Assembly (NCBI GenBank): GCA_019135865.1
Contig: JAGVVD010000045.1
Location: forward strand, 1 to 37,869
From: Elusimicrobiota bacterium
Lineage (GTDB): Bacteria; Elusimicrobiota; Elusimicrobia; Elusimicrobiales; UBA9959
Direction: 5' to 3'
DNA length: 37,869 nt
The position numbers and the translations under genes are program-made. Of the stretch, positions 1 to 37,869 are shown one piece after another (the first letter of the stretch is position 1; each line of letters starts with the position of its first letter). The notes beneath the pieces were generated by a model. That model made no database searches, was not told the origin of the DNA, and was given only the letters and a program-made list of their open reading frames with translations.

Positions 1-1
1 G

Positions 2-175
2 ATGGCGCTGTTCGTCTCGGACGGCGCGGGGACGGGGCTGGACGCCGACTTCTCCATCACCGGCTTCAACATCACCCAGAACCTTGAGGAGGCGATGACC
101 GTCTCCGTCAAGGCGAAGCCCACCGCATCCACCCGTCCGCCCACCTGGGTGTCCGGGGGCGGAAACGGCGGCTGA
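2..175 (+). CDS. Tail tube-like protein, C-terminal end (partial)
   Basis: The window starts inside this gene; the visible 57 codons end at TGA 173-175. The ATG at position 2 is internal by chance and is not proposed as the start. The readable end includes FSITGFNITQNLEEAMTVSV followed by a Pro/Thr stretch and a Gly-rich tail (VSGGGNGG), as in C-termini of major tail or tail-tube proteins. Its place just before a tail assembly chaperone and the tape measure gene is where tailed phages normally keep the tail-tube gene. Two tandem terminators follow, as expected after a highly expressed structural gene. The assignment rests mostly on gene order, since too little protein is present for a domain call. 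Confidence 0.55.
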   Translation: MALFVSDGAGTGLDADFSITGFNITQNLEEAMTVSVKAKPTASTRPPTWVSGGGNGG

Positions 176-217
176 CCGATAAGGGCATAGGGGACGCGCG
201 CAAATCCCCCGAAGCCA

Positions 218-288
218 CCCCCGCACGCCTCCTTGTCCTCCGTAGCATTGGCGAAGGAGGATGAGCGCGCAACCTGCGGGGGATTTTC
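218..288 (+). terminator. Terminator-like hairpin 1 after the tail-tube gene
   Basis: CCCCCGC at 218-224 pairs with GCGGGGG at 276-282, followed by ATTTTC. An inner stem pairs CCTCCTT at 228-234 with AAGGAGG at 254-260, and AAATCCCCC at 202-210 can pair alternatively with the right arm. It is the longer copy of a duplicated structure (see 332-376). The T-run is short, so it is a weaker terminator than copy 2. Confidence 0.5.
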
Positions 289-331
289 TTTCATCAGTGT
301 CGAGGAGTGGCGCGCCAAGTCTCCAAGGCCA

Positions 332-376
332 CCCCCGCGCGCCTCTGATTCAAGCGGACCAGGCGGGGGATTTTTT
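332..376 (+). terminator. Rho-independent terminator 2 after the tail-tube gene
   Basis: CCCCCGC at 332-338 pairs with GCGGGGG at 363-369, followed by a run of six T at 371-376. The arms and their flanks (GCCACCCCCGC before, GGGGGATTTT after) match the hairpin at 218-288, so this is a tandem duplication. The T-run serves + strand transcripts from the tail-tube gene; the last T abuts the reverse-strand stop of the NERD gene. Confidence 0.7.
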
Positions 377-1020
377 CAGGAGCCGCGATTCCTCTGCCTC
401 AGATATGAGACATGCAGGGCGACTGATTTCTCGTCATTTGCGATGGCGGCCTGCCGGAGCATCGTCTCGAAAGAGGCAAGCGATGTCTTCTCCAGCTGCA
501 CGGTCGTGTGCGACAGAATGAAGTCACGCAGTTCGCCGCCGCTTGTCGTGAAGGACGGAGGAAGCTTGTCCCTTGTCTTTACCGTGCAGTCTCCAGGAAA
601 TGCGACAGCGGAAATGAACAAGCTCCGCGGCAGACGCATAAGCGAGGACAGGCAGCAGATGTGCTTGTAGTTCTGCCGGTATGGATTCTGGAAGTAGTGG
701 CGGTCGCCGTAATGCGTACTGCACCACCTGGCTGACTTCACATCGCCGAATATCCAGCCTGAATAGTTTTTGGTCTCGATGACGAAGATGCCGTATGGGG
801 AGAAGACAACGTGGTCAATCTGGGTCGTCCCCCCGTTTCCGTCAGGTATCATGATGTCATTCATGACATGGTAGACGTCGGCGTCGAGTCTGGACAGGGC
901 CGAGGAAACGGCATCCTCTCCGCATTTCCCGATCTCCTCGGGGGATCTGGCGAAGACAAGCCTGCCTATTGCCACGGCAATCACGGCAAAAAAGGCGATG
1001 ATAAAAAACAATGCTTCCAT
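376..1020 (-). CDS. Membrane-anchored NERD-domain nuclease-like protein
   Basis: This 214-aa protein has one N-terminal hydrophobic segment (residues about 4-24) followed by a NERD domain, a PD-(D/E)xK-type nuclease fold. The visible fold residues are E35 (CGED), D69 (QIDHVVFSPYGIFVIETK), E82 and K84, plus the family's QNPYRQN at 111-117. NERD proteins are thought to process DNA, but their substrates are poorly known. The gene lies on the opposite strand to all tail genes, between the tail-tube end and the tail chaperone, so it behaves like a moron (an extra gene with its own expression). The minus strand upstream of the ATG has an AT-rich TATATT-like -10 but only a weak ribosome site. A role in excluding other phages is possible but unproven. 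Confidence 0.8.
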   Translation of the reverse strand: MEALFFIIAFFAVIAVAIGRLVFARSPEEIGKCGEDAVSSALSRLDADVYHVMNDIMIPDGNGGTTQIDHVVFSPYGIFVIETKNYSGWIFGDVKSARWCSTHYGDRHYFQNPYRQNYKHICCLSSLMRLPRSLFISAVAFPGDCTVKTRDKLPPSFTTSGGELRDFILSHTTVQLEKTSLASFETMLRQAAIANDEKSVALHVSYLRQRNRGS

Positions 1021-1082
1021 ATGATTTCAGCCTTACGTTTCTACAATTCATCTGGAATATAACCCAATAAAGGAGTTCATCA

Positions 1083-1592
1083 ATGAAGAGTTTCACCGAC
1101 AATCTTGGCCGCGCCTGGACTCTGGTGGTCAATGTGGCGACGATAAAGCGCGTCCGCGCCCTCTGCGGCGTGGACCTGAACTCCATCGTGGAGGTGGAGG
1201 ACGGCAAGCCTTCCGTGAAGCTGCTTGAACGGCTTTCCAGCGACCCCGTGCTGCTGGTGGACGTGCTGTACGCCGTCTGCAAGCCCGAGTGCGACCAGCG
1301 CAACGTCTCCGACGAGGACTTCGGTGCGTCGATGGCGGGGGACGCCGTCGAGCAGGCGACCGACGCCCTCCTGGACGAGGTGATCGATTTTTTCCCCGCG
1401 GCGAAGCGCGCGGCCTTCCAACGGATCCTGTCCGCCAGCCGCCGCTTCGGGGAGGCCGCGAGGAAGCGGATGGAGGCGATGCTGGCGGACGGGAACTTCG
1501 AGGAGAAACTGGTCTCCGAGCTGGGGCGGTTGACCGGCTTGTCGCAGAGTGCGCAGGAGTCTGCGGCGTCTGCCCTGACCCCTTCAAACTGA
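1083..1592 (+). CDS. Tail assembly chaperone (G-like product)
   Basis: This 169-aa protein sits directly upstream of the tape measure gene, the usual place of the G/GT chaperones that hold the tape measure during tail assembly. AAGGAG lies at 1070-1075 ahead of the ATG at 1083. The N-terminal half (residues 1-90) starts with KSFTDNLGRAWTL, and the second half is helical and charged. The conserved downstream part of this family, a PDPFKLREL stretch, lies in the -1 frame across and beyond the stop, which suggests a frameshifted longer product. A T TTT TTC heptamer stands in frame at 1388-1394, but slipping there would discard a natural-looking zero-frame segment, so the true slip site is unresolved. 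The sequence supports the chaperone role through context rather than through a catalytic motif. Confidence 0.65.
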   Translation: MKSFTDNLGRAWTLVVNVATIKRVRALCGVDLNSIVEVEDGKPSVKLLERLSSDPVLLVDVLYAVCKPECDQRNVSDEDFGASMAGDAVEQATDALLDEVIDFFPAAKRAAFQRILSASRRFGEAARKRMEAMLADGNFEEKLVSELGRLTGLSQSAQESAASALTPSN

Positions 1593-1605
1593 GGGAGCTT
1601 CTTGC

Positions 1606-1876
1606 GATGGCGGAGAGCCGCGAGCGCTCCGAATGGGGGCGGCTTTCCAATCTGATGGCGCTGGTCGCCAACGCGCACCGCGACCCGAAGCGGCATTCGA
1701 CGGTGCGCCCCGAGTCGTTCAACCCCTACGCGGGGCGGGACAGGTACAGCGAGCTGACCAGGCGTAAGCGGGCGAAGGCTCCGCTGACAGTGCTGCGCGA
1801 CGTGTTCTGCAGGAAGGACAGCCGCCGTGAGATTGTGAGGACGGAGAGGATAGACAGGCCTGACGACAGGAGGTGA
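1606..1876 (+). CDS. Tail assembly chaperone, T-like C-terminal frame
   Basis: This open frame is -1 relative to the preceding gene and continues past its stop. From ATG 1606 it encodes 90 aa; the conserved stretch starts earlier, near 1550, with CPDPFKLREL, then RLSNLMALVANAHRDPKR and ESFNPYAGR. That order (LREL, a helix, ANxHRDPK, FNPY) matches what I recall as the 3-prime frame of chaperones in planctomycete and verrucomicrobial prophages. It may be made by a -1 frameshift from the upstream frame or by separate initiation at 1606, which has GAGGGAG about 9 nt upstream. The stop at 1874-1876 lies just after the tape measure gene's Shine-Dalgarno, so translation is tightly packed. Confidence 0.6.
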
Positions 1877-1881
1877 CGGGA

Positions 1882-4332
1882 ATGGCAGGGGCTAGCGGTA
1901 ACGTGAGGGCAGGACGCGCCTTCGTGGAGCTTATGCTCGACCAGACCCGCCTGGAGCGCGGGCTGAAGGCGGCGCAGTCGAAGCTGAAGAGTTTCGGCGC
2001 GTCCGTCATGTCGATGGGAACGCAGATGCTCGCCATCGCCGCCCTTGCGGGCGCGCCGCTGGCGATGGCAACGAAGACTTTTTCCGACTTCGATGACCAG
2101 ATGAGGACTGCAAGGTCCGTCTCGGGGGCCACCGCCACGGAGTTCCGGTCGATGACCGAGACCGCCGAGAAGCTGGGGCGCGAGACCTCCTACACTGCGA
2201 AGCAGGTCGCCGAAGGCATGACCTCGCTGGGGCGGATGGGCTTCAAGGCGGACGAGATAAACGCCGCAATACCAGCCGTCCTCGACCTGGCGAGGGCCAC
2301 GGGCACGGAGCTCGGCGACGCCGCCGAGATCGCGGCGAACAACATGCGGGTGTTCGGCATCGCCTCATCCGACATGGCGAAGGTATCCGACATCCTGACC
2401 GCCACGGCCAACTGGAGCGCGCAGACGCTCTCCGACCTGGCGGAGGGGCTTAAGATGGCTGGGCCGCAAGCCGCTGCGGCGGGCGACGACATCAGGAACG
2501 TCTCTGCAGCGCTGGGGGTGCTTGCGAACATGGGCATAAAGGGGTCGCTCGCGGGCACGGCGCTCCGCAAGGCGTATTCGCAGTTCGCGAAGCAGGACGT
2601 CCAGAAGAAGCTGGCCGCATTGAACATCTCGACGGTGGACGGAAACGGCAACCTGCGCTCGATGCCCGCCATCATGGCCGACATCGCGCGGGCGATGAAC
2701 TCCATGCCGACCGCCCAGAGGCTCTCCTTCGCGGAGAGCATCTTCGACCTGCGCGGATCGCTGGCAGGTCTGCAGCTGGGCGGAAACATCCGGCAGCTGA
2801 ACGCTTTCATCCAGAAACTAGGCAAAGTGGACGGAACGGCGAAGAACACCGCGAAGGCGATGGACGCGGGAATCGGCGGCGCGCTCCGCCGCCTGCAGTC
2901 GGCCTTCGAGGGTGTCCAGATATCCGTTGGCCGCGTCCTGGGCGAGGCGATTGCCCCGTATATGGACAGGATTTCGGCGATGCTGAACCGCCTGGCCGAA
3001 TGGGCGGCCGCCCACCGCGAGGTCATTGTGGCCACCGCGAAGGTCATCGGCATCGTCGCTGCGGCGGGCGTGGCGCTGGTCGGGCTGGGGATCGCCTTCA
3101 AGGCAATCGCCTTCGCGGTCGGCACGTTGAACACGCTCTTCACTGTGATGAAGGTGGCAGTGCTCGCGCCGATCGGCGCGGTGAAGCTTCTCATCGGCGC
3201 ATATCATCTGCTGACGGCCGGGATTGCCATAACAAAGACAGTCGCACTTGCCTGCTGGGCGGCGATATCCTCGCCAGCCTTCCTCGTCGGGGCTGCGCTC
3301 GGTGCGATCGTCGCCGTGGTGTGGAAGCTCACGGGGGCGTGGGACATTTGCGCCGACGCAATCGGCGGATTCTGGGGGGACTGCACGACTGCCTTCAAGG
3401 AGATTGGCGAGATATTCGGCGAGACGTGGGACGTCATCAAGACCGCCATCGGTTCGGGCGACCTCGCGGGGGCGGCAAAAGTCGGTCTTGCGGCGCTGAA
3501 GCTCATCTGGCTCAAGGGCACATATCCCATCTCGAAGGCGTGGATCGAACTGAAGAACCTGCTTGCCGACGCCTGGACGATGGTCGTTTACGGCATCCTC
3601 AAGCTGGGGAACAACCTGTGGTACGGTCTGCTGACGGGGCTTCAGCACGTGGGCGACGCGCTGGCGGACGCCTGGGCGGGCATCTGGAACGGCATTGTGG
3701 ATACGTTCGAAAGCACCTGCAAGTGGATCGAGAAGCAATGGTACAAGCTCGCCACGGTGTTCGACAGCAAGCAGGTGACGGACGCCGCGCTGCAGACGGT
3801 CGAGGAGAAGTACGCCAGAGCCAGGAATGAACGGGAGCGCAAGTTCGCCGCCGCCGTTAACGGACGCAGGGAGAGGCGCGAGTCGCTCTCAAGGGAATGG
3901 AGCGCATCCAACGCCTCCATAGACCAGGCGCGTGACCAGGCCATCATGGAAAACCAGGGAAAATATTCCGCCATGATGGACGACGCCCAGGCGAAGATCG
4001 GAAAGGCGACCGCCGAGTGGCGGGATGCGATGGAGGCTGTCAAGAGAACCGCCGCCGAGCGGGCGGCCAAGGCCGAGGACGCAAAGGGGAAGACGGCGCA
4101 GGCAGTCCGCGGCACAAGGCAGGCCGCCGAGCGGGCGGGACTGTCAGCCGACAGGGGCGGCGAGCGCTCCTCCGCGGGGAGCTGGAGCCTCCGCGAGCTC
4201 AAGGGGATGTTCGGCGACAAGGACTACGATTCGCGGACGGCCTCGGCCAGCGAGGCGAGCGTCCGCCTCCAGCAGGAGACGAACAGATATCTGAAGAGGA
4301 TGAGCGCCCAGGCGCTTACATACGGGGGATAG
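1882..4332 (+). CDS. Phage tail tape measure protein
   Basis: This protein sets tail length and lines the tail tube. The TP901-type tape measure domain covers about residues 70-330, including FDDQMRTARSVSGATATEF, TSYTAKQVAEGMTSLGRMGF and LAGTALRKAYSQF. Several hydrophobic segments follow between residues 380 and 490 (VIGIVAAAGVALVGLGIAFK and two more), then a long charged helical, coiled-coil-like region from about 620 to the end. At 816 aa it would suit a tail of moderate length. ATG 1882 is chosen because ACAGGAGG ends 8 nt upstream; the GTG at 1873 in the same frame would leave no ribosome site. The next gene starts 4 nt after its stop. Confidence 0.92.
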   Translation: MAGASGNVRAGRAFVELMLDQTRLERGLKAAQSKLKSFGASVMSMGTQMLAIAALAGAPLAMATKTFSDFDDQMRTARSVSGATATEFRSMTETAEKLGRETSYTAKQVAEGMTSLGRMGFKADEINAAIPAVLDLARATGTELGDAAEIAANNMRVFGIASSDMAKVSDILTATANWSAQTLSDLAEGLKMAGPQAAAAGDDIRNVSAALGVLANMGIKGSLAGTALRKAYSQFAKQDVQKKLAALNISTVDGNGNLRSMPAIMADIARAMNSMPTAQRLSFAESIFDLRGSLAGLQLGGNIRQLNAFIQKLGKVDGTAKNTAKAMDAGIGGALRRLQSAFEGVQISVGRVLGEAIAPYMDRISAMLNRLAEWAAAHREVIVATAKVIGIVAAAGVALVGLGIAFKAIAFAVGTLNTLFTVMKVAVLAPIGAVKLLIGAYHLLTAGIAITKTVALACWAAISSPAFLVGAALGAIVAVVWKLTGAWDICADAIGGFWGDCTTAFKEIGEIFGETWDVIKTAIGSGDLAGAAKVGLAALKLIWLKGTYPISKAWIELKNLLADAWTMVVYGILKLGNNLWYGLLTGLQHVGDALADAWAGIWNGIVDTFESTCKWIEKQWYKLATVFDSKQVTDAALQTVEEKYARARNERERKFAAAVNGRRERRESLSREWSASNASIDQARDQAIMENQGKYSAMMDDAQAKIGKATAEWRDAMEAVKRTAAERAAKAEDAKGKTAQAVRGTRQAAERAGLSADRGGERSSAGSWSLRELKGMFGDKDYDSRTASASEASVRLQQETNRYLKRMSAQALTYGG

Positions 4333-4336
4333 GAAG

Positions 4337-5152
4337 ATGGTCAGGATTGAACAGCGGTATGACGCCAGGGCGATGTCCATGGACGCGGACGGGGAATTCA
4401 CGGAGGTTACCGTCCAGTTTCTGGCGGACGGCGCGGCGGACGAGGCCGAGGCGCTGGAGGCAGTCAGGGAGGAAGCGCCCGAGGAATGGGGCCAGCTTCC
4501 GATGGAGTCCCTTGAGGTGTCCTCCCGCGACGGGGACAATGTGTTCACCGTCGAGGTGAAGTACAAGAACAAGGAATCCTCGACATCCTCCTCCAGCGAG
4601 AGGGAAGAGGAGGAGACCACGGTGTCCTTCGACTGCGGAGGCGGCACGATGCATCTCACGCACAGCTACGAGCAGCGCATCGTGTACGGCAAGAAGAAGG
4701 CGGGCGGAGCGATCGGCTGGAACGGGAAGACCGGCGCGGAGATGGCCATCTCGGGCGTGGACGTGCCCACGGCCCAGCTTCGGGAGACCTACACCAAGGT
4801 CATGCGCCTCTCGAAGATAACCACCTCCTACAAGCGGAAGGTCGCGAAACTCGTCGGCAAGGTGAACAGCGGCACGTTCAAGGGCTGGAGCAAGGGCGAG
4901 GTCATGTTTTTGGGCATGAGCTACTCCTGCCCCGCCAGGAAATCGACGAAGGTGCTGGTCTCGTTCAACTTTGCGGTCCAGCCCAACGAGAGCGTGACCA
5001 TAGCGGGGCACAAGGTGGAGAAGAAGGGGTTCGAGTACGCCTGGGCGCTCTCGAAGACACTTGACGACAACGGGACGCCCAAGGCGGACGTGGAGGCCAT
5101 CTACGTGGACCAGGTCTGCCGGTACGACAGCTTCTCGGTACTGGGAATATAG
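4337..5152 (+). CDS. Conserved phage tail protein of unknown function
   Basis: This 271-aa protein follows the tape measure gene. Residues about 75-95 are a Ser/Glu-rich linker, after which comes a compact domain containing GGGTMHLTHSYEQRIVYG, IGWNGKTGAEMAISGVDV, VGKVNSGTFKGWSKGEVMFL and a C-terminal KGFEYAWALSK...VYVDQVCRYDSFSVLGI-like end. I recognise the arrangement GTxHxT...GVDV...GRVNxGxFKGxxxGEVLFLG...GWEYLW from prophages of the Planctomycetes-Verrucomicrobia group, where it also sits just after the tape measure gene. Gene order suggests a distal tail or baseplate part. No enzymatic motif is visible and no precise function is claimed. Confidence 0.6.
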   Translation: MVRIEQRYDARAMSMDADGEFTEVTVQFLADGAADEAEALEAVREEAPEEWGQLPMESLEVSSRDGDNVFTVEVKYKNKESSTSSSSEREEEETTVSFDCGGGTMHLTHSYEQRIVYGKKKAGGAIGWNGKTGAEMAISGVDVPTAQLRETYTKVMRLSKITTSYKRKVAKLVGKVNSGTFKGWSKGEVMFLGMSYSCPARKSTKVLVSFNFAVQPNESVTIAGHKVEKKGFEYAWALSKTLDDNGTPKADVEAIYVDQVCRYDSFSVLGI

Positions 5153-5161
5153 GAGGTTTCC

Positions 5162-5968
5162 ATGGCGTTCTACGGCGACGTGTCGCCGGGCGAGGTGTTC
5201 AGGCCGAGCGCGGCGCTATCCAACGACATACGGCACTTGCTCAACGGCCTCAACGGCTTCGGCGGAAACCCGTTCTGCGCGAATGGCGCGGGGACGGTGA
5301 GGATTCAGGCCTACAACGCGACGGGAGGCGAAATCAAGGCGGGGACGGCGGTGAACTTCGACGACTCGAAGAAGATGTCGGGGGATGCGGTCCCCATGAA
5401 AACGTTCACCGACCCGAAGAAGCCCTGGGGCGTGGTGACGCAGAAGCTGGCCGAGAATGAGGCTGGCGACTGCTTCATCAGCGGCCCCGTCGCAGTGGCC
5501 GTCAGCGGCTCGGGCGACTACGCCCAGCCGACCGCCGGCAATCCCTCGGTGTTCACGAGGGGCGCGGAAGGAGCGCCTGTGCTGTGGGCGTCCGGCGGAA
5601 AGGGGCTGGTGAACCTCGGCGCTGGGACGCCCGAGAACTACGACGGCCCCTTCGCCATCTCCTACGACGCCGAGAAGAAGCAGTTGAAGGTCAAGGCCGG
5701 ATACCTCACGAGGAACGGCGAGTTCCTCTCCATTCCCGAGAAGGAGATCGAGCCGAAGACAGGCACTCTCTGCGTGAAAAGCGAACTGGACGGCGGCGAG
5801 TGGAGCGAACCTGAAATCGTGTTCGAAACGCCATCGCAGTTCCGCTACCCCATAGGTCACGTGAAGAAGACGGGGGACGGCGACAAGATGTCCGTCGCCG
5901 TGTGCAGCTACCGTGTTCCCGTGGCGGTCATCCTGGCGTCGAAGATCTGCAGCGAGGAGAACGACTGA
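5162..5968 (+). CDS. Phage tail or baseplate structural protein
   Basis: This 268-aa protein has TAGGAGG 4-9 nt before its ATG. The N-terminal 45 residues include RPSAALSNDIRHLLNGLNGF, which could be helical. The rest is rich in Gly, Thr and Asp, with alternating hydrophobic residues typical of beta-structured virion proteins: a segment beginning IKAGTAVNFDD and a PWGVVTQKLAENEAGDCFIS stretch that resembles the beta-barrel surface proteins of phage heads and tails. It lies between two other tail-module genes and its stop overlaps the next start. The exact structural role cannot be read from the sequence. Confidence 0.5.
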   Translation: MAFYGDVSPGEVFRPSAALSNDIRHLLNGLNGFGGNPFCANGAGTVRIQAYNATGGEIKAGTAVNFDDSKKMSGDAVPMKTFTDPKKPWGVVTQKLAENEAGDCFISGPVAVAVSGSGDYAQPTAGNPSVFTRGAEGAPVLWASGGKGLVNLGAGTPENYDGPFAISYDAEKKQLKVKAGYLTRNGEFLSIPEKEIEPKTGTLCVKSELDGGEWSEPEIVFETPSQFRYPIGHVKKTGDGDKMSVAVCSYRVPVAVILASKICSEEND

Positions 5969-6414
5969 TGGCGGAAGGACAGGAAGAGAGGAAGCCCGAC
6001 ATACGGGCGTGGCTCCACGCGAAAGGCAGGGAGCTTGTCATCGGGCGGAAGACGGGGAGGATCATCCTCTGCTGGGTCTGCCCCTGCTGCAAACCGCGGG
6101 TCATCGCAAGATGCGTCACCAACGGTTCGAGCGAGGCGACGAAGACCTGGTGGCTTACCGCCTGGCAGGGGGACTACGTCGGCTTCCCGGGCGGGAGGTG
6201 GAGGCTCCGCGACGTCGGCGAGGCGCACCACAACAACAGCTCGGCGTGGTGCTCCGGCTCGATATACAACAACGGGACGATAGACAGCAAAGGCAGACTC
6301 GTAGGACTTCCCGAAAAGTTCGTCTCCAGCTACAGCTACAACGGCTACATGGAGCTGCAGCAGGGATGCGTGATGCCCGACGGCTCGGTCAAATGGCCCT
6401 GTCCCAACGGATGA
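5968..6414 (+). CDS. Small cysteine-containing phage protein
   Basis: This 148-aa protein is translationally coupled to the upstream gene through a TGATG overlap. An early cysteine cluster (CWVCPCC at residues about 39-45) plus later single Cys residues could bind a metal ion or form disulfides in an extracellular virion part. The C-terminal half is rich in Trp, Tyr, Ser, Asn and Gly, with WWLTAWQGDYVGFPGGRWRL and SAWCSGSIYNNGTIDSKGRL, as in carbohydrate-contacting or fibre-associated proteins. I do not recognise the family. Its position suggests a tail-tip or fibre accessory protein. A longer reading that starts upstream overlaps the previous gene and has no ribosome site. Confidence 0.55.
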   Translation: MAEGQEERKPDIRAWLHAKGRELVIGRKTGRIILCWVCPCCKPRVIARCVTNGSSEATKTWWLTAWQGDYVGFPGGRWRLRDVGEAHHNNSSAWCSGSIYNNGTIDSKGRLVGLPEKFVSSYSYNGYMELQQGCVMPDGSVKWPCPNG

Positions 6415-6420
6415 TTTTTC

Positions 6421-6442
6421 AGAAAAACACATCTGTTTTTCT
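6421..6442 (+). terminator. AT-rich hairpin between tail genes
   Basis: AGAAAAACA at 6421-6429 pairs perfectly with TGTTTTTCT at 6434-6442 around a CATC loop. It starts 6 nt after the upstream stop and is unlike the GC-rich hairpins elsewhere. There is no separate T-run after it, so it may pause or stabilise the transcript rather than end it. Confidence 0.45.
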
Positions 6443-6507
6443 ATAAAAGCGAGGCGGAAACGGACAATTCCGTCGTATTTCCAGCAGGATTTTCCAAAGG
6501 AGGCACG

Positions 6508-7251
6508 ATGTTCGACTTCAACGAAGGAGATTCACGGTATTCGCACATGCCGTTCGCGGCGTATGGCGGAGACGGAAATCCGCGGGAATTCTGCTGCATC
6601 CAGCGCGACGGCCTGTGGAAGCTCCACTGGCGCAAAGGCGGCAAGTGGCGGCGAATCCAGACGGGACTGCCCGAGGACGCCACCGAATGCGGACCGACCG
6701 CCGAATGGGAGGACGGCATGTGGAAGGTTTCATTCGTCGCGGGCGGATGGAAGGGGGACCGCCGCTTCCGCCTCTATCGGATGTACGGGCTTGACGCCCA
6801 GCCGATGGCGCAGGGCTTCGCCGACATCGGCTTCGTCCGCAAGAACACGGTGGCGATGGCGGGGCGGCGCGGGCCGATTGTCATCAGGGAGTCGGATCGG
6901 ACAGTCACGCTGGAGATTCCGGAGGCGGAATTCCTCTACCGCCTCTCCTACGACCCGCAGAGGCCGAACAGGCTGCTCATTTCCGGGCAGACGAAGGGTG
7001 GCGGCATCTTCTCATGGGCGTATGCGCCGGGGATGGACGAACTCGTGGCGCTCACGGACGGCGGCATGCCTGCCTACAAGTGCGCCCTCTGGGACGGGCA
7101 GTGCTTCTACGCGGAGAGGATCGCGGGCTTCGAGGAGCGCAGGATCGTCAGGGCGGAACACCTGGAGGTCACCCGTCTCGAAGCGAAGGAGCACATCGTC
7201 GAGACGATCGGATACGGAATGAATCTGAACATGCCGGAGGAGTTTGAATGA
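6508..7251 (+). CDS. Predicted beta-rich phage protein, function unknown
   Basis: This 247-aa protein has AAAGGAGG 5-9 nt before its ATG. It repeats a pattern of Trp-containing beta strands: LWKLHWRKGGKWRRIQTGLP, a following MWKVSFVAGGWKGDRRFRLY unit, then LYRLSYDPQRPNRLLISGQT and FSWAYAPGMDELVAL. This strand-turn-strand rhythm suggests a small beta-propeller or beta-sandwich, as in some tail-associated proteins. There is no signal peptide and no recognisable catalytic motif. The stop overlaps the next ATG by 4 nt (ATGA), so the two are co-translated. The function is unknown to me. Confidence 0.6.
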   Translation: MFDFNEGDSRYSHMPFAAYGGDGNPREFCCIQRDGLWKLHWRKGGKWRRIQTGLPEDATECGPTAEWEDGMWKVSFVAGGWKGDRRFRLYRMYGLDAQPMAQGFADIGFVRKNTVAMAGRRGPIVIRESDRTVTLEIPEAEFLYRLSYDPQRPNRLLISGQTKGGGIFSWAYAPGMDELVALTDGGMPAYKCALWDGQCFYAERIAGFEERRIVRAEHLEVTRLEAKEHIVETIGYGMNLNMPEEFE

Positions 7252-7607
7252 GCTGCGACTGCCATGGGAAAAGCGGTGTTTCGGTCGGGCGCACGTCGCC
7301 CTACGACCAATGCACCATGTGCGCGAAGAAGCACATCGTCAAGGCGTGGAGCCTGTTCAACGAGTTCACATACACCGATGACAACCGCGACGCAATGACG
7401 GGGCAGCTCCGCCTCGCTGCCGACCACCTGATGTTCGACCACGTGGAGACGGCAAGGCTGGCGCGGGACCTTGCGATCCTCCTGGAGGAGAACATGGATG
7501 CGGAAATCGGCGACCGCTGGAAAACGTTGCTCGTTGCCATGCGGAATGATTTCAACGGGGAACATCCCGATGCTGTGGAAAGGCTTGAGAGGCTGAAGGA
7601 GGAGTGA
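7248..7607 (+). CDS. Small CxC/CxxC protein, possibly metal-binding
   Basis: This 119-aa protein starts with MSCDCHGKSGV and then SPYDQCTMCAKKHIVKAWSL, giving four closely spaced cysteines (CxC and CxxC) and a His within the first 30 residues, a likely zinc or metal site. The remainder is helical, with a conserved-looking LRLAADHLMF segment near residue 60. I recall similar Cys-N-terminal helical proteins (CxCxG...CxxCxKKHLxxAW...AADHL) in phage and gut bacterial genomes, with no known function. It overlaps both neighbours (ATGA upstream, TGATG downstream), so it belongs to the tail operon. Confidence 0.6.
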   Translation: MSCDCHGKSGVSVGRTSPYDQCTMCAKKHIVKAWSLFNEFTYTDDNRDAMTGQLRLAADHLMFDHVETARLARDLAILLEENMDAEIGDRWKTLLVAMRNDFNGEHPDAVERLERLKEE

Positions 7608-9040
7608 TGCAGGAGACGATTTTCTATGTGGCGGCGGGCGAGACGCTCGGCGTCGTGCGCGACTACGCCAACGCCAAGACGATGGCGGCGCCGACGCTGG
7701 TGCGCGGCGTGTCCGCGCTGCTGCGGATGCGGCTCTTCGCGCACCGCGAGGGGCTTGAGCCGTACCCGATGGAGGCCCTGGGGGGTATCGTCCGCTGGCA
7801 GTGGGCGATGGACACGGACTTCAACGAGGCGACCGCATACAAGCTCCAGGCGGACAACGCGGGGATAACCCTTTCCGAGGTCATGGACGACATCGACGGA
7901 GACGAGTACACGTACACCGAGGTGTCCATCCCGATGCCTGAGATGAACACGGTGGAGCTGGCCGAGTGGATCGGGACGGACAAGACCAAGAACGGCCTAC
8001 ATGGGGAACTGGTCGGCTACGACGCCACGGGCGCGGAGGTGTACATCCTCCAGGTGGAGAACTTCACATTCCGCAACCGCATCACCAGCATCGGCTCGCC
8101 CACGCCGGTCAGCGCGGACTATCTGACGGCAAGCCAGGTCGCCGCGCTCATAGCGGCGGGCCTCGACTGCCAGTTCAGCCAGGACGGCGAACACTGGCAT
8201 CCCGGGCAGGACGAGGCGGACACCTGGCTGCGCCTCCGCGTGAGCGGCTCTGGCGGCCCCTGGAGCGACGCCATCCTGCTCCCGACGGGGGCGACTGGCC
8301 CGCGCGGGCGCGATTCCTATATGTATGTGGCATACGCCAGCAGCTCCGGCGGCGACAACTTCTCCCTTGTCCAGGCGAACAACCTCAAGTGGCGGGCGGA
8401 AATCCACACGGACGCGGAGATGGAGGAACTGACAGCCGCCGACTTCGCGGGCAGGTGGGTGAAATACATCGGCGACGACGGGACGGGCGTGGGCGACATG
8501 AAGGCCTCCGTCTATGACACGGACGGGGACGGCGTGGTGGACCGCGCCGTCAGGGCTAACACGGCGGACGCGGTCAACTGGGCCGATGTGCAGAGCCGCC
8601 CCGAGACCTTCGCGCCGTCGGCGCACGGCCACGGGATGGCGGACATAACCGACCCCGTGCGGCAGCGGACAAGGAGCGAGACCAATCCGAACACCCTGTA
8701 TCTCGACATTCCGGTCCTGTTCAACTCGTCCACGCAGAGCAGCGCCACACTGGCCATCGATTTTCCCCGCATACTGGAAACGCACGGAGGCACGGCCTAT
8801 TCGGGCAAGTCGGGCGACTGCCTCACGTGGGAATACCATGTGAAATGCTCGGCGGAAGTGACATCCGTGGCGGTCGGAGGGCTTGAGAGCACGATGGAGG
8901 CAATAAGCATCCCCGAGCGCCTGCGCCTCGTGGACAATTCGGCGACATGGCATGTGTTCGCAATCAGGGGACTCTACAAGTCGGGCGCGGCGAACAGCCT
9001 CCGCCTGCAGGTGAACTACTGCTACAGCTACGGGGCGTAA
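7607..9040 (+). CDS. Tail fibre protein A
   Basis: This 477-aa fibre-like protein has a bipartite build. The N-terminal 160 residues are probably the virion-attachment part. A middle module reads GLDCQFSQDGEHWHPGQ, then a Trp-rich strand and a short collagen-like TGATGPRG. A second module holds DSYMYVAYASSSGG and ELTAADFAGRWVKYIG. Both modules recur in the fibre gene at 11802. A SAHGHGMADITD motif, frequent in phage fibres (HxHxMxDIT), lies near residue 345. ATG 7607 is preferred over the GTG at 7604 because it gives the better spacing to AAGGAGG and a TGATG coupling to the upstream stop. Host-receptor contact is inferred from architecture. Confidence 0.75.
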   Translation: MQETIFYVAAGETLGVVRDYANAKTMAAPTLVRGVSALLRMRLFAHREGLEPYPMEALGGIVRWQWAMDTDFNEATAYKLQADNAGITLSEVMDDIDGDEYTYTEVSIPMPEMNTVELAEWIGTDKTKNGLHGELVGYDATGAEVYILQVENFTFRNRITSIGSPTPVSADYLTASQVAALIAAGLDCQFSQDGEHWHPGQDEADTWLRLRVSGSGGPWSDAILLPTGATGPRGRDSYMYVAYASSSGGDNFSLVQANNLKWRAEIHTDAEMEELTAADFAGRWVKYIGDDGTGVGDMKASVYDTDGDGVVDRAVRANTADAVNWADVQSRPETFAPSAHGHGMADITDPVRQRTRSETNPNTLYLDIPVLFNSSTQSSATLAIDFPRILETHGGTAYSGKSGDCLTWEYHVKCSAEVTSVAVGGLESTMEAISIPERLRLVDNSATWHVFAIRGLYKSGAANSLRLQVNYCYSYGA

Positions 9041-9041
9041 G

Positions 9042-10619
9042 ATGAACATACCATATCCATATAATAGGATCGGCGCCGGGGGCGACGTCGCAGAAGGCGG
9101 CGCGGTCCTCGGCGAGCGGGGCGTGTTCACCTGGCTTAGGGACGGGAAGCTGTACCAGAAGGCGGTGGAGCTGGACGGCGTGTTCCTCAACTCCGCGAAG
9201 GTGCGCTCAATGGTGGTGCTCTCCGACGGAATTGCGAGGCACACCACCGTCCATGCTGGCGGCACGCAGACAGTCTCCGGCGGCGGTCTCGCCGAAGGCG
9301 TGGTGGTCAACTCGGGAGGAAGGGCGTACATCTCCTCGGGGGGAAGCGCGGAGGACGTCTCCGTGAACATGTACGCATACGTCACCGCATACAGCGGTGC
9401 CTCCGTCAGCGGATGCGAGATCAACTCCAGCGGGATGGTCTGCGTGGCAGGCGGCGCGGAGGGTGCGGGCGTCACGGTCTCGGCCTACGGAAGCCTCTAC
9501 TGCGAGAGCGGCGCAAGGCTGAACGGCTGCGTCCTCTCGTCCAACGGGAGGCTCTCCGCGGGGAGCGGCGCCGACATCGCGCACCTCACCGTCTGCCCTG
9601 GCGCGGGATTCTCCTGCATCCAGGGCATGTCCGCCGCGAACATATCCGTCATGTCGGGCGGCTACCTCTACGCGAACTCGGGGGCGAAATGCCTGGATGC
9701 GGCGCTGGCGCAGGGCGGGCATGTCGTGCCATACGTCATGGGGCACGACGAGGAGACCGTCCTCACGGGGAGCGGCCCCGGCGGAGAGTTCTCCGTATCC
9801 AACGGCACGGCGGCGGGATTCGTCCTGGACGGCGGCGCATCGTTCCCGCTCTACTACTACGGCAGCGCCACAAGGACAACCCTGTCCTCCGGCGGCTCGA
9901 TGTTCGTCAGCTTCGGCGCGGTCGCTGCGGGAAACACGGTCTGCCCCAACGGGCGCGTGTTCGTCTATTCGGGCGGCACGGCGCGCGACACGGAAATCCA
10001 GCCTGGCGGCTCGGTGTTCGCGGACTTCAGGGGGACGTGCCTCGACACGGTGGTCTCGTCTGGAGCCCAGATATTCGCCAGCAACTACGGCGAGTGCTCC
10101 AGGACGGACATCCGCCAGGGCGCATACGCCTACGCCTCCATCGGCGGCCGCATCGTCTCCGCGACGGTGGCGGGAAACATCATCGCCTCCAGCAATGCCG
10201 TCCTTTCGGCACTGGACATCCAGTCCGACGGGTATGTCTCGGCCAGGCGGGGATGCACGGCTGTCGCCATAAACGTCTCAAGCGGCGGACGGATCTGGCT
10301 CAACGACTACACGGATGGAGGAGACATCAGCATCGAATCGGGCGGAAGCGCGTGGCTGCTGAACATGGGCACGTATTCGGGGCTGTATCTCGGTGTGGGA
10401 GCCTTCTGCTCGGCGTCTGCGTACATCACCCTTTCGGACGTATCCGTCGGCGAGGGCGCGAAGCTCTATCTATCGACCTACACCACGGCCACGGAAGTAT
10501 CCATCGCGTCCGGCGGCACGATCTGGCTGGGGAGCGGCGGAAGCGCGCTGAACGTTACAAGCGCGGAAGGAGCGGTGATAAGCGTGAACAATGGAGGACA
10601 TGTGGAATATGCAGAATGA
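9042..10619 (+). CDS. AIDA-type strand-loop-strand repeat tail fibre or adhesin
   Basis: This 525-aa protein is almost wholly built from about 19-residue strand-loop-strand repeats (for example ARHTTVHAGGTQTVSGGGLA, then VVVNSGGRAYISSGGSAEDV), roughly twenty of them. This is the AIDA-I/TibA passenger pattern that folds as a long right-handed beta-helix. In bacterial autotransporters these Ser/Thr-rich turns are the acceptor sites for O-linked heptose. Here there is no signal peptide and no C-terminal autotransporter barrel. The first 60 residues (GAGGDVAEGGAVLGERGVFT, a virion-anchor-like start) resemble fibre N-termini, so it is probably a phage fibre shaft. The last codons overlap the heptosyltransferase gene, arguing for paired expression and modification. 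Confidence 0.8.
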   Translation: MNIPYPYNRIGAGGDVAEGGAVLGERGVFTWLRDGKLYQKAVELDGVFLNSAKVRSMVVLSDGIARHTTVHAGGTQTVSGGGLAEGVVVNSGGRAYISSGGSAEDVSVNMYAYVTAYSGASVSGCEINSSGMVCVAGGAEGAGVTVSAYGSLYCESGARLNGCVLSSNGRLSAGSGADIAHLTVCPGAGFSCIQGMSAANISVMSGGYLYANSGAKCLDAALAQGGHVVPYVMGHDEETVLTGSGPGGEFSVSNGTAAGFVLDGGASFPLYYYGSATRTTLSSGGSMFVSFGAVAAGNTVCPNGRVFVYSGGTARDTEIQPGGSVFADFRGTCLDTVVSSGAQIFASNYGECSRTDIRQGAYAYASIGGRIVSATVAGNIIASSNAVLSALDIQSDGYVSARRGCTAVAINVSSGGRIWLNDYTDGGDISIESGGSAWLLNMGTYSGLYLGVGAFCSASAYITLSDVSVGEGAKLYLSTYTTATEVSIASGGTIWLGSGGSALNVTSAEGAVISVNNGGHVEYAE

Positions 10620-11814
10620 ACGCAATGACGGCAGGCCCGCATATGCCCCTCCGCCGGAAATTCCGGTGAAGGAGGCTGTCGAGGGCATACGACTCGACTT
10701 CAACTGCGGCCTCCGTGTCTCCTTTCCGAAGGACGGCGGCAGATACCGCCTGCTGTTCCGGGACCTGGATTCAGGCATCGTGCTCTACTGCATGGACGCG
10801 GAGCCGGGGAGCATGGTCGGCAGCTTCAAGCGCTACTACACGCGCTTCGGCATCGAGATATACCGCCAGGGCGATCCTGACACGCCGATATTCGCCCACG
10901 ACCTCGACCTCCGTGACAGGGACGTGCTTATCCAGATCCCGCAGGGGGCCCTTGGCGACGCCATCGCATGGTTCTCGTATGCCGAGCGGTTCTGGAAGAA
11001 GCACAAGTGCAGGCTCTTCGTGGCGATGCAGCCTGAAATCGCGGAAATCTTCAAAAAACAGTACCCCGAAATCACCTTCATCACGATGGACGAGGCAGCA
11101 AGGCTGAAGCCATACGCGACCTACCGTCTCGGCCTGTTCTTCGGTGGCGACACGGACGGGCAGCCCTTCGACTTCCGAGAGGCGGGGCTGCACAGGACTG
11201 CCGGGCTGATTCTCGGACTGGTGGGCGACGAACTGGCGGACGAGCCGCCGAGGGCAGACCTCTCCGCGCCAAGGCGCATCGCAGAGCCGTACGCGGTCAT
11301 CGCGACACAGGCGAGCTCCCAGTGCAAATACTGGAACAACCCTTCGGGCTGGCGCGAGGTGGTGAAGCACCTCAAGTCGAAGGGTCTCCGAGTCATCTGC
11401 ATCGACAGGTTCGCGGAATACGGATCGGGCATCGTGTTCAACCGCATCCCCTGGGGGTGCGAGGACTTCACCGGCGACCTTCCGCTCCAGGAGAGGATCG
11501 ACATCATCAAGGACGCGGAGGTGTTCATCGGTCTCTCCAGCGGCCTCTCGTGGCTTGCGTGGTGCTGCAATGTCCCGGTTGTGATGGTCTCGGGGTTCAC
11601 CGACGCGGTGAACGAGTTCCATACGCCATTCAGGGTGCAGAACCCGAGGGTGTGCCATGGCTGCTGGAACGACCAGAGGTGCGAGTTCGACCATTCGGAC
11701 TTCCTCTGGTGTCCGCGGAAGGAGAAGATGGAGGACAAGTTCGAATGCACGAAGGCGATTACGGCGAAGATGGTCATTGAAAAGACGGAGGAGGCCCTCG
11801 CATGGAGGAAGTGA
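10591..11814 (+). CDS. Strand-loop-strand O-heptosyltransferase (BAHT/TibC-like)
   Basis: This 407-aa glycosyltransferase fits the bacterial autotransporter heptosyltransferase family (Aah, TibC), which moves heptose from ADP-heptose to Ser residues of strand-loop-strand repeats in the cytoplasm. Visible features are an N-terminal beta-rich domain (about 32-92); GALGDAIAWF at 119-128 with D123, the likely catalytic Asp; GLHRTAGLILG near 199; SSQCKYWNNPSGWREVV at 242-258 with K246 in the nucleotide-sugar region; and FIGLSSGLSWLAW near 312. A C-terminal CxxC-X15-C-X11-C cluster (C355, C358, C374, C386) matches the family's iron-binding site. The gene overlaps the 3-prime end of the AIDA-repeat gene by 29 nt. 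ATG 10609 is a possible later start; GGAGG lies between the two candidates. Confidence 0.9.
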   Translation: MEDMWNMQNERNDGRPAYAPPPEIPVKEAVEGIRLDFNCGLRVSFPKDGGRYRLLFRDLDSGIVLYCMDAEPGSMVGSFKRYYTRFGIEIYRQGDPDTPIFAHDLDLRDRDVLIQIPQGALGDAIAWFSYAERFWKKHKCRLFVAMQPEIAEIFKKQYPEITFITMDEAARLKPYATYRLGLFFGGDTDGQPFDFREAGLHRTAGLILGLVGDELADEPPRADLSAPRRIAEPYAVIATQASSQCKYWNNPSGWREVVKHLKSKGLRVICIDRFAEYGSGIVFNRIPWGCEDFTGDLPLQERIDIIKDAEVFIGLSSGLSWLAWCCNVPVVMVSGFTDAVNEFHTPFRVQNPRVCHGCWNDQRCEFDHSDFLWCPRKEKMEDKFECTKAITAKMVIEKTEEALAWRK

Positions 11815-13667
11815 ATGTCAATCTCATGGTCAGCGGGCTGACTGCCACGCTGGCCGACGACTCGCGGAAGGAGACGAGCGTCCTGCCCGTGATGTTCCGC
11901 GGGATGCCGACGGAGCTGAAGGTGAAGCTGCTCAACGGCAACGGCTCCGCATATCCCGCTGCGCAGCTGGAGGGGCTGACCTGGCGCATGGTCGCCTCCA
12001 ACGTCTGGAACCCCTCCGCCACGCCGCTCCTTGAAAGCACCGACATAACGGTCGAGGGGAGCACCATCCGGGTGGCCATCGAGGAGACGGACACCAAGGA
12101 GCTCGCCGCCGTCATAGGCACGATGGAGGCCGTCACGCTGGGAGCAGAGATATACGGGATTCCGGCGGGGGCGGACAAGCCCTCGGTCATCCTCCAGTTC
12201 GGGCTGAAGGTGCGCAACCGCCGCGCGGGGACGGGCGAGCCGATCCCCGTGGCTGATGACGGCGTGACCGCTACGCAGGTCAAGGCGCTCCTCTCTGCGG
12301 GGATGGAGGTGCAGTGCTCCCGCGACGGCGAACACTGGGAGACGCCCGCAGCGGAGCACATGCAGGACTACCGCTGGCACAGGCTGCGGAACACCGCGCT
12401 GCCCGGTGCCGAATGGAGCGAGGCCATCCCGCTGATTGTCGGCGCGACCGGCCCCGCCGGAAGCATCGGCATAGGCTCTGTCACCAAGGGCGACGAGCCC
12501 TCCGTCACCAACAGCGGAACGGCTGAACACGCGGTGCTGGACATCGTGCTGCCCAAGGGCGACCAGGGGGCGTCCGCAAGCGTGGCGGTCGGAGCGACGG
12601 CAACTGGCGACCCCGGAACCGCAGCCAGCGTGGAGAACACTGGGGACGAGCACAACGCCGTCCTGCGCTTCACCATCCCGCGCGGCGCGGACGGCACGGT
12701 TGCCTTCGAGAGCCTCACCGACGCCCAGCGGCTCTCGCTCAAGGGCGACAAGGGCGACGCGGCCACCGTCGCGGTGGGCGGCGTCACGACGCTTGAGCCT
12801 GGCGGGGAGGCTGAAGTCTCCAACGCGGGGACAAGCCATGACGCCATCCTCCAGTTCGCGATTCCGCGCGGCGACACGGGCGCGAAGGGCGATAAGGGGG
12901 ACAGGGGCGAGCAAGGGCCGCCAGGCCCCGCCTGCTCGCTCACAATCGGCACAGTGACGGCCACGGAGACGGGGACGCCGCCCACGGCCAGCGTCACGGG
13001 CGAAGCGCCGAACCAGACGCTGAACCTCACGATGCCCAAGGGATTCAAGGGCGACAAGGGCGACAACGCCACCATCTCCATCGGCAACGTCTCGACGGGA
13101 GCGGCTGGGACGGCGGCGGCAGTCACGAACCGCGGCACGGCGGTGAACGCCGTCCTGGACTTCACCCTGCCGAGGGGCGACAAGGGCGATTCCACATACC
13201 TCCACGTGGCCTGGGCGAGGGACTCCCTCGGCACGGGCTTCTCGCTCGTCCCTTCCGACGACCGCAAGTACCGCGCAGAGCTGCTTCTGCCGGAACACCA
13301 TGACAACCTGACAGCGGAGGACTTCGCGGGCTGCGCCTGGACAAGATGCGGAGGACGGGACGGCGTCTCCTACGGCTCGGTCGCCGCCACGGACGGAAAC
13401 ACCGTGATACCCGAGGTTCGGCGGCTCGTGTTCGCCAACGCCACGCTTACCGCAGGCACGGACGGCGAGGCGACCGTCTCCTTCAACGGAGGTGGCGGCT
13501 GTGGCGGGGACGAAGCCTTCAACGACATCCTGATGATACGGTCGGCGCTTAACGCGTCCCGCTCGGGAGGAGGAAGCCCAGGCGGGAACGCGGGGGACAT
13601 CGAGGAGACCGGCGAAGCCTACTCCGAGCCGTCCCAGAGCGACAGCGGCCTGACAACCTGGCCATAG
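11802..13667 (+). CDS. Collagen-like tail fibre protein B
   Basis: This 621-aa fibre has an N-terminal domain (1-150) unlike fibre A, then a module shared with it (VQCSRDGEHWETP ... ATGPAGSIG). The shaft follows, with four to five copies of an about 45-residue repeat of the type IGxVTTxExGxxAxVxNxGTxxxAxLxFxIPRG, joined by short collagen-like Gly-X-Y runs (LKGDKGDAATV, TGAKGDKGDRGEQGPPGPAC). The second shared module, DSTYLHVAWARDSLG ... LTAEDFAGCAWTRC, follows near residue 465. The tail is Gly/Ser/Asp-rich. Such repeats form trimeric phage shafts. GGAGG lies 7-12 nt before ATG 11802, and the start overlaps the heptosyltransferase end. Confidence 0.8.
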   Translation: MEEVNVNLMVSGLTATLADDSRKETSVLPVMFRGMPTELKVKLLNGNGSAYPAAQLEGLTWRMVASNVWNPSATPLLESTDITVEGSTIRVAIEETDTKELAAVIGTMEAVTLGAEIYGIPAGADKPSVILQFGLKVRNRRAGTGEPIPVADDGVTATQVKALLSAGMEVQCSRDGEHWETPAAEHMQDYRWHRLRNTALPGAEWSEAIPLIVGATGPAGSIGIGSVTKGDEPSVTNSGTAEHAVLDIVLPKGDQGASASVAVGATATGDPGTAASVENTGDEHNAVLRFTIPRGADGTVAFESLTDAQRLSLKGDKGDAATVAVGGVTTLEPGGEAEVSNAGTSHDAILQFAIPRGDTGAKGDKGDRGEQGPPGPACSLTIGTVTATETGTPPTASVTGEAPNQTLNLTMPKGFKGDKGDNATISIGNVSTGAAGTAAAVTNRGTAVNAVLDFTLPRGDKGDSTYLHVAWARDSLGTGFSLVPSDDRKYRAELLLPEHHDNLTAEDFAGCAWTRCGGRDGVSYGSVAATDGNTVIPEVRRLVFANATLTAGTDGEATVSFNGGGGCGGDEAFNDILMIRSALNASRSGGGSPGGNAGDIEETGEAYSEPSQSDSGLTTWP

Positions 13668-13677
13668 GAGGAACACC

Positions 13678-15774
13678 ATGCTTTTCTGCAACATCGACTT
13701 CAATGTCGTCTACATCGATCCGGGCATCGCGTCGGCGGGGGACGGATCCACGCCCGCGCTTGCCCTTGTGAATCTGCCTGAGGCTTCGGCTCTCGCCGAC
13801 AGGACATGCTACATCATCCGCAGGACGGATGCCAGTGTGTCCTGCTCCCTTCCGTCCGGGACGAACACCTCGCTTGAGCACCTGATTCTCATGGGGATGC
13901 CGCGACCGACGGACACGGCATACGCATTCGTCCCCGACGAGGCGAAGGCCGCCTGGGGGACTGACACGGCCCAGTACGCGCGGATATCGATCCCGAACTC
14001 CTCCTCGACTCTTTCAATGGCGAACCTGCGGACGTTCCTGATGAACCGCCTGCACCTGTTCCGCACCTGCACGTCGGCAAGCCAGTACATGATCCAGTCC
14101 TACCAGACGGGCGAGTACAGGGGGACCTTCGCGGTGGAGCACTGCAAGTTCGGCGTCCAGGGCGTCGAGCCGGGCAGCGACGCCTGGGCAGGCCCCGCAT
14201 ACGAGGACAACGCCATGTACCGCTACCTCTACTTTGGCTTCCTGAGGTATCTGCGCATCAAGGACTGCGACATCGACTTCCGCCCGTACAGCAGCAGCGA
14301 CTACGCCGCCATATACTGCCATTTCCCGGACATGCTGGACGTGGAGGACACGAGGGTGAATATGCTTCCAGGCTCATCCTCCAGAGGCTCGTATGCGCTG
14401 AACTTCAGGAACTCCTACGAGCAGCAGGGCACGGAGGCGGTCGTGACGGGCCTCTCGCTTCGCCTTGTGGCAAACGGAACGGAAAGCAGGTACTTCGCGG
14501 GGGGAATCAAACTCGGAAACCACCTTTCCACCAGGGTCACAGGGCTGGCGGCGGCCAGCGTCATACCGCAGGGGATGAGAACGCCGACCGACGAATACAC
14601 GCTGTACCAGAACATTGCAAGCTTCGAAGGGCTGCAGGACTTCACAATGCGGGGCATCACTCTCGACCTCCCGCATTTCTGGCGATGCAACTGCCAGCTG
14701 CTGTATTTCTACGGCAACTGCTACTCCAGCTCGCCAGGCATAGAGCGGGAAATATCCGACGTGTCCATAAGGCTCGGAGAAAGCGCGGAGACGGCCGTCG
14801 GAAACCCTCCTTCCTACGACGACTACAGGAGCACCAACGAGTACAACTACTACTATCCGCTCAATGTCTGCATGGGAAGCTCAAGCAGCTCGTACTACGT
14901 GAAGCCATGCAGGGTGGATTGCGTGTCCATTGACGCGCCGCGCTGGAAGGCCGCGTACCTCGAGCACTGCCGTCTCACGAACTCCTCCTTCCGCGGACTG
15001 GTGAACATCCAGAGGACCATGGCCGACATCACGTCACTCTCGACCTGGTTTCCGGGATGCGCGATGAAAATGGGAAGCAACAGCCACGCCAGGGTCGGGA
15101 CGCTTTCCGTCAACATGGAGAACCCGTCCTATCCGTACAACTACGACGCGGCGATCGAGCGGGACAGGGGCAGCTGCTCCTACTTCGTGGAGGAAAGCAA
15201 CGCCATGCCCGAGCAGACGAATCTGTCCGGCTCGGGCGTCGGCCAGCAGTACACGGCCGCCTGCGCATCGGAAGGCGAGACGGGACACTACACGCTGAGG
15301 ACGCAGAACATCGCTGTGGACACATGGAACGTCCGCAGGACGGGCGGCGCTTCCGCCGCGCTGAAGCTCTGGAACGACAAGTGGAACAGCACGGGGATGG
15401 CGGTCCTCGGGCGAAAGCCGTTCAAGGGACGTCTCCTCGCGGCGGCCACGCCCGGGCGGCATGTCCTCAAGTGCCACGTGGCCTGGAAGAACTACTCTAA
15501 CGAGGAGGAGCTGAACCGACGCCTCATCATAACCGCCACTACGGACGAAGGCGGCTCCCCGCGCGTCTGGTGCAGCTCCGTCAACGGACGATGGGCGGAC
15601 GACCCCGATTCGGTATGGGAGAACGATTCGGGCCTTGTGCAGAAGGTGCTTGAGATGCCCATCGACGTCGAGGAGGCGGGGATGGTGGACGTGAGGCTCT
15701 ACTTCTCATGGTATTCGGCGGACGGATTCCTCTACGTGGACCCGGCGTTCACGCTGGAGCCGCAGGAACAGTAG
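13678..15774 (+). CDS. Predicted beta-helix receptor-binding protein, paralog 1
   Basis: This 698-aa protein has TAGGAGG before its ATG. It opens with NIDFNVVYIDPGIASAGDGS, a DxNxVYVDPxxxxGGDGxTPxxAL pattern typical of right-handed beta-helix surface proteins. A long middle of short polar strands rich in Tyr, Ser, Asn and Asp follows, then a jelly-roll-like C-terminal domain with LYFSWYSADGFLYVDPAFTL near the end. The gene at 18644 encodes a clear paralog with matching N-terminus, middle and C-terminus. Polysaccharide or receptor binding is likely. An enzymatic depolymerase role is possible, but no catalytic residues can be assigned. Confidence 0.65.
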   Translation: MLFCNIDFNVVYIDPGIASAGDGSTPALALVNLPEASALADRTCYIIRRTDASVSCSLPSGTNTSLEHLILMGMPRPTDTAYAFVPDEAKAAWGTDTAQYARISIPNSSSTLSMANLRTFLMNRLHLFRTCTSASQYMIQSYQTGEYRGTFAVEHCKFGVQGVEPGSDAWAGPAYEDNAMYRYLYFGFLRYLRIKDCDIDFRPYSSSDYAAIYCHFPDMLDVEDTRVNMLPGSSSRGSYALNFRNSYEQQGTEAVVTGLSLRLVANGTESRYFAGGIKLGNHLSTRVTGLAAASVIPQGMRTPTDEYTLYQNIASFEGLQDFTMRGITLDLPHFWRCNCQLLYFYGNCYSSSPGIEREISDVSIRLGESAETAVGNPPSYDDYRSTNEYNYYYPLNVCMGSSSSSYYVKPCRVDCVSIDAPRWKAAYLEHCRLTNSSFRGLVNIQRTMADITSLSTWFPGCAMKMGSNSHARVGTLSVNMENPSYPYNYDAAIERDRGSCSYFVEESNAMPEQTNLSGSGVGQQYTAACASEGETGHYTLRTQNIAVDTWNVRRTGGASAALKLWNDKWNSTGMAVLGRKPFKGRLLAAATPGRHVLKCHVAWKNYSNEEELNRRLIITATTDEGGSPRVWCSSVNGRWADDPDSVWENDSGLVQKVLEMPIDVEEAGMVDVRLYFSWYSADGFLYVDPAFTLEPQEQ

Positions 15775-15796
15775 GACAACATTACGGAGGACGAAG

Positions 15797-16171
15797 ATGT
15801 TCAGGAACACAATCGCGGCGGTCCTCGCGGCCGCAATGCTGACGGGCTGCATGGGCGACAGGGAGTACCAGCTGCGCAAGCGCCAGCTGAAGAACCAGGC
15901 GGGGCATCCCGCCACATACGAGCTGTTCACTGTGAGCGGCCCGTTCAAGCTGGAGCTAGCCGAGGGCGGCGCGGCGAAGGTCGCCGTGCCCAACCAGCCG
16001 TTCCAGGCGATCCCCATCCCCGACGGCGCGGCCACCCAGGCGGGGCTTGTGAAGTTCCTCGGCGGCGTGGCCGCCGGAACCGCGCTTGGCTTCAAGGCGC
16101 TTGACGGCGCTGGCGGGGGCTCGGTCATGAAGAACAGCCACAACACAACCACAAACGGAGGATGCAACTGA
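15797..16171 (+). CDS. Phage-encoded lipoprotein 1
   Basis: This 124-aa protein has a lipoprotein signal peptide: MFRNT, a hydrophobic run and the lipobox LTGC with Cys18. The mature part starts with a short helical charged segment (MGDREYQLRKRQLKNQAGH), followed by beta-prone and Ala/Gly-rich stretches (GGVAAGTALGFKALDGAGGG). CGGAGG lies about 9 nt before the ATG. It sits within the tail-fibre cluster and is coupled to a second lipoprotein gene. Phage lipoproteins can act in lysis as outer-membrane spanins or in superinfection exclusion; neither is proven here. The sequence is not proline-rich as Rz1-type spanins usually are. Confidence 0.75.
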   Translation: MFRNTIAAVLAAAMLTGCMGDREYQLRKRQLKNQAGHPATYELFTVSGPFKLELAEGGAAKVAVPNQPFQAIPIPDGAATQAGLVKFLGGVAAGTALGFKALDGAGGGSVMKNSHNTTTNGGCN

Positions 16172-16482
16172 TGAGAAGCGGAATCATGCTAATGCCAGTC
16201 CTTGCCGCGCTCCTGCTTGCGGGCTGCGTGGCGACAGCCCCCGTCAGCATCGCCTGGCGGAGCAACACCACGCTGCAATACGCGACAACCGAGGGCAGGA
16301 ACGACCGCGCGGAGGATGCGAACACCGTCAACGCCGACCGCACCACGGAGACGCAGGCCGCCGTGGCGATGGGCGACGGCAAGGCGGCCACTGCACCGCA
16401 GGACGCGCGGAACAAGGCCGCCGCCGAGCCGAAGGAGACGCAGGGCAAGGCGGAATCCGGACCTGAGGAGGATACGCAGTGA
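16171..16482 (+). CDS. Phage-encoded lipoprotein 2
   Basis: This 103-aa protein starts MRSGIMLMPVLAALLLAGC, a full signal peptide with lipobox LAGC at residues 16-19. The mature part is nearly all polar (Thr, Glu, Ala, Gln), low in complexity and probably disordered, with an acidic end (SGPEEDTQ). ATG 16171 is preferred over ATG 16162 because GGAGG then lies about 9 nt upstream and the start overlaps the previous stop (TGATG). Its stop in turn overlaps the next start (GTGA). With lipoprotein 1 it forms a lipoprotein pair within structural genes, with lysis or exclusion as candidate roles. Confidence 0.75.
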   Translation: MRSGIMLMPVLAALLLAGCVATAPVSIAWRSNTTLQYATTEGRNDRAEDANTVNADRTTETQAAVAMGDGKAATAPQDARNKAAAEPKETQGKAESGPEEDTQ

Positions 16483-16859
16483 AAGCAGTGTTCGTCCAGA
16501 GGGGCGGATCCGTGGACTTCACCCCTTCGCGGGACGTGGAGGCAGGAGAGATCCTCGTGTTCGGGGGCCTCCCCGGTGTCGTGAAGACCGATGTCAGGGC
16601 GGGCGCTCTCGGTGCGCTTGCCTTGACGGGCGTCTACGATGTCGAGAAGGAGGAGCTTCCAGTCCAGGCTGGCGACCGCCTTTTCTGGGACGCGGAGCGC
16701 AAGGCCGCCACGCCCGCGGCGGCGGACGGCGTGTTCCTCGGACTCGCCGCCGCCAGTTCCCCCGCGTCCTCGCCCAGGGCGCGGGTGATCCTCAACTTCG
16801 GGCAGTCGGGCATCGGCGGTGCCGCCTCCGATCCTGACTTCGAATGGCAGACGCTGTAG
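16479..16859 (+). CDS. DUF2190-like phage virion protein
   Basis: This 126-aa protein begins at GTG 16479, overlapping the previous stop (GTGA). It resembles DUF2190 phage proteins: an N-terminal KAVFVQRGGSVDFTPSRDVE with alternating strands, AGEILVFGGLPGVVKTDVRA, a beta-barrel-like core and PVQAGDRLFWDAE. DUF2190 members are usually small decoration or cement proteins encoded near the capsid gene, so a copy among fibre genes is unusual. Its last residues, DFEWQTL, nearly repeat those of the next gene product (GLEWQTLA), hinting at a shared interaction tail or a common origin. The family call rests on fold pattern and length. Confidence 0.6.
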   Translation: MKAVFVQRGGSVDFTPSRDVEAGEILVFGGLPGVVKTDVRAGALGALALTGVYDVEKEELPVQAGDRLFWDAERKAATPAAADGVFLGLAAASSPASSPRARVILNFGQSGIGGAASDPDFEWQTL

Positions 16860-16886
16860 CGGCGGCAAAGAAGGAGATTTCAACAC

Positions 16887-17681
16887 ATGTCGCAGATTCT
16901 GTTCTATACCGGCACGAAGGCCCAGTTCGACGCTCTCGCCACCAAGAACGAGAACGCTCTCTACTTCTTGACCGACGTGCGGAAGCTCTACAAGGGGACG
17001 ACTCCGTTCTCCCAGCCCGTGCAGGTCGTCACCGAATACCCCGCAATCGGGGACTTCGGGACCCTGTACGTCAACACTGTCCTCAAGGAGGCGAAGGTCT
17101 GGGACGGAACGGCGTACACGGTGGTGACACCGGCAAGCGTCACCACCATCGGCAATGCCCCGACCAACGACCAGGTCCCGACCGCCCTCGCGGTCAAGAA
17201 CTACGTCGACGGCCAGATCACCCTGGTGAACACTGGCGTGACGGGCGCGGTCGCCAACGTGTCCTATTCCAACAAGTGCATCAGCGTCCAGAAAGGCGCT
17301 GGCGACCCCGTGACCACCGCGCTGGCGGGGCTGGTTGACGGGGCGTCCTACGACGGCTCGACCGGCGTGCTGACGCTGACCACCAACGGCGGCACGCCCG
17401 TCACCGTGAACCTGCCCGTGGAGAACTTCCTCTCCGCGGCGAGCTTCAACGCCTCGACCAACGTGCTGACGCTGACCCTCACCAACGGCGAGACCGTGGA
17501 CGTCAGCCTCGCCGACCTCGTCGACACCTACACGGGCGCAAACGGGGCGACCGCAAATGTCAGCATCGCAGCCAACGGCGCGGTATCGGCCAGCGTGAAT
17601 GTCTCCGCCCAGGCGGGGAACATCATTGAGGCGAAGTCCGACGGCATCTACGCCGGTCTCGAGTGGCAGACTCTCGCATAG
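16887..17681 (+). CDS. Phage structural protein with repeated beta units
   Basis: This 264-aa protein has AAGGAG about 11 nt before its ATG. The start QILFYTGTKAQFDALATKNE, with ALYFLTDVRKLYKG after it, is a common phage fibre or neck protein N-terminus that often anchors fibres to the virion. The rest is two or three Ala/Thr/Val/Asn-rich beta units (SYDGSTGVLTLTTNGGTPVT and the related SFNASTNVLTLTLTNGETVD) that look internally duplicated. The C-terminus ends LEWQTLA, like that of the preceding protein. It is probably a fibre or fibre-connector protein within the tail-fibre operon. Confidence 0.6.
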   Translation: MSQILFYTGTKAQFDALATKNENALYFLTDVRKLYKGTTPFSQPVQVVTEYPAIGDFGTLYVNTVLKEAKVWDGTAYTVVTPASVTTIGNAPTNDQVPTALAVKNYVDGQITLVNTGVTGAVANVSYSNKCISVQKGAGDPVTTALAGLVDGASYDGSTGVLTLTTNGGTPVTVNLPVENFLSAASFNASTNVLTLTLTNGETVDVSLADLVDTYTGANGATANVSIAANGAVSASVNVSAQAGNIIEAKSDGIYAGLEWQTLA

Positions 17682-17693
17682 CGGAGGCACGCC

Positions 17694-18644
17694 ATGCCCG
17701 CATTCACCCCATGCATAGGGACGCGGGCGCAGGTGGACGCCAGACCAGTGTGCGACGGGCAGTTCCTCATAGCGGCGGACACGGGCGAGGCCTTCATCGA
17801 CTTCAACGGAGTCCGCGTCCAGTTGTGCGGACAGGGAGGCAGCGGCGTCCAGCCGCAGGAAACCGGATGGTGTTCCACCCTCACGGACTGGATTGTCGTG
17901 AATTCGTCGATTCTCGTCTCGGATTCCGTGAAAGGCGGGGGACCAGGTGCTGGAATCCTCAATACGCCGGACATCCGGCTTCTGCAGGAAACAGCGGCGT
18001 TCCTTACATCATACACGGTGGTGAACGGTCTGATACGCGCCACGGCATCAGAAGACGATGAGGAGGAGACAACGGAGCTGAACACGCCTGATCTCCTGCT
18101 TCCGCAGACAGATGACGTCTTCACGACCCACTATGCAGTGGTCGAAGGGCGGCTTCTCGTCTCCGAGTCAGTGCCTGGAGGCGGACCGGGGAACGGCATC
18201 CTTGCCACGCCCGCAGTCGGGTTCGGGCTGTCCGACGGAAGCCTGACGACCGCGTATTCCGTCGTCAACGGACTGCTTCGCGTCTCGGAGACCGTTGCCG
18301 GAGGAGGCGACGGCGCGGGAATCGCGGGCACGCCCGCCGTCGTCCTGGATGTTCCTGACAACAGTCTGGCGACCACATACACTGTGGTCAACGGACGGCT
18401 TCTCGTCTCGGAATCAGTGCCTGGAGGCGGCCCCGGGAACGGTGTCGCCAATGCGCCGTCCGTCGCGTTCGTGCACGAGGACAACAGCCTGAAGACCACA
18501 TACACTGTGGTCAACGGACGGCTCCTCATTTCGGATTCTGTTCCAGGCGGCGGACCTGGGGAAGGCGTCCTCAATGCGCCAGCAGTCGAATTCCCCGTTT
18601 TCACGGATGAACTGGAAACCTCATATTCAGTCACGGAGGCATGA
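17694..18644 (+). CDS. Tandem 40-residue repeat fibre-like protein
   Basis: This 316-aa protein has a 50-residue N-terminus (FTPCIGTRAQVDARPVCDGQ, similar in kind to fibre anchor regions), followed by six tandem repeats of 40-41 residues starting near residue 64. The consensus is YTVVNGRLLVSESVPGGGPG, then NG(V/I)xNxPxVxFxxxDxSLxTT. The repeat in which DDEEETTEL replaces the Gly-rich part is the most divergent. Repeats 3, 5 and 6 are nearly identical, also at the nucleotide level around 18137-18166, 18383-18420 and 18500-18535, implying recent duplication. Gly-Gly-Gly-Pro-Gly turns between paired strands suggest a fibrous beta shaft. I know no named family for it. Confidence 0.7.
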   Translation: MPAFTPCIGTRAQVDARPVCDGQFLIAADTGEAFIDFNGVRVQLCGQGGSGVQPQETGWCSTLTDWIVVNSSILVSDSVKGGGPGAGILNTPDIRLLQETAAFLTSYTVVNGLIRATASEDDEEETTELNTPDLLLPQTDDVFTTHYAVVEGRLLVSESVPGGGPGNGILATPAVGFGLSDGSLTTAYSVVNGLLRVSETVAGGGDGAGIAGTPAVVLDVPDNSLATTYTVVNGRLLVSESVPGGGPGNGVANAPSVAFVHEDNSLKTTYTVVNGRLLISDSVPGGGPGEGVLNAPAVEFPVFTDELETSYSVTEA

Positions 18645-20806
18645 TGATACTCTCGAACACAGACTTCAATGTAATCTACGTGGATCCGTCCGCCGCCCCA
18701 GGCGGAGACGGGACCACGCCTGCCCAGGCGCTCAACGCGCTGCCTGAATCTGCGGATGACATCGCGGACGCAACGTGCTATCTCATCAGGCGGACCGCCG
18801 TCTCCAGCGAGGCCGTGCTGCCCCAGGGGGAGAATTCCTCGCTGACGGCGCTGGCAATCGTTGGAATGCCGAAATCGACCGACGAGCTATACGCCCTGAT
18901 GCCCGATGCGGCAAAGACCGCATGGGGCGCGGACACGGCGGACTACGCCAGAATCAAGGCTGTCAGCAACGACGACCCGTGGGGCGGCGATGACGCGAAG
19001 ACCCTTGCTCTGCCGAACTGCCTGGCCTTCTTCCTGTACCGCGTGGACATGCACCGCGAGGGACAGGGGGCGTTCGAGGCGATGCTGAACCTGTCCAATG
19101 CGTCGAAGACAGGCTCCGTCTCCGTGGAGCGGTGCCGCTTCGGGCTGAAGGGGTGCGACCTTGCGGATGAAAACTACACATCCGCGCCCGCACACGGAAC
19201 GGCGATGTACATCCAGGCAGGGAAGCCGCAGGTATTCTCCCTCCGCCACTGCGTCCTCGACATCGTGCAGGACTCATCGTACTACTACGAGGCCGCGTCA
19301 TGGGGAATCAGCGTCCAGGGGGCGGTGTTCATCGACATCTCCGACATCGACGTGTGGTGCGCTCTCGGCTCAAGCGGGTGCGGCGACGGGATGGGGTCGT
19401 CGGACACCGCGGTCAAGCTCGGCTACTACAGCTCCTACAGCAGCTCCTATTCGTCGCCCGTGGGCACGCTCGTCGCGGACGGCATCAGGACGCACTATCT
19501 CAAATGCGGATCGAACGAATACCTTCCGCCCGTCCTCTACGCCTACACTACGGAGTTCACGTCGCTGCGGAACATCACGCTCTCCATGGAGACGCGCCAG
19601 CTGGGGAGCGGAACGCCCGAGGTTGTCTCGCCGGGAGGAATCCTCGTGGACAGCCTGGGCGCGCCCGAGTTCATCTATGCAAATCTCTCCGCGAACCTGC
19701 CCGACGTGTGGAGGATATGGGGAGGATGCGGGGTGTACAGGCTCTGCGGAGGCGGCTCGGCCAGGCTTCCCGGCTGCGCCAGGGAAATCGACGGCGTGAC
19801 CGTGACGCTGGGGACAACGGACGGCATCGACGCCCGGTACGGCGGCAACTACTACGACGACTTCAAGGACGGCGACACTTCGCGCTGGGGAAGCTATGCC
19901 GCGCTGCAGCTGGCGCTCTCCCAGTCCGGGGGGCACGAGCCGGTCATCGCAAGGAACATCGCCGTGACGCATCCGCGCGGAATCGCCCTGCACGCCGCAA
20001 ACTGCTACATCAGGAACTGCACGTTGCAGGGGATGCTGAGGGCGTACCAGGCGACCTGCGACATAACATCACTTGCGAGCTGGTATCCAGGCAACGCCGT
20101 GGGCGCGGCATACGGGAGCACCGTCCGCATCGGGACGCTCACCCTCGGCAGGGGGAACATCTCCGGCGCGGACAGCGACCCCGCCATCCTCGGCTCGCCG
20201 CAGGAGAGCGAGTCGTACATCTACGTGGGAAGCTCCAACGCCCAGCTGATGGGCGACACAAGGAGCACGTCCACCTCGTATGACAACTGCTATGCCGTGG
20301 CCTGCGGAAGCGAGCAGGACGAAGGGCACTACACGATGCGAACCATCAACGCCATGTGCAACACATGGGGCGTCTCGCGGAGCGGCGGGAGCGTCCCCGC
20401 CTCCCTGAAGCTCTCGAACAACACCGCCGAGGGCAAGGGCTTCCTGTCGCTGGGGCGGCTGCCCTTTGGCGGCTTCTCCGTCACGGCGTCCGCGACGGGC
20501 GTCAGGACGCTGAGGCTGCACGCCGCGGCCAAGGGAATGCTGGACATGACGGAGCTTGCGCGGCGCGTGGTCGTGCAGGCCACCGTGCCGACGGGAACCG
20601 GCTCATACGAGACGGTGTTCTCCAGCACCAGGGGGCGCTGGACGGAGGACCAGGAAACGTGGACCGGCGAATCGGGGGTGACGCCGCTCCTGCTGGAGAT
20701 GCCCCTCGACATACGTGCTGCCTGCACGGTGGACGTGAAGATCCACTTCGGGTGGTACAGCGCGTCGGGCTATCTCTACATCGACCCCGGAATGACCATC
20801 GAATAG
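18644..20806 (+). CDS. Predicted beta-helix receptor-binding protein, paralog 2
   Basis: This 720-aa paralog of the protein at 13678-15774 shows matching beginnings (NTDFNVIYVDPSAAPGGDGT), matching central blocks (ITSLASWYPGNAVG here, ITSLSTWFPGCAMK there) and matching ends (HFGWYSASGYLYIDPGMTIE). ATG 18644 is preferred over 18641 because it aligns with the paralog's start and overlaps the previous stop. GGAGG lies just upstream. The two genes probably form alternative or joint receptor-binding subunits at the tail tip. Divergence is strongest in the middle third, as expected for host-contact surfaces. Confidence 0.65.
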   Translation: MILSNTDFNVIYVDPSAAPGGDGTTPAQALNALPESADDIADATCYLIRRTAVSSEAVLPQGENSSLTALAIVGMPKSTDELYALMPDAAKTAWGADTADYARIKAVSNDDPWGGDDAKTLALPNCLAFFLYRVDMHREGQGAFEAMLNLSNASKTGSVSVERCRFGLKGCDLADENYTSAPAHGTAMYIQAGKPQVFSLRHCVLDIVQDSSYYYEAASWGISVQGAVFIDISDIDVWCALGSSGCGDGMGSSDTAVKLGYYSSYSSSYSSPVGTLVADGIRTHYLKCGSNEYLPPVLYAYTTEFTSLRNITLSMETRQLGSGTPEVVSPGGILVDSLGAPEFIYANLSANLPDVWRIWGGCGVYRLCGGGSARLPGCAREIDGVTVTLGTTDGIDARYGGNYYDDFKDGDTSRWGSYAALQLALSQSGGHEPVIARNIAVTHPRGIALHAANCYIRNCTLQGMLRAYQATCDITSLASWYPGNAVGAAYGSTVRIGTLTLGRGNISGADSDPAILGSPQESESYIYVGSSNAQLMGDTRSTSTSYDNCYAVACGSEQDEGHYTMRTINAMCNTWGVSRSGGSVPASLKLSNNTAEGKGFLSLGRLPFGGFSVTASATGVRTLRLHAAAKGMLDMTELARRVVVQATVPTGTGSYETVFSSTRGRWTEDQETWTGESGVTPLLLEMPLDIRAACTVDVKIHFGWYSASGYLYIDPGMTIE

Positions 20807-20814
20807 GAGGAAGA

Positions 20815-21273
20815 ATGAACAAGCTGAAGGAAATCAAGCGGCTGAAGGAACTCGCCGCGAAGTGCGAACTCGAGGACAGGGAGATCCTCTCCAAGTACCC
20901 GATGAACGAGCTGGTGAAGATCTACAACGGCATCGGGCCGGACGCGTTCCCCGAGTGGCTCCGCGGCTTCGTCACCGCGCTCCATCCGTCCCTCGCCGCC
21001 GTGGCCTTCATCCACGATGTGGAGTGGTTCGAGTCCGACGGGACCGACGAAACCTTCAAGGCCACCAACGACCGCTTCAAGCGCAACGGCTACAAGGTGG
21101 CCGAGGCCGAGTACGGCTGGTGGAATCCCCGCCGCTACGCCGTGATGAACCAGGCCCGCCGCTTCGGCAACTACTGCCAGATGTTCGGCAAGTCAGGCTG
21201 GCTCAAGTGCCATGAGGCGCGGCTGAAGCAGGAGGCGGAGAAGGACGCCGCCCCAGTCGGCGACAACCAGTAG
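20815..21273 (+). CDS. Conserved helical phage protein, last gene of the tail cluster
   Basis: This 152-aa protein has AGGAGG 5-9 nt before its ATG. It is largely helical: an N-terminal coiled-coil-prone segment (KLKEIKRLKELAAKCELEDR), then KYPMNELVKIYNGIGPDAFP, WLRGFVTALHPSLAAVAFIH and EYGWWNPRRYAVMNQARRFG. The AxxIHDxxW and YGWxxPRRY patterns recall a phage protein family found downstream of fibre genes in gut phages, but I cannot name it. It may be a fibre-assembly or virion accessory factor. A longer reading that starts inside the previous gene is rejected because it would overlap more than 400 nt. A strong terminator follows. Confidence 0.6.
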   Translation: MNKLKEIKRLKELAAKCELEDREILSKYPMNELVKIYNGIGPDAFPEWLRGFVTALHPSLAAVAFIHDVEWFESDGTDETFKATNDRFKRNGYKVAEAEYGWWNPRRYAVMNQARRFGNYCQMFGKSGWLKCHEARLKQEAEKDAAPVGDNQ

Positions 21274-21279
21274 TCAACT

Positions 21280-21311
21280 GCCCCCGGATTCGCAGGAGTC
21301 CGGGGGCTTTT
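21280..21311 (+). terminator. Rho-independent terminator ending the late tail operon
   Basis: GCCCCCGGA at 21280-21288 pairs perfectly with TCCGGGGGC at 21299-21307, followed by TTTT at 21308-21311. It lies between the last tail gene and nrdD and separates late structural from metabolic genes. The nrdD ribosome site follows at once, so nrdD needs read-through or its own promoter. Confidence 0.85.
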
Positions 21312-21328
21312 CCATCGGAGGGCGTTTC

Positions 21329-23485
21329 ATGAAAATAATCAAGAGGAACGGCGAGGAACGCGAGTTCGACATCGCCAAAATCGAGGGGGCGATATCAAAG
21401 GCCTCGGCATCCGTCGCCGCGGCTGACGCCATGACGGCGCGGCAGATATCGCGATGCGCGGCGGAGGTCGGAGACGAATGTTCGCGTCTCCGCCGGGCAG
21501 TGGGAGTCGAGGAAATCCAGGACATGGTGGAGCGTTCGCTGATGCGGGGCGGCTTCCTCGCCGTGGCGAAGCACTACGTGACATACCGCTACGAGCGCAC
21601 CCTGGCAAGGAAGGGGAACACCACCGACGCGAAGGTCATGTCGCTCCTGGACTCCGTCAACGAGACCGTCAGGCAGGAGAATTCCAACAAGAACCCGACC
21701 GTGGTCTCCGTACAGCGGGACTACATGGCGGGCGAGACATCCCGCGACCTGACGCGCCGCCTGTTCCTGCCCGAGGACGTCGTGAAGGCGCACGACGAGG
21801 GCCTCATCCACTTCCACGACAGCGACTACTATGCCCAGCGGATGCACAACTGCTCGCTCGTCAACCTCGACGACATGCTGCAGAACGGGACGGTCATTTC
21901 GGGCGTGATGATCGAGAGGCCGCACAGCTTCTCCACCGCCTGCAACATCGCCATGCAGATTGTGGCCCAGATAGCCTCCTGCCAATACGGCGGGCAGACC
22001 ATCAGCCTGACGCATCTCGCCCCGTTCGTGGACGTGTCGCGGCAAAAGATACGGAAGGAGCTTGAGGTGTTCAAGTTGTCGAAGGTTGAGCGGGAAAAGA
22101 TGGTGGAGCAACGCGTCCTGGAGGAAATCCGCAGGGGCGTCCAGACCATCCAGTACCAGGTGGTGACGCTGATGACCACCAACGGACAGGCCCCGTTCCT
22201 CTCCGTGTTCATGTACCTCAACGAGGCCAAGGATGGACGCGAGCGGGACGACCTTGCCCTCGTCATCGAGGAGGTTCTCCGCCAGCGCATCCAGGGCGTG
22301 AAGAACGAGGCCGGCGTGTGGATCACCCCCGCCTTCCCGAAATTGCTCTACGTCCTGCAGGAGGACAACATCCACGAGGATGACAGATGGTTCTATCTCA
22401 CCCGCCTCGCCGCCGAATGCACGGCGAAGAGGATGGTCCCCGACTACATCTCCGAGAAGGTCATGAAGGCAAACAAGATCGACGCCAACGGCAAGGGGCA
22501 ATGCTACCCTTGCATGGGATGCCGCTCGTTCCTCACGCCATACGTGGACAAGGACGGCAGGCCGAAATACTACGGGCGGTTCAACCAGGGCGTCGTGACG
22601 CTGAACCTCGTGGACGTGGCGCTCTCCGCCGACCACGAGTGGGAGGACTTCTGGATGATCCTGGACGAGCGGCTGGAGCTGTGCCACAGGGCGCTGAAGT
22701 GCCGCCATGAGCGGCTGGAGGGGACGCTCTCCGACGCAGCCCCCATCCTGTGGAGGCACGGCGCGCTGGCGCGGCTTCCGCGCGGCGAGAGGATCGACTC
22801 GCTTCTGCATGGCGGCTACTCCACGCTCTCGCTGGGCTACGCGGGGCTCTGGGAGTGCGTGCTCGCGATGACGGGCAGGAAGCTGACCGAGCCGGAGGGC
22901 GAGGCGGCGGGGCTGGAAATCATGAAGGCCCTCAACTCGTACACGGCGAAGTGGAGGGAGGCCGAGGGCATCGCCTACTCGCTCTACGGGACGCCCATCG
23001 AGTCCACCACCTACCGCTTCGCCAAGTGCCTCCAGCGCAGGTTCGGAATCGTGCCCGGCGTGACCGACAAATCCTACATCACCAACTCCTACCACGTCCA
23101 CGTGGCCGAGCCGGTGGACGCCTTCGCCAAGCTCGCCCTGGAGGCGAAATTCCAGCCTCTCTCGCCCGGCGGGGCCATCTCCTACGTCGAGGTCCCCGAC
23201 ATGAAGGGGAACATCGAGGCGGTGCTGGCCGTGATGCGGTTCATCTATGACAACATCATCTACGCCGAACTGAACACGAAGAGCGACTACTGCCAGAAAT
23301 GCGGATGGGACGGCGAGATACAGATTGTGGAGCAGGACGGCAAGCTAGTCTGGAAGTGCCCCCGGTGCGGGAACACCGACCAGTCCACGATGAACGTGGC
23401 GCGGCGAACCTGCGGCTACATCGGGACGCAGTTCTGGAACCAGGGGCGGACGCAGGAGATAAAGGAGAGGGTTCTGCACCTATGA
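21329..23485 (+). CDS. nrdD: Anaerobic ribonucleoside-triphosphate reductase (class III)
   Basis: This 718-aa enzyme reduces ribonucleoside triphosphates to deoxy forms with a glycyl radical, under strict anaerobiosis. The N-terminal ATP-cone (1-95) starts with MKIIKRNGEEREFDIAKIEG. C398 in CMGCRSFL fits the thiyl-radical position, and zinc-binding C655, C658, C677 and C680 precede the glycyl radical loop RRTCGYIG with Gly696. Length and motif order agree with complete class III enzymes. CGGAGGG lies about 7 nt before the ATG. The stop overlaps the start of the activase gene by 4 nt. It gives the phage a deoxynucleotide supply in an anaerobic host. Confidence 0.97.
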   Translation: MKIIKRNGEEREFDIAKIEGAISKASASVAAADAMTARQISRCAAEVGDECSRLRRAVGVEEIQDMVERSLMRGGFLAVAKHYVTYRYERTLARKGNTTDAKVMSLLDSVNETVRQENSNKNPTVVSVQRDYMAGETSRDLTRRLFLPEDVVKAHDEGLIHFHDSDYYAQRMHNCSLVNLDDMLQNGTVISGVMIERPHSFSTACNIAMQIVAQIASCQYGGQTISLTHLAPFVDVSRQKIRKELEVFKLSKVEREKMVEQRVLEEIRRGVQTIQYQVVTLMTTNGQAPFLSVFMYLNEAKDGRERDDLALVIEEVLRQRIQGVKNEAGVWITPAFPKLLYVLQEDNIHEDDRWFYLTRLAAECTAKRMVPDYISEKVMKANKIDANGKGQCYPCMGCRSFLTPYVDKDGRPKYYGRFNQGVVTLNLVDVALSADHEWEDFWMILDERLELCHRALKCRHERLEGTLSDAAPILWRHGALARLPRGERIDSLLHGGYSTLSLGYAGLWECVLAMTGRKLTEPEGEAAGLEIMKALNSYTAKWREAEGIAYSLYGTPIESTTYRFAKCLQRRFGIVPGVTDKSYITNSYHVHVAEPVDAFAKLALEAKFQPLSPGGAISYVEVPDMKGNIEAVLAVMRFIYDNIIYAELNTKSDYCQKCGWDGEIQIVEQDGKLVWKCPRCGNTDQSTMNVARRTCGYIGTQFWNQGRTQEIKERVLHL

Positions 23486-23991
23486 ACTACAGCGCAATCA
23501 AGCCCTGCGACATCGCCGACGGGACGGGCGTGAGAGTTTCGCTGTTCGTCTCCGGATGCCGCCGCCACTGCCCCGGGTGCTTCAATTCAAGCGCCTGGGG
23601 CTTCGGCGCGGGGCGGCCATTCAGCAAGGGGACGGAGGAACATATTCTCCGCCTCCTCGCGCCGGACTACATCAGCGGCCTGTCCGTCCTCGGCGGCGAG
23701 CCCTTCGAGCCGGAGAACCGCGCCATCCTTGCGCCCTTTCTGGAGCGTGTGCGGGCTGCATTCCCAGCGAAGGACATCTGGTGCTGGACGGGATTTACGC
23801 TGGAGGAACTGGAGGCCGATGCCGAATGCGGGAGAATGCTCGATTGCATCGACATACTGGTGGACGGGCCGTTCGTCCAGACGGAGCGGGACATCTCACT
23901 TGCCTGGCGAGGCTCGCGCAACCAGCGGGTCATCAATCTCGCGGAACGCCGCGGAGAAGCGCCTGCAATGGGGACGTCCCTATTAAAATAG
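23482..23991 (+). CDS. nrdG: Anaerobic ribonucleotide reductase activase (radical SAM)
   Basis: This 169-aa radical SAM enzyme installs the glycyl radical on NrdD. The cluster motif CxxxCxxC is C26, C30 and C33 in SGCRRHCPGCF. VLGGEPFEP and LVDGPFVQTERD also match the family. Its ATG overlaps the nrdD stop (ATGA), so the pair is co-translated. The last codons (Leu-Leu-Lys-stop) lie inside the CCTATTAAAATAGG palindrome that opens structured repeat SR1, so the repeat has become the gene's 3-prime end. The typical NrdG length (about 155-175 aa) suggests the protein is intact. Confidence 0.95.
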   Translation: MNYSAIKPCDIADGTGVRVSLFVSGCRRHCPGCFNSSAWGFGAGRPFSKGTEEHILRLLAPDYISGLSVLGGEPFEPENRAILAPFLERVRAAFPAKDIWCWTGFTLEELEADAECGRMLDCIDILVDGPFVQTERDISLAWRGSRNQRVINLAERRGEAPAMGTSLLK

Positions 23992-24110
23992 GCGGATGGG
24001 GGGCGAAACGCGACGTTTCGCGTGAAAGCCCCCAAAGAAGGCGTTTTTATTAAAATCGGCCTCGTCAAAAGCCCCGTTTCGAGGGCTTTTCAAAAACGCG
24101 GTTTTCGCGA
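23979..24110 (+). repeat. Structured repeat SR1 (first of three)
   Basis: Three hairpins stand in series. The palindrome CCTATTAAAATAGG is at 23979-23992. A long stem has GGGGGC near 23999-24004 pairing with GCCCCC at 24028-24033 around an inner stem ACGCGA (24008-24013) with TCGCGT (24018-24023). A third hairpin pairs AAAAGCCC at 24067-24074 with GGGCTTTT at 24083-24090. The same series recurs at 27734-27960 and, inverted, at 29311-29537, but SR1 loses similarity after about 24100. The third hairpin followed by T could terminate nrdDG transcription. Confidence 0.8.
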
Positions 24111-24184
24111 TGTCCGCCACCGGGAAAAAGGAGAAAACGCCGCCCATCCGGGTCTGCTCCCCGGCTGGCGGCTCCGCCGCGCGG

Positions 24185-24361
24185 CTACTCGTCCTCGATC
24201 GTCAGCTGCTCCCCGCGCGAGCGGAGGGCGTCGGCGCAGTGCCTGCAGATGTGGCCGAGGTCGGCCTCCTTGAGCATTTCGTCCTTCGGGAGGGTCTCGC
24301 CGCACCATGCGCACTTCGCCGTCTCCTCGCGTTCCTCGATGTCGTTGATTCTGTCGTCCAT
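24185..24361 (-). CDS. Small double-CxxC zinc-finger-like protein
   Basis: This 58-aa protein is read leftwards. CAWCGETLPK and ICRHCADALR form two CxxC pairs spaced for one zinc ribbon, flanked by acidic ends (EEREE and EDE). ATG 24361 is chosen because AAGGAG lies 6-7 nt upstream on that strand; an earlier in-frame ATG lies inside the promoter element. It has its own copy of the conserved promoter element facing left and is the only early gene on this strand. Such small zinc ribbons are common phage early proteins. DNA or RNA binding is possible, and no specific function is known. Confidence 0.65.
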   Translation of the reverse strand: MDDRINDIEEREETAKCAWCGETLPKDEMLKEADLGHICRHCADALRSRGEQLTIEDE

Positions 24362-24392
24362 TTTGTGCTCCTTGGTTTGCGTTGGCTTCGTT

Positions 24393-24440
24393 CCGTACAC
24401 GCCCATAATTAAGTGCGGATATGGTGTTAATCCAGTCGGG
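24393..24440 (-). promoter_or_regulatory. Conserved early promoter element P1 (leftward)
   Basis: Read on the minus strand: CGACTGGATTAA, 15 nt, then TAATTATGGGCGTGTACGG. It matches the + strand family (GCGACTGGATTAA, 16 nt, TATTAAG, GCGGCGTACC) but is the most divergent full copy, with TAATTA for TATTAA. It ends about 32 nt before the ATG of the 58-aa protein gene and is divergent to P2. Confidence 0.7.
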
Positions 24441-24493
24441 AAGCCGTTATTAATTTCTTTTTCCGTTTTTTTATTTTTCGCAAAAAAAGAGAA

Positions 24494-24507
24494 CGCAAGA
24501 ATATGCG
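24494..24507 (+). promoter_or_regulatory. CGCA-N6-TGCG dyad upstream of P2
   Basis: CGCA at 24494-24497 and TGCG at 24504-24507 are separated by AGAATA. The same dyad with the same 6-nt gap stands at 24883-24896 and 26517-26530, each time 22-24 nt before the TTGCGACTGG block. The arms are short, but the fixed gap and position suggest a protein-binding site. Confidence 0.5.
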
Positions 24508-24529
24508 AATAAAAGTGTTATTAACCGCT

Positions 24530-24579
24530 TTGCGACTGGATTAAGGCCAGGCGCGCGGCCTATTAAGGGGCGTGGGCGG
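24530..24579 (+). promoter_or_regulatory. Conserved early promoter element P2
   Basis: TTGCGACTGGATTAA at 24530-24544, 16 nt, TATTAAG at 24561-24567, then GGGCGTGGGCGG. An upstream ATTAA at 24520-24524 lies 20 bp before the middle ATTAA (24540), and the third (24562) lies 22 bp after it. It precedes the gene at 24616. Confidence 0.75.
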
Positions 24580-24615
24580 AGAGGCGGACACAACATGCAA
24601 AAGGACGAACGAAAA

Positions 24616-24873
24616 ATGGAAATCATCAACCTCACAGAACACAAGGAAATCACGCGGGACGAAATCGCAAAGGCGCTTCGAATCGCCAGCTACGGAGAGG
24701 AATGGGACGGCAGCACCTCCATCCGCATCGAGGCGGTCATCAACCGCGCCACGGGGTACTTCAAGGTCTGCGGGACGAGCGTCTCCGCAATTGTCGCGAA
24801 ACACCGCAACGGAGGTCACATCTACCAGATAGAGGCGGCGCACGGCGTGGTACGCATCCTGCAGAGGTATTGA
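24616..24873 (+). CDS. Small phage early protein, unknown function
   Basis: This 85-aa protein follows promoter P2. The start at ATG 24616 puts AAAAGGA about 10 nt upstream, like the leaders of neighbouring early genes; ATG 24595 in the same frame is the alternative. Its sequence (NLTEHKEITRDEIAKALRIA near the N-terminus and IRIEAVINRATGYFKVCGTS in the middle) suggests a helical start and a beta-rich end. I recognise no family or motif. It ends 10 nt before the dyad that precedes the next promoter, so it is a one-gene transcription unit. Confidence 0.6.
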   Translation: MEIINLTEHKEITRDEIAKALRIASYGEEWDGSTSIRIEAVINRATGYFKVCGTSVSAIVAKHRNGGHIYQIEAAHGVVRILQRY

Positions 24874-24882
24874 GAGGGAAAA

Positions 24883-24896
24883 CGCAAGAATATGCG
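24883..24896 (+). promoter_or_regulatory. CGCA-N6-TGCG dyad upstream of P3
   Basis: CGCA at 24883-24886 and TGCG at 24893-24896, gap AGAATA. The surrounding AACGCAAGAATATGCGAATA is identical to that before P2, so dyad and promoter were duplicated as one block. Confidence 0.5.
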
Positions 24897-24918
24897 AATA
24901 AAAATTTTATTAACCGCA

Positions 24919-24965
24919 TGGCGACTGGATTAAGCACAAAGACGGCCCTTATTAAGCGGCGTACC
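24919..24965 (+). promoter_or_regulatory. Conserved early promoter element P3
   Basis: GCGACTGGATTAA at 24921-24933, 16 nt, TATTAAG at 24950-24956, GCGTACC at 24959-24965. ATTAA boxes at 24909, 24929 and 24951 are spaced 20 and 22 bp, as in P2 and P5. It precedes the gene at 25017. Confidence 0.75.
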
Positions 24966-25016
24966 AAGGGAAACGCCCGAGGACATCAACCGAAGCACGA
25001 AACAAGGGACACGACC

Positions 25017-25529
25017 ATGGAAGAAACGAAAACCTACTGGAACGGAAACGGCAAGCACCAGGAACTCTACGACGCGCAGTGGCAGGAACTGGTCCTCATC
25101 AACGGCAACGCGGGCACGGTGCAGGGAGAGGTGCTGCGGGCGGCCAGCCGCCTCTACCACCGCTGGTTCAACGACGGCGACCGCATCGAGGAGCATGGGC
25201 AGATCACCGACAGCAGCGCCGAGAACGCCTGGGGCTTCCTCCATCTGGCGCACACCCTCCTGCCCGAGGGCGAGGGCAGGCAAGCCCTCAAGGCCATCGC
25301 CGAAATCGCCGCGGACGCAGCCGCTGCGGACAGCGTGGCCGAATACGAGGAGGAGCTCGAGCGCCTCGCCGACGCGGCGGTCCTCTACGCGGCCACCCGC
25401 CCGCTGGTCCCCACGGACGAGGACATGATCGACAGCAAGTGGGAAGACCACTGCATCGACGTCTGCGACCTCCAGCCGGAGGAGGACGAGGAGGAAGAGG
25501 ACGAATACTACGAGGAGGACGAGCTGTAG
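25017..25529 (+). CDS. Helical phage early protein with strongly acidic tail
   Basis: This 170-aa protein starts at ATG 25017 with AAGGGAC about 9 nt upstream. The body is helical: EVLRAASRLYHRWFNDGDRI, then AWGFLHLAHTLLPEGEGRQA and an Ala-rich helix (IAEIAADAAAADSVAEYEEE). The last 20 residues are almost all Glu, Asp and Tyr (EEDEEEEDEYYEEDEL). An acidic tail like this can mimic DNA or mask basic partners, as in some phage anti-defence proteins; that is only a possibility here. No catalytic motif is seen. A GC-rich hairpin follows the stop and promoter P4 comes next, so this is a one-gene unit. Confidence 0.65.
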   Translation: MEETKTYWNGNGKHQELYDAQWQELVLINGNAGTVQGEVLRAASRLYHRWFNDGDRIEEHGQITDSSAENAWGFLHLAHTLLPEGEGRQALKAIAEIAADAAAADSVAEYEEELERLADAAVLYAATRPLVPTDEDMIDSKWEDHCIDVCDLQPEEDEEEEDEYYEEDEL

Positions 25530-25538
25530 GGAGCCGCC

Positions 25539-25561
25539 GCCCCGCCCGCAACGGGCGGGGC
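25539..25561 (+). terminator. GC-rich hairpin after the acidic-tail gene
   Basis: GCCCCGCCCG at 25539-25548 pairs perfectly with CGGGCGGGGC at 25552-25561 around a 3-nt loop. No T-run follows, so it may be a weak or Rho-assisted terminator or a 3-prime stabiliser. Similar hairpins follow other early genes (25919, 26482, 27205, 29179). Confidence 0.5.
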
Positions 25562-25600
25562 AATCCAGGCAATTGCGATTAAAGGCGTTAATAAACGGGA

Positions 25601-25657
25601 TTGCGACTGGATTAAACGGTTTGAGCGAGCCTATTAAGCACCGTACCGAGTGGTACG
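25601..25657 (+). promoter_or_regulatory. Conserved early promoter element P4 with leader hairpin
   Basis: TTGCGACTGGATTAA at 25601-25615, 16 nt, TATTAAG at 25632-25638. A leader hairpin then pairs CGTACC (25642-25647) with GGTACG (25652-25657). The upstream box is ATAAA at 25591, in the place where P2, P3 and P5 have ATTAA. It serves the three-gene unit 25688-26475. Confidence 0.75.
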
Positions 25658-25687
25658 AGAGCAACCCCAGAACCAAGGGACACGAAC

Positions 25688-25906
25688 ATGGCAGAAGAAA
25701 AGATAATCAAACTGGAGCAGACGGGCATCAAGGTGAAGCTGATCGGCGAGGACGGCAATGCGTTCTACATCCTCGGGAAGGTGCAAAGCGCCCTGCGCCG
25801 CGGCGGCAAGGGCAAGGAGTTCATCGACACCTTCATGAAGGAAGCCACCAGCGGCGACTACAACCACCTCCTCGCCACAGTGATGGAGGTCGTCGACGTC
25901 ATGTAG
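25688..25906 (+). CDS. Small phage early protein, paralog of 26637-26858
   Basis: This 72-aa protein follows promoter P4, with AAGGGACACGAAC before its ATG. Its C-terminal half (YILGKVQSALRRGGKGKEFI, then a KEATSGDYNHLLATVMEVVD stretch) aligns with the product of 26637-26858 (ILGRVRRTLREAG, AASGDAEHLGDTLMAV), so the two genes are duplicates at the heads of successive operons. The common pattern ILGxVxxxLRxxG...ASGDxxHLxxTxMxVxD resembles short regulatory or helix-bundle phage proteins of unknown function. The N-terminus is a short beta-like stretch (IIKLEQTGIKVKLIGEDG). Confidence 0.65.
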   Translation: MAEEKIIKLEQTGIKVKLIGEDGNAFYILGKVQSALRRGGKGKEFIDTFMKEATSGDYNHLLATVMEVVDVM

Positions 25907-25918
25907 GAGACAGGAACA

Positions 25919-25939
25919 GCCTCCCCGCGATGGGGAGGC
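25919..25939 (+). other. Intergenic GC hairpin within the P4 operon
   Basis: GCCTCCCC at 25919-25926 pairs perfectly with GGGGAGGC at 25932-25939 around GCGAT. It lies between two genes of one operon and has no T-run, so it probably affects RNA stability or relative expression rather than ending transcription. Confidence 0.5.
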
Positions 25940-25958
25940 GCAACCACGGGAGACTGAT

Positions 25959-26195
25959 ATGCAGGACGAATTCTTCACGAAGAAAAGATGCGACCGCTGC
26001 GGCGGGAGCCTGGACGGCGGTCGCATGATGTCGCGGTTCAACACCGACTGCATCTGCATAAGGTGCGCGGAGGCGGAGAAAAGCCATCCTCGCTACCGCG
26101 AGGCGGTCGAGGCCGAACTGGCGGAGATCCGCAGGGGCAACTACAACTTCAAGGGCATCGGGTACGACGGAGGCAAGGCGGATGGAAAACACTGA
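25959..26195 (+). CDS. Small zinc-ribbon phage protein
   Basis: This 78-aa protein is a zinc ribbon: CDRCGGSL at residues 11-18 pairs with CICIRCAEAE at 31-40 (CxxC ... CxCxxC). Its tail reads HPRYREAVEAELAEIRRGNY and then NFKGIGYDG. I recall phage and plasmid proteins with the same pattern (CxRCG...CICxxC...HPxYxxAxxAE...GNYNFxGIG), whose function is not established. It is the second gene of the P4 operon; the next gene starts inside its last codons in another frame. The AACCACGGGAGAC leader supplies a GGGAG ribosome site. Confidence 0.7.
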   Translation: MQDEFFTKKRCDRCGGSLDGGRMMSRFNTDCICIRCAEAEKSHPRYREAVEAELAEIRRGNYNFKGIGYDGGKADGKH

Positions 26196-26475
26196 ACTGG
26201 AGAAGGCGGTCAGGGAGCGACTGGCCGCCGCCGAGGAGAAAATCCGCAGATGCCTCAAGTCTGCGGCGTCCGGCATGGACATCTACCGCAGACCGCATCC
26301 GGGCGAGGACGGCAACCTGCATCTGGCGGTCATCAACCTGGCATGGATTGCAAAGGAGATCGGCGAGTGCGCCAGGCAGGCCGAACAGGCATACGCGGCG
26401 CGTCTCGCCATGCTGAATGTCCTCAACAAGGCAGGCGACGCCAGCGCCGTCGAGGAGGAAGTGGAGGAGGACTGA
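26182..26475 (+). CDS. Helical phage early protein, unknown function
   Basis: This 97-aa protein overlaps the zinc-ribbon gene by 14 nt, consistent with coupled translation. It is helical throughout: ELEKAVRERLAAAEEKIRRC, IAKEIGECARQAEQAYAARL and an acidic end (SAVEEEVEED). A central DGNLHLAVINLAWIAKEIGE segment is the most hydrophobic part. No family or motif is recognised. It is the last gene of the P4 operon and is followed by a GC-rich hairpin. Confidence 0.55.
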   Translation: MENTELEKAVRERLAAAEEKIRRCLKSAASGMDIYRRPHPGEDGNLHLAVINLAWIAKEIGECARQAEQAYAARLAMLNVLNKAGDASAVEEEVEED

Positions 26476-26481
26476 CGGCCT

Positions 26482-26510
26482 TTCGCGGGGCGGACGCCCC
26501 GTCCCGCGAA
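26482..26510 (+). terminator. GC-rich hairpin ending the P4 operon
   Basis: TTCGCGGG at 26482-26489 pairs perfectly with CCCGCGAA at 26503-26510; the loop holds a second small stem (GGCG/CGCC-like). It is followed by GAAAAACGCA rather than T, so termination would depend on other factors. The dyad before P5 starts 7 nt later. Confidence 0.5.
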
Positions 26511-26516
26511 GAAAAA

Positions 26517-26530
26517 CGCAACTATCTGCG
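26517..26530 (+). promoter_or_regulatory. CGCA-N6-TGCG dyad upstream of P5
   Basis: CGCA at 26517-26520 and TGCG at 26527-26530 with gap ACTATC. The arms and gap length match the dyads before P2 and P3 while the gap sequence differs, which argues that the arms are the conserved part. Confidence 0.5.
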
Positions 26531-26552
26531 GGAAAAGGTTTTATTAAGAGGT

Positions 26553-26598
26553 TTGCGACTGGATTAACTCCAAAGGGATGGCCTATTAAGCGGCGTAC
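26553..26598 (+). promoter_or_regulatory. Conserved early promoter element P5
   Basis: TTGCGACTGGATTAA at 26553-26567, 16 nt, TATTAAG at 26584-26590, CGGCGTAC at 26591-26598. ATTAA boxes at 26543, 26563 and 26585 repeat the 20 and 22 bp spacing. It serves the unit 26637-27653. Confidence 0.75.
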
Positions 26599-26636
26599 AG
26601 GGCAGAATGCAACCACAACCCAATGGAGCGACGACA

Positions 26637-26858
26637 ATGAAGCAGAACACGAATGCGGAACTCAGGCAGACGAACATCACGGTTGACCTCGGCGGGATGA
26701 TCTACCATCCGGCGCTGATTCTGGGACGCGTGCGCCGCACCCTGCGCGAGGCGGGGTGCGACCAGGCGTGGATTGACAGCGTCCTGGACGAAGCCGCCAG
26801 CGGCGACGCCGAGCACCTGGGGGACACGCTGATGGCGGTCGCCGACCTGCGGATGTGA
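26637..26858 (+). CDS. Small phage early protein, paralog of 25688-25906
   Basis: This 73-aa protein starts at ATG 26637 with ATGGAGCGACGAC upstream; ATG 26607 in the same frame is an unlikely earlier start inside the leader. Its second half (ALILGRVRRTLREAGCDQAW, then ASGDAEHLGDTLMAV) aligns with the first gene of the preceding operon. Both genes stand directly behind a copy of the conserved promoter, so a promoter-plus-first-gene block was probably duplicated and then diverged. Function unknown. Confidence 0.65.
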   Translation: MKQNTNAELRQTNITVDLGGMIYHPALILGRVRRTLREAGCDQAWIDSVLDEAASGDAEHLGDTLMAVADLRM

Positions 26859-26902
26859 GGAGGCGGGAAATGCAGACAGAAACGCAAACCAAGGAGAAGA
26901 CC

Positions 26903-27196
26903 ATGAAGCACGAAACCACACTGGATCACGGCCCGCGCACAAACGACAACTGGACGAAGGGCACGGCCACCTGCAACGGCCTCGAATTCAAGTTCAACGT
27001 GAAACACTTCGACGAGCCGAGCGAGTTCGGCATCCGTGGCGGACGGATCAGCAAGCTCTGGCTTTCCCCTGGGGACGGCGACTTCCGCCACACCATCCTC
27101 AACTACGACCGCAAGTGGGAGCGCGGCTTCACCCCGCGAGGCAAGGGTGCGGAAGTCAACGCAGTCTACCAGGCGCTCATCGCGAAGTTCAACTGA
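26903..27196 (+). CDS. Small phage protein, DUF7678-like
   Basis: This 97-aa protein carries NDNWTKGTATCNGLEFKFNV, then EPSEFGIRGGRISKLWLS and a NYDRKWERGF stretch. The order WxKG...EFGIxGGRISKLW...NYDRxW matches what I recall of the small protein family DUF7678, seen in phages and mobile elements, with no known function. ATG 26903 has AAGGAG 7-8 nt upstream, as in neighbouring genes. ATG 26870 in the same frame also has a good GAGGAGG site, so an 11-residue longer form is possible. It is the second gene of the P5 operon. Confidence 0.65.
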   Translation: MKHETTLDHGPRTNDNWTKGTATCNGLEFKFNVKHFDEPSEFGIRGGRISKLWLSPGDGDFRHTILNYDRKWERGFTPRGKGAEVNAVYQALIAKFN

Positions 27197-27204
27197 AGCC
27201 ACAT

Positions 27205-27228
27205 CGGGCGGACGGGACGGCCCGCCCG
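27205..27228 (+). other. GC-rich hairpin within the P5 operon
   Basis: CGGGCGG at 27205-27211 pairs with CCGCCCG at 27222-27228. It starts 9 nt after the upstream stop and ends 20 nt before the next ATG, and no T-run follows. It resembles the other intercistronic hairpins of this region. Confidence 0.45.
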
Positions 27229-27248
27229 CCTCAAATACGGAGACGGAA

Positions 27249-27653
27249 ATGAAAAGGCAGCTGACAATCAAGAACCTCCCGGGGCATCTGCTGGACGAGG
27301 CAAGGGAGATGCTTCGCGGCGAGGACACCGTGGTCCAGGTGATAAGGTGGAACGGCAGGATGCGCGTGGTCGGCAAGGTCTTCCCCTACGAGCACTCGTG
27401 GGACGAGAAACTCCTGCTGACCATCAGCCAACGCGACCTGTTCACCGATGCAGAGCGGGCCGAGAACTACATCAACTACTACCATAAATACCCGTCGTGG
27501 TACACGGGGAAAAGGGACGAGGCGATGCTGGAGCGGATGCGGAACGACACCGACTACGATTCGGCGACGATGACATACGTCGAGCCCGTTGGAAGAATGG
27601 TGGACGGCGACTTCGTGTACACGGGCGAAAAGCGTTTCATACGGCTGGCATAG
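27249..27653 (+). CDS. Phage early protein, unknown function
   Basis: This 134-aa protein follows a TACGGAGACGGAA leader with a GGAG ribosome site. It begins KRQLTIKNLPGHLLDEAREM, then a beta stretch (TVVQVIRWNGRMRVVGKVFP), and has a Tyr-rich middle (AENYINYYHKYPSWYTGKRD). A C-terminal domain contains MTYVEPVGRMVDGDFVYTGE. I recognise no family. A longer reading upstream overlaps the previous gene and is rejected. It ends the P5 operon, and structured repeat SR2 begins about 80 nt later. Confidence 0.6.
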   Translation: MKRQLTIKNLPGHLLDEAREMLRGEDTVVQVIRWNGRMRVVGKVFPYEHSWDEKLLLTISQRDLFTDAERAENYINYYHKYPSWYTGKRDEAMLERMRNDTDYDSATMTYVEPVGRMVDGDFVYTGEKRFIRLA

Positions 27654-27733
27654 GCCGCAGAAGGAGGCTGAAAGAATCTTTCCGCCTCCTGATCCGCATA
27701 CGTTCGCCTTGTTTCGCCCGGCATGCGGCATTG

Positions 27734-27960
27734 CCTATTAAAATAGGCGAATGGGGGCCGAAACGCGGACATCCGCCTGAAAGCCCCCGACGTGGGCGTT
27801 TTTATTAAAATCGGCCTCGTCAAAAGCCCCGTTTTGACGGGCTTTTCAGAATCGCAAATTTCGCATCTGTGCGCGAATCTTTCTCCAGAAACCGACTTGC
27901 TTTTTTTTTCTTTGGAGCTGCGGCGTTTTTCTTCGCCCAGGCGACTTGCCTTATTCCATT
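27734..27960 (+). repeat. Structured repeat SR2 (full length)
   Basis: This is the same hairpin series as SR1: palindrome CCTATTAAAATAGG at 27734-27747; GGGGGC (27753-27758) with GCCCCC (27783-27788) around GCGG/CCGC; AAAAGCCC (27822-27829) with GGGCTTTT (27839-27846). Similarity to SR3 then continues through a CGCAAATTTCGC stretch, an ACCGACTTGC block, TTTCTTTGGAGCTGCG and TTATTCCA, for about 226 bp. It lies downstream of the P5 operon and could terminate it. Together with inverted SR3 it brackets the amidoligase gene. Confidence 0.85.
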
Positions 27961-28134
27961 CCCGCGTATTGCGGAAATCAAGTCGCAGAGCCGATAATAA
28001 ATGTCTTTTAATTCGCACGCCGCGACTTGCAATACGCCATTTCCCATCTTGAAAAATATGCAAATTTCAAACAGCATATTTCAGCAGAAAGAGAAATAAA
28101 AATAATAATCATTTTATTCGCTATTTCTTTCGGT

Positions 28135-28180
28135 TTGCGACTGGATTAAGTGTTCTTACGGGGCTTATTAAGCGGCGTAA
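28135..28180 (+). promoter_or_regulatory. Conserved early promoter element P6
   Basis: TTGCGACTGGATTAA at 28135-28149, 16 nt, TATTAAG at 28166-28172, CGGCGTAA after it. The first ATTAA box is missing, but the upstream 50 nt are AT-rich (AATAATAATCATTTTATTCG), like an UP element. It precedes the amidoligase gene by about 100 nt. Confidence 0.75.
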
Positions 28181-28280
28181 CCAGAAGGAGCGCAACGGAA
28201 TACGCCAGAGCGCGCCACCCGCCCCGCGGCGCCCCGAAGCCGCCGCGGACCAACCCAAGCCCCCAACCAGGGAGAACACC

Positions 28281-29168
28281 ATGAACCAGAAACTCGAAAC
28301 CATCAAGAGCCTCCACTTCGGCATCGAAAACGAATTCGAAAACATCACCCGCCAGCGCATGGCCGACGCCATCCTGAGCGTGGTCGGCGGAACAATCCGC
28401 TACGGCGGCCCCCACAGCGCCGTCACGGTGGTCGCGCCAGACGGACGCGAATGGAAGGCAATCAGCGACGCAAGCCTCAACACGGGGGCAGAGTTCGTGA
28501 CGCCCATACTCGGGTGGGACGACCTGCCCACCTACCAGGAGTGCATCCGCGCCATCCGCCACGCCGGAGCGAAGACGCCCGAGACCACCAGCCAGCACGT
28601 CCACGTCGGCGCCGCCGACCTCACGCCCCAGCAGATCACCAACCTGGTGAGGAACTTCTACAAGCAGGAGGTCCTCATCCACAAGGCCTTCGGGACGCTG
28701 GAGAACCGACTCAACCGCTACACGCGCCCCTGCGACCGCGCCTTCGTCGCCCGCATCCTCGACCGCAGGCCGAAGACGATGCGCGAGCTCAACGAGGCCT
28801 GGTTCGGGCGGTACACCCCCAACCCGGTCCACTACAACAATGAACGCTACCACAGCCTCAACCTGAGCCCCCTCTTCGAGGACAAGCGGACCGTGGAATT
28901 CCGCTTCGGCAATGGCACGACCCATGCAGGCGAGGCCCGCACAATGGCGGTCTTCTGCCTCGCGATGGTCGCGAAGGCGAAGCTGGCCAAGGCGGCCAGC
29001 GGGCGCAACCCGCGCGAGTACAACGAGACCACCGCGCGGTTCGACTTCCGCGTCGCCCTCCTGCACCTCGGGCTCATCGGCGACGAGTTCAAGACGGTGC
29101 GCCAGCACCTCCTCAAGCGCCTGCCCGGCTCGGCGGCCTGGCGCAACGGCAGACCGGAGAACCGGTAG
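28281..29168 (+). CDS. Amidoligase-type COOH-NH2 ligase
   Basis: This 295-aa protein matches the amidoligase family (Amidoligase_2), a glutamine-synthetase-like fold that forms amide or peptide bonds with ATP. Visible motifs in order are FGIENEFE at 13-20, W58 and ISDAS near 61-65, AEFVTPIL at 70-77, HVHVG at 106-110, RYHSLNL at 189-195 and TVEFRFGNGT at 204-213, supplying the acidic, His and Arg residues of the family's active site. ACCAGGGAG lies about 8 nt before the ATG. It is under its own promoter P6, between inverted repeats SR2 and SR3, and is followed by two gamma-glutamylcyclotransferase-like genes, a pairing known for amidoligases. The substrate is unknown. Confidence 0.9.
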   Translation: MNQKLETIKSLHFGIENEFENITRQRMADAILSVVGGTIRYGGPHSAVTVVAPDGREWKAISDASLNTGAEFVTPILGWDDLPTYQECIRAIRHAGAKTPETTSQHVHVGAADLTPQQITNLVRNFYKQEVLIHKAFGTLENRLNRYTRPCDRAFVARILDRRPKTMRELNEAWFGRYTPNPVHYNNERYHSLNLSPLFEDKRTVEFRFGNGTTHAGEARTMAVFCLAMVAKAKLAKAASGRNPREYNETTARFDFRVALLHLGLIGDEFKTVRQHLLKRLPGSAAWRNGRPENR

Positions 29169-29178
29169 CCGGGGGACG

Positions 29179-29228
29179 CGGGGCGGGCCACCGCCCCGCA
29201 GGGGACGCCGCGGACGGCAGCGTCCCCG
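29179..29228 (+). terminator. Two GC-rich hairpins after the amidoligase gene
   Basis: GCGGGGCGG at 29179-29187 pairs with CCGCCCCGC at 29192-29200, and GGGGACGC at 29202-29209 pairs with GCGTCCCC at 29221-29228, both without mismatch. The following GCCGCCTTTTTCAAG offers a late T-run at 29234-29238. They probably end or stabilise the amidoligase transcript. Confidence 0.55.
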
Positions 29229-29280
29229 CCGCCTTTTTCAAGCAGCAGAGGCGAAGAAATAATCTTTTCTTTTTCGCGCA

Positions 29281-29292
29281 TGGCGACTGGAT
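29281..29292 (+). promoter_or_regulatory. Half copy of the early promoter element
   Basis: TGGCGACTGGAT is the upstream half of the promoter family, preceded by AT-rich AATAATCTTTTC as in P7, but no TATTAAG half follows. It lies just left of SR3, so repeat insertion or rearrangement may have split a promoter. No gene starts behind it. Confidence 0.5.
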
Positions 29293-29310
29293 GTTTCCCA
29301 ATGACGCACA

Positions 29311-29537
29311 TTGGAATAAAGCAAATCTCAATCCCGAAGAAAGATGCGCAGCTCCAAAGAAAGTTTTTGCAAGTCGGTTTCTGAAGAAAGATTCGCGCAC
29401 AGACGCGAAATTTGCGATTCAGGAAAGCCCGTCAAAAGGGGGCTTTGCTCTAGGCCGAAATTAATAAAAACGCCGTCTTTGGGGGATTTCGGGCGAACGT
29501 CCGCGTTTTGCCCCCCAACCGCCTATTTTAATAGGCA
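29311..29537 (-). repeat. Structured repeat SR3 (inverted)
   Basis: On the minus strand it reads CCTATTAAAATAGG (29522-29535), a GGGGG/CCCCC stem around GCGG/TCGC, the CAAAGCCC/GGGCTTTC-like hairpin, then the same CGCAAATTTCGC, ACCGACTTGC and TTTCTTTGGAGCTGCG blocks as SR2, ending at TTATTCCA. Substitutions in stems partly preserve pairing relative to SR1 and SR2. It is antisense to the genes on both sides and forms an inverted pair with SR2. Confidence 0.85.
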
Positions 29538-29627
29538 GGCCTCCTGGCGGGGCGAAAGCGGAGGGCTTGTGCGCAAAAGACTTTCATGGGGAAAAGGCAC
29601 GGTAATAAAAGATTCTTTTCTCGGCCA

Positions 29628-29650
29628 TTGCGACTGGATATAGCGGCAAC
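29628..29650 (+). promoter_or_regulatory. Collapsed early promoter element P7
   Basis: TTGCGACTGGA is followed at once by TATAGCGGCAAC, as if the 16-nt spacer and half of each box had been deleted (compare TATTAAGCGGCGTACC). It lies 13 nt before the first gamma-glutamylcyclotransferase ATG, closer than any other copy. It may be inactive, or may act only as an operator. Confidence 0.55.
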
Positions 29651-29662
29651 GGGAGGTTAATT

Positions 29663-30184
29663 ATGCGCAGTGACACAATACTGGAGACAAAGATGGCCGA
29701 GACAAGATACCTCTACTTCGCATACGGATCGAACCTCTGGTGGCCGAGGATGCGCCAGCGCTGCCCGGACGCACGGGCGTGGGGCGGCGCGACGCTGGAC
29801 GGCTACCGCCTCGTCGAGCGGCTGTACGCCGACATTGAGAGGCGCACGGGCTTCCACGTCCAGGGCGTCCTCTACTCGGTCACGGCGGCTGACATCGCCT
29901 CCCTCGACCGCTTCGAGGGACTGGCGAGGGGGATTTACCGGCGCATCAACGTCAAGGTGAGATACGGGCGGCGAACCTACGATGCCTGCACATACGTGAT
30001 GACGAAGGAGACGAGGGCAGTCAGGCGCGGGAAGCCATATCCCGCATGGTACAGGAACATCTGCTCGATGGGCGCGCAATGGCACGGCATCGAGGACGAG
30101 TTCAAGGTCAGGAACACGGACGGCTGGTCGCTGGTATTCCCCGCGTCGGCCCCAACCAAGGAGAACGAAGATGACGGACAATGA
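29663..30184 (+). CDS. Gamma-glutamylcyclotransferase-fold protein 1
   Basis: This 173-aa protein has the GGCT (AIG2-like) fold signature: RYLYFAYGSNL, with YGSNL at 21-25 for the substrate-binding loop, and SLDRFEGL with E85 at the catalytic acid position. GIYRRINVKVR and CTYVMTK follow as in the family. GGCT enzymes cleave gamma-glutamyl amides and release 5-oxoproline. Here it may undo or mature the product of the upstream amidoligase. GGGAGG lies 6 nt before ATG 29663; ATG 29693 with GGAGAC is an alternative start. The last 14 nt overlap the second GGCT-like gene. Confidence 0.88.
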   Translation: MRSDTILETKMAETRYLYFAYGSNLWWPRMRQRCPDARAWGGATLDGYRLVERLYADIERRTGFHVQGVLYSVTAADIASLDRFEGLARGIYRRINVKVRYGRRTYDACTYVMTKETRAVRRGKPYPAWYRNICSMGAQWHGIEDEFKVRNTDGWSLVFPASAPTKENEDDGQ

Positions 30185-30545
30185 GACATTCAAGGTGGCC
30201 GTGTACGGCACTCTGCTGGCCGGCGAAAGGAACGCCCGCTGGGCGGACGGCGCACTCTCCCGCGTCCCCTGCGTTATCAGGGGGACGCTCTACGACACAG
30301 GCTACGGCTTCCCCGCCTTCGTGCCCGGCGAGGACGGGCGGGAGGTCAAGGCGGAGATGCTGACCGTCACGGCGGAAGGACTGGCGCACATGGACGTTCT
30401 GGAGGGATATCCGCGCCTCTACCGCCGCGATGCAGTGGAGGCAACGCTTGAGGACGGCACGGCCGTCAAGGCGATGGTCTATGTGATGAACCGGCTGCCC
30501 GAACAGGCGGCGGTCATCGAATCGGGCGACTGGCGCAGCAGATAG
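30171..30545 (+). CDS. Gamma-glutamylcyclotransferase-fold protein 2
   Basis: This 124-aa protein is a second GGCT-like enzyme, of the shorter YtfP/AIG2 type: VAVYGTLLAGERN, with YGTL at 12-15, and HMDVLEGYPRLYRR with E78 as the expected catalytic acid. It overlaps GGCT 1 by 14 nt, with AAGGAG about 7 nt before the ATG, so both are made from one transcript. Two differing GGCT proteins next to one amidoligase suggest stepwise processing of a peptide-like product, although their substrates cannot be read from sequence. Confidence 0.88.
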   Translation: MTDNETFKVAVYGTLLAGERNARWADGALSRVPCVIRGTLYDTGYGFPAFVPGEDGREVKAEMLTVTAEGLAHMDVLEGYPRLYRRDAVEATLEDGTAVKAMVYVMNRLPEQAAVIESGDWRSR

Positions 30546-30632
30546 CACATCTTGCCGCCGCGTGCCGCGCCCTGCAGCTTCGGGCGGGCGCACCAAGGCG
30601 CGTGGCGGCGAGGGGAATCTCCCTGGTTCCCT

Positions 30633-30666
30633 GGGGCGGATCCGGCAACGGGTCCGCCCCTTTTTT
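30633..30666 (+). terminator. Rho-independent terminator after the GGCT genes
   Basis: GGGGCGGA at 30633-30640 pairs with TCCGCCCC at 30653-30660, followed by six T at 30661-30666. It is the clearest terminator in the early region and closes the amidoligase-GGCT segment. Confidence 0.9.
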
Positions 30667-30720
30667 AGTGCCCTGGATCTTTCTTCGATTAAAGTCGCCT
30701 TTTACCTGGAAATAACCCGG

Positions 30721-30778
30721 TTGCGACTGGATTAAGGTGGAACGGGGAGCTTATTAAACGGCGTACCACCAAGGTACG
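30721..30778 (+). promoter_or_regulatory. Conserved early promoter element P8 with leader hairpin
   Basis: TTGCGACTGGATTAA at 30721-30735, 16 nt, TATTAAA at 30752-30758. CGTACC (30762-30767) then pairs with GGTACG (30773-30778), the same leader hairpin as at P4. The upstream box position holds AATAA (30711). It serves the unit 30807-31873. Confidence 0.75.
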
Positions 30779-30806
30779 GAGGCAACCTAAAACCAGGGAG
30801 ACCAAA

Positions 30807-31040
30807 ATGGCGAAAAGATTCACGGCAAAGGAAAAGGCGATGCTCCAGGCGCGGTTCGCGGAGCACAGCCCGAAGGTCTGGGCATATGGCGACGTGGCAA
30901 CGGTCCACATCTTCGGCGGCCACTACTACATCAGGAAGCGCGATGACGGCTATGACTGGCGCTGGGCGGACGCGGACACCTTCAAGGAGATGGCCGCGCC
31001 GCTCAAGCTCAACCACATCTCAAGTCTCGCGGAACTTTAA
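30807..31040 (+). CDS. Small phage early protein, unknown function
   Basis: This 77-aa protein has CAGGGAGACCAAA before its ATG. The first half is helical and basic (FTAKEKAMLQARFAEHSPKV), the second beta-like with many aromatic residues (VATVHIFGGHYYIRKRDDGY, then DWRWADADTF). This aromatic, basic sheet could bind nucleic acid, but no named family fits. It is the first gene of the P8 operon, and a GGAGG site for the next gene follows its stop directly. Confidence 0.55.
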   Translation: MAKRFTAKEKAMLQARFAEHSPKVWAYGDVATVHIFGGHYYIRKRDDGYDWRWADADTFKEMAAPLKLNHISSLAEL

Positions 31041-31053
31041 GGAGGTCAGCACA

Positions 31054-31419
31054 ATGAAAGCGGTACTCATCAAGGCAACGGAAAGGAAGGTGGTCGCGGT
31101 GGACGTGAAGCCCGACCCGAACAGGAGTCTGGAGGGTCTCCGCGCCCTCATCGGGTGCGAGTGGGTCCAGCCGGTCGTCGTGGGCGACGGCGTCACCATC
31201 TGGGTGGACGAGGAAGGGAGGCTGAAGCTGCCCAGTGCGGGCTTCCGCCTCACGGGCATCCCGATCGACTTCGCTGGCAACGGCGTACTGCTCGGCGGCG
31301 ACGCAGAGCGGGCCAGGGCGTGCAAGGCAAGCCCGGAGGTCGTCGCCCTGGGCGTGAGGTGGCTTGCGCCCGAACAGGTGCCGCCGCCCGGACGCCCCGA
31401 ATTCATCTTCCTCCCATAG
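31054..31419 (+). CDS. DUF3846-like phage protein
   Basis: This 121-aa protein begins MKAVLIKATERKVVAVDVKP, then LRALIGCEWVQPVVVGDGVT, IWVDEEGRLKLPSAGF and LTGIPIDFAGNGVLLGGDAE. The order (ML/MKAxLID..., LxxLIGCxxxxxV..., xYVDEEGxLK, GxAVxxGxD) is that of DUF3846, a small phage and plasmid protein family of unknown function. TTAAGGAGG lies 8 nt before the ATG. A longer reading upstream overlaps the previous gene and is rejected. Confidence 0.75.
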   Translation: MKAVLIKATERKVVAVDVKPDPNRSLEGLRALIGCEWVQPVVVGDGVTIWVDEEGRLKLPSAGFRLTGIPIDFAGNGVLLGGDAERARACKASPEVVALGVRWLAPEQVPPPGRPEFIFLP

Positions 31420-31456
31420 GGATAATCAGACAACAACCACGACACGAAGGAGAACC

Positions 31457-31873
31457 ATGACAATGGACGAAAACAAGACAAAGCACGAAATGAGCCTGCA
31501 GGAGAAGGCAATATGCCTGGCAATCATCGGACGGAAGCCCGAGCTTCCTTATCCGCTGAAGGATGTGGAGTGCGCCGACGGCACGGTGCAGCGCATCTAC
31601 GAAATCCCCGATGCCGACAAGGCAAAGGTACTGGCCGACCTCTACCCGCTGTCGGGTGCGCCATCCATCGACGACACCCTCTACGACATACACGAGCGCA
31701 AGGAGTTCAAGGTACGCGACTTCCTCGTCATCCGATGGGGCGAGAGCAACCTCCTCGCCAGCCCATACTTCCCCCGCACAGGCGGAATGCTCGTGGACTG
31801 GTTGAAGCCTGAGCAGGTCAACTCAAGGGAGGATATCTACGACATAAAGGAGGTGAAGCGTTCAATCCTATAA
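31457..31873 (+). CDS. Phage protein, last gene of the P8 operon
   Basis: This 138-aa protein has GAAGGAG 5-6 nt before its ATG. Helical segments at the N-terminus (MSLQEKAICLAIIGRKPELP) are followed by beta-prone stretches (FKVRDFLVIRWGESNLLASP) and a motif-like GGMLVDWLKPEQVN. I recognise no family or catalytic residues. It marks the last GC-rich gene; base composition changes within about 100 bp after its stop, so it is probably the right edge of the phage early module. Confidence 0.55.
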   Translation: MTMDENKTKHEMSLQEKAICLAIIGRKPELPYPLKDVECADGTVQRIYEIPDADKAKVLADLYPLSGAPSIDDTLYDIHERKEFKVRDFLVIRWGESNLLASPYFPRTGGMLVDWLKPEQVNSREDIYDIKEVKRSIL

Positions 31874-31900
31874 TGGAAACCTATACGCTGGTTGAAAAAT

Positions 31901-31928
31901 GCGTCCTTGCGAAGATATGCAAGGACGC
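31901..31928 (-). terminator. Hairpin with leftward T-run before the methyltransferase gene
   Basis: GCGTCCTTGC at 31901-31910 pairs perfectly with GCAAGGACGC at 31919-31928. On the minus strand it is followed by ATTTTTC, so it suits termination of leftward transcripts such as antisense reading from the endonuclease gene through the methyltransferase gene. On the + strand no T-run follows. Confidence 0.6.
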
Positions 31929-31989
31929 CAGATTGAAAACCATGCCGAATAGATTAAATTAGTAAGAATAACTGGGAGTTTGTAACAGC

Positions 31990-33219
31990 ATGAGAAAAAC
32001 CAAAAATGTAATCTCCACCTTCTCTGGTGCAATGGGGCTTGACAACGGCATTGAAAAGGCCGGACTGTCTATCCGTCTGTGCGTCGAGTTCGAACATGCG
32101 ATGGCTGAGACCATTCGAGCAAACAAGCCCGGTCTTCCATTAATTGAGGACGACATCAGGAACTATTCAGGAGATGATCTTCGGAAAAATGCTGGTCTGT
32201 CAAAGGATGACGAAGTTTTCCTTATGTGCGGGGGACCGCCTTGCCAGGCGTTCAGTACAGCTGGCAAGCGCAAGGGGTTCGACGACGTTCGCGGCAATGT
32301 GTTTCTGAAATATATTGAACTTATCGGACAAGTACGCCCAAAATATTTCCTAATTGAAAATGTTCGTGGCTTACTTTCAGCCTCGTATAGAGCTCCGCAA
32401 GGCAACGAAGACAAGAAATTCGGCTATGCGGCTCCAACGCCCAAGGATGAAAAAGGAACGGCTTTGTTATATGCGCTTGCTAAAATAAAAGAACTGGGAT
32501 ACAGCGCCACATTCACATTGTATGATGCAGCTAACTACGGGGTTCCACAACGACGCGAGCGAGTCATTATTCTTGGAAGCAGAGACGGATATGAAATTCC
32601 ATTGATTCCGCCAACACATTCGGAAAATGGCGCAAACGGCTTGCTTCCATGGGTTACCTTTGAAGAGGCAGTCCAGGGATTGACTGAATGCCATGCGGCG
32701 AAAATCCCAGAAAAGAGGCTTAAGTATTTCAGAATGCTCAAGGCAGGACAATATTGGAAGGATCTTCCCCTGGATATCCAAAAGGAAGCCATGGGTAATT
32801 CCTTCGAACTTGGAGGAGGCAAGACTGGTTTTTATCGACGTCTCGCCTGGAATCAGCCTTCGCCCACATTGGTTACTTGTCCAACAATGCCTGCTACTGA
32901 ACTGGCGCATCCAACGGAGGACAGGGCATTATCCATTGAAGAATACGCCCGTATTCAAATGTTCCCTGATTCTTGGAAATTCGCAGGGAAAATGTCCGAC
33001 ATCTATAAACAAATCGGCAATGCCGTGCCAACAGGCATGGGATTTGCGGCCGCAAAGCATCTGCTCTGGTTTGACTCGTTAACGCCAAAGCAAAAATCAA
33101 ACCTGACAATTATTGATCCCAACGCGACATATTCAAGATACCTAAACACAAATCACGAGTATTTCAAAAGACTCGCTACAAAACGCCAACCACCTGAGCA
33201 GTTGGCGTTCAAATTCTAA
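31990..33219 (+). CDS. DNA (cytosine-5) methyltransferase
   Basis: This 409-aa type II modification enzyme methylates C5 of cytosine with S-adenosylmethionine. The motifs are FSGAMGLDNG (motif I) at 11-20, GGPPCQAFS with catalytic C85 (IV), ENVRG at 123-127 (VI), QRRERV at 187-192 (VIII) and QIGNAVP at 341-347 (X). The variable region between VIII and IX (about 200-300) sets the target. Gene composition is AT-richer than that of the phage genes to the left. It is convergent with the adjacent endonuclease gene, with 12 bp between the stops, so the two form a restriction-modification pair. The start is supported by GGGAG about 12 nt upstream and by motif I close to the N-terminus. Confidence 0.95.
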   Translation: MRKTKNVISTFSGAMGLDNGIEKAGLSIRLCVEFEHAMAETIRANKPGLPLIEDDIRNYSGDDLRKNAGLSKDDEVFLMCGGPPCQAFSTAGKRKGFDDVRGNVFLKYIELIGQVRPKYFLIENVRGLLSASYRAPQGNEDKKFGYAAPTPKDEKGTALLYALAKIKELGYSATFTLYDAANYGVPQRRERVIILGSRDGYEIPLIPPTHSENGANGLLPWVTFEEAVQGLTECHAAKIPEKRLKYFRMLKAGQYWKDLPLDIQKEAMGNSFELGGGKTGFYRRLAWNQPSPTLVTCPTMPATELAHPTEDRALSIEEYARIQMFPDSWKFAGKMSDIYKQIGNAVPTGMGFAAAKHLLWFDSLTPKQKSNLTIIDPNATYSRYLNTNHEYFKRLATKRQPPEQLAFKF

Positions 33220-33231
33220 GACAATGCGCCA

Positions 33232-34002
33232 TTATGGCTTTTGCTTCAGAATCTTCACCCATGGATTGGCGGGTTCAATGGCAAGCGCCTCTGGATTCTT
33301 TTCCAACACTTCTTTAATGAATTGCTGGAATGTTTTTTCATTGAGTTCCAACCCCGAATGAGCCCCAACGATAGCATTTAGCTCATCCCATTGACACTTT
33401 CCATTGGTAGCATTGATACGAAACCACTTTTCAATCGGCTTTCCTGAACGAATCTTACTGCTGGAACTGTTTTCGCTATTGCTTCTGTTTTTGACCTGGA
33501 GCAAAAATCCCTCTGCATTGCAAAAATCCACGCTCTTTATAGTTTCACCCCACGCCATAGCCCATCCAAATGGGGACAATTTGGTAAAAAGAAACTCCTC
33601 AAGCAGGAGTCCTAAAATGTTTTCGGCAGACATTCCAAGACGATGGGCGTAAACAATGCTCTGAATGTGGTTTTGGTCTAGAACATGGCAGTGCAATCCA
33701 GTGGAAAGAATGATGTTGACGGCATTGTCAGGAACTGTGCCAGGCATTTTAGATTTCCTGACAGATATTCTTTCATCATAGCCATGCTTGAACTTTAAAA
33801 CCCATTCTTCAACACATTGTTCAGGAGAGAGCTGATTCTTCTTTTTCCTTCCGTTGATATCTGGTGCAAGCTCAGGATTATCACAGCATACTTTACAAAC
33901 GCAATCAATATGAAGTCCAGATGGTATTTTCCATTTTTCAGCCAGTTGAGCCACCATTTCCTTCACTTTGGGTGTACCTAATTCTTTAATGGCATTCTGC
34001 AT
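33232..34002 (-). CDS. SinI-like type II restriction endonuclease
   Basis: This 256-aa protein is the likely partner of the methyltransferase. The PD-(D/E)xK pattern can be placed as E136 (LLLEEF), D159 (SVDFCN), then Q169-V-K171 in FLLQVKNRSNSENSSSS. The NRSNSENSSSSKIR block is what I recall from SinI-family endonucleases, which cut GGWCC; the site here is not proven. A cysteine cluster (CVCKVCC) near residue 35 may bind metal. ATG 34002 is preferred over ATG 34041: GAGGTGG lies 5 nt upstream of it and a TATAAT at 34052-34047 gives a 38-nt leader, whereas 34041 would fall right at the transcription start. Confidence 0.7.
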   Translation of the reverse strand: MQNAIKELGTPKVKEMVAQLAEKWKIPSGLHIDCVCKVCCDNPELAPDINGRKKKNQLSPEQCVEEWVLKFKHGYDERISVRKSKMPGTVPDNAVNIILSTGLHCHVLDQNHIQSIVYAHRLGMSAENILGLLLEEFLFTKLSPFGWAMAWGETIKSVDFCNAEGFLLQVKNRSNSENSSSSKIRSGKPIEKWFRINATNGKCQWDELNAIVGAHSGLELNEKTFQQFIKEVLEKNPEALAIEPANPWVKILKQKP

Positions 34003-34046
34003 AGTTTCCACCTCTTGGCTATTGTTATCGTATCTTTGCATAATAT

Positions 34047-34052
34047 ATTATA
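34047..34052 (-). promoter_or_regulatory. -10 box for the endonuclease gene
   Basis: TATAAT reads on the minus strand within a TTTTTATAATATATT stretch. It lies 45 nt before the preferred ATG at 34002. No clear -35 box is visible at the usual distance. Confidence 0.5.
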
Positions 34053-34205
34053 AAAACCGAGCAAAACAATATGAGATTGTCTTTTCACCATATACTAACG
34101 CATTGCCGCATTGGAGGCCGCTGACCGGCATGAGATTGTGCCGTGAGAAAGCTGAACATAGATACGTCTATCCAACATTGCTGCGGAAATAAGGCTGTTT
34201 GAACA

Positions 34206-34697
34206 ATGAACTGTACCCTATGCAACATGTGCATGATTGAGGATTTGGCGACAGGCCGCGTCCTTGTGCAGCATCGCCTTCCGAAGGCAACAAACCCGTG
34301 GTGCGGGCTGACTTTCCCCGGCGGGCATGTTGAGGCGGGGGAATCCATCACGGCCAGCACGGTGCGCGAAATCCGCGAAGAAACGGGGCTGACGGTTTCG
34401 AACCTGCGGATGTGCGGTGTGGTGGAATGGGAGACTATCGGCGAGCGTAAGGACGGTTCGCCAGCCGAGGTGGCGGCCAACTCCAAGTACATCGTCTTTA
34501 TGTTCCGCACAAGCACCTTCACTGGCGAACTCAAATCATCGGGCGAAGGAAGAATGGAATGGATGACGCTGGACGAGATGCGCCAAGGCGGTCTCGCTCC
34601 GCACATGGAACAGTACCTCCGCGTCCTTCTGGAAGGTGGTGTGCCGCAGGCATACGGCATCAGTGGAAGCGGGAAGTTGGAGGCCATTATCGGATGA
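34206..34697 (+). CDS. Nudix hydrolase (MutT-like)
   Basis: This 163-aa protein carries a complete Nudix box, G40-x5-E46-x7-R54-E55-x2-E58-E59-x-G61 (GGHVEAGESITASTVREIRE and the next five residues), which binds the metal that cleaves nucleoside diphosphate-X bonds. The substrate could be an oxidised dNTP or another nucleotide derivative. The N-terminal cysteines (CTLCNMC) are unusual. The ribosome site is weak. The stop overlaps the DUF2293 gene start (ATGA), so these two genes form an operon that is separate in composition from the phage part. Confidence 0.92.
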   Translation: MNCTLCNMCMIEDLATGRVLVQHRLPKATNPWCGLTFPGGHVEAGESITASTVREIREETGLTVSNLRMCGVVEWETIGERKDGSPAEVAANSKYIVFMFRTSTFTGELKSSGEGRMEWMTLDEMRQGGLAPHMEQYLRVLLEGGVPQAYGISGSGKLEAIIG

Positions 34698-35398
34698 AAG
34701 ACGAGACAATCGTATATGCCTTGCAAGGCATCAGTAAATACTCGAAGGACGGTCGATTTGTCGATCTGCCCGAAGGATGGGAGTTTGTGCCATCGGGTGA
34801 TCCCGCGCTGACGCGGCGGCTCAAGGCGTCTGCGTCCGATTACTGGGTTGTAAAGCGCAAAGTTGGCCGAAAGGAGTTTGGAATCGGACTGTGCGTGCCC
34901 AAAGGGCTGGCTTCGGGGATTGCGGAACAACTCAAGGCCGAGCGTGAAACTCCAGAATATCAGCATAAGCTGGAGGCTGGACGTAAACGACGCGAAAAGG
35001 AACAGGAGGAATACCAGGAGGATTTCGAGAAAGCAGTCCTTGATTTCCTCGGTTTCCACAAGAGATACAGGGATTTGGCCGTGCGTCTCGCCAAGGTCGT
35101 CACGGAGTTCACCACTCCCGTTGGAAGCGGCACTGTGGCACGGACGCAGCGCATTCCCATCGAGGAGCGGGCAAGGGCCGCCGTCATCGCCTGGATGCGC
35201 CACAACACAACGGACTACGACCATCGGTACATTCCCCGGGTAGCCGGCAAACGCCGCGATGTGCGTCGCGACATCGCGCAGGAATCGCTCGCCTTGCTGA
35301 AGGACTACAGAAGAGGGGACGACATTCCTTCTGGTTGCCCTCTCCAGAAGGCATTGGAAAGATTGGACAAACAGGACGGAACAAACCATATCAGTTGA
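34694..35398 (+). CDS. DUF2293 domain protein
   Basis: This 234-aa protein matches the DUF2293 family over its length: LPEGWEFVPSGDPALTRRLK at the start, a basic coiled-coil section (KRREKEQEEYQEDFEKAVLD), TPVGSGTVARTQRIPIEERA and the signature AVIAWMRHNTTDYDHRYIPR near residue 170, then KRRDVRRDIAQESLALLKDY. The family is widespread in bacteria; the Arg-rich C-terminal domain suggests nucleic acid binding, but the function is unknown. It overlaps the Nudix gene and probably shares its transcript. The nitroreductase gene starts 30 nt downstream. Confidence 0.85.
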   Translation: MKDETIVYALQGISKYSKDGRFVDLPEGWEFVPSGDPALTRRLKASASDYWVVKRKVGRKEFGIGLCVPKGLASGIAEQLKAERETPEYQHKLEAGRKRREKEQEEYQEDFEKAVLDFLGFHKRYRDLAVRLAKVVTEFTTPVGSGTVARTQRIPIEERARAAVIAWMRHNTTDYDHRYIPRVAGKRRDVRRDIAQESLALLKDYRRGDDIPSGCPLQKALERLDKQDGTNHIS

Positions 35399-35427
35399 AG
35401 CGACATACAATCAGGAGAACACTGTCA

Positions 35428-35958
35428 ATGAAGAATGAAATCATCAAGGCAATGGAAGAACGCAGGAGCATCCGCAAGTTCAAGGCGGAGATGCCCCCGA
35501 AGGAACAGATAGAGCAGATTGTCGAGGCGGGGCTCTACGCCGCCAACGCCAGGGGCAGGCAGGCGACCATCACGATTGCCATCACTGACAAGGCACTGCG
35601 CGCCAGGTTGTCCAGGGCGAACTGCAAAATCGGAGGCTGGGACGAGGGCTTCGACCCATTCTACGGTGCTCCCGTCATTCTGGTCGTGCTGGCCGACAAG
35701 AACTGGCCAATCCGCGTCTATGACGGAAGCCTGGTTATGGGGAATATAATGCTGGCAGCGCATTCGCTGGGGCTGGGAAGCATCTGGATTCACAGAGCCA
35801 AGGAGGAGTTTGAGATGCCGGAATACAAGCAGTTGCTGAAGGAACTCGGTGTCGAGGGCGAGTGGGAAGGCATAGGCCATTGCGCGGTCGGCTACATTGA
35901 CGGCGAACTGCCGAAGCCAGCGCCTCGCAGGGACGGACGGGTATTCTGGGTTGAATGA
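35428..35958 (+). CDS. Nitroreductase family FMN enzyme
   Basis: This 176-aa protein opens with MEERRSIRKFKAEMPPKEQI, the nitroreductase start with RRSIRKF for flavin phosphate contacts. It has AGLYAANARGRQ, PVILVVLAD, a central DGSLVMGNIMLAAHSLGLGS helix with the dimer interface, and GHCAVGYIDGELPKPAPRRD near the end. Such enzymes use NAD(P)H and FMN to reduce nitro groups, quinones or flavins. AGGAG lies about 11 nt before the ATG. It looks complete and chromosomal in style rather than phage-like. It is followed by 700 nt without a gene. Confidence 0.9.
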   Translation: MKNEIIKAMEERRSIRKFKAEMPPKEQIEQIVEAGLYAANARGRQATITIAITDKALRARLSRANCKIGGWDEGFDPFYGAPVILVVLADKNWPIRVYDGSLVMGNIMLAAHSLGLGSIWIHRAKEEFEMPEYKQLLKELGVEGEWEGIGHCAVGYIDGELPKPAPRRDGRVFWVE

Positions 35959-36660
35959 GGTATTGTTTTCCCCGGGTTGCCTTCTGGCGACTAGCCTTAC
36001 CAGGAATCTACATTCTTCACTGACGAATGTGACTGGTGAGGTTGTAAAACTCAAATAGAAGGAATATAGTACGTCTTGATTTTGCGGAGGTTTTGCTCTT
36101 GTAACATAGCGAGAAATGCTGAAATAAGCACAGATTTGTCTATGTGTTCGTTTTTGGTGTGTCTCGCGATTAAAAATGGACTGGAATTGGGTGCACAGCA
36201 ATTTTGAGTACAAAATTGCTATTTCCCGACTTTTCGTTTTTGCGGCAACCGCTCCACCAGTTCACCAAATCACACGCCCGATGGCAATTGCCGTCGGGCG
36301 TGTTTCGTTTCTGCCTAACTGCCTCAAACAAGGGCGTTTAGCCGTCTTGAAAAACGACGGCGCAAGCGGACGGAGAATCCAAGGCTGGCTAAAACCGCCC
36401 TCCAATCCGCCCGAAAATCTCCCCTTTTCTCCCCGGATTCTCCGTCGGGGTGAGGACGAGTCCTTTACTGATATACAAACTCGCGTCCTAAACCGTTTTC
36501 AAGGGGTGGCGAGACATCGCGGAGAATCCGCACAAGCCGATTTTGAGCAGAAAATCAACTATGGGTAAAGGACGGGAGTTATTTTCCCGTGCAAACTCCT
36601 CCCCCCGCTTTCTTGACTGCGGAAAATGGGGACGGCGGCGCCGCGGAGAATTGAGCCCTA
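35959..36660. other. Gene-free stretch with one terminator
   Basis: Nothing reads as a convincing gene here. An open frame at 36176-36568 has no ribosome site, crosses the terminator at 36272-36309 and is poor in protein-like composition. The motif GGAGAATCC occurs twice, with its inverse GGATTCTCC once, between 36370 and 36530; GGATTCTCC is next to CCCCGG, possibly forming a larger structure. I see no tRNA or attachment site. Confidence 0.6.
36272..36309 (+). terminator. Strong rho-independent terminator
   Basis: ACACGCCCGA at 36272-36281 pairs with TCGGGCGTGT at 36294-36303 around the palindromic loop GGCAATTGCC, giving a stem of about 15 bp with one mismatch. TTTCGTTT follows. It lies about 310 nt after the nitroreductase stop and would end its transcript. 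Confidence 0.85.
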
Positions 36661-37590
36661 TCAGCCCAATCCAATTCCGTTTGAAATAATCATCCGGCAA
36701 AACTCGTCTCCATTCAATAACACGACACCATTCTCCTGAGCCATTTTCTTTGCCTCTTCCGAAAAGTCGGACGCAAAGGAAACAACCCAATTGGCGTATG
36801 TCCAATTGGCATCCTCGGTTGATGACCTATCCTTGGCGTATTCGACTATTTGCTGCACCCCCCAATCGTCCGTTGTTCCCCAATGCTTTTTTGCCTGAAC
36901 TGAAATGGTTAGACGCAGCGCAGGGAACACGGCGGAGATATCACAATCTCCAACTTTTGAGGAATAGTTCTTGGGCAGGATTTCAGCTTGTGCCCCAAGT
37001 TTTATAAAATAGTCCAGCAAGAGTTGTTCAAAATGGTCAGGCGAACCGTATGCATCGAGTAGTTCATGGCATTTTTTTGCGAGTTCCGTCGGCAAGGAAA
37101 ACGGGTTGCTGTTACGATATCTTTCCAAGGCGGTGTCAATGTCGTTTTGGAGGTCGCTGATATTGAGAGTAGTCTGGCGACACTTCATTCTGGAAAGAAG
37201 CCCGGTGGAAGCATATGCTTCACGAGGATAGCAGGATGCAAGGATTTCCACTCCCCATTCAAAGCCGATATCACGTTCCTTTTTACGTTCGGAAACAAGA
37301 AGATTTCCAACGAGCTTGCAAAGTGTGAAGCCGCCATCGCGCGGCACAACGACAATGTCACCGGCCTCCATTTCACATGCAAAATACCACAACGACCAAC
37401 GTTGTTTCCAGATATCTCCGCCATATATTTCTTTGTAGAACCTGTCAAAATCATAGCCATTCTTTTCCTGAATACATTTGACCATATCCTCGTCCACGGC
37501 ACAGTCTGAAAAGCCGATGGTCAAACGCTTCTCATTATCCAGAAAGTTGAAGCCACCCTCGTGTCTACAACGGTGAAGCCAATAAGACAT
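36661..37590 (-). CDS. Mrr-like restriction endonuclease
   Basis: This 309-aa protein has an N-terminal domain (1-120) in which LWYFACEMEAGDIVVVPRDG suggests a PUA/EVE-like recognition fold, and a C-terminal Mrr-type PD-(D/E)xK catalytic domain: E188 (HFEQLLLDYF), D217 in GDCDISA and Q232-A-K234 in VQAKKHW, then WVVSFASDFSEEAKKMAQEN. Mrr-type enzymes often cut methylated DNA, and here the target is unknown. GGAGG lies 6-7 nt before the ATG. It is read leftwards and is not paired with a methyltransferase, consistent with a stand-alone, modification-dependent nuclease. Confidence 0.85.
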   Translation of the reverse strand: MSYWLHRCRHEGGFNFLDNEKRLTIGFSDCAVDEDMVKCIQEKNGYDFDRFYKEIYGGDIWKQRWSLWYFACEMEAGDIVVVPRDGGFTLCKLVGNLLVSERKKERDIGFEWGVEILASCYPREAYASTGLLSRMKCRQTTLNISDLQNDIDTALERYRNSNPFSLPTELAKKCHELLDAYGSPDHFEQLLLDYFIKLGAQAEILPKNYSSKVGDCDISAVFPALRLTISVQAKKHWGTTDDWGVQQIVEYAKDRSSTEDANWTYANWVVSFASDFSEEAKKMAQENGVVLLNGDEFCRMIISNGIGLG

Positions 37591-37700
37591 TTTAATCCTC
37601 CAGAGTTCTCGTTCAGGGTTATCCAGAAATTAAGATGATGAGAAAACCTCCCATCCAGACTATTAACATTATCTAATATACATCAAATCCCAGTCTTATG

Positions 37701-37745
37701 AATCCCGCCAGACGGCCTTTTTCCGCCCTGGCGGGATTTTTTTTG
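37701..37745 (+). terminator. Strong rho-independent terminator, rightward
   Basis: AATCCCGCCAG at 37701-37711 pairs perfectly with CTGGCGGGATT at 37728-37738, followed by a run of T to about 37744. No + strand gene lies within 1.7 kb upstream, as the nearest gene is the reverse-strand Mrr gene. It either ends a small RNA starting near the AT-rich 37650-37690 stretch or is an attenuator for the next gene. Confidence 0.85.
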
Positions 37746-37858
37746 CCAAAAATTCAAGAATTTTCGCGGAATCGTCCTGCCGTTTTGAGAAAAACCCTGA
37801 GTGAAAGAGATAGACGCCCACAAAGGGTGGACGTCGGGAAAACCAAAAGGACACCTCC

Positions 37859-37869
37859 ATGAACACAGA
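37859..37869 (+). CDS. Start of a gene cut by the window end
   Basis: ATG 37859 follows AAAAGGACACCTCC, with AAGGA about 8 nt upstream, and continues ATGAACACAGA (Met-Asn-Thr). The leader holds a hairpin-prone GACGCCCACAAAGGGTGGAC stretch. Nothing about the product can be read. Confidence 0.4.

Follow-up and report, generated by a model that had tools for sequence, protein, structure and literature searches.

A phage tail operon encodes an AIDA-type repeat protein next to an O-heptosyltransferase that probably modifies it

The left half of the window (the whole 37,869-nucleotide stretch of DNA analysed here, contig C34 of a 59-contig, 2.95-Mb genome) is a siphovirus tail operon in which the gene for an AIDA-type beta-helix repeat protein is followed immediately by a gene for a BAHT family O-heptosyltransferase. 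We found that both proteins belong to these families, that the active site of the enzyme is conserved and that the pairing is maintained across a distinct clade of phages. Neither a leader nor a barrel is evident in the repeat protein, and apart from the four phage copies no repeat protein of this kind was found in the host genome. The best reading of these data is the one offered by the original prediction, that in the host cytoplasm the phage adds O-linked heptose to a tail fibre of its own. We regard this reading as supported and likely; the chemistry and the virion location are inferred, without virion or biochemical data. No report of such a phage pair was found in the open-access literature that we searched, which is not proof of absence, and a prophage study that included a Lentisphaerae prophage did not mention heptosyl genes.

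Genomic setting of the pair

The tail operon lies on the + strand (Table 1). Its run of tail-module genes has the same gene order as five related loci (L080, L086, L087, L185 and L189) and, in part, C55/L010, and this order recurs in related IMG/VR contigs and in contigs of Lentisphaerota MAGs. The window enzyme has its nearest relatives in Lentisphaerota MAGs, which makes a host from this phylum probable. On three other contigs of the same genome, the 478-aa gene is likewise followed by a divergent version of the pair or of the repeat gene. On a sister contig of this genome, C55, terminase, portal, head-protease, neck, major tail and tape-measure genes precede the pair. The original prediction placed the pair among tail-fibre genes, and this held, given the tape-measure gene, the collagen-like fibre gene and the structural genes of C55. 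Non-structural flanking genes would have refuted it; the genes flanking the pair are phage structural genes.

Table 1. Features of the tail operon, with positions in the window
Feature	Position	Strand	Evidence
Tail tape-measure protein (819 aa)	1873..4332	+	phrog_28 274.5 bits; Pfam PhageMin_Tail 152.8 bits
Conserved phage tail-module genes without a known function, separating the tape-measure gene from the fibre genes	4337..7607	+	
Members of the tail-module run	4337-5152, 5162-5968, 5913-6446, 6508-7251, 7248-7607	+	
Putative tail-fibre/baseplate protein (478 aa), immediately 5' of the repeat gene	7604..9040	+	Synteny, weak family matches
AIDA-type strand-loop-strand beta-helix protein (525 aa), putative tail fibre and heptose acceptor	9042..10619	+	Pfam AIDA, TIGR04415, AlphaFold
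BAHT family O-heptosyltransferase (407 aa; likely start 10609, 401 aa)	10591..11814	+	TIGR04414, TibC 4RAP, conserved residues
Collagen-like tail fibre (621 aa)	11802..13667	+	PHROG minor tail/tail protein families up to 98 bits; N terminus homologous to 7604-9040
Further putative fibre/structural protein (698 aa), paralogous to 18641-20806	13678..15774	+	L188 and L189 homologues match both
Further tail-end genes	16887..20806	+	Synteny: kept 3' of the pair in L012 and L014
Phage_tail_C domain protein	16887-17681	+	Pfam PF24243 25.1 bits (cut-off 23.7)
Tail-end protein (721 aa)	18641-20806	+	Synteny

The 478-aa protein ends 1 nt before the repeat gene. Its AlphaFold model is poor (pLDDT 52), so its identity as a fibre protein rests on synteny and on weak matches to PHROG tail and host-range families. 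Residues 12-237 of this protein are 35% identical (E 2.4e-20) to the N terminus of the collagen-like fibre, encoded at 11835-12467. A single-sequence scan found no relatives of the 478-aa protein; an alignment scan succeeded.

Several genes of other kinds share the phage contig. Genes for the large and small subunits of an anaerobic ribonucleotide reductase lie at 21329-23991, and an amidoligase gene (PF12224) lies near a gamma-glutamyl cyclotransferase-like gene (PF06094) at 28281-30184. A Type II cytosine methyltransferase and a convergent SinI-like restriction endonuclease form a restriction-modification pair at 31990-34041, and an Mrr-type nuclease gene is found at 36661-37590.

The repeat protein and the enzyme

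The original prediction that the two genes encode an AIDA-type repeat protein and an O-heptosyltransferase held, with profile matches far above the cut-offs for both families. The repeat protein scored 74 bits against Pfam AIDA (cut-off 27) and 61.7 bits against TIGR04415 'O_hepto_targRPT' (cut-off 30). Its AlphaFold model is a continuous beta-helix with a mean pLDDT of 87.9 and low confidence in residues 1-33 only, and it has the AIDA-type strand-loop-strand repeats forming a beta-helix that are expected of self-associating autotransporters. The top PDB matches in a fold search were Antigen 43 (Ag43) and TibA 55-350, the latter a structure from crystals obtained after glycosylation by TibC; TibA was also the first match by sequence. 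A fold search in a viral library returned only generic beta-helices, and tblastn against INPHARED phages gave no match, although the low-complexity filter may hide matches. The N terminus of the repeat protein is conserved in its orthologues, and no counterpart of it was found in other fibres.

Serine makes up 12.4% of the repeat protein, whose loops include NSGG, SSGG, ESGG and ASGG. In TibA, the modified residues are serines, not threonines, and one of them lies within an NSGG stretch (PMC4358343). Among the four copies in the genome, serine was kept at 16 of 31 loop serine sites, compared with 96 of 202 for all loop sites, which is uninformative on whether acceptor serines are conserved.

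The repeat protein was also predicted to lack a signal peptide and a barrel, and this held by hydropathy, domain search and model. Judged by hydropathy only, there is no leader-like hydrophobic stretch at its N terminus. The top 13-aa hydrophobic stretch in the first 80 residues scored 0.6-1.35 in phage repeat proteins (n = 12) and 1.1-1.9 in chromosomal Lentisphaerota adhesins (n = 12), and most chromosomal adhesins of the same order have a leader-like stretch; the ranges overlap, however, and hydropathy is not a dedicated prediction of signal peptides. The phage repeat proteins are short, and neither the domain search nor the model of the window protein revealed a C-terminal beta-barrel; the protein ends with the last strands of the helix. 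Export through a barrel encoded elsewhere would have counted against the prediction, and a family-by-family search of the host genome found no PF03797 autotransporter barrel. With no evident leader or barrel and no PF03797, export of the repeat protein is unlikely, an inference from sequence alone. Within the host genome, the four phage copies are the only genes with TIGR04415 repeats, so that no host adhesin of this family remains as another possible substrate.

The enzyme matched TIGR04414 'hepto_Aah_TibC' with 504.9 bits (cut-off 200) over residues 23-400, TibC_1st with 49.7 bits and Glyco_transf_9 with 41.7 bits, and aligned to TibC (PDB 4RAP) with 452 bits over residues 18-395. The predicted GALGD, QCKYWNN and CxxC-X15-C-X11-C features are all present exactly. 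In TibC, an aspartate serves as the catalytic base, threonine, lysine, arginine and tryptophan residues bind ADP-heptose, and cysteines bind iron (PMC4358343). From the TibC and family alignments, TibC D110, K230, R286 and W305 correspond to D123, K246, R302 and W321 of the window enzyme, and the iron-finger cysteines 339, 342, 358 and 370 to C355, C358, C374 and C386; the one change, from T226 to S242, is conservative. A search of INPHARED with the enzyme matched four records at about 34%.

A rival reading is that the enzyme is a decayed or inactive passenger and that the fibre works unglycosylated. In its favour, two enzyme copies are broken: the copy on C55 (L010:1-634) is frameshifted in the N-terminal domain, with the C55 repeat gene still open, and the reading frame of the L082 copy (L082:831-2108) is split. 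This damage might mean that the modification is dispensable, or it might reflect assembly errors. However, the window copy keeps its catalytic, donor-binding (apart from the Thr to Ser change) and iron residues, and its dN/dS against relatives is about 0.17-0.26, lower than the 0.31-0.45 of the repeat protein among the copies in its own genome. We therefore consider the passenger reading very unlikely.

The position of the enzyme start affects how the two genes are joined. The original prediction gave an overlap of 29 nt, which follows from choosing the first ATG, at 10591. This value is corrected here to a likely 11 nt: a start at 10609 is favoured by the start position in relatives and by a GGAGG ribosome-binding site in the last codons of the repeat gene. 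The overlap is 8 nt in L080, L083, L185 and L011, and in several members of the clade the ribosome-binding site of the enzyme gene lies within the last codons of the repeat gene.

As for the donor, P300 restricts TibC to ADP-D,D-heptose, whereas AAH has S294 at this position and takes both epimers (PMC4358343). The equivalent residue in the window enzyme is S316, as in AAH, so by analogy it probably accepts both heptose epimers, with the caveat that activity itself is inferred from sequence alone. In the host genome, the HldE kinase domain scored 359 bits, over its cut-off of 345, GmhA scored 207.5 bits, just under the curated cut-off of 209.45, and the HldE adenylyltransferase domain scored 172.2 bits, under the curated cut-off of 181.5. 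With the kinase over its cut-off and the other two borderline, a supply of ADP-heptose by the host is likely, not certain. A cluster at C48:39804-42032 (loci L172, L218 and L220) in the host genome holds another HldE-I, HldE-II and GmhA-like set with weaker matches, perhaps a different nucleotide-heptose pathway.

Conservation and divergence across the phage clade

The original prediction called for a search for the pair in other tailed phages, and the order proved to be conserved across the phage clade. Among 20 loci of this clade, two begin too near the enzyme to be judged; in 17 of the remaining 18, the repeat gene lies immediately upstream of the enzyme. This count includes C55 and L014, which the automatic pairing count missed owing to frame artefacts and which were added from inspection of the loci, and some loci share one genome, so that they are not fully independent. 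The gap between the 478-aa gene and the repeat gene is -4 to +3 nt across the clade. Outside the phage clade, an adhesin-type gene was found downstream of the enzyme at 44 loci, upstream at 6 and on both sides at 1, and was undetected at 36.

In a tree of 156 enzyme rows, the phage enzymes form one group (17 rows, support 97) separate from the BAHTs of chromosomes and plasmids; the G002 and G003 enzymes, encoded on Lentisphaerota chromosomes, fall on the bacterial side. The tree is midpoint rooted and makes the separation visible, but not its direction or age. Twelve chromosomal enzymes of a sister family, which are outside the tree, are 68-73% identical to the G002 enzyme and 44-48% identical to that of the window.

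A second rival reading is that the true target of the enzyme is another fibre, such as the collagen-like one, and that the repeat protein is a mere neighbour. Two observations favour it: a distant BAHT-like clade in other phages sits upstream of collagen-type fibres, and one 29-kb contig of the phage clade (L015) has the enzyme without an AIDA-type gene, which implies that the enzyme can have another target. Against it, of the 16 loci with at least 1.8 kb visible downstream, only 6 have a collagen-like gene after the enzyme, far from the regularity with which the repeat gene precedes it, and the repeat protein belongs to the very family that BAHTs modify. The repeat protein thus remains the preferred acceptor, and another fibre an unlikely one. 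At L015:3604-9463 and in L221, the phage-clade enzyme has terminase and portal genes as neighbours, and the contig encodes no AIDA-type protein.

The repeat protein changes more quickly than the proteins encoded beside it. A comparison of L080 with L185, two close relatives, gave 92% identity for both the 478-aa protein and the enzyme and 67% for the repeat protein; between L080 and L083, the enzymes are 89% and the repeat proteins 64% identical. Rapid change in a single structural protein flanked by slowly changing ones is a pattern shown by receptor-binding fibres. The divergence may reflect a receptor-binding fibre, although relaxed constraint would look similar.

A related phage, L190, has four fibre genes with a common N terminus (L190:8989-15773) after a shortened protein of the 478-aa type. 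One of the four carries AIDA-like repeats, which at 25.2 bits fall slightly short of the Pfam cut-off (27), and so combines such repeats with an N-terminal domain common to other fibres of this phage. This fibre had no tblastn match among INPHARED phages, and no BAHT was found on the 98.5-kb contig, a point against the proposed heptosylation.

These data also bear on a third rival, in which the repeat protein is a lysogenic-conversion adhesin that is glycosylated and reaches the host surface by an unknown route. In support of this rival, all of the closest experimentally studied relatives of the repeat protein are surface adhesins, and chromosomal relatives from the same order look secreted (AIDA, Pertactin and OmpA domains in L175; a hydrophobic leader in L195-L206). 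By contrast, the repeat protein has no evident leader or barrel in a genome without a detected PF03797, its position in the tail operon and its few-nucleotide spacing are conserved across the clade, and L190 places AIDA-like repeats on a common fibre N terminus. We consider the adhesin reading unlikely and prefer that of a tail fibre.

Proposed mechanism and known systems

In the mechanism that we propose, the repeat protein would serve as one of the tail fibres: a beta-helix that lacks an export barrel and that, where an adhesin would have its signal peptide, begins with a short phage-specific segment. The enzyme gene, next in line, is probably translationally coupled to it, and the enzyme would form a dodecameric ring by analogy with TibC. 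In the host cytoplasm, the enzyme would transfer heptose from the host ADP-heptose pool to serines on the helix loops, and the decorated fibre would then be assembled into the tail. The serine sites are inferred, as is the role of the sugar. TibA that lacks glycosylation has lower stability and altered oligomerisation, and its adhesion is abolished, an effect that the authors call indirect (PMC3835316). By analogy with these findings, a first guess is that the glycan stabilises the helix and sets its conformation; it may also shield the fibre or tune receptor binding. Each of these roles is possible, and sequence cannot decide between them.

The closest known systems are the TibC/TibA and AAH/AIDA-I pairs of E. 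coli (PMC4358343, PMC3835316), which share with the window pair the enzyme family with its catalytic and iron-finger residues, the strand-loop-strand beta-helix type of substrate and the two-gene operon. Their reaction, like that of the window pair, is expected to take place in the cytoplasm, before the substrate leaves. In the E. coli plasmid comparator, however, the enzyme gene precedes that of an adhesin with both leader and barrel. The order is reversed in the window, where the pair belongs to a phage tail operon and the substrate has no evident signal peptide or barrel. Among Lentisphaerota relatives (G002, G077-G160), BAHT-adhesin pairs on the chromosome combine the same two families in the same bacterial order, but their enzymes are the 44-48% identical ones, which group with bacterial BAHTs where they are in the tree, and their adhesins have a hydrophobic leader, with OmpA/Pertactin domains in G002.

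Glycosylated phage virions are known in few cases, such as the capsid and tail tube of mycobacteriophages. The mycobacteriophage virion proteins that carry glycans (Freeman et al. 2023, cited in PMC12619734) resemble our proposal, but their glycans are on the C termini of capsid and tail-tube proteins, whereas we propose heptose on loop serines of a beta-helix fibre, added by an enzyme type known from adhesins.

A more distant likeness is found in environmental phages (among L023-L077; Microcystis phage Mel-JY01), whose BAHT-like fused glycosyltransferases have QCKYWNN and usually the cysteine finger and in many cases adjoin a tail fibre, as the window enzyme does. These domains form a separate clade (62 rows, SH-aLRT 100), are often fused to other glycosyltransferase domains and lie beside fibres that are collagen-like, not AIDA-type: of the fibres picked downstream, 22 of 23 have collagen and 12 of 23 Peptidase_S74. 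The collagen count covers picked fibre-like genes only, from loci fetched by enzyme similarity rather than the whole clade, and about a third of the loci have no long downstream gene or a different one. This clade can be taken as a lead only.

A bolder reading, which the evidence leaves slightly less likely than not, is that one phage clade heptosylates a fast-diverging AIDA-type fibre and that, with the distant BAHT-like clade, heptosylation or related glycosylation of fibres could be a widespread, unrecognised step of tail maturation. If the main reading is true, an adhesin-modifying enzyme acting on a receptor-binding fibre would link phage adsorption to the glycosylation of bacterial adhesins, it would be testable whether adhesins and fibres have traded repeat and enzyme modules, and phage infectivity may depend on the ADP-heptose pool of the host.

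In IMG/VR, the large fused glycosyltransferases at L047:4903-8439 and L030:3760-11165 end in a BAHT-like domain and lie upstream of collagen/Peptidase_S74 fibres. The related domain in Mel-JY01 (PP395634) is annotated as an FkbM methyltransferase.
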